Below, one piece after another: positions 1 to 64,000 of a stretch of 64,000 bases of DNA; position 1 is the first letter of the stretch, and the number at the start of each line of letters is the position of its first letter. Location of the stretch: contig JAMFTG010000253.1 of NCBI GenBank assembly GCA_023974075.1, forward strand, positions 1 through 64,000. The letters run 5' to 3'. The notes below the pieces were generated by a model. It was not told the DNA's origin. It searched no databases and was given only the letters and a program-made list of their open reading frames with translations. The translations under genes and the position numbers were made by a program. Source of the stretch: Chaenocephalus aceratus. Its lineage: Eukaryota; Chordata; Actinopteri; Perciformes; Channichthyidae.

Positions 1-765
1 ATCAAGCAGACTACTCAAATGATATCTAGAATAAACAGTTTAGTGCCTGATAGGAGGATGTGCTAACTAATAAGGCTTTATTTAAACATTAAAGAATACA
101 TTAGGTTAAGGTCTTCTTTTAAATAGGAAAACAGCTTTGGGGTAACTACAGATAAATATTCAGCCTGACAAGTCTAAATTGCATGGTTTGTTTTGGAACT
201 TGACAATCAACTTTCCTGCAATGTTAACTATGTTGAAGCACTTATTTTAACTGATATTATACACATTATTATAATCTTATGTATGTAGATAGTATAAGAA
301 TGTGCAGAATACGACAGTGTAATGGTGGAAGTATACACACATATTGATAGATGTCTTGTAATGCACTGTTGAGGAACCTGTGACCCAAGTTTTAATTCAT
401 TGCATACTACACTGTTGTGTATATGATATGATATGTCAATAAACCTTAGAAAATCTTGAAAGCTTGAAAGGGATGTGCAAAATAGCAATTATATACAGTC
501 TTTAATTAACTATTAGAGAATAACGAGTAATGAATATGCTTTAAAACAGATCTGCAGATAAATATTTAGTCTTCTCAAGCACCAACTATCAAATATCTCG
601 CCTGATTGTTGGCACTTGACAATCACCTTCACTGAATTTCACTCAGGTGTAACTAAAGTCTGATTTAAGGGTTGTTTCTATTTCACATCATTAATCCAAA
701 TCTGTAAAGTAACTCAAATAAATGTAGTGGAGTAAAAATACCAGGTTAACCTTAAAGAAAGCCCT
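1..765. repeat. Unclassified interspersed repeat, copy 1 (cut by the window edge)
   Basis: The AT-rich, non-coding sequence recurs twice. An inverted copy lies at about 38,170-38,760; for example, the stretch around 215-290 with ATGTTAACTATGTTGAAGCA is found there reverse-complemented. A direct copy of the first 95 bases ends the window at 63,906-64,000. The family is not recognised and no coding is seen. A short LINE 3' remnant at 340-470 interrupts it. Confidence 0.7.
340..470 (+). repeat. LINE 3'-end remnant
   Basis: The sequence has the look of a Rex/CR1-type LINE 3' terminus: a GCACTGTTGAGGAACCTGTGA stretch, then a CAATAAACCTT signal and an imperfect tandem of CTTGAAAG. A similar stretch (GCACTGTTGGAGGAGCCTGTGA) ends the fragment at 768-1,075. 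It is absent from the inverted copy of the host repeat near 38,400, consistent with a separate insertion. Confidence 0.5.
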
Positions 766-767
766 CA

Positions 768-1075
768 GGATTATAAAGACCCCCACCACCCCAGCCACAA
801 ACTGTTCTGTCTGCTGCCATCTGGCAGGCGGTACCGCAGCATCCAGACTAAAACCACCAGACACAGAGACAGCTTCATCCCACAGGCTATATGATTATTA
901 AACACCTGAACTTAGAAACAACATCCATAACATTCATCTGGCTGCTACTTAGAAATTATTTATCTAATATATCATATTCCAATCACTTGTATATAGACTC
1001 TTGTTGCACTATTTCACAATTTTTTCTGTGTAGGCTTATCTGTTTTATTGCGTAGCACTGTTGGAGGAGCCTGTG
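768..1075 (+). pseudogene. Rex-like LINE, C-terminal end of reverse transcriptase ORF plus 3' UTR
   Basis: Reading the plus strand from about 775 gives a peptide with LFCLLPSGRRYRSI and ending SFIPQAI before a stop near 890. This is the typical C-terminus of fish LINEs with the ALLPSGRRYRSI signature; the same motif, as ALLPSGIRYRSI, ends the longer LINE at 12,689-14,548. The rest is 3' UTR. The copy is severely 5'-truncated, as expected of target-primed reverse transcription. Confidence 0.7.
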
Positions 1076-1079
1076 ACCT

Positions 1080-1978
1080 AAGGGGGGGGAGGGGTAGGAC
1101 ACGTTCGATTCCTGCTTTGAATAGTGTGCCGTCGATGGGTTTCATTCCATTTCAAAGTCCTTTTGACGCTCTGTGTAAACTTTGCACACTGCCACTCCAA
1201 CATCCAATCACAGAGGTTGAGGACTGATCACGGGTTTGTCAAGCTAAGCACATGGTGTAGTCCCAAACGATAGCTGAGGATTCTGGGTAGTGTAGTGTCT
1301 TCGGCCATCCTAAAACTCGAAAAAACATTTGTTTCTCCGAATCGAAGGGGGGAAATACAAAAGCATTGCACACAATTCAAACCAATCAATGTTGTGTAAT
1401 TAACAAGGATAATCTGGTGTTTTTTAGTCGATGAGTAGTGCAGATATCACTGTAAAATCAATCGACAGTAAGGAGAATACTTACTTCCGGGTGTAACAAT
1501 TCTCCGATATCCAATGGACGCTCGTAATACAATAGAGGGGACATAATCATTATCTTTTTAAATAACGTTAACTAAAGGGAACAATCTATTTGACACAGCT
1601 GAAGCTCTGGCCTTCCTTAAAAACTAACTAATTTAATAAAAATCACAGTTGTATTACACACAATGAATGCACTGTTTTTTGAGAACAAAAACTCGTAACT
1701 AATGTAATTTTTACATTCTGACGAAAAATAAAAATTATTATGAATACAAATAAAATAAAAGAAGCCTCCCGTGAGTTTCTCCAAGCTATAAAGTAGATTT
1801 AAAAAACGTTTTATAGAATAAAAAGCTCACTGCGGGACGTTGTAGAAATGCGTGTGTGCACCCACGACAAAGGAGCCTCATTCACTTTACATAGGGGTTG
1901 TTTGCGTGGTGACTCCACCACGCATTGTGGTTGTTAAGGAGTCGTGGTGGAGTCACGCATTCTGGTGAGATCAGGTTG
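1080..1978. repeat. Long repeat arm, inverted partner of 62,481-63,285
   Basis: The stretch 1,175-1,978 reappears reverse-complemented at 62,481-63,285. Examples are the shared CACTACACTACCCAGAATCC segment, the TTCGATTCGGAGAAAC segment and the TGACTCCACCACG hairpin. Both copies stop at the same base (GATCAGGTTG at 1,969-1,978, CAACCTGATC at 62,481), which marks a real element end. Near that end, 13-bp arms TGACTCCACCACG and CGTGGTGGAGTCA form a perfect hairpin (about 1,910-1,955). A related segment lies at 37,950-38,110. No coding was seen and the class is unknown. Confidence 0.75.
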
Positions 1979-2518
1979 GCTAAATCATATCAGAAGGCAT
2001 CACCCAGATTTGCCTATCACCGGAGCCCGGCAAAAGACAACAGCAGTTCAACAGCTTATCCCCGCTGTTTTTAATAAACCAATAAACATGAAAAACGTGA
2101 CACCAAAATAAATATCGGAAGCTATTGGCATATGTTTTTCAACGACTATGCGCTCTTGAAACACTTTCTTATTATTTATGATGTAATATTTTCAAGACAT
2201 TCTTTTTAGTTGTACAGCTTTATGAAACCTTTTTGTTTGACATCAGCCATTATAGATAATATGGCCATCTGAGTGTGTGTGGTACTGTTTTTGGTTTGTT
2301 TTTAACTGTTTAATACAGTTAATTAATTAAAAATGTCAGAGTTCCTTATTTTTAAACTGAAACTTGCACTACTGTTCAAAATAAATAACAACAAACCTGG
2401 AATTATGCATTTGGGACTTTTTTTTGCTTTTTCTTGTTGTACCGAACCCGTACCGAACCGTGACCCCCAAACCGAGGTATGAACCGAACCGTGACATCTG
2501 TGAACCGTTACACCCCTA
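1979..2518 (+). mobile_element. hAT transposon remnant: BED zinc-finger fragment and right terminus
   Basis: At about 1,982-2,075 the plus strand encodes NHIRRHHPDLPITGARQK followed by an AVQQLIPAVF-like stretch. This is the His-rich second half of a BED zinc finger, as found at the N-terminus of hAT transposases. The sequence then runs non-coding to an end reading CCGTTACACCCCTA at 2,505-2,518, which matches the widespread fish hAT terminus TAGGGGTGTAACGG in reverse complement. The DDE domain is absent, so this is an internally deleted copy. Its left end is replaced by the repeat ending at 1,978. Confidence 0.65.
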
Positions 2519-2529
2519 CCGTCTAGTCA

Positions 2530-2937
2530 TTGTTGGCACTTTTAATATCCATGTTGACAACCCTCAGGACAGAGCGTCTAAATAACTGTTTTTGTGTTAT
2601 CGATAATTATGGACTGACTCAGCATGTGAAGGGTCCGACACACAATAAGGGGTACACCCTGGACTTAATTGTATCAAAGGGTCTGAACATCTCTAAGCTT
2701 GTGGTGACTGATGTTGCGCTCTCCGACCATTCCTGTGTTTTCTTTGAGAGCTCTATTTCCGTCAAAACAACTGCTAAGAAAGAGGTAACCACTAGACGTC
2801 ACTTATCTGAAAATGCACAGGAAATGTTTGCTCAGATTTCTTCTCCCTCAACTGCCCTTGCTAACTACTCAGAAAATGAGCTAGTAGATAATTTTAATTA
2901 TAAGATAACAAATGTCATGATACCATTGCTCCAATAA
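2530..2937 (+). pseudogene. L2 endonuclease domain, C-terminal half
   Basis: The translation contains the end of an AP-endonuclease fold: HVKGPTHNKGYTLDLIVSKG, then SDHSCVFFE. The 'GHTLDL' segment and the SDH motif with catalytic His are standard in LINE endonucleases. The domain nicks target DNA to prime reverse transcription. Here the N-terminal catalytic half is missing and the frame stops at 2,937; LINE sequence continues in other frames to the RT domain. Confidence 0.8.
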
Positions 2938-3302
2938 AAAAAGGAAGTTTTTTGCAAGAAAATATCTCCATGGAGAAAAACCATGACCGTGAGAACAGCA
3001 ACAACTGAATGCAGAAAAGCTGAACGCAGGTGGAGAAAAACAAATATCCAGGTTCACTTGGAAATATATAATCAGAAAATAAAAAAGGCACGACAATCGT
3101 TCTTCTCTGACATCATTACCAAAAATAAAAAACAACTCACGTGCCTTGTTTGCTACCGTCAACAGACTAACAAACCCCCCAGTGTCGGTAGCTTCTGAAT
3201 TTTCTATCCACCAGGGCCTGCAATGATTTTGCCTCCTTCTTCACTGACAAAATCATGAAAATTAGATAAGCAGTCAGTTCCTCTGTATCAGGTACAGCAC
3301 AT

Positions 3303-4213
3303 GTGTTGTCCCTGTGTCCACTTAAAGTCAATTCAGACATCATGACACAATTCCGTCTAATAAATGCTAACAACCTGGAAGACATTATTCAACATCTGAA
3401 ATCCTCCTCCTGTAGCCTCGATATTATCCCGACAGGATTTTTCAAAACTGTTTTTCATTGCTTGGCCTCAAATATACTACACATAGTAAACAAGTCTCTT
3501 CAATCGGGTGTATTTCCACAGGCCCTGAAAACTGCAGTAATTAAACCGCTTCTAAAAAAGCATAACCTAGACGCAACCGTAATGAATAATTACAGGCCAA
3601 TATCAAAACCTTCCCTTTTTAAGCAAATTGATTGAAAAAGTTGTTTTTCAACAGTTGAGTAATTTCATGTTTTTAACTGACGGGTTTGATGTGTTTCAGT
3701 CGGGCTTTAGACCAAACCACAGCACTGAGACTTATCTTGTAAAGGTCTTAAATGACATCCATTTGAACACAGACAGTGGCAGAATATCAGTGTTAGTACT
3801 ATTAGATCTCAGCGCTGCCTTTGATACTGTTGCCCACAACATATTGCTAGACCGTCCTAGAAAACTGGGTTGGAGTTTCAGCAACAGCTCTAAATTGGTT
3901 TAGTTCCTACTTAAAGGACAGAACAAACTTTGTCTCAATAGGCAATTACAAATCAACCATGACAAATATGTCATGCAGGGTTCCTCAAGGCTCCATCTTA
4001 GGACCTTTGCTTTTTAATATCTATACGCTAACACTGGCTCAAATGATTAAACACAGCGATCTAAGCTATCACATCTATGCAGACGACACCCACATTTATT
4101 TTAAAATTACACTGGGAGACTACTCTCCAATAAGAACACTGAGCAAGTGCATTGAGCACATCAATGACTGGATGACTCAGAACTGTCACCAATTGAAACA
4201 AACAAAAAACTGA
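3303..4213 (+). pseudogene. L2 reverse transcriptase domain, frameshifted
   Basis: Three overlapping plus-strand pieces (3,303-3,635, 3,628-3,903 and 3,959-4,213) make up one RT domain. They show NNYRPIS, then [49 protein letters not shown] and the catalytic YADDTHIY. Aspartates of the palm motifs A and C are preserved, but at least two frameshifts or stops (near 3,630 and 3,900-3,960) break it. The motif spacing is that of L2/CR1-like LINEs. Confidence 0.85.
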
Positions 4214-4405
4214 GATCATTGTTTTTGGAGCAAAGAAGGACCGATTAAAAGTAATCGCAGAGCTTCAGTCGGCAGACTACAAAGTAACTCATAAAGCTAG
4301 AAATCTAGGTGTAGTGATGGACTCAGACCTGCATTTTAACAGTCTACAATAGTTATTAGGTGTGCATACTATCACCTGAAGAACATATCTAGGATTAAAA
4401 AACGA

Positions 4406-4879
4406 ATGTCGCAACAGGATTTAGAAAAACGTGTCCATGCTTTCATCTTCAGTAGACTCGACTACTGCAATAGTGTATTCACAGGGCTCACTAAAGAATC
4501 CACCAGAAAGCTGCAGCTGATTCAGAACGCTGCTGCTCGAGTCCTCTCAAACACTAAAAGAGTGGCTCACATCAGTCCGGTTCTGAAGTCATTACACTGG
4601 CTTCCAGTCGGCCAAATAATTGATTTAAAAATACTATTGCTAGTTTTTAAATCACTAAATGGCTTAGGACCGAGGTATATAAACGATGTCCTGCATAACT
4701 ATGAACCATCCAGAAGTCTCAGGTCCTCTGGGTCGGATCTGCTCTCTGTTCCAAGAATAAGAACTAAACATGGAAAAGCAGCGTTTAGCTATTATGCTCC
4801 GACAATCTGGAACAAACTACCCGAATCGTGCACGTCCACTGAAACACTTCCTATTTTAAAATCCAGACTAAAAACATAA
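4406..4879 (+). pseudogene. L2 ORF C-terminal region
   Basis: The translation begins in the post-RT region and contains HAFIFSRLDYCNSVFTGL, LQLIQNAAARVL and LHWLPVGQIIDLKILLL, ending with a peptide like PTIWNKLPESCTST. This block after the RT domain is diagnostic of vertebrate L2 LINEs and recurs in nearly the same form at 33,144-33,530, 17,661-18,059 and 56,239-56,853. A frameshift near 4,213-4,350 separates it from the RT domain. Confidence 0.85.
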
Positions 4880-5025
4880 CTATTTTCCGCTGCTTTTAAT
4901 TGAGCTGTTTGTAAAGCACTTTGAATTGTCGCGTGCTGAAAGGTGCTGTATAAATAAAATTGCCTTGCCTTGCCTTAATCCATGACAAACTAGTGTTGAG
5001 ACCAGGAGGCAGAGTCTCAGTCTTA

Positions 5026-5281
5026 CCGGGACGGGTGGCGCAGTGGTCTGTGCATCCGATCATCAGATCAAGGGGGAGTGCTGGAAACCCGCTCCCGCCC
5101 CCACTGCGTCAGGCCGTTGTGTCCTTGGGCAAGACAATTCACCTGAACTCTCTCCTGTGGGTATTGTCCACAGTATCTGACCATTGCATGTATGATATAT
5201 GTGTAATGTGTGTATATGTAAAGCACTTTGAGTCATTGAAAAAGCGCTATAATAAATGTAAGGAATTATTATTATTATTAC
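5026..5281 (+). mobile_element. tRNA-derived SINE with an L2-like tail
   Basis: The sequence opens with GGGACGGGTGGCGCAGTGG, a good match to a tRNA A box (TGGCGCAGTGG), followed about 45 bp later by a degraded B-box region. The 3' part reads TAAAGCACTTTGAGTC, then AAAAGCGCTATAATAAATG, and ends in ATT repeats (5,269-5,281). That tail resembles the L2 LINE 3' end and suggests mobilisation by L2 machinery. It sits just downstream of an L2 end. Confidence 0.7.
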
Positions 5282-5591
5282 ACGCTTCTCTGCGCTCTCC
5301 TCCAATAAAATACCTGTGAGGTAATAATTCTCGCCTGTTGACGTTTATGAACAACCCTGAGTTTGTTATCTCTCTTAAGGAATGGGAGGCTCCAGCTATC
5401 TTGATAAACCAGTTTATGACCGGTCAACTCTCGGTCACAAAATGGTTTACGGTTGTGGGAACGCTGGCTTCGAAGCCATTAAGGGTCACACGCAAGTGAT
5501 TCAGGGTGCCCAGCTATTTAGTATATCTCCATAATATGTTTTGGGGAGAGAGAAGCGCTGCAGAGAGAGAGGCGCTGCAGAATTGATGTGG
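5282..5591. other. Unassigned sequence left of LTR element
   Basis: About 300 bases with no credible coding. With 8,287-8,459 it formed one stretch before the LTR element at 5,597-8,281 landed. The right part (8,340-8,440) has AATAAACCACCAGTGTTTGA and a CTGACTCCCCATTGCTGC stretch, reminiscent of the 3' end of an LTR. The stretch could therefore be an old solo LTR; this is an inference. Confidence 0.35.
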
Positions 5592-5596
5592 CAACC

Positions 5597-5990
5597 TGTG
5601 AAGCTGACAATTGAGCGGGCAGACCAAGCAAGGAGGCAGAGGCAGAACGTCCAAAATACAACTCGGTGTGGGTATTTATTAAGTCAGGAACACTTGACAC
5701 ACAGCCTCAATCCTGCTGTTTCTCCCTGACCACAGCCTGCCGCCACAAGGATCTCACACACACTGTCCCCCAAACAGCCTAAATGCCCAACCCAACAGGA
5801 CACAGGTGAGCGGGGAGGAGACACCACAGAGCACCAGGTGCACACAATCAATGCCAACAGACATGGGGAAAGGGGAACACATTTCAAAATAAAATACAAT
5901 AAACACGACATCAATAAATAATATAAACTGTATACACATGTGCACATATGCAAGGCCCGAAGCCATCAGTGACAAGTTACCTTCGTCACA
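5597..5990 (-). repeat. 3' LTR of the coiled-coil LTR element
   Basis: The 394-bp repeat is bounded by TG...CA with short inverted ends (TGTGA/TCACA). It is about 14 bp shorter than its partner because of small indels (for example, CAAACAGCCTAAATGCCCAA versus a longer form near 8,050). It is preceded on the minus strand by the polypurine tract at about 5,991-6,010. Confidence 0.85.
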
Positions 5991-6808
5991 TTTCCTTACC
6001 CCTCTCCCCAGGAAGCACAGTGTCTTAACAGTCTCGGCTTCGGGACAACCTGTTAAACTCCGTGATCGCTTTTCAGGACTGAACCCACAATACAAACACG
6101 GACAGAAAAACAGGAGTTTGTAGCAAAAGGTTTATTTCTAATCATGACAGGGGATATTAACTGTGTAATATAGTCCAGGAAAGGGGATAAAAAAAAATAG
6201 GGAATGGAGATCCTCAGCAGAGGCTCCGGAAGTGAGCTGGGGATATCGCCAGGCAGATGAGAGGTGGCTTGAGCCTGAGTCTGTACGCTCCCGAGAGCGA
6301 GTAGGTTGGAGTAGGAGTTAGAGTTTGTCCTACCAGACTGGAGTGTGGCGAGCAGGGGTTTCAGAGCCGAGGGGAGCGAGCAGGCTGGAGCTGGTAGCGT
6401 GGAGAGCGGATGAATCCGACGAGGAAGTGGCTGGACGTGGCTAGCGGAGGAGGTGATGATGGGTTCTGGATAGAGAGACAAACAAGTAAGACAAAAACTG
6501 ATTCCAGAGTTGTGTCAGGCTAAGCTAGAAAGCAATACGTTTACCAGTGTAATCTTGACGACGAACTGGTGAAGACTGGATGAGGAGACCGGGTTAATAA
6601 GCAGGTGTGGATGAGTAGATGATCAGGATGAATGAGAAGCAGCTGCAGAGATGAATTGGCAGGAACCAGAAGTAGGTCAGCCACTGCCCAGCCCGGGAGA
6701 CACAGACAGACAGACAGACAACAAACAAAAAGGGAAGCGGAAGGAATGGAGTACTGCAAATCCTTACACAACCAGTCAGCCACCCGGTTTTACTTCCCTG
6801 GCCGGTAC

Positions 6809-7807
6809 TTAACTGCAAAGTTGGAAGGCTGCAAGGCAAGGGACCACCGCGCGATGCGCATGGTTGCATCTCTCTCTGGCCTTGGCCATTTTGCTTTCCT
6901 CCATGGGTCTCCACTCCGCCCGGTGTTTCCTGGACTCCTCTATGTGCTGCGGAGTGGCTCTGACCTTCTCCAGCCTCAGCGGCCTCTGTACCGGATCCTC
7001 ATCGTACCCCTTCCTGACACGCTCATCAACCAGGAGCTTCTCTGTCTCAGCTGTACTGTCTGCTTCAGAATCTGAAATGGTTACCTTTGGGACGTCTATC
7101 CCCACGGCAACAACCTGCTTCCCCTTGTGCAGCAGGGTTTTTCTCAGAGGGGGCCGTGAAGTCGGCAGGAAGCTTCCCTTTCTTCCTCTTCGGGATCTGA
7201 TTCTTCCTCTCCCGGCGCTCCTGCTGTTTCTGCTGCATGACGCGCTCTCTCTCCTGACGGATTTTCTCAGCCATTTTCACCCGCTCCTCCTCTGCCAGTT
7301 TTCTTCTTAGAGAGACTGCGGCCTCTCTAGCTGAGCGGGATCCGCCCGGGACCGCTGCAGTTGCATCAGAAAGGCTATCTGCTGCTTCATCTGCATGAGC
7401 TACCTCTCGCGCTCCTCCTTCTCCTCCATGCTGCGCTGCAGGTGACACTGCAGGCTGATGTTCACCTTCTCCAGCTTCTTAGCGGCCGCTCGCTCAAATT
7501 CCCTCTTCATCTGGCGGTTATTCTCCTCCAGGATTTTTACCAGCTCCTCCCGCTTATATGTTTCTTCCTCCTGTTGTTTTCTACAGTCCTGCTCCCGAAG
7601 CTCCATGCGGTACTCTTTAATCTGCTGCATCACTTTTTCCCCCCTTTGGGTCCGGTCCCCATACTGGACGTTGATGCAGTCGAGCTCCTTAGCCAATCTG
7701 CCGTCTTGCCTCCGGAGTCTCCGTTCCTCTTCTATCTCAGATACCTGTTGCTGTATCCGTAAAAACTGCTGCTCTCCGGCTGCCTGAGACTCAAAGCTGA
7801 TCCTCAA
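6809..7807 (-). pseudogene. Coiled-coil gag-position ORF, disrupted
   Basis: The only coding sequence in the LTR element runs from 7,807 down. The first segment (7,807-7,400) is strongly charged and heptad-rich (IQQQVSEIEEERRLRRQDG, EELVKILEENNRQMKREFER) and ends at a TAG, after which the same frame continues QMKQQIAFLMQLQ. A second segment (in 7,448-7,065) is Lys/Arg/Glu-rich (KLAEEERVKMAEKIRQERER). A third (7,105-6,809) has PKVTISDSEADSTAETEKLL and EDPVQRPLRLEKVRATPQHI. Frameshifts separate them. It may be a gag of an unfamiliar type or a captured host coiled-coil gene; no zinc knuckle is visible. I cannot name the family. Confidence 0.5.
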
Positions 7808-7873
7808 ACTTGTGCTTATTCTCCTCCAGAATTTTCACCTCCTCACTTGGTCAATCCCACTTCTGACACCAAT

Positions 7874-8281
7874 TGTGAAGCTGACAATTGAGCGGTCAGA
7901 CCAAGCAAGGAGGTAGAGGCAGAACGTCCAAAATACAACCCGGTGTGGGCATGTATTAAGTCAGGAACACTTGACACACAGCCTCAATCCTGCTGTTTCT
8001 CCCTGACCACAGCCTGCCGCCACAAGGATCTCACACACACTCTCCCCCAAACAGCAAAACCCCAGAGCCTAAATGCCAAACCCAACAGGACACAGTTGAG
8101 GGGGGAGGAGACACCACAGAGCACCAGGTGCACACAATCAATGGCAACAGACATGGGGAAAGGGGAACGCATTCCAAAATAAAATACAATAAACACTACA
8201 TCAATAAATAATATAAACTGTATACACATGTGCACATATGCAAGGCCCGAAGCCATCAGTGACAAACTTACCTTCGTCACA
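7874..8281 (-). repeat. 5' LTR of the coiled-coil LTR element
   Basis: The 408-bp LTR is nearly identical to 5,597-5,990 apart from scattered substitutions and a few small indels. It lies next to the primer-binding site at 7,856-7,873 (minus strand), which places the element's transcription start here, running leftward. Confidence 0.85.
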
Positions 8282-8286
8282 CAACC

Positions 8287-8459
8287 CACCCGTGCAGTCA
8301 GAACCTCTGGCTGCTGTGACTTGTGATGTGAAATTCTCCGGCCAATACTTGTAATAAACCACCAGTGTTTGACATCAAAGCTCCAACTCTCCTCGTGTCT
8401 CTCTGAGTCCTGACTCCCCATTGCTGCAGAAGTTTCCCTTACAATACCCAATATTAATG
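8287..8459. other. Short unassigned stretch between LTR element and L2
   Basis: No coding seen. It resumes the sequence interrupted by the LTR element. The AATAAA-containing part near 8,350 and the TTACAATA ending near 8,440-8,450 resemble an LTR 3' end, but the matching 5' end was not located. Confidence 0.3.
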
Positions 8460-8636
8460 GTGTGTGTGTGTCTGCCCAAGGACAATTTAAAGTAAAACCT
8501 AATAGAGGTTTCATACATAATAACCTAATAAAGGTAAATGTAACAACTACTACAGTGCAACAAAACAGGAAGATTAAAAGTGGACACTTAAACATAAGAT
8601 CTCTAGCATCTAAAGCAATATTGGTAAATTATTTAA

Positions 8637-9424
8637 AGGTCACATGTCATGGCCATTTCCACTGATCATAATTCCATTGTTGTGGTCTACTAGAATAGAT
8701 ACTGTGCAATTTTCCAAACTCACATTGGTTTCGCATACAGCATCTCTGTAAGTATGTGTATTCACTCTCTGCCCTAAACGGCTCGTTGCAGCTCTTGCCC
8801 CCCCCTCCCTGTGAGCCCAGTGTGCTCTGATTGGTCGGGACGTTGTGAATCGCGCTAAGCTCCGTGGAGGTGTGATTTCCTTGTTTAGCGATACACAGCG
8901 AAACACAGCCAAACTCACCCTGAGCACACACAAAGTCACAGCCGAAGTAAAAACAATAAGTGTGGCTTGATATTGAGTAAGAAAAAGGTTGATAAACGCT
9001 GTGAGAATGGGTCTGCAGAGAGAATTTCGCCGCGATCCCAACTGTCTGTTATCAGCCTGCAGCCAGGGAGGAGAAATCAGCAGAGCTGCATGCACTGAGT
9101 GTGTGAGGAAGTCCGTGGATTGGTCAATTTGGACCAATCAGCGGGGGCTTAAACGTAACGGCTCCGCGGACGTAACGTAACGGCTCCACGGATTGGTCCA
9201 TTTCGTTCCGGGGACGACATGACATCATGATGTACCCAGAAGAATCAAATGGACAGTGACGTATCTCCAACGAGGCGTTTTGGGGAGGTATTTTCTGTTT
9301 TAGAGTTTTACTCCCTACATGGTGTACTTTGAGGGTGTTGACTCTGCAGACCGTTTACATGCATAAAAACCTTCATAACACACAAGGGGACGGGCAATAA
9401 CCGGAAAAGCATAACATGTCACCT
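8637..9424. mobile_element. TTAA-flanked MITE (piggyBac-like)
   Basis: The 788-bp insertion lies in the L2 endonuclease. It is flanked by TTAA (8,633-8,636 and 9,425-9,428) and has inverted ends: AGGTCACATGTCATG on the left and, in reverse complement, AGGTGACATGTTATG on the right. TTAA duplication is the hallmark of piggyBac-type transposition. No transposase is present. An internal stretch (TGTGGCTTGATATTGAGTAAGA near 8,960) is shared with the foldback repeat arms at 37,581-37,927 and 39,405-39,746. Confidence 0.8.
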
Positions 9425-10532
9425 TTAATATCAGATTATAATATTGATATATGCTGTCTCACTGAAACTTGGTTTAGACATGACAAATATGTCAGCATAA
9501 ATGAGGCCACTCCACCCAACCATATCAATACTCATATTGCCCGAGGCACAGGCTGAGGAGGTGGCGTTGCAGCAATCTTTGACTCAAGTTTACTTATCAA
9601 TACTAAACCAAAATTAAATTATACCTCCTTTGAAAGTCTCGTTTTTAGTCTTACGCATCCGACCTGGAAAACTTTACAGCCAATCTTATTTGTTACAGTG
9701 TATCGTGCACCAGGTCCTTATTCCACATTTTTATCAGAATTCTCTAAGTTTTTATCAACTTTGGTTCTAAAAATAGATAAAGTAATTATCGTAGGTGACT
9801 TTAATATTCATGTTGACGACGATAAAAATAGCCTCACTGTTGCATTTAACTCTATATTAGATTATATTGGTTTCCGTCAGAGTGTAAATAAACCAACCCA
9901 CTGCTATAATCACACTCTCGACCTTGTTCTGACTTATGGTATTGAAATTGAACAACTATTAGTCGAACCGCATAATCCTGCTATATCCGACCATTTCTTA
10001 GTAACTTTTGAAGTACTGTTACTAGACTACAAAGCATTAGTCAAAAGTTCTTGCAGCAGAAACCTATCTGTTAGTGCTATTGCCAAATGTAAGGAAGAGA
10101 TTCCATCAATACTTACTCGATATCATGTCTGCATGTAAGGGAGGAAACTTATACAAAATGTACACCACCCCAAATTGATCATGTTGTTGATAGTGCTCCA
10201 AGTGTGCTGCGAATAAAATTAGACTCTGTTGCTCCTTTGAAAAAGAAGAATTGTATGTGCTTTTTTAATGATAAAATGGTTACTCTTAGAAACAAAATGA
10301 ATGACCTCTTGCCTTTGACCAGTATAGTGTTATCAACAACTCCCGGAAAGGTAAGTTCTAATATTACACTAGATAGTAAATTAGAATACTTTTCAACCAT
10401 AAACCTTGAACAATTGAATTCAATGATTCTTTCTTTTAAACCATCAACGTGTATCTTAGACCCAATTCCAACTAATCTGTTAAAGCAAGTTTTTCCATTA
10501 ATTAACACTTCTTTATTAAATATTATGAATAT
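9425..10532 (+). pseudogene. L2 endonuclease and RT N-terminus (host L2 of the nest)
   Basis: After the MITE the LINE resumes with ICCLTETWFRHD and a GGGVAAIFDSSLL segment, with a stop just before it. The ORF at 9,698-10,138 shows VYRAPGPYSTFLSEFSKFL, IIVGDFNIHVDD, HTLDLVLTYG and ISDHFLVTF, the classical LINE endonuclease motifs (catalytic Asp in GDFNIH, His in SDH). A further frame from 10,204 covers the RT N-terminus (FFNDKMVTLRNKMNDLL, CILDPIPTNLLKQV). Frameshifts near 10,140 and elsewhere inactivate it. Confidence 0.85.
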
Positions 10533-12252
10533 CAAATCAAATCAGGTTTTATTTATATAGTACATTTCAAAAACGATTTTTGGTCGAGCCAAAGTGCTGT
10601 ACATGGAAATAATAAATAACACATTACTACAGTCGCAAACAGAAGACAACAAATTACAACAGCAACTATCAATCAAACACAGGGAAATGTCATGAGTCGT
10701 GCTCCGCTCTGACTAGAAGGCCAGGGAGAAGAAGTTCGTTTTTAGTGTTGATTTAAAAACCCCTAGGCCTAGGGTCTTGGCCGACCTCACATGGAGGGGC
10801 AGAGTGTTCCAGAGCCTAGGGCCAGCTGCTGTGAAGGCTCGGTGCCCTCGGGTTTTGAGCCTGGTCTTGGGCACTACCAGCAGCAGCTGGTCAGCTAACC
10901 TTAATGCTCTGGCTGGGGTGTGGCGATGGAGGAGTTCGGCTATGTAGGCAGGAGCCAGCCCATTTAGTGCTTTAAAAACAAATAAAAGGAGTTTAAAATC
11001 AATGCAGAACCTAATTGGAGGCCAGAATTGGGGTGATGTGGTTACGCTTTTTGTGGCCAGTGAGAAGACGTGCAGCTGCGTTCTGCACTAGCTGCAGGCG
11101 TCTAATTGGCGCCTGGTCCATACCCACGTATAGGGCATTGCAATAATTCAACCTTGTGGTTACAAAGGCGTTAATAACCCTTTCCAGATGTTTAAAAGAT
11201 AAAAACGACTTGGTCTTGGCCAATAGTCGTTTTTACTACACTGCTGACCTGCTTATCAAATTTAAAAGCGCTATTGAAGGTCACTCCAAGGTTCATTACA
11301 GAGGGGAGGATGTTTTAATTGAGGCAGCCCAGAATATCAACCGGAGAGGCTGGAGGTTGGGGTCCAACAAATATGACCTCGGTCTTGTTCTCGTTGAAGT
11401 TGAGAAAATGTTTGCTCAGCCAGGATTTGATCTCTGTCAAGCAGTCCATCAATAGCTGTAATGAGTTGACATTAGAATTGAGAGGCAAATAGATCTGTAC
11501 ATCATCGGCGTAACAATGGAAGGGGATGTTGTGTTTTGTGAGAATTGAACCTAGGGGCAGTATGTACAGTAGAAAAAGGATGGGGCCCAGAATAGAGCCT
11601 TGGGGAACCCCACAGGTAAGAGGGGCTTTGGCAGAGGAGAAGGCACCTAGCTGCACTGAGAAGCTGCGGTCTTTCAGGTAGGATCTGAACCATGCAAGGG
11701 CAGAGCCTGTGATGCCTGCGGACTGTTCGAGCCGCGACAACAGGATGCTATGGTCCACAGTGTCAAAAGCAGCTGTCAGGTATAACAGCACTAGGACAGC
11801 TGGGCTGCCTGAGTCGGCGGCTAAGAGCAGATCATTAAAAACTCTTAAAAGGGCTTTTTCAGTACTGTGCATGGGTTTGAAGCCAGACTGAAACTTTTCA
11901 TGAATGCCATGCGTGATTAAAAAAGACTGTAGCTGGACATAGACTACTCGCTCCAGGACTTTAGATAAAAAAGGTAGCTGGGAGATGGGCCTAAAATTTG
12001 CGAGAATGGAGGGATAAAGATTTTTCTTTTTAAGTAGTGGCTGCACCACGGCATGTTTGAAGGCAGCTGGGACACATCCTGAGCTAAGAGAGGTGTTTAT
12101 AAGTAATAAAATACTTGCTCCTACATCTGGCGATGTATGATTGCCAGATGTAGGTTTGGGCAGCAGTATAAACTCCAATGAGGGTCTGAGGTGGAGGAGA
12201 GCTTGGTGATCGTAGACGAGCAGAGCAAGAATATGAAGACAAGACAAGAATA
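10533..12252 (-). mobile_element. L2-type LINE, minus strand, inserted in the host L2
   Basis: The 3' end lies at the left and reads, on the minus strand, TACAGCACTTTGGCTC then ATATAAATAAAACC with tandem TGATT units. The insertion is 5'-truncated at the right. A probable target duplication GAATAT occurs at both edges (about 10,527-10,532 and 12,247-12,253), and host L2 protein sequence resumes immediately after it. Two ORFs remain (11,315-12,247 and 11,011-11,223), separated by frame breaks. Confidence 0.8.
11315..12247 (-). pseudogene. L2 reverse transcriptase domain (long open frame)
   Basis: A 310-codon open frame on the minus strand contains ANFRPISQLPFLSKVLERVV, FQSGFKPMHSTEKALLRVFN, VLVLLYLTAAFDTVDHSILL, VPQGSILGPILFLLYILPLG, CYADDVQIYLPLN and LNENKTEVIFVGP-like sequence near the end. 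Palm motif A aspartate and the YADD box are intact. The frame ends where the connecting region begins; the C-terminal QNAAARLLTGHKKRNHITPI block follows in another frame (11,011-11,223). The copy lacks the endonuclease and is therefore dead. Confidence 0.85.
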
Positions 12253-12396
12253 TATCTTTATTATCAGGCTATGTTCCACAATCATTTAAAGTAGCAGTGA
12301 TAAAACCTTTTCTTAACCTCTTAAGCCCTGAGCCTGTTTTTCAGGTTTCAGGCTTGAAAATGCCACTAACACAACAAAGACTATATCTTCACTTCT

Positions 12397-14560
12397 AGAA
12401 TAGAATAGAATAGAATTCCTTTATTGTCATCGCACCAGGTACAACGAAATTTAAAAAAAGCAATCCTCGCAGTGCATTTCCACATACAACGAATAAATAT
12501 ATTATCTATATAAACATATACACATTAAACATGCTCACACATCCATACATGCCCGCACATTATTTAAATACAGTTTACAATATAAAAAAAACAACACAGG
12601 GATGATATTTGCATCTCTGATGTCGATCAGTTCATAAGTTAATACAACTATTAAAAAGTAGTGCAGTTGGAAGTTGTAACTGTTCAGTTCAGCGTTTGAC
12701 GGTGTTCAGTTCTCGTATGGCTCTGGGGTAAAAACTGTTTTCAGTCGGTTTGTCCTTGATTGACCTGTAGCGTATACCGGAGGGCAGAAGAGCAAACAGG
12801 AAGTGTCCAGGGTGTGAAGAGTCTGCAATTATTTTGCCTGCTCTGTTTTGGCAATGTTGGCTGAAGAGTTCCTCCAGAGAAGGCAGTGAGCAGCCGATGA
12901 CCTTATGGGCTGTGTTGATGACCCTCTGAAGGGCTTTCCTGTCCTTTTCTGAGCAGCTGGCATACCACGTGGTTAGGCAATATGCCAGCACACTCTCTAT
13001 GGAGCAGCGGTAGAAAGACACCAGAAGCTTCTCCTCCAGGTTGTTTTTCCTGAGGATCCTCAGGAAGTGGAGTCGCTGCTGGGCCTTTTTCACAGATGTT
13101 GTGGTGTTGATAGACCAGGATAGATCTTCAGCAATGTGTGTGCCGAAGAACCTGAAGGTGGGAACCCTTTCCACACAGTTGCCGTTGATGTACAGTGGAT
13201 CTGGTGTTGTGCTGTTTTTCCTGAAGTCTATAATGAGTTATTTTGTTTTGATGGAGTTCAGAACAAGGTTATTATCTGAACACCACACTGCCAGTCTCTG
13301 GATTTCATCCCTGTAGGCTGACTCATCTCCTCTTGTGATCAGTCCAACCACGGTTGTGTCGTCCGCGAACTTGACGATGGTGTTGGTGGGGTGAGTGGGG
13401 GCACAGTCATAGGTGTACAGGGAGTAGAGCATGGGGCTCAGCACACAGCCTTGTGGTGAACCGGTGCTGAGTGTGAGGGTGGAGGAGAGGTGAGGGCCTA
13501 TTCTCACTGTCTGGGGGCGGTTAGTTAGGAAGTCCTTAATCCATTGGCAGATGTTTGGGGAAAATCCTAGGTCAAATAGCTTGGAAACCAATCTTCCCGG
13601 GATGACTGTATTAAAGGCAGAACTGTAATCAACAAAGAGCATCCTCACATAGCTCCCCTGGTGTTCAAGGTGGGACAGTGCACTGTGAAGTACAGTGGCG
13701 ATGGCATCCTCTGTAGACCTATTTGCTCTATACGCAAACTGATTTGGGTCGAAGGTGGGTGGGAGAATGGTTTTGATGTGCTGCAGGACCAGCCTCTCGA
13801 AACACTTCATGATGAGCGGTGTGAGTGCTACCGGACGGTAGTCGTTGAGGCTGGAGATGATGTTTTTTTTCGGCAGAGGGATGATTGTGGCAGATTTCAG
13901 GCATGAAGGGATGATGGATTTGGAGAGTGACAGGTTGAAGATCTTTGTGAAGACCTCCGTAAGTTGGTCTGCACACTCCTTCAACACCCTTCCCGTCACG
14001 CCATCAGGGCCTGCAGCTTTCCTCGGGTTCACCGCTCTGAGCACACGCCTCACATCATGCTCCTGCACCGTGAGGGTGTGACTGTTGGATGCTGGTGAGG
14101 TTGTTGTGTCTGTCTCTACTGCATTGACCTCAAAACGAGCAAAGAAACAATTAAGTTCCTCTGCCAGTGAGGCGTCCCCGTCAACCGTTGTGCTGTTATT
14201 GTTCTTGTAGTTGGTGATGTGCTGTATACCTTGCCACACCCGCCGTGGATCGTTGTTGGTGAAGTGGTCCTCAATCTTCCTCTTGTAGGCTACTTTGGCA
14301 TCCCTGATGCCTCTCTTCAGGTTGGCTCTAGCTGCACTGTATTGAGCACTATCACCAGACCTGAAGGCGATGTTTCGGCCCTTGAGGAGAGCTCTGACCT
14401 CCTTCGTCATCCAGGGCTTCTGGTTGGGGTATATCTGAATACGTTTTTCAACAGTCACATTATTCACACAGTTCTGTATATAGCAGAGTACAGTTGATGC
14501 GTACTCCTCCAAGTCCTGAACCTCAAAAATATCCCAGTTAGTCCTCACAAATCAAAAAAG
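12397..14560 (-). mobile_element. Rex-like LINE, minus strand, nearly full RT
   Basis: The 3' end at the left carries tandem ATTCT units and a TGACAATAAAGG signal (minus strand, about 12,397-12,435). The coding part fills 12,689-14,548. It is 5'-truncated at about 14,560, where unrelated sequence resumes. The family is distinct from the L2s here: its RT box is FADDTTVVGL rather than YADD and its tail reads ALLPSGIRYRSI. I favour a Rex1/Babar-type assignment, but only phylogeny would settle it. Confidence 0.8.
12689..14548 (-). pseudogene. Rex-like LINE reverse transcriptase, one internal stop
   Basis: Two same-frame ORFs (14,548-13,238 and 13,174-12,689) form one protein of about 620 residues. 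In order it shows KPWMTKEVRALLKGRN, RKAAGPDGVTGRVLKECADQ, LNDYRPVALTPLIMKCFERL, FAYRANRSTEDAI, MLFVDYSSAFNTV, GSPQGCVLSPMLYSLYTYDC, VKFADDTTVVGLI, then the C-terminal ALLPSGIRYRSI. The only visible lesion is a TAA stop (13,236-13,238) just before LIIDFRK, where family members usually have a sense codon. The endonuclease is missing because of 5' truncation. Confidence 0.85.
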
Positions 14561-14873
14561 GTAAGACGTAATTATTGTAATATTTTTGAAACCGGATGTT
14601 GTTTACTTTCTCTTTTCTGGCTGATAGCTCCAGGAATTCGAGGTCGTACAGTGATGACATTACATGTGTGGAATCTGTGGAGTCTCAGCTTTAAATCGTA
14701 TATCTTGTTTGTGCAGTTAAGATAGTAATAAGGGCATTTCTACCGTGAGTTCTGTGTAAAAAAGCGTTAGCATTAGTTAGTATTTTTTCGCTCAATGCTA
14801 ATTCAAAGCCTTGGTATTACTCTTGTGTTTTTTTTAGCTAACAATTGTTCTTATTGTCAGTTAGCGGAGTTTC
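14561..14873. other. Interior of the TTAA-flanked element
   Basis: About 310 bases lie between the Rex-like LINE and the left LTR. The stretch is AT-rich and has no convincing ORF. By its position it is the middle of the TTAA-flanked MITE. The five bases before the LTR, GTTTC, nearly match the five after the right LTR, GTTTA. Confidence 0.5.
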
Positions 14874-15282
14874 TGTCACGATTCTCATGTTTTGTCACGT
14901 TTGTAGTTTTGTCTGTGTTGGTGTTTTTCTTGTCCTTGGGTTTTATTGTGTAAAGTGTTCACCCCCGTTTCCTGCCTGTCTGCTTTATGTCTGTTTCCCT
15001 CCCTGATTACCCGATTGTGTTCACCTGTTGTCCTTGTGTTTCTCCTCCCCTGCCCAGCTGTGTCTTGTTCTGTGATTACCCTTCTGTGTATTTAGTCTAG
15101 TCTTCCCCTGTGTTCCATGTCGGTTCATTGTTTCCCCTCCATGTTATTTCACGGTCTGTGTTCCTTGTGTAGCTTTATTGGATATTTTGGATTCTGCCTT
15201 GTTTTTGCCACAGCTTTATTTAATAAAGCTCACTTTTCGTTATTCTGCATTTGAGTCCTACCTGCTTCACCCATTCGTAACA
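14874..15282 (+). repeat. 5' LTR (409 bp)
   Basis: It runs from TGTCACGATT to TTCGTAACA with TG...CA ends. It includes a GCTTTATTTAATAAAGCT segment near 15,210-15,230 carrying the AATAAA polyadenylation signal. A near-identical copy is at 31,866-32,274. Confidence 0.9.
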
Positions 15283-15944
15283 GAATGAACCGACCAAATT
15301 TGGACTCAGCAGATTTCAATGTTTGGCCCCACAGGCGGAATGTCTTGGGTATTCTCTGGAGTACATTTTTTACACCTGGAAGAACGCCTCATCTAGACGG
15401 GGTAAAGAGGCTGCTTTGAAGGAGGCACGCCGGGAGGTTGCTCGCAAGCCCTGGCTCAGGAGCTTGTTGCTGGAGTGGCTACAAACCTTTTCAAGTAGCC
15501 CTGAAGAATTGGCACAAGCTTCTAACCCTTTCCTGGGATCCAACTACTGTCCTGTTGAAGGTCCACAGAGTCTCCAAAGAACCTCTAGGAGACGCAGGGC
15601 CAGGATTCCAGCCCGTGCTCCATCAGCCATGATCCCGACTTCAGTTCCGGTTTCCACAGCCATGGATCCATGCACCAGTACCGGCCCGCAGAGCTATGTT
15701 TCCTTGCTCGATTACCTGGCCCACACAGCCATGGTCCAGGCCTCTGTTCCGGTTCCAGCGGCTCCAGTTCCAACCTCAGACCTTTTCTCAGGAACCCGTC
15801 TGGCGTTTGGAGGTCCACGGAGCCTCCAAAAGGTCTCTGGAAGATGCAAGGCCAGGATTCCAGCCCGTACTCCAGCGGCTTCAGTGCCGGCCCCAGCAGC
15901 CATGGTTCCGGCCCCAGTCCTGGTCCCAGCTGCCATAGTCCCTT

Positions 15945-16440
15945 CTCTAGTCCCTTCTCTAGTCCCTACTCAATTCCTTTCTCAAGTCCTTTCTCAAGTC
16001 CCTCCTCTAGACACTTCCCTAGTCCCTTCTCCAGTCCCCCTTTTAGTCACCTCTCTAGTCCCTCCTCTAGTCCCTTCCCAAGTCCCTTCTCTAGTCCCTT
16101 CCCAAGTCCCTTATCTAGTCCCTTCTCTAGTCCCTTCTCTAGTCCCCTCTCCAGTCACCTCTCGAGTTCCATCTCTAGTACCTACTCAAGTCCCGCCTCT
16201 AGTCAATTCCCTAGTCCCATCTCTAGTCCCTCCTCTAGTCACTTCTCCAGTCCCCTCTCGAGTTCCCTCTCGAGGTCCCTCCTTTAGTCCCTGCTCTAGT
16301 CCCCTCTCTAGTTCCCCTCTCAAGTCCCCTCTCGAGTTCCCTCCTCTAGTTCCTCCTCTAGTCCCTCCTCTTGTTCCTCCTCTAGTCTCTCCTCTAGTCC
16401 CCTCTGGAGTTGCGTCTCTAGTTCCCCTCTCGAGTCACGT
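15945..16440 (+). repeat. 12-bp-period minisatellite (LVPS codons)
   Basis: Tandem variants of TCTAGTCCCTTC and TCAAGTCCCTCC repeat for about 500 bp. The 12-bp period keeps the reading frame, encoding (S/P)LVP units. An antisense reading and a third frame also stay open, which is a consequence of the repeat and not of extra genes. Confidence 0.85.
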
Positions 16441-16469
16441 CTCAAGTCCCTACCCAATGTCCTGGTCCG

Positions 16470-17073
16470 TTGGAGGTTCCGCTGGGGGTCCTGCCAACTC
16501 CATGTCCTGTCCCGTTGGCGGCCCCGTCGACTACTCCTCTGCCGGGGGTCCTACCAATCGTATGTCTGTCCCGTTGGAGGTCCCGCCGTCTACTCTCCTG
16601 CCGGGGGTCCTGCCAGCTTCTTGTCCTGTCTCGTTGGAGGTCCCGCCGTCTACTCTCCTGCCGGGGGTCCTGCCAATCCTATGTCCTGTGCCGTTGGAGG
16701 CCCTGCCGACTACTCTCCTGCCGGGGGTCCTGCCAACACTTTGTCCCGTCCCGTTGGAGGTCCCGCCGTCTGCTCTCCTGCCGGGGGTCCTGCCAGCTCC
16801 TTGTCCCATCTCGTTGGAGGTCACACCGACTGCTCTCCTGCCAGGGGTCCTGCCAACCCTTTGTCCTGTGCCGTTGGAGGCCCCGCCGACTGCTCTTCTG
16901 CCGGGGGTCCTGCCAGCTCCTTGTCCTGTCCCGTTGGAGGTCCCGCCGACTACTCTCCTGCCGGGGGTCCTGCCAACTACCTTTCTGCCGGGGGTCCTGC
17001 CAACCCTATGTCCTGTGCCGTTGGAGGTCCCGCCGACTGCTCTCCTGCCGGGGGTCCTGCCAATCCTATGTCA
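16470..17073 (+). repeat. 60-bp tandem minisatellite
   Basis: About ten 60-bp units contain the core CGTTGGAGGTCCCGCCG followed by CTCCTGCCGGGGGTCCTGCC. The period is a multiple of three, so frames stay open. The array continues after the nested insertions at 31,196-31,345 with diverged units (TGCCGGGGGTCCTGCCAACC), proving that 17,073 and 31,196 were once adjacent. Confidence 0.9.
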
Positions 17074-18022
17074 ATCAATCAATCAATGTTTATTTATATA
17101 GCCCAATATCACAAATGTTACATTTGTCTCAGTGGTCTTCACAGTGTGTACAGAATATCAGTATGACAATACGACACCCTCTGTCCTTAGACCCTCACAT
17201 CGTACAAGGAAAAACTTCCAAAGAAAACCCAGTTTAAAGGGAAAAATGGGAGAAACCTCAGGGAGAGCAACAGAGGAGGGATCCCTCTCCCAGGACGGAC
17301 AGACGTGCAATAGATGCCGTGTGTAAATTGAAAAGATAATACATTTGCAACATAGGTAGTCCAGATGTTTGGAAATGCATGTGTGTATAATAGGAAGATG
17401 AATCCACGAGGATATCCATCCAGGACCTATGATCCAGGACCACAGCCACGACTCAAGATCCAGCGCTCGCGATCCAGGACACAGGACCGCAGGATCATCC
17501 ATGACTCCGGATCCCAGCGTATATAGACACCAAAAAGAAGGACATTTGGGGAAGCTGGGTTAATCGGAACATGAGAGTACACGGGTATAGACAGAGAGAA
17601 GGAAGAAGTAAGATGTCCCCCGACAAACTAAGCCTATATCAGCAAAACTAGGGGCTGAATCTAATCAGCCCTAACTATAAGCTTTATCAAAAAGGAAGGT
17701 CTTAAGCACACTCTTAAAAACGGATAGGGTGTCTGCCGCCCGAACACAAACTGGAAGCTGATTCCACAAATGTGGAGCTTGATAAGAAAAGGCTCTGGCT
17801 CCATTGTACTTTTAGAGATTCTAGGAACAACCAACAACCCTGCATTCTTGGAACGCAATGCCCTAGTAGGACAGTAGGGTATAATGAGTTCTTTAAGGTA
17901 AGATGGCGCCTGCCCATTAAGGGCTTTGTAGGCGAGAAGAAGAATTTTCAATTCTATCCTGTGTTCTATAGGGAGCCAGTGTAAGGCAGCCAGAACAGGA
18001 GTAATGTGGTCCCTTTTCCTAA
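17074..18022 (-). mobile_element. L2-type LINE, minus strand, 3' part
   Basis: On the minus strand the LINE ends in an ATATAAATAAACATTG stretch with tandem ATTG units (17,070-17,095). Host minisatellite ATGTC precedes it at 17,069-17,073 and restarts at about 31,196 (ATGTCCTGTTCC), a 5-bp target duplication. The C-terminal peptide (17,661-18,059) reads HITPVLAALHWLPIEHRIEL and KILLLAYKALNGQAPSYLKE. The coding sequence continues upstream only at 30,734, because the tyrosine-recombinase element interrupts the LINE at 18,023. Confidence 0.85.
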
Positions 18023-18209
18023 CATACCCTAGGGACCAGAGGGTACAATGGTTGGACATTTACTACCGGCCGCGGTCTGCCTAGTGCCAGGGTCCATATA
18101 ACCGACCGCAATGCATAGCGGGAAGTCGGTTATATAGACATCAACAAAATAAGTGTTTAACGGTGACTAGTTTATGCGGGGAAAAGAGTGCTCAAAATCG
18201 GATTCAACT
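18023..18209. repeat. Left-end segment, duplicated at 20,346
   Basis: The 187-bp stretch starting ACCCTAGGGACCAGAGGGT and running through CCGGCCGCGGTCTGCC and ATAACCGACCGC is repeated almost exactly at about 20,349-20,535. The 386-bp array lies between, so about 2.3 kb has been tandemly duplicated, or the segment is itself a high-order repeat unit. Confidence 0.75.
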
Positions 18210-20290
18210 GGCCATTTCATCCACACCTCACGACTCCCATCAAAAGTGATTGAAATGTACAGGAATCTGTACATTTCATCCACATTTGACGACCCGAGCA
18301 GGGTGACTTTGTTACCCAGGAATAAGTGTCTGAAAGTCGGGGAAGATTACTTTAAACACAGGTTACACATGGCTGTATTACCCAGCAATTAGTGTGTGAA
18401 AGATGGGTAAGTTTGCTGTGAATTTAAGGGAGATATGGCCCTTTCAAACAGGGAGATGTACACGGCTTTATTACCCAGGAATAAGTGTCTTAAAGTCGGG
18501 GAAGATTACTTTAAATGCATGGTGCACATGGCTGTATTACCCATGAGTTAGTGTGTGAAAGCTGGGTAAGTTTGATGTGAATTTAAGGAAGATATGGCCA
18601 TTTCATCCACACCTCACGACTCCCATCAAAAGTGATTGAAATGTACAGGAATCTGTACATTTCATCCACATTTGACGACCCGAGCAGGGTGACTTTGTTA
18701 CCCAGGAATAAGTGTCTGAAAGTCGGGGAAGATTACTTTAAACACAGGGTACACATGGCTGTATTACCCAGCAATTAGTGTGTGAAAGATGGGTAAGTTT
18801 GCTGTGAATTTAAGGGAGATATGGCCTTTTCAAACAGGGAGATGTACACGGCTTTATTACCCAGGAATAAGTGTCTTAAAGTCGGGGAAGATTACTTTAA
18901 ATGCATGGTGCACATGGCTGTATTACCCATGAGTTAGTGTGTGAAAGCTGGGTAAGTTTGATGTGAATTTAAGGAAGATATGGCCATTTCATCCACACCT
19001 CACGACTCCCATCAAAAGTGATTGAAATGTACAGGAATCTGTACATTTCATCCACATTTGACGACCCGAGCAGGGTTACTTTGTTACCCAGGAATAAGTG
19101 TCTGAAAGTCGGGGAAGATTACTTTAAACACAGGGTACACATGGCTGTATTACCCAGCAATTAGTGTGTGAAAGATGGGTAAGTTTGCTGTGAATGTAAG
19201 GGAGATATGGCCCTTTCAAACAGTGAGATGTACACGGCTTTATTACCCAGGAATAAGTGTCTTAAAGTCGGGGAAGATTACTTTAAATGCATGGTGCACA
19301 TGGCTGTATTACCCATGAGTTAGTGTGTGAAAGCTGGGTAAGTTTGATGTGAATTTAAGGAAGATATGGCCATTTCATCCACACCTCACGACTCCCATCA
19401 AAAGTGATTGAAATGTACAGGAATCTGTACATTTCATCCACATTTGACGACCCGAGCAGGGTGACTTTGTTACCCAGGAATAAGTGTCTGAAAGTCGGGG
19501 AAGATTACTTTAAACACAGGGTACACATGGCTGTATTACCCAGCAATTAGTGTGTGAAAGATGGGTAAGTTTGCTGTGAATTTAAGGGAGATATGGCCCT
19601 TTCAAACAGGGAGATGTACACGGCTTTATTACCCAGGAATAAGTGTCTTAAAGTCGGGGAAGATTACTTTAAATGCATGGTGCACATGGCTGTATTACCC
19701 ATGAGTTAGTGTGTGAAAGCTGGGTAAGTTTGATGTGAATTTAAGGAAGATATGGCCATTTCATCCACACCTCACGACTCCCATCAAAAGTGACTGAAAT
19801 GTACAGGAATCTGTACATTTCATCCACATTTGACGACCCGAGCAGGGTGACTTTGTTACCCAGGAATAAGTGTCTGAAAGTCGGGGAAGATTACTTTAAA
19901 CACAGGGTACACATGGCTGTATTACCCAGCAATTAGTGTGTGAAAGATGGGTAAGTTTGCTGTGAATTTAAGGGAGATATGGCCCTTTCAAACAGGGAGA
20001 TGTACACGGCTTTATTACCCAGGAATAAGTGTCTTAAAGTCGGGGAAGATTACTTTAAATGCATGGTGCACATGGCTGTATTACCCATGAGTTAGTGTGT
20101 GAAAGCTGGGTAAGTTTGATGTGAATTTAAGGAAGATATGGCCATTTCATCCACACCTCACGACTCCCATCAAAAGTGATTGAAATGTACAGGAATCTGT
20201 ACATTTCATCCACATTTGACGACCCGAGCAGGGTGACTTTGTTACCCAGGAATAAGTGTCTGAAAGTCGGGGAAGATTACTCAGGGTATA
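18210..20290. repeat. Satellite array A, 386-bp monomer
   Basis: GGCCATTTCATCCACACC starts units at 18,210, 18,596, 18,982, 19,368, 19,754 and 20,140, an exact 386-bp period, giving five full copies and a partial one with very few differences. Each monomer contains a perfect dyad: 12-bp arms TGAAATGTACAG and CTGTACATTTCA separated by GAAT (first at 18,251-18,278). It also has several TTACCCAG...CTGGGTAA hairpins. The monomer looks like the shorter unit of array E plus about 159 bp. Confidence 0.95.
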
Positions 20291-20345
20291 CAGGACTTTC
20301 ACCCTCCCCCGTTGGCACTTAGCCGTTTTTCGAGAATCATCCATA

Positions 20346-21300
20346 CATACCCTAGGGACCAGAGGGTACAATGGTTGGACATTTACTACCGGCCGCGGTC
20401 TGCCTAGTGCCAGGGTCCATATAACCGACCGCAATGCATAGCGGGAAGTCGGTTATATAGACATCAACAAAATAAGTGTTTAACGGTGACTAGTTTATGC
20501 GGGGAAAAGAGTGCTCAAAATCGGATTCAACTGGCCATTTCATCCACACCTCACGACTCCCATTAAAAGTGATTGAAATGTACAGGAATCTGTACATTTC
20601 ATCCACATTTGATGACCCGTCATGGGTGACTTTCTTCCCCAGGAATTAGTGTCTGAAAGCTGGGTAAGATTACTTTAAATACTGGGTACACATGGCTTCA
20701 TTACCCATGAATTAGTGTGTGAAAGCTGGGTAAGTTTGATGTGAATTTAAGGAAGATATGGCCATTTCATCCACACCTGATGACTCCCATTAAAAGTGAT
20801 TGAAATGTACAGGAATCTGTCCATTTCATTCACATTTCTTACCCAGGAATTAGTGTCTGAAAGCTGGGTAAGATTACTTTAAATACTGGGTACACATGGC
20901 TTCATTACCCATGAATTAGTGTGTGAAAGCTGGGTAAGTTTGATGTGAATTTAAGGGAGATATGGTCATTTCATCCACACCTCACGACTCCCATACAAAG
21001 TGATTGAAATGTACAGGAATCTGTCCATTTCAATCACATTTGATGACCCGTCCAGGGTGACTTTCTTCCCCAGGAATTAGTGTCTGAAAGCTGGGTAAGA
21101 TTACTTTAAATGCAGTGTGCACATGACTGTATTACCCAGCAATTAGTGTGTGAAAGATGGGTAAGTTTGATGTGAATTTAAGGAAGATATGGCCATTTCA
21201 TCCACACCTCACGACTCCCATACAAAGTGATTGAAATGTACAGGACTCTGTCCATTTCATCCACATTTGACGACCCGTCAAGGGTGGCTTTCTTAACCAA
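20346..21300. repeat. Degenerate satellite array A2
   Basis: It opens with the duplicate of the left-end segment (20,349-20,535). Shorter monomers (roughly 170-230 bp) related to arrays A and E follow, with GGCCATTTCATCCACACC and GAAATGTACAGGAATCTGTC. Spacing is irregular and divergence higher than in array A, suggesting an older or less homogenised part. Confidence 0.85.
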
Positions 21301-21594
21301 TATGTACACCGACAAAGCCACCTCTTCGGGGCCGCTCCAAGACCCCCAAAACACGGACGCAGCAGCCCCAGCATCTCTCCCTGACATGAGCAAACAGGTT
21401 ATTTCAGACTTCCATGAAATACCCCGGGGAAAAGCACCTCTCTGTGGCCGCTCCAAGACCCCCAAAACACGGACTAAGGAGCTCCAGGATCTCTCCCTGA
21501 CATAAGTACTTCCAGAACCTCGCGCACCTTGGGTCCCCGGGCCCCCGAACTTAAGCACTCCCCCACGGACTAAACCAAGATGATCACACCCTCA
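21301..21594. other. Transition segment between satellite arrays
   Basis: About 290 bases include two copies of GGCCGCTCCAAGACCCCCAA (21,330 and 21,448), each followed by AACACGGAC. The stretch at about 21,536-21,600 (CCCGAACTTAAGCACTCC, then CGGACTAAACC) is repeated near 30,370-30,420, so it is a module shared by both flanks of the element. No coding is seen. Confidence 0.6.
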
Positions 21595-22654
21595 AGAATC
21601 TCGTGCCCCTGGGAATCTTAAAGGGGGGTGTATTTTGCGGTGCTTAATCGTCCGCCCATCGGCACCCATAGTCGGCCTTCTTCACAGCAGCAGCACCCAC
21701 CCTTCAGTGGAGGATTTTTCTCGTGCCCCTGGCAACACTTAAAGGGGGTCTACTTTGCGGTGCTTTACCGTCCGCCCATCGGCACCCATAGTCGGCCTTC
21801 TTGACAGCAGCACAACCCACCCTTCAGTGGAGGATTTTTCTCGTGCCCCTGGCAACACTTAAAGGGGGTCTACTTTGCGGTGCTTTACCGTCCGCCCATC
21901 GGCACCCATAGTCGGCCTTCTTCACAGCAGCACCACCCACCCTTCAGTGGAGGATTTTTCTCGTGCCCCTGGCAACACTTAAAGGGGGTCTACTTTGCGG
22001 TGCTTTACCGTCCGCCCATCGGCACCCATAGTCGGCCTTCTTGACAGCAGCACCACCCACCCTTCAGTGGAGGATTTTTCTCGTGCCCCTGGCAACACTT
22101 AAAGGGGGTCTACATTGCGGTGCTTTACCGTCCGCCCATCGGCACCCATAGTCGGCCTTCTTGACAGCAGCACCACCCACCCTTCAGTGGAGGATTTTTC
22201 TCGTGCCCCTGGCAACACTTAAAGGGGGTCTACTTTGCGGTGCTTTACCGTCCGCCCATCGGCACCCATAGTCGGCCTTCTTGACAGCAGCACCACCCAC
22301 CCTTCAGTGGAGGATTTTTCTCGTGCCCCTGGCAACACTTAAAGGGGGTCTACTTTGCGGTGCTTTACCGTCCGCCCATCGGCACCCATAGTCGGCCCTC
22401 TTGACAGCAGCACCACCCACCCTTCAGTGGAGGATTTTTCTCGTGCCCCTGGCAACACTTAAAGGGGGTCTACTTTGCGGTTCTTTACCGTCCGCCCATC
22501 GGCACCCATAGTCGGCCTTCTTGACAGCAGCACCACCCACCCTTCAGTGGAGGATTTTTCTCGTGCCCCTGGCAACACTTAAAGGGGGTCTACTTTGCGG
22601 TGCTTTACCGTCCGCCCATCGGCACCCATAGTCGGCCTTCTTCACAGCACCACC
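21595..22654. repeat. Satellite array B, 120-bp monomer
   Basis: Units of exactly 120 bp begin TCGTGCCCCTGGCAACAC at 21,721, 21,841, 21,961 and so on to 22,561, with a variant first unit at 21,601; about nine copies, nearly identical. Each contains CCGCCCATCGGCACCCATAG and CAGTGGAGGATTTTTC. One or two diverged units occur at 30,440-30,625 on the other side of the gene, and a degraded one at 22,700-22,800. Confidence 0.95.
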
Positions 22655-22833
22655 TGCCCTGCTGGAGGTTCACACTTTAACTTTTTTACCCTCTTCTACC
22701 TTACAAATCATCCCACACTTGAGCACTCCTCACTCGGACTAAACACCTCCATGCTATCGTGCCCCTGGAGATCTTAAAGGAAAAAAACCCATAGTGGGCT
22801 TTAAAAACAGAAGACTTAGTAATTTTAACAAAC

Positions 22834-22839
22834 TTTATT
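22834..22839 (-). promoter_or_regulatory. Polyadenylation signal AATAAA of the recombinase gene
   Basis: AATAAA on the minus strand lies 30 bases downstream of the recombinase stop codon (22,869). Distance and position suit a eukaryotic 3' end. Inferred from sequence only. Confidence 0.5.
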
Positions 22840-22868
22840 TACAGTAATATTGACAGTAATAAATACAT

Positions 22869-25243
22869 TCACACAGGATATAAAGTATTTACAAGGGGAC
22901 TGATTATAACAACACACTGCATATTTACAAGTTGATCACTGGCAAAAGTGGGTGAAGTTGGGGCAGAGTATGGCACCCTCTCTTCACCCATGTCTGAGGG
23001 GCTGTGTTCGGCCAGTGACTGGTCCCTCGTCGCTCGCCAAGCGTTGACATGTCTTGGTAGGGAGTCTTGGTAGGGAGCCGGGCTGTGCTCCTCTCCAGAG
23101 ATGTCACTGTCGATGTCAATACCCGCAAAAGTGTCTTCATTTCCCGCTGCTACTGCTGTCGATGCCGCCGCCGCTGCTTGCAGTGACTCTGTGAAGAGCA
23201 ACCGAATGTCCGCAGCCTCCTTCAAAGAAGGATTATTCGCGTAAAATTTGTCCGCAGTTGCAGTGTTGTGACACATGAAATCACTCACTCGTTGGCGGTT
23301 GCCTTTGTCTTGAAACCTCTTCGCATTATCGGCGTGGACTGTGCGGAGGTCGGTGAAGTTAATGGGACCGTGGAGCCCCACATCAGCCCATGCCAACCTC
23401 AGGGAGTAGGCAAGCTTCCTGAACGGGTTCTTCCCCTCTGTGTATAGAAAGTAACGGCTCTGGGTGCAGGTCAGCGTACCCTTGATTTCCAGCCACCTCT
23501 TCATCCATCCAAATTCTTCTACGGTGAGGTACAGCTGCGCTTCCCCGAACGCGTTGGCCGTCTTGTGGTTGCTTACCTGTTATGACAGAGTTAGAGAGTG
23601 TCAATACAATGTCAATCATGCATATAACTGCCAGAATAAATGCATTGATTAATAGCACTCACATGAACCAGGTAGCCGAAGGCAGTGCCAGTTGTATCCG
23701 CCTTTCGGACCTCGGCGTTGGTCATGTTGGAGTAGACCCCCGGACGATGGCCGTAAATGCAGCTCCAATGAAGAGTCATATACCCATAGAGCAGGGTCCG
23801 GGTTGCGGTAGTCGGATTGCTGGCCATCACATCCAGGAGCTGAGGGATGCGAGTGGTGGTCGAAGTCAAGCATGTCATTAGGTCGTTGTGGCTCGGCAGA
23901 CCTTCCATCTTGTCACGCTTCACTTGCATCTGGTGGATAAGTACTTTTCTCTTCAGGGACTTCAAGATGGCAACTACTTCCCGTTTGATTAAAATCATGT
24001 CGGTTTGGCTGAGCCTGCTCCCCTTGCATGGTGTGTCGGTCATGTACTTGAGAAAGTGTGATATATTCTTGATGTAGAAGTCGGAGGTCGTGACCTGAAG
24101 GCTTGACTTCATCAGGCTCCGGGACCACCCACGTATCCTCTTGAGATCCCTCAAAAAGAGCCAGTCAGACAGGCGATTGAACCCGTGAGCCATGAAACTT
24201 AGGAACGACTTCACTCTGCTCAGTTTGGAAACTGTGTTTTCCTGGAGCCTCACTGGTGGGTCGATACCTGCATAATGCTCCCGGTATCCTTGAAGATACT
24301 CCTCTGTGAAATATAAACAGTACTTTAATGACAACACATCGTGTGTTACAGAAACTGCATGTGTCACATAGCCAACACACTTACCCATGACCCGTGGGAA
24401 TGTGATGTCCCGCATTATATTTCCCCGGCCCCTGCCCCGGAACCAGGGGGAATGGATGGGAGGGGAGGTTGACGAGGCCTCGGTATGCATGGATGCAGGC
24501 TCTGAGGAGCTGGATGAATGTGTGTGAGAGCCAGTGGGGGACTCGCTGCAGGCGGGAATGGGAGACTTGCTGCAGGAGGGACCTTTCGACTTGGACAGCC
24601 TCGTTGGTGTCGACTCTGTTCGGGGTCGTTTCTTCAGAATGACCCGCTCTTGTTCCTCCCCATCGAACGCGGGCATGTCCCCGGCCCGCTGATCCATCCT
24701 CTGTCGCTTGTGCTTTATCCTCTGCTGCAACTTGCAGCGCAGGGATTTCACCTCAGCAGCATATATGTCCCGCTGAGCCCTCACTGCGTTTGCCTCCAGC
24801 CTCCATTCTTTGCAGTCCGGGTTGTCACATTCATTCACCGGGGACAAGGGTGGAGGTTGTGACAGTATATCGTCGTCTGCCACCATGTCAACAGCCCAAG
24901 CGGTAATCATTTCTATGGTGGGGTTTGTCATTCGGAGTTCATAAAGCTCCTTCTTGGCCACTGTCATTTTCAGTTTATTTCGAACCACATGTAGTTCCTC
25001 CCGGGCCAGCTCAACATGGTCTCTGGCCAAGTGGCGATCCAGCCTTGTGCCCCGGTACTCGCATCCCAGAATGGTACAGGGATGGAGCCTAATGTTGGTC
25101 CGTCCGTTGGCCAACAACAGCAGAATTTTTCTTTCAACCAAGTTACGCACACCATGGCGCCTCTGCAGGTGCTTGCTCAGGGCATGGTAGGAACTATTAC
25201 AGATCGGACAACGGACCGCCATCCGACCTGTATTCTTGAGCAT
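22869..25243 (-). CDS. Zinc-finger tyrosine-recombinase-like protein (three exons, intact)
   Basis: Exons 25,243-24,385, 24,303-23,663 and 23,576-22,869 are joined by GT-AG introns of 81 and 86 bp, giving 735 residues without stops or frameshifts. The N-terminus has two zinc fingers: CPICNSSYHALSKHLQRRH and CTILGCEYRGTRLDRHLARDH. A Ser/Pro-rich linker follows. The C-terminal half fits a tyrosine recombinase: Arg box in YGHRPGVYSNMTNAEV, Lys in SNHKTANAFGEAQLYL, second Arg in FTDLRTVHADNAKR, and His plus Tyr nucleophile in FMCHNTATADKFY. Such enzymes move DNA via covalent 3'-phosphotyrosine intermediates. The start could lie upstream, since the frame is open to 25,543. Crypton affinity is inferred. 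Confidence 0.7.
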
Positions 25244-25522
25244 TTCGGTACCGGGAAATGTCACCAGAATCGTGGGTAAAAAAGAAGGAAGCGTGAAAAG
25301 ACTCACGAAAGATGCACTCAACTTATTTTCAAACCGGTGTTTGTTTTCATTTGCATCATGGTGCGGTGTCCCATTTAGGCACTCGTTAAGCGGGCAGAGA
25401 TCCCTGTAATCTACCCTCACGTTCCTCCAGAGTCTGGTTCTCCCAAAGGATACCCGACAGTTTCGGGTACGACAACGTGGGGATAACAGTAGCCTCCGGG
25501 CGATCCGTCCCCCAGGGGGACG
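25244..25522 (-). promoter_or_regulatory. Probable 5' flank of the recombinase gene
   Basis: This is the 280 bases between the likely start codon and the GC-rich array C. The recombinase frame remains open through it on the minus strand, so it is either 5' UTR/promoter or additional N-terminal coding. No TATA box could be assigned with confidence. Array C directly upstream is strongly GC- and CpG-rich. Confidence 0.35.
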
Positions 25523-26470
25523 GAGGCATTGAACCCCTCTCACCTGCTCCCGGAGGAGGCAGGGGAGTCAGGGGAGTCAGGTACCCAGAGGGCGCACGGT
25601 GGACGGCCAGGGCGAGGCCGCCACACCGCACTGGAGTCAGGGTCCCGGTGAGGCGCAGGACGGAGCACCCGGCAGTAGCCTCCAGCAGACCCCCGCGCGG
25701 TTCCCTCGGAAGAGGTGGAGAGGCGGGTGTTTCCATCTGCTGGCGGGTTGCCGGGGTAACAGCATCCTCCGGGGAGGCATTGAACCCCTCTCACCTGCTC
25801 CCGGAGGAGGCAGGGGAGTCAGGGGAGTCAGGTACCCAGAGGGCGCACGGTGGACGGCCAGGGCGAGGCCGCCACACCGCGCTGGAGTCAGGGTCCCGGT
25901 GAGGCGCAGGACGGAGCACCCGGCAGTAGCCTCCAGCAGACCCCCGCGCGGTTCCCTCGGAAGAGGTGGAGAGGCGGGTGTTTCCATCTGCTGGCGGGTT
26001 GCCGGGGTAACAGCATTCTCCGGGGAGGCATTGAACCCCTCTCACCTGCTCCCGGAGGAGGCAGGGGAGTCAGGGGAGTCAGGTACCCAGAGGGCGCACG
26101 GTGGACGGCCAGGGCGAGGCCGCCACACCGCGCTGGAGTCAGGGTCCCGGTGAGGCGCAGGACGGAGCACCCGGCAGTAGCCTCCAGCAGACCCCCGCGC
26201 GGTTCCCTCGGAAGAGGTGGAGAGGCGGGTGTTTCCATCTGCTGGCGGGTTGCCGGGGTAACAGCATCCTCCGGGGAGGCATTGAACCCCTCTCACCTGC
26301 TCCCGGAGGAGGCAGGGGAGTCAGGTACCCAGAGGGTGGACGGCCAGGGCGAGGCCGCCACACCGCGCTGGAGTCAGGGTCCCGGTGAGGCGCAGGACGG
26401 AGCACCCGGCAGTAGCCTCCAGCAGACCCCCGCACGGTTCCCTCGTCCCTCGGAAGGGGTGGAGAGGCGG
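25523..26470. repeat. Satellite array C, GC-rich 251-bp monomer
   Basis: Units starting GAGGCATTGAACCCCTCTC occur at 25,523, 25,774, 26,025 and about 26,276, a 251-bp period; the last is shortened by small deletions. The repeat is very GC-rich with many CpGs. All six frames show long ORFs, but 251 is not a multiple of three, so each frame drifts from copy to copy; the ORFs reflect composition. The array lies just upstream of the recombinase gene's 5' end. Confidence 0.95.
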
Positions 26471-26489
26471 GTGTTTTCATCTGCTGGCC

Positions 26490-27008
26490 AGAGTCAGAAA
26501 AAGTATAAGTTAACTTTTTGGAAGAACCATAGAAAAGGGTGAAAATGGATAAATTGTATCCGAAAATAGTGTTCCATAAGGCGGGTAGAGTCCCCTGACA
26601 ACTCCCCTACCTTCCTCCAGAGTCAGAAAAAGTATAAGTTAACTTTTTGGAAGAACCATAGAAAAGGGTGAAAATGGATAAATTGTATCCGAAAATAGTG
26701 TTCCATAAGGCGGGTAGAGTCCCCTGACAACTCCCCTACCTTCCTCCAGAGTCAGAAAAAGTATAAGTTAACTTTTTGGAAGAACCATAGAAAAGGGTGA
26801 AAATGGATAAAATGTATCCCAAAATAGTGTTCCATAAGGCGGGTAGAGTCCCCTGACAACTCCCCTACCTTCCTCCAGAGTCAGAAAAAGTATAAATTAA
26901 CTTTTTGGAAGAACCATAAAAAAGGGTGAAAATGGATAAAATGTATCCCAAAATAGTGCCCCTTGAGGCGGGTAGAGTCCCCTGACAACTCCCCTTGCAT
27001 TCCTCCAG
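26490..27008. repeat. Satellite array D, 129-bp monomer
   Basis: GAGTCAGAAAAAGTATAA recurs at 26,491, 26,620, 26,749 and 26,878, four units of 129 bp. They contain AACTTTTTGGAAGAACCATA and GGCGGGTAGAGTCCCCTGAC. The last unit is the most diverged. It abuts the GC-rich array C. Confidence 0.95.
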
Positions 27009-27499
27009 ACACCAGTTTGAAAACTTAAAGTTTTGTGAGAACCAGGATTGGGGGTCCTCTTGGCAACAATTTCATCCGATCCAAAGTGCTCCTGAGGCGG
27101 ATACATTCCTCCATGATTTCCCCATCATGTGAAAATAGCTCGTTTTTTTCAAAGTGCTCTCAAAAACCGGGTTTCCGATTTCGTGCAGACGGTAGCTTGG
27201 AAAAGATGAATGAATTTTTTGGACGGAGGAGGGGAGCTCTGGTTTCCCCTCTCCGTTGTAAATTGCAACGGGGGAGTGGAAAAGTCTCCGGGGCTTCGTC
27301 CCGAAGCGCCGAAGACTTGACCCCCTCCCCCGTTGGCACCGTTTTTACAGAATTTTCAAAAACTTCATTTTTGATTATTTTAACATATAATTGACCGTTT
27401 TCTTTACTTTTTTTTGCTTTCCACGGGTGGGGACGCATGGCAGGCCGCCTATGAGCTTCCAAATTCGGCCTGGAACCTCCGGGAATTATGGGTTAAGCT
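27009..27499. other. Non-repetitive spacer between arrays D and E
   Basis: About 490 bases of single-copy-looking sequence. The stretch at 27,319-27,345 (CCCCCTCCCCCGTTGGCAC) is shared with the segments at 20,304 and 30,300 that end arrays A and E. No convincing coding is present. Confidence 0.5.
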
Positions 27500-30290
27500 C
27501 CATATACTGACGACTCCCATTAAAAATGCATGAAATGTACAGGAATCTGTCCATTTCAATCACATTCGATGACCCCATTAAAAATGCATGAAATGTACAG
27601 GAATCTGTCCATTTCAATCACATTCGACGACCACATTAAAAATGCATGAAATGTACAGGAATATGTCCATTAAAAATGCATGAAATGTACAGGAATATGT
27701 CCATTTCATCCACATTCGACGACCCCATTAAAAATGCATGAAATGTACAGGAATCTGTCCATTTCAATCACATTTGATGACCGGTCCAGGGTGACTTTGT
27801 TACCCAGGAATTAGTGTCTGAAAGCTGGGTAAGATTACTTTAAATGCAGGGTACACATGGCTCTATTACCCAGCAATTAGTGTGTGAAAGCTGGGTAAGT
27901 TTGATGTGAATTTAAGCAAGATATGGCCATTTCATCCACACCTGATGACTCCCATTAAAAATGCATGAAATGTACAGGAATCTGTCCATTTCATCCACAT
28001 TCGACGACCCCATTAAAAATGCATGAAATGTACAGAAATCTGTCCATTTCAATCACATTTGATGACCGGTCCAGGGTGACTTTGTTACCCAGGAATTAGT
28101 GTCTGAAAGCTGGGTAAGATTACTTTAAATGCAGGGTACACATGGCTCTATTACCCAGCAATTAGTGTGTGACAGCTGGGTAAGTTTGATGTGAATTTAA
28201 GCAAGATATGGCCATTTCATCCACACCTGATGACTCCCATTAAAAATGCATGAAATGTACAAGAATCTGTCCATTTCAATCACATTTGATGACCGGTCCA
28301 GGGTGACTTTGTTACCCAGGAATTAGTGTCTGAAAGCTGGGTAAGATTACTTTAAATGCAGGGTACACATGGCTCTATTACCCAGCAATTAGTGTGTGAA
28401 AGCTGGGTAAGTTTGATGTGAATTTAAGCAAGATATGGCCATTTCATCCACACCTGATGACTCCCATTAAAAATGCATGAAATGTACAGGAATCTGTCCA
28501 TTTCAATCACATTTGATGACCGGTCCAGGGTGACTTTTTTACCCAGGAATTAGTGTCTGAAAGCTGGGTAAGATTACTTTAAATGCAGGGTACACATGGC
28601 TCTATTACCCAGCAATTAGTGTGTGAAAGCTGGGTAGGTTTGATGTGAATTTAAGCAAGATATGGCCATTTCATCCACACCTGATGACTCCCATTAAAAA
28701 TGCATGAAATGTACAGGAATCTGTCCATTTCATCCACATTCGACGACCCCATTAAAAATGCATGAAATGTACAGGAATCTGTCCATTTCAATCACATTTG
28801 ATGACCGGTCCAGGGTGACTTTGTTACCCAGGAATTAGTGTCTGAAAGCTGGGTAAGATTACTTTAAATGTAGGGTACACATGGCTCTATTACCCAGCAA
28901 TTAGTGTGTGAAAGCTGGGTAAGTTTGATGTGAATTTAAGCAAGATATGGCCATTTCATCCACACCTGATGACTCCCATTAAAAATGCATGAAATGTACA
29001 GGAATCTGTCCATTTCATCCACATTCGACGACCCCATTAAAAATGCATGAAATGTACAGGAATCTGTCCATTTCAATCACATTTGATGACCGGTCCAGGG
29101 TGACTTTGTTACCCAGGAATTAGTGTCTGAAAGCTGGGTAAGATTACTTTAAATGCAGGGTACACATTGCTCTATTACCCAGCAATTAGTGTGTGACAGC
29201 TGGGTAAGTTTGATGTGAATTTAAGCAAGATATGGCCATTTCATCCACACCTGATGACTCCCATTAAAAATGCATGAAATGTACAGGAATCTGTCCATTT
29301 CAATCACATTTGATGACCGGTCCAGGGTGACTTTGTTACCCAGGAATTAGTGTCTGAAAGCTGGGTAAGATTACTTTAAATGCAGGGTACACATGGCTCT
29401 ATTACCCAGCAATTAGTGTGTGAAAGCTGGGTAAGTTTGATGTGAATTTAAGCAAGATATGGCCATTTCATCCACACCTGATGACTCCCATTAAAAATGC
29501 ATGAAATGTACAGGAATCTGTCCATTTCAATCACATTTGATGACCGGTCCAGGGTGACTTTGTTACCCAGGAATTAGTGTCTGAAAGCTGGGTAAGATTA
29601 CTTTAAATGCAGGGTACACATGGCTCTATTACCCAGCAATTAGTGTGTGAAAGCTGGGTAAGTTTGATGTGAATTTAAGCAAGATATGGCCATTTCATCC
29701 ACACCTGATGACTCCCATTAAAAATGCATGAAATGTACAGGAATCTGTCCATTTCAATCACATTTGATGACCGGTCCAGGGTGACTTTGTTACCCAGGAA
29801 TTAGTGTCTGAAAGCTGGGTAAGATTACTTTAAATGCAGGGTACACATGGCTCTATTACCCAGCAATTATTGTGTGAAAGCTGGGTAAGTTTGATGTGAA
29901 TTTAAGCAAGATATGGCCATTTCATCCACACCTGATGACTCCCATTAAAAATGCATGAAATGTACAGGAATCTGTCCATTTCAATCACATTTGATGACCG
30001 GTCCAGGGTGACTTTGTTACCCAGGAATTAGTGTCTGAAAGCTGGGTAAGATTACTTTAAATGCAGGGTACACATGGCTTTATTACCCAGCAATTAGTGT
30101 GTGAAAGCTGGGTATGATTGATGTGAATTTAAGGAAGATATGGCCCTTTCAAACACACCTCACGACTCCCATCAAAAGTGATTGAAATGTACAGGAATCT
30201 GTCCATTTCATTCACATTTGACGACCCGAGCAGGGTGACTTTGTTACCCAGGAATAAGTGTCTGAAAGCCGGGGAAGATTACTCAGGGTA
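27500..30290. repeat. Satellite array E, 227/284-bp monomers
   Basis: GGCCATTTCATCCACACCTG marks units at about 27,924, 28,209, 28,436, 28,664, 28,948, 29,234, 29,461, 29,688 and 29,916. Spacing alternates between about 227 and 285 bp, the longer form having an extra copy of a 57-bp piece (CATTAAAAATGCATGAAATG plus the following dyad). Units carry GAAATGTACAGGAATCTGTC, an imperfect version of array A's dyad, and TTACCCAGC...GCTGGGTAA hairpins. The array ends in the same TCAGGGTATACAGGAC segment as array A. Confidence 0.95.
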
Positions 30291-30733
30291 TACAGGACTT
30301 TCACCCCTCCCCCGTTGGCACTTAGCCGTTTTTCGAGAATCATCCATACTTCCATAACATGAGACCCCCGAACCCCGGAATTAAGCACTCCCCAACGGAC
30401 TAAACCCAGATGTTCACACCCTCCAGAACTTAATGCCCCTGGTGAGTCAGAAAAGAGGTGTATTTTGTGGTTCTTTATCGTCCGCTCATCGGCACCCATA
30501 GTCGGCCTCTTTCACAGCAGCAGCACCCACCCTCCATGGAGGGTATTCTCGTGCCCCTGGCAACACTTGAAGGGGGTGTATTTTGCGGTGCTTTATCGTC
30601 CGCCCATCGGCACCCATAGTCGGTCCAGTCGCTGACAGGTACTTGACATCGGAGGTTGACATCGCATTTCCATTGAGCGGACATGCGTACATCTGAAGGG
30701 CAAGTTCCACGGTACCTCCGTCTCCAAGGCTGA
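30291..30733. other. Right-end segment of the recombinase element
   Basis: It contains the module shared with 21,536-21,720 (CCCGGAATTAAGCACTCC, then CTCGTGCCCCTGGCAACAC and CCGCCCATCGGCACCCATAG), i.e. one to two diverged 120-bp units. A further 110 bp, with no counterpart at the left end, runs to the junction with the L2 at about 30,733. Confidence 0.6.
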
Positions 30734-31195
30734 CATTTGCCTTACTCTGGTTAGTACACGAGCCGCAGCATTTTGAATCAGCTGAAGCGACTTGATTGAC
30801 TTCTTGGTACTCCCTGATAATAAAGAGTTACAATAATCCAGCCTAGAAGTAACAAATGCATGGACTAGTTTCTCTGCATCGTTTTGAGGCAAGATATGCC
30901 TGATTTTTGCAATGTTACGTAGATGGAAGTAGGCGGTCCTTGAAATTGATTTTATGTGGGCGTTAAAGGATAAATCCTGATCAAATATAACACCAAGATT
31001 CCTTACAGTCTCACTGGAGGCCAAATTAATGCCATCCATAGTTAGTATATCTTTAGATAATTTGTTTCGTAGATTCTTCGGGCCAAGTACAATAACTTCA
31101 GTTTTGGTCGTGTTTAACATCAAAAAGTTTAAGGTCATCCACGTTTTTAAGTCCTTAAGGCAGTCTTGAATTTTATTTAGATTATTAATTTCAAT
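30734..31195 (-). pseudogene. L2-type LINE, minus strand, 5' part (RT C-terminus)
   Basis: The minus strand encodes CLKDLKTWMTLNFLMLNTTK, TEVIVLGPKNL, VRNLGVIFDQDLSFNAHIKS, LVHAFVTSRLDYCNSLLSG and LQLIQNAAARVLTRV, exactly the block missing upstream of 18,022. It is 5'-truncated at 31,195, where the LTR element's minisatellite resumes. The same L2 family occurs in plus orientation at 32,395-33,888 with very similar sequence. Confidence 0.85.
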
Positions 31196-31865
31196 GATTA
31201 ATGTCCTGTTCCTCTGGGGGTCCCGCCGACAACTCTTCTGCCGGGGGTCCTGCCAACCCCTTGTCCTGTTCCAATTGGAGGCCCCACCATCACCTGTCTC
31301 ACCGGGGGTCCTGCCAACTACTGGTCCTCTTCCGTGGGGGATCCTGCCGAAGCCTGTCCCACTGGCTCCGGTTCCTGTTCGGCCGACACCGGGTCCTGCC
31401 CGGCCTCCGGAGCTATCTGGTCTTCGCCCTCGAGCCCGGCCCCCTGAGAGCCCGGCCCCCTGAGAGCCGCGGTCTTCTCCCTCGAGCCCGGCCCCCTGAG
31501 TGCCGCGGTCTTCGTCCTCGGGCCCGGCCCCCTGACTCTTCCTGCCGCTGCTTTTGCCCTCATGCACGGCCCCCTGAGTTTGCCCGCTGTGGCCTTCGCC
31601 CCTTTTTGAACTTTGCCTTGCCCCCAGGCCGTCCACCCGAGACCCCCTCCTTGGTCTCTGCCTTGCTCCCGGGCCTTCCGCCCGAGACCCCCCTCCTTGG
31701 TCTCTGCCTTTCCCCCGGGCCGTCCGCCCGAGACCCGTCCTCCAGACCCCCTCCACCCACCCTTTCTTGGCCCTAGTTATGTGTCCTCCCTCCAGTCCCC
31801 CTCCACCCACCCTGCTGGACCTTTTTTTTTGGGACGTCTGGGATCCGTCCCTTGAGGGGGGGTTC
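31196..31865 (+). pseudogene. Right part of the LTR element interior
   Basis: It restarts with units of the 60-bp minisatellite (to about 31,345), then low-complexity Pro/Arg-rich sequence with repeated GGCCCCCTGAG and CCGCCCGAGACCC. Several frames are open through it. It ends in the polypurine tract CTTGAGGGGGGGTTC beside the right LTR. No protease, RT or integrase motif occurs. Confidence 0.65.
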
Positions 31866-32274
31866 TGTCACGATTCTCATGTTTTGTCACGTTTGTAGTT
31901 TTGTCTGTGTTGGTGTTTTTCTTGTCCTTGGGTTTTATTGTGTAAAGTGTTCACCCCCGTTTCCTGCCTGTCTGCTTTATGTCTGTTTCCCTCCCTGATT
32001 ACCCGATTGTGTTCACCTGTTGTCCTTGTGTTTCTCCTCCCCTGCCCAGCTGTGTCTTGTTCTGTGATTACCCTTCTGTGTATTTAGTCTAGTCTTCCCC
32101 TGTGTTCCATGTCGGTTCATTGTTTCCCCTCCATGTTATTTCACGGTCTGTGTTCCTTGTGCAGCTTTATTGGATATTTTGGATTCTGCCTTGGTTTTGC
32201 CACAGCTTTATTTAATAAAGCTCGCTTTTCGTTATTCTGCATTTGAGTCCTACCTGCTTCACCCGTTCGTAACA
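31866..32274 (+). repeat. 3' LTR (409 bp)
   Basis: It is almost identical to 14,874-15,282. The differences I found by eye are at the GTGTAGC/GTGCAGC, TTGTTTTTG/TTGGTTTTG, CTCACTT/CTCGCTT and CCCATTC/CCCGTTC positions. The high identity implies a recent insertion, which also bounds the age of everything nested inside. Confidence 0.9.
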
Positions 32275-32394
32275 GTTTATTACCTTTAAAAGGGTATGAC
32301 ACATCAATAGTTTTATACATGTTAAGAAGCCCTGAGACATAGTCTCGATAAACTGTGGGAGGGGTCCACTGGGGGGACCTTCGGGCTTAAGAGG

Positions 32395-33888
32395 TTAAAA
32401 AGCACAACCTCGATCCAGAGGTTTTAGCCAATTATAGACCTATTTCTAATCTGAACGCGTTAGACTCAATTATTTTGAGTTCCTCTAAAAAATTCTTGAA
32501 AAAGCATTCGCAAAACAGTTGTGTGATTACTTAAAAAACAATGATTTATTTGAAGATGTTCAGTCTTGCTTTAGAACACATCATAGCACAGAGACAGCTC
32601 TGGTTAAAGACACAAATGATCTTCTAATAGCCTCAGACAAAGGACTTGTCTCTATTCTTGTCTTGCTCGATCTCAGTGCTGCATTTGATACTATCGACCA
32701 TGATATCCTATTGTAAAGACTAGAGCACTTAGTTGGCATAAAGGGAACTGCTTTAGTCTGGTTTAGGTCCTATCTATCTGAACGGTCTCTGTTTGTGTGT
32801 GTCAACAATGAATCTTCCATGCAAACCAAAGTGAGCCATGGAGTACCACAGGGCTCAGTGCTTGGACCTCTTTTGTTCACACTATATATGCTTCCGTTAG
32901 GCAATATTATAAGGAAACATTCTGTACATTTCCATTGTTATGCGGATGATACTCAACGATACTTATCAAGCCTGATGAGTCCAATCATCTAAATGAAATT
33001 CAAGACTGCCTCAAGGACTTAAAAACGTGGATAACCTTACATTTTTTTATGTTAAACACGGCCAAAACTGAAGTTATTGTACTCGGCCCAAAGAATCTAC
33101 CAAACAAACTATCTAAAGATATATTAACTAGGATGGCATTAATTTGGCCTCCAGTGAGACTGTAAGGAATCTTGGTGTTATATTTGATCAGGATTTATCT
33201 TTTAACGCCCACATAAAATCAATCTCAAGGACCGCCTTCTTTCATCTACGTAACATTGCAAAAATCAGGCATATCTTGCCTCACAATGATGCAGAGAAAC
33301 TAGTCCATGCATTTGTTACTTCTAGGCTGGATTATTGTAACTCTTTATTATCAGGGTGTACCAAAAAGTCAGTTAAGTCGCTTCAGCTAACTCAAAATGC
33401 TGCAGCATGTGTACTAACTAGAGTTCATAAAAGGGACCCACATTACTCCAGTTTTGGCTGCCTTACAATGGCTCCCTATAGAACACAGGAAATCATTTTA
33501 AATGATTCTACTCGCCTACAAAGCCCTTAATGGGCAGGCGCCATCTTAGCAATAACTCATTATACCCTACTACTGTCCAACTAGGGCACTGTGTTCCAAG
33601 AATGCAGGGCTGTTGGTTGTTCCTAGAGTCTCTAAAAGTACAATGGGAGCCAGAGCCTTTTCTTATCAAGCTCCACTTTTGTGGAATCAGCTTCCAGTTT
33701 GTGTTCGGGCGGCAGACAGCCTATCCGTTTTAAGAGTGCGCTTAAGACCTTCCTTTTTGATAAAGCTTATAGTTGAAAAAAAAATCTAATAAGAGTGCAT
33801 TGATGTAGACACGTTGTGCCTCGTCACCTATACATTTGAGTTCTTACTCTTTTTCCTTGCTGATGGTATGTCATTTGGTGGTGTGTGT
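32395..33888 (+). pseudogene. L2 reverse transcriptase and 3' end (host L2 of the nest)
   Basis: After the TTAA duplication the host L2 resumes in [54 protein letters not shown] (stop follows), [32 protein letters not shown], then LGVIFDQDLSFNAHIKS, FVTSRLDYCNSLLSG and a C-terminal PLLWNQLPVCVRAADS-like region. At least four frame breaks are visible. The 3' UTR is interrupted at 33,897 by a hAT element; its 3' terminus was not found with certainty. Confidence 0.85.
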
Positions 33889-34152
33889 GTAGACGGCAGA
33901 GGTGTGGACTTGAGTCACATGACTGGGACTCGAGTCACCAATTTGATGACTTTGGACTCGACTTGACAAAATCACAAAACACTTGCGACTCGACTTGAAC
34001 ACCAATGACTCGGGACTTGACTTGGACTTGAGCCTTCTGACTTGAGGTGACTTGATCATTTAATTCAGGGGTCACCAACACGCAGATCGCGAGATGCCGC
34101 TAGAAGAGCAGACTCCCGTCGGGGAAAGCAGAATCTTCAGCCGCTTCTACTC

Positions 34153-34452
34153 TTGCTGAGAATCCTTGCAGGCAGGGGCGGTCTTTATTTGGGCCACCAT
34201 GCGTCCAATCATATGCGAGGACACACTAGGATCATACCATCATGTGAAAGAAGGGTGGGGGGCAGACGCTCCAAAGACAGCAGGTGTAGTGGTACAGGCC
34301 AGCGACAGGGAGACGGGGAGCCGGATTTAAATGCAAGCGCGTCGGAAAAAGTCAAGGAATTAGTGAAAACCGAAAAAAGAAGCAGCATCTGGCTGCATTT
34401 CAATGATATTGGAGAAAGCAAAGCTGAGTGCAGGATTTGTCAAATGAAATAA
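34153..34452 (+). pseudogene. hAT transposase N-terminus with BED zinc finger (fragment)
   Basis: The frame ends with RSSIWLHFNDIGES followed by KAECRICQMK and a stop at 34,452. W-x2-F followed by C-x2-C is the first half of a BED zinc finger, the DNA-binding domain at the start of hAT transposases. The His pair and the whole DDE catalytic region are missing, so the element is non-autonomous. The region just upstream (KVKELVKTEKR) is a typical basic lead-in. Confidence 0.65.
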
Positions 34453-34484
34453 CCTTCAGAGCAGGTTTTTTTTTGTGTAACCAC

Positions 34485-34690
34485 TCAGTATTTATTGTCA
34501 GAGGTGGGAGAAGTTCAGATCTTGTACTTGAGTAAAAGTAGCCTACCAGAGTGTAGGAATACTCGGTTACGATAAAAAGTCCTGCATTCAAAATGTTACA
34601 AGTAAAAGTACTATCAAAATATAGTTAAAGTACCACCTGCAGAGGGATCTATATTCAGGTGTTCTTTTCCCCATAGATACCCGCCTCGCT
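34485..34690. repeat. Short fish repeat (AGAGGTGGGAGAAG type)
   Basis: It starts GTCAGAGGTGGGAGAAGTTC and continues with AAGTAAAAGTACTATC-type sequence, a very common non-autonomous DNA-element motif in fish. A related sequence lies at 54,185-54,680. The right end is not defined here. Confidence 0.5.
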
Positions 34691-34978
34691 GCACATTATT
34701 CCTTGCATAAAAATTAGGGCTGTCAGTCGATTAAAATAGTTAATCGCGATTAATCGCAAATTAATCGCACATTTTGTATCTGTTCTAAATGTACCTTAGA
34801 GGAATATTTTTCAAGTTTTTAATACTCTTATCAACATATGAGCGGACACATATGCTTTATGCTAATGTTTATTATCATTTGAACAATGACAAATATTCGA
34901 ATGAATATTAATCACAACAACCTCAAATATTGGCCTCAATTCAATCTGGAACCTCTCTCATACAATAATACAATACAG

Positions 34979-35135
<157 letters not shown>

Positions 35136-35687
35136 GGATCGGATCGTTGGAGCTATGTGCAGCTCAAGGCATATGCTCGAACGGGAGCTGCTTGGACGCT
35201 GCAATCATGTTGCGCACTATCCATGATGAGTGTGCTGATTTTTCATACAATGTCCCACTGTCTGGCTTCCTGCATAAAGTCAAGTGCTCGGCGCAGTTGT
35301 GGCGAAATGTCGCTCCTCTGTTTTCATTGAAACAGCTCCTTATATCCGTTAGCGCTAGGGTTGCCAACCGTCCCGTATTAGCCGGGACGTCCCGTATTAG
35401 CCGGGACGTCCCGTATTTGAGCCAAAAGGGGCGTGTCCCGTACGGGACTTTGTTTGTCCCGGATTCCTGTGTAAAGGGAAAAATAAAAAATATTTTCTGT
35501 TTGCGCGCAATGCAGTGTGTCTGGCTGCGTGCCTGTGTGTTTATGTGCTGTATGCGAAGGGCACTAGGACCGCTCAGTTGACAGGGCAGGCACAATGCTC
35601 GCACGTGTGTGAGATTTTCTCTGGTGGGCCGCGGGCGCGGCATCATTGTTTGTGTGGCATGTCAGCCTGTTCAGTCGTTGTGGGAAA

Positions 35688-35822
35688 ATGAGCGCTGCCG
35701 GTGGAGGAGGTGATAATGAAAGAGGAGAAGAGAGAGAGGATGTGGTTCTGGGCCCTGGCCCTTCTAAAAAGAAAATACTTGTGTCTTACAACAAACAGTG
35801 GAAGAAAAACACAGTTGGGTAA
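35688..35822 (+). pseudogene. hAT transposase N-terminal remnant (44 codons)
   Basis: ATG at 35,688 opens a short frame: MSAAGGGGDNERGEERED, then SKKKILVSYNKQWKKNTVG and a stop. The acidic leader followed by a basic KKKxxxSYNxxW segment resembles the start of some hAT transposases, before the zinc finger. The rest is missing and a TG tract follows within 35 bp. Confidence 0.5.
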
Positions 35823-35851
35823 AGCCCGTGAGTGGAGATCTGTCTCGGGTA

Positions 35852-35856
<5 letters not shown>

Positions 35857-35914
<58 letters not shown>

Positions 35915-35919
35915 GTGTG

Positions 35920-35990
<71 letters not shown>
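35857..35990 (+). repeat. TG dinucleotide microsatellite
   Basis: About 135 bp of TG repeats with two TTG interruptions near 35,911-35,920. It lies inside the innermost hAT-type element. Confidence 0.98.
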
Positions 35991-35998
<8 letters not shown>

Positions 35999-37297
35999 TC
36001 AGTCCAGCTGATTGATGGGAAAATGCTGGGGAAATGGTTGGTTGAAGGATAACATTAAGTCTAATAATGATGTACCGTGCATGTTCACATCATGTATACT
36101 TAATACCATTTTTCAAATATTTATTTTTTATAACATTTTTGGACAAAATAGCCAATTGTACATCGAGGTGCCCAGATGTCCCTAGTTGCCCACCTATCCG
36201 ATTTGAACATGCTGATGTACAATGTGATGTAGTAGCCTAATGCAGGTGTAAGACCATTGTGTTTGTATTGTGTTTATAGGTATGCATAGTTTTCTATGCA
36301 TTTTGAGGGTTTTGGGGGGTTTGACCCCTCGAACCCTAGGGGGCTGGCTCCCCAAAATAATTAAATAACATAACCCTAACCTAAAAAACCGAAATTAAAA
36401 AATTAAAAAAGTAACTAAATACGCCAGAAACCTGAAAATCTTCGCGCGCGCGGGGGACACATGCCTGTGTCCCATTTTTTCCATTTCTGGAAGTTGGCAA
36501 CCCTAGTTAGCGCAGCTAGCTAGCACCAGATGCTAACAACAACAATGCACGTAATGTCTCTCTCTCGCTGACTCGGGCCACACATACACATACCCTCCCG
36601 GTCCTCCCGATGGCCAGTCGGTGCCCTGCCGGTGAGCATGGAAGTGTGGTCTGCCTCAAGCGGGCAGCAGGAGCGGGGCTGTCAGCATCAGCTTGTAGAT
36701 GGTATTTTAAACTCGATGCATTCTGAAACTACGGGGCGGCCGAGGAAAAAAAAATACACATCCCGTTAAAATAATTAGTGGCGTTAATTTTCTTTTTGCG
36801 TTAACGCGTTAAATTGACAGCCCTAATAAAAAATAGATTGTGGGTCCCTTATAACATGTTGTAACACAGTGGAAATAAACATTCTGGTTACCTCAACATC
36901 AGGGATCTTATACATTAAACTCCTTCTGAATCAAACCGTCACGGTAGCATTACCTTACTGATCCCTCTTAAAATAGAAAAAAACATGTTACTTTACCAGC
37001 AGAGAGAAAATGGATTATTAAATGATGAATGTGACTAAACAAAGAGCAGTTTGATTATTAAGTATTATTCTGTCGATCAATGTCATTACATTTGGTGAAA
37101 AGCACATAATGACTTGTTTAAGACTTGTTTTGTCAAAGTTGTGGACTTGGACTTGACTTGAACTTGCCCATCCTGACTTGAGACTTGACTCGGACTTGAG
37201 CGCAAAGACTTGAGACTTGACTCGGACTTGAGCGCAAAGACTTGAGACTTGACTCGGACTTGCAAAACAATGACTTGTTCCCACCTCTGGTAGACGG

Positions 37298-37580
37298 TGG
37301 AAGCAGGGAGAGGCATACCCGTACCTTGATTCCTGCTGATTGGTGTCAGTGCCAGAAACACTTTTTAGGAGCAATGTGCTCATGGTATAGCAACCCAGTC
37401 TCACGGCATTTCGTGTTCACCAACACGATTTTTAATCTATTGATTCGTGTTCACCAACACGATTTGCCCCTTTTTTTTCGTGTTGCACAGCACGATTTTA
37501 AAAGCAATGTATTTCTACTGGTAATGTGTTTCGTGCCTGCAGGCTGCAGCACGTCTTTTTCTCCGGTCGGGTCGTTGTGT
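37298..37580. other. Unassigned sequence with three consecutive stem-loop motifs
   Basis: The first 100 bases continue whatever the hAT element invaded. From 37,398 (CAGTCTCACGGCATTTCGTG) there are two copies of CGTGTTCACCAACACG (6-bp stems, 4-base loop) about 35 bp apart, then CGTGTTGCACAGCACG. I do not recognise the family. Confidence 0.5.
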
Positions 37581-39746
37581 GCTGTGTGGTTCATAAAAAC
37601 ATGTTCTTACTCAATATCAAGCCACAGTTATTGCTTTTATTTTAAATCGTATAATTTCGGACTTTTGTTGCCGTCTGTGAGGAAAATAAATGGGGCTCAG
37701 AGCCTCAGGATACTGAAATCTGTATTTTTAAATCTTTTTTTCCTTCTAATTTGTTATTATTTTCAAAATAACACACTGTTATTTACTCACCAATAACACA
37801 ATTATCCTTGCTTTTATTTATTGGTTTAATTCCCATAATCTCGGGCTTTTTTGGTGTCAGTCAGGAACTGAATTTCAAAATACAAATAACCGGAAACAGA
37901 CGTGGGCCTATAAGGGACATTTCGAGCATCATTGCGATTGTCAACATTTCTGAGTTTAGGATGCCGAAGACACTACACTACCCATAATCCCCAGCTATCG
38001 TTTAGGACTACAGTTCCCGTAAGGTTACGCAGAGCGTCAAACAGCTGTGTGAAATGGAACGAAACACACCAGACTATCCAAACTGGAATCGAACACCCTT
38101 TCCAGAACTACACATGCTGGCTATTGTGTTTCGCAAAATGTTCTATGGGACGTCTCTACTGAACGTTTTCGTTTTTCCCACAATTAGAAGTTGCCATTAT
38201 TAAACACATTGGTGTTATCAAATGTAAAACATATAATTAATAAATGGGTGAAAATCACTTGTGTCCATAATGCGCAGCATTATATTAATGCCGTATACCC
38301 ATATGACAGCTCATTGCTACTTTGTAATTCTACTCCACTACAATACAGAGGTTAACCTGGTATATGTCATATTCTGCACATTTCTTATTCTATCTACATA
38401 CATAAGAGTATAATTAATGTGTATAATATCAGTTAAAATAAGTGCTTCAACATAGTTAACATTGCAGGAAAGCAATATATTAGACGTTAATTACTTTGTC
38501 AGGCTTAATATTTAATATTTAATGTTTAAATAAAGGTTAATCCGTGTTTCTGTTTTGCACCTCCTCCTATTAATATCTGTGTACATCCTGCACTAAACTG
38601 TTTTATTGTAGAGATCACTTATAGTATCTTCTTGATTTTTTATATTCTATATTTCTATATTTATACTTTCCCCCTATGAAAGTATGTACTCTTAATATTT
38701 GTTTTAATCAAATATAACACATAAAAACAATAATTCAATAACGTGCTTTAACCACTAGGAGGGGCACACAAGGTGCACACAGCCATAATAACTTTGTATT
38801 ATTAGTGTGTATGTACAACATCTGAAGATGTATAGTTTTATGCATGCTTTCACATCATTTTACAGCATATTGCTATACTATTTCAGACTCAGTATTTACA
38901 TTCTTACATTCAAAGAAAATCAGTAATATCTTTGAAAACTACAGTCCCTTTTCTATCAGCTGTGCACCGTTATGGTGTAAAATATAACCTATCTATGAAT
39001 TAGATCAAATGTAAAAGTCAGCCGAATTAGTGTTGATACTGCAAGGAGACGTATTGTGTGAAGAGAAATTGAAGATGTTGTTTAATTGTTGATATATTTA
39101 TGATCCACGTCAAGTATTCAGTTTCGGCGCCATTTCTTCCAGTTTTTCCAAAGGTCTTCTCATCAGGGCTCTCTAAATAAAGAACTACGGCAGATCTGTA
39201 ATATGTAATGCAGCCGAACCGTGTATTACAATGCCGTTATGTGATGACTTTCAAAGAGAAAAGCAAGAGCACTCGGAATTAAGTATTATTTTATACTTTT
39301 AAAATGTTTTCCGGATTTCATATAATATAAACACCAAATCCCAGCATGCATTGTGGCTAACACATCCAATCAGCGAGCTTAAAACCATAGCTGAGGATCT
39401 TGGATAATCGCTCGAAATGCCTACGTCTGTTTCCGGTTATATTTATTTGAAATTCAGTTCCTGACGGACGCCAAAAAAGCCCGAGATTATGGAATTAAAC
39501 CAATAAATAAAAGCAAGGATAATTGTGTGTTATTGGTGAGTAAATAACAGTGTGTTATTTTGAAAAGAATAACAAATTAGAAGGACAAAAAGATTTAAAA
39601 AATACAGATTTCAGTATCCTGAGGCTCTGAGCCCCATTTATTTTCCTCACAGACGACAACAAAAGTCAGAAATTATACGATTTAAAATAAAAGCAATAAC
39701 TGTGGCTTGATATTGAGTAAGAACATGTTTTTATGAACCACACAGC
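37581..39746. repeat. Foldback repeat with arms of about 340 bp
   Basis: The left arm 37,581-37,927 (starting GCTGTGTGGTTCATAAAAAC) and right arm 39,405-39,746 (ending in its reverse complement) match over most of their length. The 1.5-kb centre (37,928-39,404) includes an inverted copy of the repeat at 1-765 (38,170-38,760) and a stretch like 1,100-1,310. No coding is recognisable. It may be a non-autonomous foldback transposon; target duplications were not identified. Confidence 0.75.
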
Positions 39747-39764
39747 TTCCGGTCTTCCACTAGG

Positions 39765-40890
39765 TGTAATCTAGGTGACTACACCTAGATTTCTGGCTTT
39801 ATCTGTTGGTTTGAACATTGCAGACTGAAGCTCAGCGCTAACTTTTAAACGTTCTGCCTTGGCTCCAAAAACCATTACCTCAGTTTTATCTTTGTTTAAT
39901 TGGAGAAAGTTCTGACACATCCAGTCATTGATTTGTTCAATGCACTTACTCAGTGTTTGAATTGGAGCATAGTCTCCTGGTGAAATTGTTACGTACATTT
40001 GTGTGTCATCTGCATAGCTATGGTAACTTATTTTGTTGTTCTTCATTATCTGAGCCAGTGGTAGCATGTAGATGTTAAAGAGAAGAGGCCCCAATATGGA
40101 GCCTTGAGGAACCCCACATGTCATATCTGTCAACTCAGATGTGTATTTACCTATAGAAACAAAGTTGTTTCTATCCTTTAAGTACGATTCAAACCAATTT
40201 AGAACTGTTTCCGAAAGTCCCACCCAGTTTTCCAGTCGGTCTAGTAATATGCTGTGACAGTGTCAAACGCAGCACTGAGATCTAATAATACTAACACTGA
40301 AGTTCTGCCACTGTCTGTGTTTAAGTGGATGTCATTAAAGACCTTTACAAGAGCAGTCTCAGTGCTGTGGTTTGGACGAAAGCCTGACTGGAACACATCG
40401 AAACAGTTATTTAAATGCAATAAATTACTCAACTGTTGAAAACTAACTTTTTCAATGATTTTACCTAGAAATGGAAGGTTTGATATGGGCCTGTAATTGT
40501 TCATTACTGAACCATCTAGCTTATTCTTTAATCTAATGGCAAAACATCTTTGAAAAATCCTGTTGGAATAATATCAAGGCAGCAGGAGGAGGATTTCAGA
40601 AGTTGTATAATGTCCTCTAGGTTTTTATCATTAATCTGATGGAATTGTGTCATGATGTCTGAATTGATGTTACGTGGACACAGAGACAACACATTTGCTG
40701 TTCTTGATGCAGAGGCACTGACTGCTTGTCTGATTTTCTGAATTTTGTCAGTGAAGAAGGCAAAATCATTGCACGCCCTGGTGGATAGCAATTCAGAGGC
40801 TACTGACACTGGGGGGTTAGTTAGTCTGTCGACGGTAGCAAACAAGGCAAGTGCGTTGTTTTAGTTGTTGGTAATGATGTCAGAGAAGAA
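39765..40890 (-). mobile_element. L2-type LINE fragment, minus strand
   Basis: The same L2 family as 2,519-4,977 but reversed and truncated at both ends. Pieces at 40,845-40,528, 40,504-40,241 and 40,223-39,771 give a near-continuous [89 protein letters not shown] and LNKDKTEVMVFGAKAERL. Small frameshifts separate the pieces. No endonuclease or 3' UTR remains. Confidence 0.85.
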
Positions 40891-41142
40891 CGATTGTCAG
40901 TGCGTTTTTCAATTCCAAATTATAAAGGCCAAGTCTCTCAATTATTTTATACTGTAATATATTTCTTAATGTGTGCTTGAGTGATTATTAGTATACAATT
41001 AAACATGTGTAGGCTTAATCTCGTGCATATTCACACAAGCGTCTAATTTTGCTGTTCTATGTCAAAAACATTTCATTTGTTTTAATATCCTACTAAATGT
41101 TCTGCAATTATACTTATGTTTTCCTTTTTATTCTATTTTACA

Positions 41143-41920
41143 GGCACTCTGACGGCAACCACAAGTTGGCACGATGGAGGATGGTTTTTCATGGCTGTGT
41201 AGATGGATTTAGTCGATCTATCATTTATCTTACCTGTCTGGATAATAACAGAGCATCGAGTGTATTGACATTGTTTGTGAGTGGAGTAGAGCATTTTGGA
41301 TTACCATCTAGAGTAAGATGTGATCATGGCATGGAGAATATATTGAATGCCCGTTATATGCTTGAAAGAAGGGGACTTAATAGACATAGTGTCATTGCAG
41401 GGTCCTCGGTTCACAATCAACGCATTGAAAGGTTATGGGCTGAAGTTAATAGAGTAGTAAGTAGACATTTATCAGTCTTTTCAATTGCATGGAGTCCATC
41501 CTATATGCTAGATTCTCTAGATGAGTATCATTTGTTTTGTCTACATTATATTTTTATGCCTAGAATTAGAACAGCAACAATGGAGTTCATCAATCAGTGG
41601 AACCACCATGGACTCTCCACACAGGGGGGTCGTACTCCACTACAGCTTTGGCATGCAGGTATAATTAACTATATGGGACAGGGAAATACAGCTGTGGATC
41701 CAATTTTTTGACAACAATGACTATTATGGGATAAATGAAGAAGGACCTTTACCTGAAATACAGACAAATAATAATGTTGTAATCCCTGCTATAGCTACTG
41801 TTAATGACACAATAGCTCAAGCAATACAGCAACAGTTTGATCCACTACATGATGATGGAAACTTAGGCATCAATTTATTTTCTTCTCTTTTGCTTTTTGT
41901 CCAGCAACACAGTACATAAG
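41143..41920 (+). pseudogene. DD35E integrase-like transposase exon, frameshifted
   Basis: A splice acceptor (TTCTATTTTACAG) ends at about 41,143. The exon then encodes HSDGNHKLARWRMVFHG, CVDGFSRSIIYLTCLDNN, LPSRVRCDHGMEN, SSVHNQRIERLWAEVNR and GRTPLQLWHAGI. This is the integrase-core fold found in several animal DNA transposon families. The putative catalytic triad is D (CVDGFSR), D (RCDHG) and E (QRIERLW), with exactly 34 residues between the second D and E. After VDPIF the frame stops at 41,711, but a +1 frame continues with EEGPLPEIQTNN and DDGNLGINLF to 41,920, so one frameshift is present. Upstream exons were not found. The exact family is uncertain (IS3EU- or Ginger-like is possible). 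Confidence 0.65.
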
Positions 41921-42662
41921 AGCAATTTTACAGAAGTCCGAACAAACAAGTGTATCAGTAGGCAGGAACACCAGATACCTACAAAATTGCACATGGACAG
42001 TGCAAAGTGTTTTTCATAGTAGGGCCTATTAAGTTATCAACATGACTTATAAGGCCTTGAACAGTTCACACAGAAGATGTGGGACATATAACATTTCAAA
42101 TAGATGTAATTAAAATGTGCTCTCTAAGAGGTTTAGGGCCAAATGGGAACTATTTTGATTTCTGACCAAAAGTGAGCATTTCAGAATTTTGAGTTTAAAG
42201 TCAGAATTCTAAGGCGTCTAGGGGGCGCGAGGTGGAACAGTTGATTTTTGACCCAACAGAGACCAACCATGAGGAAAATCCATGGGACAAAAGTGGACTA
42301 AAGAAAGGGTTATTTTTGTTTTTACATTGGCGATTAGTATTTTACATTGAATTAAAAGTGTCTTAATAATAGTTCACTTTTCTCCTGTGGATTGTCCTCT
42401 TGTTTGATGTCTCTCCATCGGGTCGAAAATCAACTGTTCCACTTGGCGCCCCATAGAGGCTTGGAGTACTTCTGTTGTGGTTTTCTTTAGCATTTGTTTT
42501 CTGACATCTTATAACAAAAAAAACAAAAAATGACAACATTAAAATATAATGTTGGTTGTTTTCCAATGAGATTATGTCACATTAACAACTTCCTTGGTTA
42601 ATAACAAAGACAATGAAAACACTGTATTTTTTGTGTAACAACAATATTTTGTCTTGGACAAT
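41921..42662. other. Non-coding region with a small inverted-repeat element
   Basis: AT-rich and without credible ORFs. It separates the convergent integrase-like and HECT-like remnants. It holds the inverted-repeat element at 42,212-42,468. Confidence 0.5.
42212..42468. repeat. Small MITE-like inverted repeat
   Basis: The left arm (GGGGGCGCGAGGTGGAACAG, then TTGATTTTTGACCC) matches the reverse complement of the right arm (GGGTCGAAAATCAACTGTTC, then CACTTGGCGCCCC) with few mismatches over about 45 bp. The middle of about 160 bp is AT-rich. No target duplication is certain. Confidence 0.65.
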
Positions 42663-45600
42663 TTAAGCTCTGCCAAAGCCATGTGTATTGGCAAAGGCAA
42701 AGTCCAGTTTTGCCTTGAACACAGAGTATGAGCTGTGCAACGGCAGCTTGAGACAGTTTATGCATGTATTTGCAAGAGGGAGGTTTGACACAGCAGAGTC
42801 TCCATACTCCTCCTCGTGCAGGAAATCAATAGATGGCATAGGTTGGAAGCCAATTGGTGGGATCACTGTCGCTCCCGTGGCAAAGGCAAGGATTTGCTCA
42901 AGTTTGGAAGGACCCTCTTGATCTTAAAAAAATTAAAGCAAGATGTGTTTTTATGGCTGAAATGATTGTTGAAAAGTACAAGTTCTAGAGGAGACAACAT
43001 GGATCTATGTCAATAAACATTTCAACTTGTCATGTACTTTTTACAAACCAGAGCTCTTACCTTCCGCATCAATTAGGAAGTCTCTCCAGTAGGGAACCAC
43101 CATCTCCTCTGCTCTCCTCTTGTTGCTGCCTTGCGCAGATAGATGGATGGGGAACAAATCCTCCATTATCTCAGCAGTCAGTGCAGATTGCTGATGGCAG
43201 AATAGAGGGCGGAAGCTGTCTGTGCTCTTCTGGAGTATTCCCAAAACTTCAAGGGTTTTAAGCCCCTCTTGGAACCTTTTTAATCGAAGAAAGACATATT
43301 TATTTCAGTGATGAGCACTCTCAATTCATAAAATGAAGGCTCTGACAGAAAACCAACATTCTGGGTACTCAGACATCAGAGGATACTGCTAATTTAAAAA
43401 GTTTCACTGAATGTTTGCACGCTGCACTTTAGACCAGGCAAGCAAAAAAAAATACTAGGTAATTTCTAAATACTTATTCCTTTTAACCTTTGTCAAATTA
43501 TACCCCAGTATACGGTATTACAGCCGGGTAATATGTATTACTACGCTTATTTTTACTAGCTCAACTTGTCGCTTGTTGTTTTAGTTTCACACTTAACACA
43601 ACATTTTAGAAGATTACATTCAACCAGGGGTCGGCAACCTGCGGTTAGCATTTAGTTATTACGCTCCACATAACTGGAACAAACTGCCAGAAAACTGCAG
43701 GTCCACTGCAACTCTCACTTCTTTTAAATCAAAGCTGAAGACTTTTCTATTTGCCACTGCCTTTTATTTAATCCAATGTTTTTATCTTACACTGCACTGT
43801 AACTTTTATTCTTGTATTTTGAACAAAGTTAATTCCATTTAGGCTTAATTTCTTTCAGGTTTTTATGACTGTTTTTAAAGGATTTATTTAACGTAAATGT
43901 ATGTTTTTCTGTTGCACTACATCTTGTAATGCTTTTAATTTGTTCTTTTGTAAAGCACTTTGAATTGCCTTGTGTTTAAATGTGCTATATAAATAAACTT
44001 GCCTTGCTAATATTTGTAATTGTTCTGATATAGACAATTACCGTATTAACCGCCTAACTAAGATAGACTTTTGTTTGAGAGAAAGCGAAAGAAAGAAAGA
44101 GAGAAACGGAAATACCTTTGGAATGGGGCTTCAACCCGGTGCACAACTTGAAACATGAGGATATCATGGACAAGCTGTTCCTTCTCCTGAACCCTTTTCA
44201 GCGGACGAAGACACCCTGCGTTGGCTAAATAATCCTGCATCTGTTGAGTTGCAGCAATGAGGTCCTCATATTTTGAACTCTCGGACACCTGAAATAAAAT
44301 GGTAGTATTAAAAAGCTACTAAAAACAAATAAAACGTAATGGTTAATAAATGGTTCTAAATGGTACATCTTGAATTTGCTTTAGTTCAGCATACAGGAGC
44401 ATAGTTTTACATTTCAAAGACTGAATTTGTTAATATGATAAGTTTTGAATAGCTGTGTCATGAGAAAAACCAACCCTTTTCACTTGATTGTAGATGTCTG
44501 TGTCTGCAATGTCCTTCAACACTGGCTTGGCCGTATGGCTGCCTGCAGCGAAGCAGTCAAATAGTGTTGTTGAGAGGAAACTAGGTGGTGGGCCTCCATG
44601 GACAAGACTGACAGCAATAGCTCTTCCAGCAAAGAAATAGCGGTCCTCTCTGTGTGCTGTAAAGTCAGTATGTGGTTGAAAAGATCTGAATAGCTCAGAT
44701 AGCAACAATAACTTTTGTTATTGACCATAGTCAGTAGAATTTGAAATGTTATTTGAATTTACTGACTACACTTATACAGTGGACAAACATTACCTGGAAT
44801 ATCAAGTGCTAGATTCTGACTATATTCTGACCCCTCAAACATGGAGCTCATCATCAGAGCTTCCATCAGAAGGCGTAGGAACTCCCTCCTTGGTCCTCCC
44901 AAATCCACTGCCTCCTCATTCCGTCCAAGATCATCGGAAAATGTGATGTTCATGGTGGCATTCACGTGGCCCGATTGAAGCTCCGGAAGGCACCATCCAA
45001 CACTGCCGAGCGGTTGATGTTGAATTTACAGCGACTATTTGCCGAGATTTTATCAGCCAACTCTGAGAGGATCTCCTAAACAGAGGCATGTTCAGTTGCC
45101 TGGGCTCTGAAAAAAACAGAAAAATTACCAGAAATGGCACTTCATTATCTATTGTTTTACTGAAGGGACAATTTAACTTTTACATGTTTTGCATTACAAT
45201 AAGATTCACTATATAAAATGTTTTAATGAACATGCAGTTGTATGTGTGTTATAGTATTTTTGATATTTTGGTTATGTCTATAACTATATGAAATGATAAC
45301 TTACTGTTCAGTTTTAAGGCTAGCTTGTATTGCACGATTTAAATCCTCATCATCCGACGATAAATCAGAGACATCTCTCATTAAGGTCACATATGAAGAG
45401 TAGTCAGATGTGGGTGCAATGGTCGAGCTGGAAGCCGTGACAGAAGAGGTGACACCGGTAGTCACTGGAACGACAGAAGAGCTGAAGCTGGAGTTGGTGG
45501 TGTGAGACGGAGAGCTTGTGGTGTGAAGATAGCTGTTGAGTGGCAGGCTGGAGGTAGCGGTTTCATCAAGAATTAAACCATCGCTGTGGCCCTCTTCGCT

Positions 45601-45830
45601 GCTATCTTCCCTGGGATGAGTTGCCCTTGACTTTGACCTTGTGCTGGGACCCTCCTGGATAGCACAGGACTGATCCTCAGTATCACTGTTGTAACCCTTA
45701 TCAAGAGAAAAACAATTATATTTGGATTACAATGATATTAGGTCAATAAAAAAATGTAAACAACTGAGATCCAGGATCTAAAAAACAAGGGTAAACTTAC
45801 AACAATAGCAACTGATGGTTTTACATACAA
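42663..45830 (-). pseudogene. HECT-type E3 ubiquitin ligase-like gene (G2E3-like), decayed
   Basis: Splice-bounded exons on the minus strand: about 45,830-45,785 (partial), 45,696-45,305, 45,106-44,794, 44,656-44,475, 44,288-44,116, 43,275-43,061 and 42,922-42,663. The second, Ser/Thr-rich, ends in DDEDLNRAIQASLKTE, a good ubiquitin-interacting motif. The rest is a HECT domain: VDLGGPRREFLRLLMEAL, YFFAGRAIAVSLVHGGPPP, a Leu-rich exon with AGCLRPLKRVQEKEQLV, FPIHLSAQGSNKRRAEE, and the C-lobe GATVIPPIGFQPMPSIDFL with the active-site cysteine in ANTCINCLKLP. A TAG stop (ASV-stop-EIL) and a frameshift before NATMNITFSDDLG in the third exon kill it. HECT enzymes transfer ubiquitin through that cysteine. 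The 5' end is cut at the DIRS element. Confidence 0.75.
43650..44008 (+). mobile_element. L2 LINE 3' end inside a HECT-gene intron
   Basis: It starts with coding for YYAPHNWNKLPENCRSTATL, then a 3' UTR ending GTAAAGCACTTTGAATTGCC, TGCTATATAAATAAACTTGCC and TTGC. It lies between the exons ending at 43,275 and starting at 44,116, in sense opposite to the gene. It is an ordinary 5'-truncated insertion. Confidence 0.85.
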
Positions 45831-46480
45831 GGCTTTTGGCCTTGACCATGACTATGAGGTCGTCTATGTAAAATAAAACTCTCATGCCATGTGCGCGCAG
45901 CGGTTGAAGCGCTGCGGCCACACATTTGCTGAATGTGCGTGGGGATAGGGAATAGCCGAACGGCAGCCTGTTGTACTCGTAGGCTATTCCCTGGAAGGCA
46001 AAACGCAGATACTGCCTGTGCTTTGGAGCAATTTCTACATGAAAGTACGCGTCTTTCAGGTCGATGGTGATGAACCAATCGCCTGGCTGCACCAGCCCCA
46101 GTAACTATTTCATAGTTAGCATGCAGAATTTCCTGCGGGAAATGTGGAGATTCAGGCCGCGAAGATCTAGAATTGGTCTGAATTCCCCTGTCTTCTTGGG
46201 AACCAGGAAGTATATGGAATAAAGACCCTCTTCCCTGCGCTGAGGGTGCACAACAGACACAGCCTGTTTCTGCACCAGAACCTGAATCTCTGCTGAGAGG
46301 AAACTCATCCCCTCTCGAGAGGATAGCTTCACCTCTCGCATGCCCATAAAAGGGGGTGGGACGCTGCAGAACTGGAGTGAATAGCCCCGTTTCAGTCCTG
46401 TCCATCCACTTTGATAGTACACAGCTGAGTTTCCATTCCCCATAACACTGTGTTAAAGGGCATGCCCTCAGCTGTGGGGC
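45831..46480 (-). pseudogene. DIRS reverse transcriptase, N-terminal part
   Basis: The minus-strand frames give VVHPQRREEGLYSIYFLVPK, KTGEFRPILDLRGLN, a stop after the MLTMK peptide (46,105), then GDWFITIDLKDAYFHVEIAP, YNRLPFGYSLSPRTFSKCV and VLFYIDDLIVM. This is the DIRS RT fingers-palm with the Y-x-DD box preserved as YIDD. The stop and the truncation after YIDD inactivate it. RT copies the element's RNA. Confidence 0.85.
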
Positions 46481-47002
46481 CGCAGCTATAAAGCTGTGGT
46501 ACTCTCTGGCGACCCGTCCCGTCGCAAAACTCCCCGTGAAGGGAAGATTCGCCCATGGAGGGTCGACACAGAAAGGGCCGATTATTTACTGAGGAACCTG
46601 AACGCACCGTCGCACGCTCATGTGTGAGCGCGTGCTCCCTCAAAATGCCGTTTTCACCCTTACGGTAAACATCATTAATCGGAGTCCTCATAGGAGTAGT
46701 GCGTTCTACTAAGGTCCATGAACGCACCGCCACATGCTCTTCTGTGAGTGCGGGCGCTGCCATAATGCAACTCTGGTAACCTGCATTAATTGGAGTCTTA
46801 ACCCCAGGCTTAGTGTGTTCCCCAACAGCAATATGCCGGCCATAATGCCTCTGTACCCATATAACATTACGATAGCTTTGTTTACATTTCATCACTCTCA
46901 TCTGCGCACTCCCACTAGCCTCCTCCCTTACAGGAGCGGCGAGTGGGGAATCTGTGCAGACATCATGTGTAAGTGTAGCATTGTGGAAACAAAGGACACT
47001 TA
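46481..47002 (-). other. DIRS intergenic region between gag and RT
   Basis: An open frame of about 200 codons (47,015-46,392) has no recognised domain but repeated peptides (PINAGYQSCIMAAPALTEEH and PINDVYRKGENG with HALTHERATVRS) that reflect a duplicated DNA segment. It probably belongs to the DIRS element and lies just upstream of RT. Confidence 0.4.
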
Positions 47003-47701
47003 GGCCCATTCCCAAACCGCCCCCTACACCCTACCCCTACACCCTACCCCTCCGTTTGCGCGTTCACGCGGAGGGTCCGCCATATTGAGGGCTGTTCCAA
47101 AGCAGCGAGTGTGGAGGGGGTGTGGGCTATCAAGCCCTCAAACAGCGAGTCTGCAGCGATGCTGACTTGAGACCGGTCTCTACCTGACCGGAGTCACGCT
47201 GTGTGTGTCCGTCAGGAAACACGCTGTTTACAAGTAGTTCCAGCAAACATCCACTGATAAATTGCGATGTTAACAACCTCATGATAACCTCATATATTTT
47301 TAACTTAGGATCAAACTGTGTTTAGTCTAGAAAAAGGTAAATGTGTGCATTTTATTATAAAGTTGTGTATATTTACAGACCGTTGCACAAACTAAGAAGC
47401 TTATAAATATCAGGTTTAAAACTAAAATAGCTTTGAAACACAATGAAAGATGTTTGGAGTTTTATTTGAGTTATTCATTTAAACTTTTTGTCTAAGAGAT
47501 GCTGATTTGAAACCGTTGTTACATACAGTTACGGCATTTCCTGTTTCTTCCGGAGAGAGGGGAGGCCGTCCCAAAGCTTGCTGCTGTATTTACTCCCTCC
47601 ATCTGACAGGAGGGAGCCTCGTTGAGCTGCGAGTGTGGCTACAGACGGAGTTCACTCCATCACGGAGGGGTAGGGTCGAGGGAGTGGTTTGGGATTGGGC
47701 C
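47003..47701. mobile_element. MITE with TTA duplication (PIF/Harbinger-like)
   Basis: TTA flanks it at 47,000-47,002 and 47,702-47,704. The left end GGCCCATTCCCAAACC and right end GGTTTGGGATTGGGCC are inverted repeats with one mismatch. A 3-bp TWA duplication is typical of PIF/Harbinger. The 699-bp body has no transposase. The CTACACCCTACCCCTACACC near the left end looks telomere-like but is only subterminal sequence. Confidence 0.75.
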
Positions 47702-47789
47702 TTAGACTTGGATACAGATAAACTTTTTCTTTATTTTAAAAATTTTCAAAGGAATCTGTGCATCGAATAGGGAGGAGGCGGGATTCACC

Positions 47790-49456
47790 CTCGCGTCCCG
47801 GGCAAAGAGATTTCCTCCCCCCGCCAGTCATCTTCGGGCAGACGGCGCACCCCACCTGGCCGCTCTCTGCTGCTGATGAGCCTGCCGAGGTCGGGCAGCC
47901 CTTCCCCGTGGCTGCCGATATGCCGGTACCACGTGATGGGCCGTAGAGGTGGAGGGCGCCGCAGCTACGGGACCCCTGTGCCGGCGCCTCTCCCTCCGCT
48001 TCACTGTCGCACTGCGCTCCCTCGCCTGCATGGAAACGCGTGGAGGAGCCGGAGGCGGGGCCAGTGGTAGCATTCTGCTAAGCTGGACCCTTTCCTCCTC
48101 CAGCCGGCTGAAGCGCTGAGTGACTGAGGAGATTGACCCAAAGAGCCCCTCCGTGGACACGGGGGCTCCGAGGAGATCTTCTCGGTCTTTTCTAGATAGA
48201 TAGATTCAACTTATTGTCATTACACAGTACAGGTACCATGTAACGAAACGGTTTCTCTGCATTTGACCCATCCTAGTGTTAGGAGCAGTGGGCTGCCATT
48301 AAGTACGGCGCCCGGGGAGCAGTGAAGGGGACGGTGCCTTGCTCAGGGACACCTCGGTAGCACTTGGTCTTTCCGGGACCGGGACTTGAACTGGTGACCT
48401 TCCAGTTGCCAAGCCAAGTCCCTATGGACTTCACCACCACCGCCCCGATAGGGCAGTGAGTCCCAACCACACGTGACGAGACGCCACTGTGGCCAAGGAA
48501 ATCACCCGCCCTGCTGCAGCGGCCACGCCATGAATCAGATTATTCATCTGACCAATAGCGCGGTCCGGATAATCGCTCCCATCTTGTGACAGGAGGGCGG
48601 GGGCGGCTGCCTGAGGGGTGATCAGGGAGATGCCCAACACGCCGAGATTATTTGCTGCAGCCGCCATCTGCGTACCGAGCTTGAACATCTTGTCCAGATA
48701 TTCCAGAGTGTCTCGGTCCCGGGGCAGCGGGGGCAGGGGTTGCTTACCCTCTGCCCAACCAGCCGCCCGCGGAAGCAGATGGGCCGCCAGGCTCTCATCA
48801 AGGGGGGGCACCCCCGCAGACACTGTGTCCGAGCGGCCCTCCACCTTGATGATGCCTGCCATAGTGGCTAATGGGGCCTTCGTCTTGAATGGCTGCTGCC
48901 ATGTCGCCTCCACACACCGCCATATATCAGGCAGTTGGGGCGAAACGGAGGTCGGTTGCGCTGGATGCACCGGGCCGTAAAACCCCTGTCTCAGGCGGCT
49001 TATAGGCCTCGGTGGCAGCGGTGGTGGGAGCGGTAGCCCTACGCGCTCCGCTGCCAGGGTCATCACCGCTAGGAAATCCAAACGTGCAGACCTGAGAGTC
49101 GGACCTCCCGACACCGATGCGTCCTCGTCCTCCTCCTCCGGAATCGGGGTTGTCTGGCCCCACGGAAGGGAGAATCGGAACGGCACTTCCTCCTCTCCTG
49201 ACTCGCCCATCTCGACGACGTCGAGATCCGAATCCTTCACCTCCTCCTGCGGAGACTCTGCTGACAGGAAATGCTGCCCACGATGCTCACGCGTGAGCCG
49301 AGGAAGCATCTGGCAGGCTGAGCATGCCGGCGTCGGGCCCATACCGCTCACAGCGTGGTTAGGCCCCATACACAAAAAACAGCAGGGGTGTGGATCTGCT
49401 CCCGCGATCAGGTTTGGACACTTCGGGCAGGTCCTGTGGTCAAGAACTGACTCCAT
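47790..49456 (-). pseudogene. DIRS gag-like ORF, interrupted by a SINE
   Basis: ATG at 49,456 starts MESVLDHRTCPKCPNLIAGA with a Cys-rich motif (CPKCP, CCFLCMGPNH). Then come an acidic stretch (EEEDEDASVSGGPTLRSARL), a Pro-rich region (LPLPPPLPPRPISRL) and the conserved helical part EYLDKMFKLGTQMAAAANNL up to TVASRHVWLGLTALSGR. A SINE at 48,192-48,450 breaks the frame. Beyond it the ORF resumes STEGLFGSISSVTQRFSRLE in 48,160-47,828. The protein is presumably the nucleocapsid-like component of DIRS. Confidence 0.8.
48192..48450 (-). mobile_element. tRNA-like SINE inserted in DIRS gag
   Basis: Reading the minus strand, the element starts near 48,450 with GGCGGTGGTGAAGTCCATAG and contains GGTCACCAGTTCAAGTCCC, a tRNA-type B box. 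It ends in TGACAATAAGTTGAATC plus CTAT repeats (48,192-48,205). The tail resembles CR1/Rex-type LINE ends, suggesting a Rex-like LINE partner. Confidence 0.75.
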
Positions 49457-49542
49457 TACTCTTAATTTTTCGTCTTTCTAAGCTCCGTAAAAACACTTCC
49501 GCTTGCTGAAGAGAAAAGGATGATAGTCAGGAGGCGAGGCCT

Positions 49543-49551
49543 CCTTTTATA
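49543..49551 (-). promoter_or_regulatory. TATA box of the DIRS element
   Basis: TATAAAAGG on the minus strand lies about 90 bases upstream of the gag ATG (49,456). Its position fits the DIRS promoter in the left terminal repeat. Confidence 0.45.
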
Positions 49552-49699
49552 CAGTGTGATGCGTGCGCATTCAGGTAGGCCCGCCCAGGGCCGGCTACGT
49601 CTATAGAAGTCTCAGTGGGAGAATGCTTGCGGGGTAAGGTAGTACCCATAGAGTCCAGTAGAGGGCGGAGCCTGTGAGACATATAACAGTATTTCTCCA

Positions 49700-49826
49700 A
49701 CATATCCCTCCTGTTTATACTACGGAATAACATAGAACTTGGAAAAATACAAATGATTATAAAAGATAAAAAATGCATATACAAAAGTACCCAAACGGCT
49801 GAGGTAGGTAGATTGTATAGGCACAT
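49700..49826 (-). pseudogene. Possible envelope leader fragment of the ERV
   Basis: A short hydrophobic stretch (VWVLLYMHFLSFIIICIF) follows the integrase stop (about 50,025) by roughly 200 bases, where an envelope signal peptide would be expected. It is cut by the DIRS element. The assignment rests on position and hydrophobicity only. Confidence 0.35.
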
Positions 49827-50024
49827 GTTTTAATGTAATCCGAATGGATGCCATGGCCTAATTCTTTCTCTGTACAGTACATCGTCAGTTTCTATCACTC
49901 AGACCCGTTACTGTTTCCCTGCTAACGTCCACTATTTAAATTATACTGGGTGCTGTTGGTTTCTTCACTGGTTTGAGACAAGTGTCCTTATTGGAATCAC
50001 CTCCCTTTATAGCCAGACTTCACC

Positions 50025-51115
50025 ACAGTAGAGGCGAGTTTCTGTCTTTAGGTTTAAACAGCTTCACAGTCAGGTGTATCCAGGATGCCACTCTAACTGC
50101 AGTCGGTGTAGACAGGATTGCTTGGTAGGGACCCTCCCACTTGGGCGAGTGCCAGCTCTTCCTCTTTATCGCTCTGGTGAACACTCACTCTCCTGGTTTC
50201 ACTGTCTGTGTAGTGTCAGGTACTTCCTGTGCAGAGGGGACAATAACATGTGTGATCTATTTTCTTCTCAAAATGTTTGCCATACATTCTGCTGTGTTTT
50301 CACTTATACACTCTTACAAATGGTTTTAAATCAGGCAGATAATATGGTCTTCCATATAACATTTCAAAAGGTGCCAGCCCTCTAGCACTGGGTAGGATGT
50401 GCATGCTTAGCATCACTGGTGCTAAGCATCTCATCCATGTTTTCCCTGTCTCGGCCATCATCTTCTTCAGTTTAGCTTTTACTGTACCATTATTTATTTC
50501 TATCAACCCTGCTGATTGTGGATGATAAGAACAATGTCGTTTTAATTGTATTCCAAATACAGCTGTCAAATCCTGAATTACTTTGTATACAAAGTGTGTG
50601 CCATTATCACTATAGATCTTTTCCGGAATTCCAAAACGTGGGATTATGTGATTTGTCAATGCTTTAGCCACTGTCAATGCATCCGGATTCCTAGTTGGAA
50701 AAACTTCAATCCATTTTGAGTACATGTCAATGATTGTTAGACAATATTTCATTCCCTCATATTTATTTAGTTCAATGAAGTCCATGCAAATGTGCTGAAA
50801 CGGATACTGGCTCCGGTATTTTACCTCTCTTTGGTTTGAACTGTCCCTGAGGGTTATACTGTGCACACACAGAACACGCTAAACAATTTTTTTTTAGTTT
50901 GAGTAGTTTACAAAGCCATAGGCTGTGAATATATTCTGTATTACTTCCACCATCTCCACTGTTGAGCCGTGGTCCAACCCATGGCTCAATATAGCTGCAT
51001 ATCCAAATAAGCTATTTGGTAATACAAATGTGCCTTCTGTACTTTCCCACAACCCCCTCTTTATTCTGTGTACACAACTTCTTCTTCCAGTATATATTTT
51101 CTTTGTCAGGTGCAT
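50025..51115 (-). pseudogene. ERV integrase, decayed
   Basis: The minus strand shows an N-terminal zinc-binding region (ILSHGLDHGS, then CLACSVC near 50,880), the catalytic core (FQHICMDFIELNKYEG, IIDMYSKWIEVFPT, KIYSDNGTHF, and a SAGLIEINNG segment carrying the Glu), and a C-terminal WEGPYQAIL motif of the GPY/F module near 50,130. The D, D and E residues are visible. A stop and frame changes lie between the zinc-binding region and core. Integrase inserts viral DNA into the genome; this copy is broken. Confidence 0.8.
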
Positions 51116-51300
51116 TCGAATGCATGTCTTTTAGGTTGTCATGATCAATGTGTTCCATATTTTCAGAAATGTATTGGTCATTGTCCTGACACTGTCTTTG
51201 CGCTGCTTTCTTAGCCTCTTCATCTGCCTTTCGCTTCCCTGTGGACATTGGGTCCGTCCCTGTAGTGTGTGCTGCACACTTACAGACCGCCACTCTCTTA

Positions 51301-52166
51301 AGCCCCTGTCACACTGTCCCGAAGTTGACACCCGATGGACACACGAATATGGAATTGTGAATTTCGCACGAAGATGGCCCCGAACCACACACGAAGGCAA
51401 CATTTACATTACATTTAAGACATACAACTGCAATGAAAGTAACAAAAACAATTATGTTACAGTACTATGATACTGTACTGATATCTTCAGACTTTGTTCT
51501 TTACTTTATCCGTCTTTATATGTAGAAAATATTACGTTTTCTCCACAATGTTGTTTCCATAACAACAACAACTTCCTGTCAACTGTCCTTCAAAATAATA
51601 TATTATATCCTTTTTAGTTTCACAGAACAGAAATTGGGTTATTTACATAATATGTTTACATGATTTTGTTGTGCAATAAAACAACCCGATGGACACACGA
51701 TAAAGGAAATGTTCAAATTCGGCTGTGATCGTGAGGGCATCTTAAGCCATCGTATGACCGCTGGTGGAGTTTCTCAGGCTCCGGCAGCAACTTCGTGAGC
51801 GGTGATAAAATCTTTGGCATGCCAAAAAATTGCTGATTTGTGTGTCAATTTTGCCCTTCGTAAGGCCATCGTGAGGGCATCTTGTTATCCTCGGTGCCAT
51901 CGGGCATTCGCCCCGATCAGAGTGAGGGTGAATGCACCGATGATAACACGAAGATGACACGATTTGACAAGATGCTCTCACGAGTGCCTTACGAAGTTGC
52001 CGCTCACGAAGTTGCTGCCGGAGCCTGATAAACTTCACCGGCGGTCATACGATGGCTTAGATGCCCTCACGAATGGCCCGATGTTGCTACGATCACAGCC
52101 GAATTTGAACATTTCCTTTATCGTGTGTCCATCGGGTGTCAATTTCGGGACAGTGTGACAGGGGCT
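51301..52166. mobile_element. Foldback MITE with TTA duplication inside ERV RNase H
   Basis: TTA flanks it at 51,298-51,300 and 52,167-52,169. Ends AGCCCCTGTCACACTGTCCC and its reverse complement are perfect over 20 bp. Longer internal arms also pair: 51,683-51,805 with 52,003-52,135 (for example CGATGGACACACGATAAAGG). The 866-bp element has no coding. Its insertion splits RNase H, whose C-terminal CKCAAHTTGTDP segment continues at 51,290 and below. Confidence 0.8.
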
Positions 52167-52169
52167 TTA

Positions 52170-52672
52170 GGGAGTTGTACTGCATCCAAAAGGGATAGGA
52201 TCAAATCTTTATGTGTAATAGGTTTGTTTGTGGATGTTACCATCCCCCTATGTTTCCATTGTTGTGCAAACACATGTATACATGAATAAGCATAGTTGCT
52301 GTCTGTATAAATGTTAACTGTCTTCTCTTTTCCCAGCTTGCATGCCTCTGTTAGTGCGATTAGTTCTGCTGCCTGTGCTGATAAGTGAGACGGCAATGCT
52401 GCGCCCTTGAGCAGTTTGGTCTGTGTCACTACAGCATAACCTGTTGCATTAGTTCCATCAAGATTCCTCTTACATGAACCGTCAACATACATCGTTATGT
52501 CTGCATCTGGGAAGGGAATGTCCGTCAGGTCTGTCCTTGGTAACACTCTGTTCTCAGTTTCTGCGATACAGTCATGTGGCTCCCCATCTATCTCTACTGG
52601 CAGTAGTGTAGCTGGATTTAAAGTAGTACATCTCTCGATAGTAAGATTTGGTTGTGATAACAACGTAGCCAT
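52170..52672 (-). pseudogene. ERV RNase H domain, N-terminal part
   Basis: The translation contains MYVDGSCKRN (first catalytic Asp), AQAAELIALTEACKLG (Glu) and VNIYTDSNYAYSCI (Asp), the standard retroviral RNase H signature. The last catalytic segment lies beyond the MITE at about 51,290-51,200. RNase H degrades the RNA strand during reverse transcription. Confidence 0.8.
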
Positions 52673-52739
52673 GCATGCTAAATGTAGCTGGTGACATATA
52701 GGTTTGTTTATTTTGTAACAATAGTACGGACACTGCGTG

Positions 52740-53221
52740 AGTTACTTTTAGAGTCAAGGATCTAAAAAGCACTATTGTTGCAGATGCCTGTACTGCCATG
52801 GAGGCTGCTGTTACTGCTGGTAAACAAATGGGCATTGCTCGAGCTATGGTGTCCAACTGTGAGGAGTAAAATGCCACTGGTCTATTTTTCCCCCCCCCCA
52901 TGTAGTTGAGTGAGTACTGACGTCATAAATCCATTCTTACAATCTGCTGTCTGAACAAACGGTTTTGCATAATCTGGTTATATCTATTCCCATTACTTTT
53001 AAGGTAACAAATGGTTTCTCTACGTGAGTCAGCATTAATTCTACTGTACCTAATTCTAAAATATCCACTTCCTCATCGGATGAGCTGAGAGACACGTTAT
53101 CTGAACTTGCTTCTGTGTCACCGTCAAGGTCTGAGTCATTTTGTCTTAGGTCATCTTGATTTGGGTTATCTTGTTTTGTAGTTGTTTCTGTTGTTTGACT
53201 TTCTACGTTAACCTTTTTCAT
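52740..53221 (-). pseudogene. ERV protease start and RT connection remnant, internally deleted
   Basis: The 53,221-52,937 frame has an acidic Ser/Asp-rich linker and then VELMLTHVEKPFVTLKVMGI, which fits the N-terminal strand of a retroviral protease. Only about 35 bases later the sequence is already in the RT connection region (RPVAFYSSQLDTIARAMPIC). The protease active site and the RT palm are gone, so the copy has a large internal deletion. Confidence 0.65.
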
Positions 53222-53225
53222 CTGT

Positions 53226-53598
53226 TCAGGGTCTATGTTTGTGTGTCATAATACATGACCTGATTTTGCAGATGCACTTGGCTCTAGTCATGCCTTCTCC
53301 ACCCAGTCCTCCGTTCCTTCCTGTGGCCTCTTTGCTCTGCAGTCGTTTTCCCAATGTCCACATTTGCCACACAAAAAGCAGGAAATGTTCCTCCTCCCCA
53401 TCCTCCACCTCGTGCCCCACCTCGCCCTCCACCTCGTGCCCCACCTCGCCCTCCACCTCGTGCCCCACCTCGCCCTCCACCTCGTCCGTCCCTTCCGCCA
53501 CGGCCCCGTCCACACCCTCTTTGATCACCTCGGAAAAGCAATTCTACAGAACATACATCAGAAGTGTAATCATCAGATTCATCCTGTGTTAAAAACAC
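53226..53598 (-). pseudogene. ERV gag nucleocapsid with zinc knuckle
   Basis: One frame (53,515-53,288) contains CFLCGKCGHWENDC, a canonical C-x2-C-x4-H-x4-C zinc knuckle, after an Arg-rich tandem repeat (16 or so residues, built from an 18-bp DNA unit at 53,405-53,490). Another frame reads RGGARGGG repeats. The nucleocapsid binds the RNA genome. A frameshift within the repeat is likely. Confidence 0.75.
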
Positions 53599-53734
53599 AG
53601 CAGTTTGTTTCTAATTATAATAAGCACTTCCTCCCTCTACTCCCAAGGCCTCAGGCAACAGTCATAACAATCAGTATGCTGTGTGCAGGGCTGTGTGCTG
53701 CAGTACTGAGCAGAGGACTGAAAGAGGAACACAA

Positions 53735-53864
53735 ATGGAGAACAAAGTGGAAAAGCGGGAACAGTGGACGAGGAAAAGGGAATATATTCTGGCAGCAGCA
53801 GGCAATGTGGTAGGCCTGGGCAATGTGTGGAGATTCCCCTACCTATGCTATAAGAACGGAGGAG
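53735..53864 (+). CDS. SLC6-family transporter, first coding exon
   Basis: The frame from ATG 53,735 reads [20 protein letters not shown], then [24 protein letters not shown], and meets a splice donor (GGAG|GTGAGC) at 53,865 in phase 1. [18 protein letters not shown] is the signature of transmembrane helix 1 of sodium- and chloride-dependent neurotransmitter transporters, and the KNGGG exon boundary is usual in the family. The YLCYKNGGG form suits GABA/betaine/taurine carriers (SLC6A6/12/13 group). An upstream in-frame ATG exists at 53,681 but looks less likely. No second exon was found in the remaining 10 kb, so either a long intron follows or this is an orphan exon. It lies about 115 bp from the ERV. 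Confidence 0.7.
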
Positions 53865-55208
53865 GTGAGCTTTACATACAATCAACTGTGACATTTTAAA
53901 TGATGTCATGACAATCCCTAATCTCTAGTAATGATGAGGAGTGTGTAAAAATAACTGAAAATAATCTAAATACTTTGAGGTTACATGAAAAATTACATTT
54001 GAAAGTATATATATTGACTTTATAGCCACATGGATACACGGCTGCTAAAATAATGGAAGTTATTGTACTCAGTAGCGATTATTATTAATCTACTTCTGTA
54101 TGTGTTCTTTTTGTAGACCTGACTATCTACCAAGCACAAGTAAAACAGCCAAGAAACTGTAGAGCCTGTTGGCATGACATAACATCAATGCCGGAAGAAG
54201 TACACAGATCCTTTACTTAAATAAAATTACAAATACTATAGTCTTAAAATACTCATATAGAAGTAAAAGTCCTGATTTAAAAAATATATAATTTTAAAAA
54301 TTCAAAAGTAATTCAAATTACCTAAAGTACAAAGAAATATAAGTACTCATTCTGCATAATGGTGTATTTCATAATAATATAAAGTACATGCATAATATCA
54401 GCTAAATGTACTTCAAGTATCAAAAGTAAAAGTACTCATTATGCAGAATGGATCTTTCAAAGTATTATATGATGATGGTTTTAATTGTATCATGTTTTTA
54501 CACTAGAGCATTTCAGTGTTGGAGTGTTCAATTTGGACCAGATTTAGATACTGTGTAGTTTAGTAGTGCATGCAGTACTGCATTATACTATATGGGCATA
54601 TATGTGTTATTATTATATGTGCAAAGTAACTAGTAACTGTGAGTGTTCAAGTAAATGTAGTGGAGTAAAAAGTATCAGTGGTTCCCAACCTTTTTCAGCG
54701 GTTACATCGCTAATTGCAAATCCTGCTTCATCGTACAGGCCACAGATATCCATTCATGAAACACACCTTCAAAACAGTTTTGTTTGAAACGGTCAAATAT
54801 GTTAATTTTGTTGTAGTTAATCTACCATAGTATTTACATGGAGATAAGCCGCACCCCCTCACCAGCGCGTCCTGTTTGAATAGAGTGGCGAAGTCACGCC
54901 CATCTACTTCCACCCCATGGGACCCTATTTCTGAAAAATTATGTATTGAAGTCAATGGGGAGAGAAAACGTATCTTTCGATCCCGTTTGAATTGTGCCAC
55001 AAATTACACATCATATGTTTGTCAATCTTAAAAAATCATTTCCATGTCAAAAAAGTCACAGTTTGTCTTAAAACTGTTGAAATATAAGACTATGAAAAAT
55101 ACGCAACTAGAAAGCCTACAAATCCCAGAGTCGCGTACATTAAGGTTACACATTACACTCGTGTTACTCACTGACACCTTGTAAAGCCGGTCCCGCATGC
55201 TGGAACAG
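53865..55208. other. Putative SLC6 intron with common fish repeats
   Basis: Non-coding. 54,185-54,680 contains the GGAAGAAGTACACAGATCC and AAGTAAAAGTACTCATTATG sequence of a very common fish non-autonomous DNA element, ending GTAGTGGAGTAAAAAGTATC. At 54,680-54,760 there is GTGGTTCCCAACCTTTTTCA, another frequent repeat start. The rest shows nothing recognisable. Confidence 0.5.
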
Positions 55209-55228
55209 ACTACCCCAGTGAGATGATA

Positions 55229-55650
55229 GTGAACTGTTCATGAACTTGTCATGAAAAAGTTCATGAAATATCAGTGAACCATATTCATAAACAACTCATA
55301 AACAGCTCATAACAAAGTTGATGAACTGTTCATGAAAGTGACATGAACATTAAATGGCACTAGGGCAGTTCATGAACTACTCATGAAACTCCTGTGCTGG
55401 AATGGTTCATGAACAATTCATGGAATATGGTTTTAGGCAGGTTCATGAACAATTCATGAAATGGAGTTTTCAGTGAGTGTGTAGGGATATTCAGTTTTCA
55501 ACCAAGAACATTTCAAGAACTGTTCATGAACATATCAAGAACTGTTCATAACAACTTCATGAACCGTTCATGAACAGTTCATACCCAGTCACTGAATATA
55601 ATTCAATGGCTGGCTATGAACTGTTCATGTACATGAACTGTTCATGAACC
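55229..55650. repeat. Cluster of TTCATGAA palindromes
   Basis: About eleven exact TTCATGAA octamers, most within GTTCATGAAC, occur in 420 bp (for example at 55,237, 55,369, 55,405, 55,441, 55,521, 55,567 and 55,640). Near-matches lie between. Spacing is irregular, so this is not a simple tandem array. It may be a low-complexity MITE interior. The motif fits TTCnnGAA, the heat-shock-factor half-site arrangement. Confidence 0.8.
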
Positions 55651-55873
55651 ATTGACTGTGGGTCAATTGGCAACCATAGAAAACAACAATTATGTCAATC
55701 ACAATGGAACTTTACTCAAATTAACAAACAAACAAACAAACATACATGTATACAGGTGGAGCACTACAATTAATCCTATCACTATTTGAAGCACAGTTCT
55801 TGATACTCAGCTGCACAAAAAATGTTGTTACGGGTCCCAAAAGCTTGGGTACCACAGCAACAATAAATGATTT

Positions 55874-55925
55874 CTGTAGAAAACAGAAAAGTGCAGCAGC
55901 AATAATTATACACAGGATCCGGTTG
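55874..55925. repeat. Direct repeat, partner at 57,236-57,285
   Basis: TGTAGAAAACAGAAAAGTG, then AGCAGCAATAATTATACAC and AGGATCCGGT occur here and again at 57,236-57,285 with one mismatch. The two copies bracket about 1.3 kb that contains an L2-like LINE 3' end. Confidence 0.85.
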
Positions 55926-56069
55926 ATCGTCTAGAATGCTTCTTATTCAAGTACACAGTTACATTCAAATAGCTGAACTTTACAAACATCACATTTCTCC
56001 ATTTAAGTTATCTGTCTGTCACAGTCAATTACTGTATCTCAAGGAGAAATTCAACATAGTCAATATAAA

Positions 56070-56853
56070 TTATTACATTACATTGCATTTAGCTGCTTTT
56101 ATCCAAAGCGACCAACAAAATACAAACTTGAAGAAAACAGAATCATATAAGTACATCAGGTTTCATAGAGCAAACACATTTCAAGTGCTACTCAACTGGC
56201 TTTAGATAAGCCAGTCCATAAGTGCTTTGTTAATAGTTCTATTGCTCGAAGTGGAGTCGAAAGAGATGAGTTTTCAGTCTGCGCCGGAAGGTGTGTAAGC
56301 TATCTGCTGTCCTGATGTCAGTGGGGAGCTCATTCCACCATTTTGGAGCCAGGATAGCAAACCCACGTGTTTCTGCTGATGGGAACTTGGGTCCCCTTCG
56401 CAGCGAGGGTGCAGCGAGCCGTTTGGTTGATGCAGAGCGGAGTGCACGTGCTGGGGTGTACGGTTTAACCATGTCCTGGATGTAGGAAGGGCCAGATCCA
56501 TTCACAGCATGGTACGCAAGTACCATTGTCTTGAAGTGGATTCTAGCAGTTACCGGAAGCCAGTGGAGGGAGCGGAGGAGCGGCGTGGTGTGAGAACATT
56601 TAGGAAGGTTGAAGACCAGACGAGCCGCTGCATTCTGGATGAGCTGCAGAGGTCGGATGGCACATGCAGGTAGACCAGCCAGGAGGGAGTTGCAGTAGTT
56701 TAGGCGTGAGATGATGAGAGCCTGGACCAGAACCTGCGTCGCTTTCTGGGTCAGCTGGGGACGCATCCTCCTGATGTTGTAAAGCGTGTATCTGCAGAAG
56801 CGGGTTGTTGCAGCTATGTTTGCAGTGAAGGACAGGTTGTTATCTATAAACAC
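56070..56853 (-). pseudogene. L2-like LINE 3' end, minus strand
   Basis: The open frame 56,853-56,239 encodes the post-RT region: DNNLSFTANIAATTRFCRYT, LVQALIISRLNYCNSLLAGL, LQLIQNAAARLVFNLPKCSH, LLRSLHWLPVTARIHFKTMV and LAPKWWNELPTDIR, ending FRRRLKTHLFRLHFEQ. On the minus strand the 3' end reads TAAATGCAATGTAATGTAAT (about 56,068-56,090), a tandem tail. It is 5'-truncated. This 204-codon frame is uninterrupted, suggesting a fairly young insertion. Confidence 0.85.
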
Positions 56854-57281
56854 ATAACGCTATCAAATAATACTTTCTATCAATATATCTATCTTTACCA
56901 AATATAACATATTATGGAGATCACAAAAATACACTGTCAATGTTAATAAACAAAAAACAAGGCAATGTGCCTGCAAGACTGCACTCAGGTAAACAAAATA
57001 TATTACCCGTGCGCAGCAGCTAACCTGCCTGCGAGCCTTCGCTCAGGTCACATTTACCCAGGCGCGGCTGAAGCCCGCGAAAATGGCATCTATTGTTGCC
57101 GACAGTTTAGTATTTTTAAAATACCGTTTCTATGTCAAACATGCTCAAAACCTTCTGACACACTCTCCTAAACATCTCCAACATCATATCTAATTCACAC
57201 AAGTTAACATCGATCATTTTCATTATGTACTGACCTGTAGAAAACAGAAAAGTGGAGCAGCAATAATTATACACAGGATCC

Positions 57282-58125
57282 GGTGTCAGTACCAGATGTT
57301 TTCGGGGTACCAGATGTGTTCGGGTGTATTTCTGTCGCTCCCGTCATCCATCATATCCGTCGACTCACCTCCCTCTGCTCCCAGCGCTCTGCTGCCACAC
57401 ACTGGCCGTCTGCGGAACTGCAGCCGGAGGAACTCGGTACAGCTTGTTATGTGTGTGTACTTGTGCACATAAATAATGTTTCTAATTATTTACAATTAAA
57501 AAATATATATATTCTGCGTTACTTTAGCCAACACTTTTATAAGGCCACGAGATTAGATAATTACGAAATGTGTAGATAGAATACATATTTTTCAGGTTGT
57601 TATTTTGTCATTGTTTAATGTTTTATTTATCTTTTAGTATTTTTATATAGTATCTGAACTTTGGAGAGGAGTTGGGAGACACACGACACATCAAATCACA
57701 TCTACAGATCAAGACGAAGCGAATGGAAGTACTCCTAGCGTGAACATGTTTGTGAAAACGTGTGCAAAGTCTCCGAAAATCCTAATAATAAGCTCATATT
57801 TGAATTCCCCATAAAAAAAACACATCATTCAGTAAAAACAAGGCACCACTGATCATCTGCTCCCTGATCTCTCTGCGAATTGAAAGTACTTATTGCCGGA
57901 GATCGCATGCTGTGGTTTTATTAAATGTGCCAAGTGCTAGGACTGTCTTATGGAAGAAAGCTTTCAGATGTGCAGCTCCACTAACATGGAACAGTCTGCA
58001 AAAAGAATGGAAAATTACCAAGCTAGTACCACTACATGTTTTTAAAGCTTGGTTGGATGCTACACAATCAGATGCTGTTGGCACCTGTACATGTGGATAG
58101 ATATGTTGTTCTGTTGTTTATGTTT
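57282..58125 (+). repeat. Left arm of an 844-bp inverted repeat
   Basis: This arm and 58,737-59,583 are reverse complements with only scattered differences. It begins GGTGTCAGTACCAGATG. Its inner end, 57,912-58,100, encodes a LINE C-terminal peptide, VLLNVPSARTVLWKKAFRCA and PLTWNSLQKEWKITKL. The outer part carries CGCTCTGCTGCCACACAC and similar GC-rich sequence. The whole looks like a LINE-containing unit duplicated head-to-head. Confidence 0.9.
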
Positions 58126-58736
58126 TGCCTTTGATGTTATTCCATCCCATTTATCTCAACTCAAGTTAGTATTAAATGCAGACAACTCCAAACTCATGAT
58201 ATTCTCAAATGGCAAAAAGTTAACTTCTTTTCTCCCCAACATTTGTACTGTTCAAGGGACTGATATTTACATTGAAAGGGTCACTACATACACATATCTA
58301 GGTTTTATTATTGATCAGAATTTATCTTATCAAATCACACACTGAAAATGTTGTTTTACAAATTAGGTTTCTCCGTTCAGACAAGGAAACATTTGATCTC
58401 TGCAACGTTTTTACCAGTATTGGATTCAGTATCTGCTTTACATGAATGTCTCTGACCAGTGCCTAAAGAGTTTGGATACTGTGTACCATTGAGCATTGTT
58501 TTATTACATATATATATATTGTGAGTTTGGAATAAATATGCACTTTATGAAAATTATTAGTTGGTTACTGTTAGTAAAAAAACAGTAAGGTTAATACTGG
58601 ATGTTTGTTACACTTGGATATGTTTTCATTGGACATTCAATTCAATGCCTTTATTTATCCAGTTAAAATCCCATTGATATCAATGATATCTTTTTCAAGG
58701 GAGACCTGCAGCAGTAGGTTCCACATGAAGACATAC
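58126..58736. pseudogene. Spacer of the inverted repeat with a LINE RT fragment
   Basis: 58,130-58,345 on the plus strand encodes LVLNADNSKLMIFSNGKKL and ERVTTYTYLGFIIDQNLSY, the connection region after the RT palm of a non-LTR element. The right part (58,626-58,736) is the 3' UTR of a minus-strand LINE, which reads CTGGATAAATAAAGGCATTG with TTGAA units. AT-rich sequence fills the rest. Confidence 0.65.
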
Positions 58737-59583
58737 AAACATAAACAACAGAACAACATATCTATCCACATGTACAGGTACCAACAGCATCTGATTGTGT
58801 AGCATCCAACCAAGCTTTAAAAACATGTAGTGGTACTAGCTTGGTAATTTCCCATTCTTTTTGCAGACTGTTCCATGTTAGTGGAGCTGCACATCTAAAA
58901 GCTTTCTTCCATAAGACAGTCCTAGCACTTGGCACATTTAATAAAACCACAGCATGCGATCTCAGGCAATAAGTACTTTCAATTCGCAGAGAGATCAGGG
59001 AGCAGATGATCAGTGGGGCCTTGTTTTTACTGAATGATGTGTTTTTTATGGGGAATTCAAATATGAGCTTATATTTAGGATTTTCGGAGACTTTGCACAC
59101 GTTTTCACAAACATGTTCACGCTAGGAGTACTTCCAGTCGCTTCGTCTTGATCTGTAGATGTGATTTGATGTGTCGTGTGTCTCCCAACTCCTCTCCAAA
59201 GTTCAGATACTATATAAAAAGTACTATATAAAAGGTAAATAAAACATTAAACAATGACAAAATAACAACCTGAAAGATATGTATTCTATCTACACATTTC
59301 GTAATTATCTAATTTAGTGGCCTTATAAAAGTGTTGGCTGAAGTAACGCAGAATATATATATTTTTTAATTGTAAATAATTAGAAACATTATTTATGTGC
59401 ACAAGTACACACACATAACAAGCTGTCCCGAGTTCCTCCGGCTGCAGTTCCGCAGACGGCCGGTGTGTGGCAGCAGAGCGCTGGGAGCAGAGGGAGGTGA
59501 GTAGACGGATATGACGGATGACGGGTGCGACGGAAATACACCCGAACATATCTGGTACCCCGAACACATCTGGTACCTACACC
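58737..59583 (-). repeat. Right arm of the 844-bp inverted repeat
   Basis: This is the reverse complement of 57,282-58,125. It carries the same LINE C-terminus on the minus strand (59,100-58,762: VVLLNVPSARTVLWKKAF). It ends at GGTACCTACACC, the last eight bases of which are the target duplication of the P-like transposon at 59,584. Confidence 0.9.
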
Positions 59584-60204
59584 CAGCGCCATATAGATAG
59601 AAGAGTTACGACACCGGAAGTCCAAAAACGGTTATCGTCACGTGGTTCATGTAGACGAGGGATCGTTCCCCGGAAGTTCATGGCGGGCAATGTGAATGCA
59701 TTGATAACAGGAGATAGAACTACGATTTTTGGTAATTATTAGTGAATAAAGGTTTTGATTTGCAATATTTATACAACAAATCGATATGTGTATGTATTTA
59801 CATCAATATGTTTTAAAAAATAAAATCGAATTTGCTAATATTAAGTGATAATATTAGGATTAGTGTGAACAACTAGTTTACATGTTAGGCTAACAGTGCC
59901 TTGGTTAAAGAGCCTGTTGCTGTTTATTTATAGCTTTGAATTCTTTCAAACCAATAGTATCTTCTTAAACTTGTATGGTAGTCAGGAGCATCACTTTCTA
60001 ATGTTTATTGATACATTTAGAGGGAGGGGATCTAAAGTAATGCTTTAAAATTCAGATTGGATTCATTTCTACCACTTTCTTAAATTCATGGTAGTTTCAG
60101 TAATCCCCTGGTAACTGAGGACACAAGTTATCTAAATGACTAATGTCATCTTTATGGCTTTCAGAAAGGACAGGAGACCGACAGGCGACTATCAAAGGAC
60201 TAGC

Positions 60205-60240
60205 AGCAGCAGCAGCAGCAGCAGCATGATGATGATGTTA
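60205..60240 (+). repeat. CAG and ATG triplet microsatellite
   Basis: Eight or so AGC triplets run into ATGATGATG at 60,205-60,238. It lies within the P-like element, upstream of the THAP exon. Confidence 0.9.
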
Positions 60241-60372
60241 AATGTGTTGTTTTAGGAACATCCATTGCAAATACATGGAATTCAATAAACATTGAATAGC
60301 ATATCATGCAGTTTGTCGGTGCCTTTTCCTCCGTGTTGTCCTGGTTTGCTGTGCTGCCTCCTAGTCGCCACC

Positions 60373-60522
60373 ATGGTTTGCTGTGCTGTCTGGGGATGCT
60401 CAAATCGCTCAGAGAAAGGAGTACGAATGTACGGCTTCCCCACTGACACAGAGCGGAGGAAAAAATGGCTGGCTCAAGTCAGCAGGAGCAATTTCACAAC
60501 CAACAGCAACAAAATATGTGAT
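60373..60522 (+). CDS. THAP zinc-finger exon (partial transposase)
   Basis: ATG in a strong Kozak context (GCCACCATGG) starts MVCCAVWGCSNRSEKGVRMY, followed by GFPTDTERRKKWLAQVSR and KICD, 50 residues, then a possible splice donor (GAT|GTAATT). The C-x4-C pair, FP-x-D-x2-RR-x2-W and the third Cys in KIC match the THAP C2CH finger; the His would lie in the next exon. THAP fingers give sequence-specific DNA binding to P-element-like transposases. No downstream exon is recognised in the element. Confidence 0.75.
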
Positions 60523-60599
60523 GTAATTATATACAAACACTGCATTTGCACTTTTTCACAAAACGAAAACCACACCATTGGGAAAGCTTAATGTTTTGT

Positions 60600-61326
60600 T
60601 TAATACAAAAAAACAGGGAAAGGCTTGAAAAACACTGAGAGTTGAGACTCAGGGTGCAGGGTGAGGGTCTCAGTGCAGGTATTCAGGCTCCATTGAATCC
60701 CCCTCTGGTTCTTGTGCTGAGAGAGGGAGCAACAGACAGGAGAAAGGGTTATACACACAGCACACCTATTGGATGGGAAATGCCTTGGGGAGATAAGGTG
60801 TTTACTTATATAAAACAGTGATAGAATACATGTTTAGTATGTTTACTTATATAAAACAGTAGTATTAAACGTACCTTGTGTTTTCACTCTCACTTAAGTC
60901 CCTCTCTCTTTGCCATCAATCCAGAATCAGCTGAGCTGCAACATTATACAGACAGGTAATAATCAACAGAATCACAAGGACACAATATGGCTCTGCTAAA
61001 AACACTCACTCTTACACGCACCAAAGTTATATTTATCTAATATTTAACTCCCTCCACCCCCGCATACAATCCCGTTTAGAAGCCCCTCTTCTCTAATTCA
61101 ACATGTTGGACGAAATGACATTAAGAGAACGGAATTTACAATTAAAAGGCTGTTCAACGTGTGTTGCTAACTTGCTTCGGTATGCTAGCTTAATCTGTTA
61201 TCTGTAAACGTTTCCTAAATCTACTAATTTAGGGATAATCCACTGACATCCTTTAATACACATGTTCATTTGAATCAGATGTACTGATAATATCCGCAAT
61301 ATAAATCTTTAAACTTCTTCTTACCT
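60600..61326. other. Non-coding interior of the P-like element
   Basis: No transposase catalytic motif or convincing ORF. It includes a direct repeat TATGTTTACTTATATAAAACAG (about 60,806 and 60,838). It probably represents the internally deleted remainder plus subterminal sequence. Confidence 0.5.
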
Positions 61327-61502
61327 TTAAAAGTCCGTCACGAACGGTGTATTATGCTGCAACTCCACAGCTCTGCCAGCCTTGGCGCTAACTTCCGGGG
61401 AACGATTGAGAGGCTCCACGATCCGCCATTGCTGTAAAAAAGTGGTCCATTGGAGTGAACGGAGATGTCGTAACTCTTCTATTAAATGGCTCTGCCTACA
61501 CC

Positions 61503-62161
61503 CATAGACATATAAAGAGTAGACGCCGCATCGACCGCTGCTGCCTATTGGCGCTGACGAGCCGTGGGGCCGCCATCTTGGACCGGTCACCCGCTCCACT
61601 CAGTGTAATCTGTACGGCAGGCGCAATGAAGTGTCAGCGCATTTAATGAATCATAACTCGCTGAATACAAAACTGATTTTCACGTTTTTTTTCTTTCTAC
61701 AAACGTCATATATGTAGGCATGATACCGGACACATGATTCGGCGTATTTGAGTATTCATAGTAGGCTTAACAGCAATAGAATATTCTGGTATTTGATAGC
61801 CTATATGTTATGTATGATAGGTATTTTGCAAAAGACACACGATATATAATGTAGGCTAATATATACACACACACACACACACATAAAAAAACACTAATGG
61901 TCTATATGATAGAGAAGCAGAAGCAGATTGTGTAGGCCTACTACTCAGCTATTTTAATAAGTTGAAAAATGAAGAAACAATAATACATTATACATAGACA
62001 GAAGTTATATATCAGTAAAAATAAATATCTATGTTAGAAAAAATGAAAATCTACATCTATATTTATATAAAAAATGTACATTTTCAAGTTAAACACAAGA
62101 ACATGACACCACCCCGCCCAAACCATATTTACACAAAGTTGCTCATGAAAGTTTAAATGAG
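61503..62161. repeat. Common fish repeat and AT-rich sequence
   Basis: It begins CATAGACATATAAAGAGTAG, then CGCCGCATCGACCGCTGC and GCCGCCATCTTGGACCGG, a recurrent fish repeat start of unknown class. AT-rich sequence with an AC microsatellite at 61,866-61,883 follows. No coding was seen. Confidence 0.5.
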
Positions 62162-62480
62162 CTAAAAGCCCTGAAACAGGACTGTTTTGCAGAGCTTCTT
62201 TCTCGTGCTCCCTTTCTGCAGGTCAAGAGAGGTGAGTTTGGCAATGTGGTGTAGTCTTATTTTCAGAAACACAACCAATGACAACAAGTCGGAATAATGG
62301 TTGTCGATGCCAAACTGCGTCTCCTCAATGTGTTCCCCAAGCTGAAAAACATCCTCCGTTCCAATCTCCTCCCGGACGATGTAGGTGACTGTCGACACCT
62401 TTGGAGCTTGCCTTGTTGAAGCTTGGCGAATCCCCCTCTCTGCAGCTCTCAGCACCTTCACTGTGCCTTGTGATGGAATC
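62162..62480 (-). pseudogene. C-terminal transposase-like fragment
   Basis: The minus-strand frame ends REEIGTEDVFQLGEHIEETQ, FGIDNHYSDLLSLVVFLKIR, LHHIAKLTSLDLQKGSTRKK and LCKTVLFQGF with a stop at 62,162. I recall similar endings (LHHIAKL..., RKxLCKTxLFxG) in fish THAP/P-type transposase proteins, but cannot verify it. The frame joins the repeat arm at 62,481, so the upstream part is lost. It lies about 670 bp outside the P-like element. Confidence 0.4.
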
Positions 62481-63285
62481 AACCTGATCTCACCAGAATG
62501 CGTGACTCCACCACGACTCCTTAATACCACAATGCGTGGTGGAGTCACGAACTTTGTTACATTTGCATGTCGACACCACGCAAACAACCCCAATGTAAAG
62601 TGAATGAGGCTCCTTTGTCGTGGTGCACACACGCATTTCTACAACGGCCCGCAGTGAGCTTTTATTCTATACAACGTTTTTTAAATCTACTTTATAGCGT
62701 GTAGTAACTCACGGGAGGCTTCTTTTATTTTATTTGTATTCATAATTATTTTTATTTTTCGTCAGAATGTAAAAATTACATTAGTTACGAATTTGTGTTC
62801 TCAAAAAACAGTGCATTGTGTGTAATGCAACTGTGATTTTTATTAAATTAGTTAGTTTTTAAGGAAGGCCAGAGCTTCAGCTGTGTCAAATAGATTGTTC
62901 CTTTTAGTTAACGTTAATGATCATGTCCCCTGTATTGTATTACGAGCGTCCATTCCCATTGGATAACGGAGAATTTTACACCCGGAAGTAAGTAGCCTAT
63001 TCTCCTTACTGTCGATTGATTTTACAGTGATATCTGCACTACTCATCGACTAAAAAACACCAAATTGTCCTTGTTAATTACACAACATTGATTGGTTTGA
63101 ATTGTGTACAATGCTTTTGTATTTCCCCCCTTCGATTCGGAGAAACAAATATTTTTTCGGAGTTTTTGGACGGCAGAAGACACTACACTACCCAGAATCC
63201 TCAGCTATCGTTTGGGACTACACCATGAACCCCGTGATCAGCCCTCAAGCTCTTTGATTGGTTGACCTCCAACTGCATTCCATAT
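62481..63285. repeat. Long repeat arm, inverted partner of 1,175-1,978
   Basis: This is the reverse complement of the arm at the window's left end, with the same terminal hairpin (TGACTCCACCACG / CGTGGTGGAGTCA at 62,500-62,550) and the shared CACTACACTACCCAGAATCC segment at 63,180. The outer boundary (63,285) is where similarity fades. Confidence 0.75.
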
Positions 63286-63689
63286 GAAAAAAAACGTTTC
63301 GTAAAAGAGAAAATCATACTTTATTCAGCAGTGTAATAAATGGTTTGGCTGCATTAAATATTACACATCTGTCTTAGTTCTTTATTTATCTAGAGATCGG
63401 GCATCAGAATAGACCGGAAACTATTCTTTTACCGTTCTGTTTTAATTTCACAATAAAGTTAGTAGTAATATTTTGTTTTGATATTATTGTTTTTTATTAA
63501 CTACTAGACGACTGGGTCATGTTAAGACCATCTTTTTTTGGTTGCTATGGGTTTTTTTCCATCGCTTTTGTTACAAATATCAAAACAATAACAAAATAAT
63601 ATTCGTCGTAAACTAAACCGGAAACAGCAGTATATTTTATTTCGTTAACACTGTAAACTTGACAGCCTTTTAACCCAAACCACCTACTG
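63286..63689. other. AT-rich unassigned sequence
   Basis: About 400 bases with no coding and no repeat I could match elsewhere in the window. Confidence 0.5.
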
Positions 63690-64000
63690 GTTAAAGCACG
63701 TTATTACACGTTTAGAGTAATTGCAATGCAGGAAGATTGTGTTGCTTTTTAATGACTGTTTAAAATGCCTTTTTCTTAATGTCTTTCATTTTTGTAAAGC
63801 ACTTTTGAATGTGTTATATTTTATGAAAACATTCAAATATTAAGAGTACATACAAAATAGTGGGAAAGTAGAAGGTCAATTATATAAATATAGAATAGAA
63901 AATATCAAGAAGATACTCAAATGATATCTAGAGTAAAACAGTTTAGTGCCTGATAGGAGGATGTGCTAACTAATAAGGCTTTATTTAAAGAAATGTGCAG
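63690..64000. repeat. Unclassified interspersed repeat, copy 3 (cut by the window edge)
   Basis: The last 95 bases match the first 95 of the window in direct orientation (TTTAGTGCCTGATAGGAGGA and GTGCTAACTAATAAGGC). The preceding part matches, inverted, 38,640-38,770 (for example TGGTTAAAGCACGTTATT). The sequence beyond 64,000 may therefore resemble 96 onward. Confidence 0.75.

Follow-up and report, generated by a model that had tools for sequence, protein, structure and literature searches.

Cryptons are DNA transposons that encode a tyrosine recombinase and no reverse transcriptase, and excerpts of their description propose a circular intermediate and report non-autonomous copies (PMC3212892). 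According to the same excerpts, fungal Cryptons have direct repeats of 4–6 bp at their ends, and neither terminal repeats nor a C-terminal domain were found in animal Cryptons (PMC3212892); some CryptonV families insert into microsatellites (PMC8869645, in part). Starships span about 20–700 kb and carry many genes, and the target of their Hephaestus family is TTAC(N7)A (PMC12153272, in part). Dispersal of internal tandem repeats is described for Tetris, a foldback element of Drosophila virilis, and for the Cg_HINE Helentrons of oyster, and Tetris repeats also build longer satellite-like arrays (PMC4079207 and PMC7492417, excerpts). Finally, an excerpted review describes plant Helitrons that are truncated and arrayed in tandem, with a single 3′ end for many 5′ ends (PMC12628747). 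The main text of two reviews on transposon-derived satellites mentions neither Cryptons nor tyrosine recombinases, and no element of the kind presented here occurs among the matches listed for titles and abstracts of open-access papers, while Repbase may hold a named entry.

The window (the whole 64,000-nucleotide stretch of Chaenocephalus aceratus DNA analysed) contains a 12,723-bp element at 18023–30745 on the plus strand, delimited by ends common to other copies and by an empty L2 site. Its termini are CATACCC on the left and GCCTTA(C) on the right; because one C is common to element and target, 18023–30744 followed by a target C is an equally valid extent. The left boundary is exact, as copies L001–L004, L006 and L007, at other loci or the same one and in query orientation, match from that base and diverge before it. 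A reading of the letters without database searches (hereafter the sequence-only reading) had set the limits at 18023 and 30733, of which the left holds and the right falls 12 bp short. Its proposal of an insertion into an L2 is borne out: the insertion is precise, separating a left part (17063–18022) from a right part (30746–31200) of the target, both with outer edges set by eye, and the empty form is present elsewhere in the genome. Short inverted repeats lie close to both ends (TACCCT-N9-AGGGTA and AAGGC-N8-GCCTT).

The gene lies on the minus strand, where predicted splicing of two short GT-AG introns yields the single intact 735-codon frame that had been claimed, a frame also intact in four of the eight long copies. 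Predicted exon 1 (24385–25243) encodes C2H2-like zinc fingers, with a weak Pfam zinc-finger match, and a long helix, exon 2 (23663–24303) a GHRPG motif, and exon 3 (22869–23576) LRT, CH and KFY motifs. The predicted fold of the 735-residue protein resembles tyrosine recombinases, as had been anticipated, and the active-site residues R, K, R, H and Y are conserved in an alignment of 11 teleost sequences: R489 is invariant, and K521, R594, H619 and Y628 occur in at least 90% of the sequences having the column (P0003 is without K521, and P0014 stops before R594). Profile and sequence searches returned little. Pfam rows for the recombinase were weak only, NCBIfam and PHROGs scans gave weak, unrelated rows only, and a PDB sequence search to E 1 returned 10 sequences and no recombinase, the best being a short match to ribosomal protein eS1 (E 0.0027). 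Starship captain recombinases carry the domain DUF3435. A Pfam scan of 11 family members at E 0.1 detected neither the Crypton-derived DUF3504 nor a captain-type domain, and kinship with Cryptons may still exist. Fish relatives among the entries listed carry the name “uncharacterized protein”, and for a viral relative, none of 33 pattern matches in viral contigs was confirmed. Recognisable features are confined to this one gene, with no reverse transcriptase, DDE or Rep/helicase gene in the element; other open reading frames of at least 120 aa sit in or beside satellites, and the three scanned had no Pfam match.

Around the gene, all on the plus strand, the element reads as a series of modules. 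The left end (LE, 18023–18208), common to other copies, is followed by a 386-bp satellite array (18209–20281), an RE1-like piece (20281–20345) that copies 30283–30348 and closes a duplicated module, an internal second left-end copy (20346–20531), also in the seven other long copies read, a 386/227-type block (20532–21299) that includes a 204/227 block at 20631–21299, and a 120-bp array (21599–22654) whose unit is kin to the 3′ segment RE2. Beyond the gene lie a 251-bp array of 70% GC (25522–26488), a 129-bp array (26488–27009), a unique spacer (27010–27508) present in all eight long copies read, a 58/227/285-bp array (27509–30283) of one family with the 386-bp units, RE1 (30283–30350), and RE2, the right end (30351–30745). 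All five arrays named by the sequence-only reading are thus found in the element, and its estimate of 8–9 kb of satellite agrees with a union of arrays of 8,061 of 12,723 bp (63%); it missed that 386 and 227/285 units form a single family and that the left end is doubled, at 18023 and 20346. The doubling arises because the unit contains a second copy of a module made of left end, 386 array and 66 bp of sequence from the right end. Separate insertions at 18023 and 20346 are ruled out by the double left end in all eight long copies read.

Genome-wide pattern counts, tolerating 2 or 3 mismatches, gave 397 left ends, 250 right ends and 277 recombinase boxes, and 0 for a reversed-pattern control. 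Results on pairing, clusters and contig ends draw on the matches listed, the best 100 places for each pattern with exact matches first; pairing covered 69 of the 72 right-end rows up to C71 plus four others, and left out C49 and, twice, C58, which were without a listed left end. The same ends and module order recur in all eight long copies read, window included, as the sequence-only reading had supposed, and the order gene, 129-bp units, right end holds in 19 of 19 scorable pairs among the matches listed. Chance clustering of unrelated repeats is ruled out by these common ends, the fixed module order and the pairings. An element of about 10 kb has spread as a single unit to dozens of places in this Antarctic fish genome.

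Next, we considered the insertion sites and joints. Empty sites, the predicted one in L2 among them, were found at three loci in all (L2, C17 and C71); each is gap-free, and insertion took place without target duplication beyond one ambiguous C. The target consensus, approximately TTYCCTWAC|AT, resembles the element's own right end: at least six of nine bases match it at 14 of 25 distinct sites vs 1.4% of random windows (13/23 after dropping two doubtful sites). The short direct repeats expected at the ends take the form of a target core, CCTWAC, that resembles the right end, and long terminal repeats are absent. TTAC occurs at 14 and T[T/A]AC at 20 of the 25 sites, and T[TA]AC(N7)A at 11/25, or 7/20 without tandem sites, with A at +8 in 10/20 (P 0.06). 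Head-to-tail copies across the joint GCCTTAC|ATACCC, the joint expected of a circle, were found at 57 places, 18 of them exact.

We estimate at roughly 85% the probability that the window holds a DNA transposon copy that is complete and was mobilised by the tyrosine recombinase it encodes, given modules that travel together, fixed ends, precise insertion and the predicted fold. The recombinase would cut out the element in the form of a circle, closed at the joint TTTGCCTTAC|ATACCCTAGGG, and recombine it with a chromosomal site of matching sequence. The left end of any copy already in place completes a site of this kind, so new copies could come to stand next to it. Internal arrays may lengthen or shorten by unequal exchange or slippage, and because they vary between fixed ends, each jump would plant six short arrays. 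In rare copies, the module of left end, 386 array and RE1 may expand into a long higher-order array, as on C2, where a 59.6-kb copy close to a contig end has 16 left ends and one right end among the matches listed, and a 3.8-kb sample consists of repeated left-end/386-bp-satellite modules.

The element is mostly satellite and, having spread as a unit, disperses satellite DNA as cargo. No long free array of its satellites occurs among the matches listed (best 100 places), and the satellites are therefore dispersed inside the element and sometimes enlarged. The earlier idea of a vehicle seeding satellites thus stands for dispersal within the element and for enlargement in at least one copy, with free-standing arrays as a possibility. 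The satellites could instead be captured host satellites, passive passengers whose link to the gene is historical rather than functional, a reading we regard as possible although we lean against it. Array copy number varies widely, one to three arrays are absent in two of the eight long copies and lengths differ among copies, and short copies without the gene and the 120, 251 and 129 arrays retain both ends (the 1.06-kb C5 “copy” is a deletion derivative beginning at an internal left end). However, the 386/227 family adjoins each end and RE2 is related to the 120-bp unit, suggesting that the arrays grew out of the element's own sequence, and units cluster with element parts: among the matches listed, the first 100 386/227 units on C1 form eight clusters, each with a 120-bp array, and of 61 clusters of 129-bp units, 37 have a right end no more than 6 kb downstream.

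Conversely, the arrays might serve the element by carrying or mimicking attachment cores, as putative binding arrays or landing pads, which we consider unlikely. The element's own 129-bp satellite forms the flank at two of 25 distinct sites (L060 and L114) and also at L006 and L121, and one copy lies within a tandem repeat of CACTTACATACC units, a sequence close to that of the joint. In a weight matrix built from 19 other sites, the best positions rank in the top 0.002% (386), 0.006% (227) and 0.04% (129) of the window, only three- to tenfold above chance since each was picked as the highest among the 1,000 to 5,500 positions in its array. Moreover, the best position of the 386 array sits in one unit carrying a substitution, and the 120 and 251 arrays give no signal.

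We find it very improbable that another enzyme, such as a DDE transposase or a Helitron, mobilised the element with the gene as a passenger. The gene's function is a predicted one, and geneless short copies exist; but precise, core-directed insertion is as expected for a tyrosine recombinase, the terminal inverted match is not above chance (the longest run is 4 bases, and 89% of shuffles do as well), and of 48 pairs >5 kb among the matches listed, 41 enclose a gene box. A DDE cut-and-paste origin is rejected for lack of terminal inverted repeats and of target-site duplication at three loci, and a DIRS/Ngaro origin for lack of a reverse transcriptase beside the recombinase. Non-autonomous Helentrons are without a gene; a Helitron or Helentron origin is rejected because the one gene that can be recognised is predicted to fold as a tyrosine recombinase and because ends and empty sites fit a recombinase. 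Segmental duplication or recombination between repeats, although several copies lie in clusters and duplicated stretches (C71) and the flanks of L121 are unlike each other, is least probable of all and fails as sole mechanism, since many loci have unlike flanks that give way to shared sequence at one and the same base, and three gap-free empty sites and a common target motif stand against it.

How satellites arrive at new places is an old question. With vehicle, motor gene, target and empty sites in hand, satellite dispersal and later expansion become traceable copy by copy. The recombinase family now named “uncharacterized protein” is likely, from its predicted fold, an integrase with a defined target and possibly a useful tool, and the element may explain part of the contig-end repeat mass in the icefish genome, as far as the matches listed extend.

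Compared with known systems, the element appears to work like a Crypton or a Starship, a likeness of behaviour that assigns it to neither class. With Cryptons (CryptonA, I, F, S and V were compared by features) it shares a tyrosine recombinase with conserved R/H/R/Y, the lack of a reverse transcriptase or DDE gene, a proposed circular intermediate and the occurrence of copies without the gene, and its CCTWAC is comparable to the 4–6 bp end repeats of fungal Cryptons as excerpted; it differs in being 63% satellite of five families, in its zinc fingers and in lacking a Crypton-derived Pfam domain. Tetris and Cg_HINE, in the excerpted accounts, likewise disperse internal tandem repeats, but are non-autonomous with one, exceptionally two, repeat families, whereas this element has five and an intact recombinase gene. 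The C2 copy, with its 16 left ends and single right end among the matches listed, recalls the tandem plant Helitrons of the excerpted review, although the enzyme is another and the C2 sample indicates expansion of one internal module. Like Starships, this is a large element in which one tyrosine recombinase would move cargo, and its TTAC-type targets may be comparable to the TTAC(N7)A of Hephaestus as excerpted. Unlike them, its cargo is satellite, with no recognisable cargo genes and no terminal inverted repeats. Its gene sits in the middle of the element, in the opposite orientation to the left end; the Starship captain sits at the 5′ end. We would give even odds that it represents a teleost lineage, so far overlooked, of large transposons with tyrosine recombinases, an animal functional counterpart of Starships whose cargo is satellites grown from its own ends and planted at TTAC-type sites, with head-to-tail stacking via its own attachment site and with module expansion founding long higher-order arrays near chromosome ends.

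The element moves as a unit. Eight long copies, including the one in the window (18023–30745), and one short copy were read from the best-scoring end matches in the same genome assembly (1,064,297,438 bases, 3,032 contigs). The long copies share one module order: left end, 386-bp array, right-end segment RE1, left end, 386/227 block, 120-bp array, recombinase gene (in reverse), 251-bp array, 129-bp array, spacer, 227-bp array, RE1 and right-end segment RE2, with the 120-bp arrays partly labelled RE2 in this comparison because the two are related. The exceptions are missing modules: the copy on contig C71 is devoid of the 251-bp array, and that on C361 has neither the 251-bp nor the 129-bp array and is truncated at the 5′ side of the gene. 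Array length varies among the long copies, the first 386-bp array having 3–9 matched pieces and the 227-bp array 1–13. The recombinase frame is intact in four of the eight (window, C1144, C73, C17), broken in three and truncated in one. Among the places listed, 52 of 73 right ends had a same-strand partner in the 106 left ends, at a median span of 9,776 bp (range 1,061 to 59,583), some paired left ends being internal (e.g., in 7 of the 30 pairs with flanks read). A listed gene box, i.e., a match to a recombinase sequence pattern, lay inside 41 of the 48 pairs >5 kb, every time on the opposite strand, and in none of the 4 pairs under 5 kb.

In the window copy, Tandem Repeats Finder detected tandem arrays where the sequence-only reading had placed them, their union covering 8,061 of the 12,723 bp of the element. 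The minus-strand recombinase gene has 735 codons in an unbroken frame and two short introns with GT-AG ends, whose splicing is predicted; P0002, a 99% identical protein from the icefish Pseudochaenichthys georgianus, skips the same stretches. After P. georgianus, the closest protein matches were from Gymnodraco acuticeps (85–86%). The surroundings indicate nesting, as a 60-bp repeat array that contains open frames (16484–17062 and from 31201) flanks the L2 on both sides: the 60-bp array came first, then the L2, then the element. This array is preceded by a 12-bp coding-like repeat (15936–16451); the window also holds a 436-codon frame, LINE reverse transcriptase-like by eye (13238–14548, minus strand), and two long GT/TG dinucleotide runs (34978–35134 and 35855–35990).

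Both ends are sharply defined. The 1,001 bases starting at 18023 had full-length matches at 97–100% in all 40 scored candidates, and six loci in query orientation were alike from CATACCC onward and unlike before it. The right end, closing with GGCTGACATTTGCCTTAC, stops at 30745, and flanks beyond it diverge among loci; the same L2 sequence followed in 22 of 30 right-end loci, a figure that does not measure target preference since the query itself held 55 bases of L2. Right-end segments at these 30 loci were 96.2–100% identical to that of the window, although these are top-scoring copies and the real divergence is thus larger than this range implies. Genome-wide, patterns matched 397 left ends (218 + 179, internal ones counted), 250 right ends (139 + 111) and 277 recombinase boxes (134 + 143), while reversed-pattern controls for all three gave 0 matches. 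Short inverted repeats lie close to both ends (18025–18045 with a 9-base spacer; 30726–30744 with an 8-base spacer), and are possible candidates for recombinase-binding arms. The head-to-tail joint of right and left ends, as in a circle, was matched at 57 places (31 + 26, 18 exact). The left end was preceded by ATTTGCCTTAC in 34 of these 57 and by the right-end variant ATTTTCCTTAC in 15, with the remaining 8 resembling ordinary target flanks.

Next, we evaluated insertion sites without the element. The L2 empty site reads TTTCCTAACTCTGGTTAG in all 100 matches listed of 2,963, a total that is not a pure empty-site count since the pattern also fits the right junctions of filled sites. When the flanks of the C17 copy were joined, all 206 bases matched in 37 of 40 scored places; for the C71 copy, all 321 bases matched in three. 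The C71 target locus also exists as insert-free tandem or segmental duplicates at C71:140884, 147366 and 195240. Alignments with an L2 site, a C17-type repeat and two paralogues from C71 were gap-free at the junction, which indicates that insertion adds only the element and at most one ambiguous C.

Target preference was assessed from 39 sites (flanks of 30 end pairs and 9 copies read through). Removal of 7 sites whose left end was internal and of 7 further instances of the L2 site left 25; at two of these L2 instances, L080 and L082, the left end of a relative stood on the right. The left flank is ..TTCCCTTA|C across the 25 sites, with C in 18, 20 and 21 of them at −6, −5 and −4, respectively, T in 23 at −3 and A in 20 at −1. 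At least 6 of 9 bases were shared with the right end TTTGCCTTA at 14 of 25 targets, compared to 1.4% of 20,000 windows (five flanks). At L094 the left flank is the right end of another copy, and at L106 it is satellite sequence without the motif; dropping both left 13 of 23. Sites C22a and C22b have a left repeat in common. In the right flank of the 20 non-tandem sites, A occurred at +1 in 16 (P 1e-5) and at +8 in 10 (P 0.06), and T at +2 in 12 (P 7e-4). At the other 5 of the 25, the right flank is itself a left end, either of this element or of a related one, i.e., the element is stacked at its own attachment site. This attachment site is common to several related families: left ends of diverged relatives (e.g., ATACTCTAGGGACTTGTGGGTACACTGGG) directly follow right ends at L037, L061, L069, L085 and L113. 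The tandem repeat that surrounds one copy (C16:43355358–43365840; L051, L052) has units (CACTTACATACC) similar to the joint of right and left ends.

The 386 and 227/285 units form a single family (4,349 matches in the genome) that adjoins both element ends, while the 120-bp unit, kin to RE2, has 2,527 matches and the 129-bp unit 769. The best 100 of these 769 fell into 61 clusters, none with more than 6 exact units; a listed right end lay no more than 6 kb downstream of 37 clusters, and the remaining 24 were unassigned. The first 100 listed 386/227 units on C1 fell into 8 clusters, all accompanied by a 120-bp array, and no long free array of 386/227, 120 or 129 units was found among the matches listed. 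In a copy on C2, 16 same-strand left ends recur between 12 and 62 kb, with one right end (2,680) and one gene box (7,786) among the places listed. A 3.8-kb sample consists of the left end, 386 units and RE1, repeated, and a target-like flank, GACTTCCCTTA, adjoins the outermost left end. The satellites thus appear to have been enlarged within this copy, yielding an expanded form of about 60 kb. Gene-less short copies were found on C22 (1.8 kb) and, two head to tail, on C3; these may be deletion products, as loss of the segment between the two RE1 copies would yield the short form. The C3 pair (L121, C3:38881670–38884680) has the 129-bp satellite as one flank and L2 as the other, and this difference suggests rearrangement.

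For the 18 contigs >10 Mb of known length, 11 of 76 listed gene boxes were within 100 kb of a contig end (expectation 0.43); they involved 8 of the 36 ends, with clustered copies not being independent. Neither TTAGGG nor CCCTAA was detected at the start of C2 (3.0 kb) or of C1 (1.2 kb), and contig ends need not equal telomeres. C1 (43 Mb) starts inside a left end, at about its base 5 (L120, C1:1–1200), with more copies within 27 kb.

Like Cryptons, the element is a recombinase-only DNA transposon, presumably with a circular intermediate. Its target recalls that of Hephaestus Starships, given as TTAC(N7)A (PMC12153272). Satellite-carrying transposons are already known, Tetris and Helentrons among them. 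No autonomous tyrosine-recombinase element that unites five satellite families with a defined target, self-stacking and an expanded form of 60 kb emerged from searches of an open-access library that includes only a minority of subscription papers. The element resembles Cryptons in its mode of action and may belong to them.
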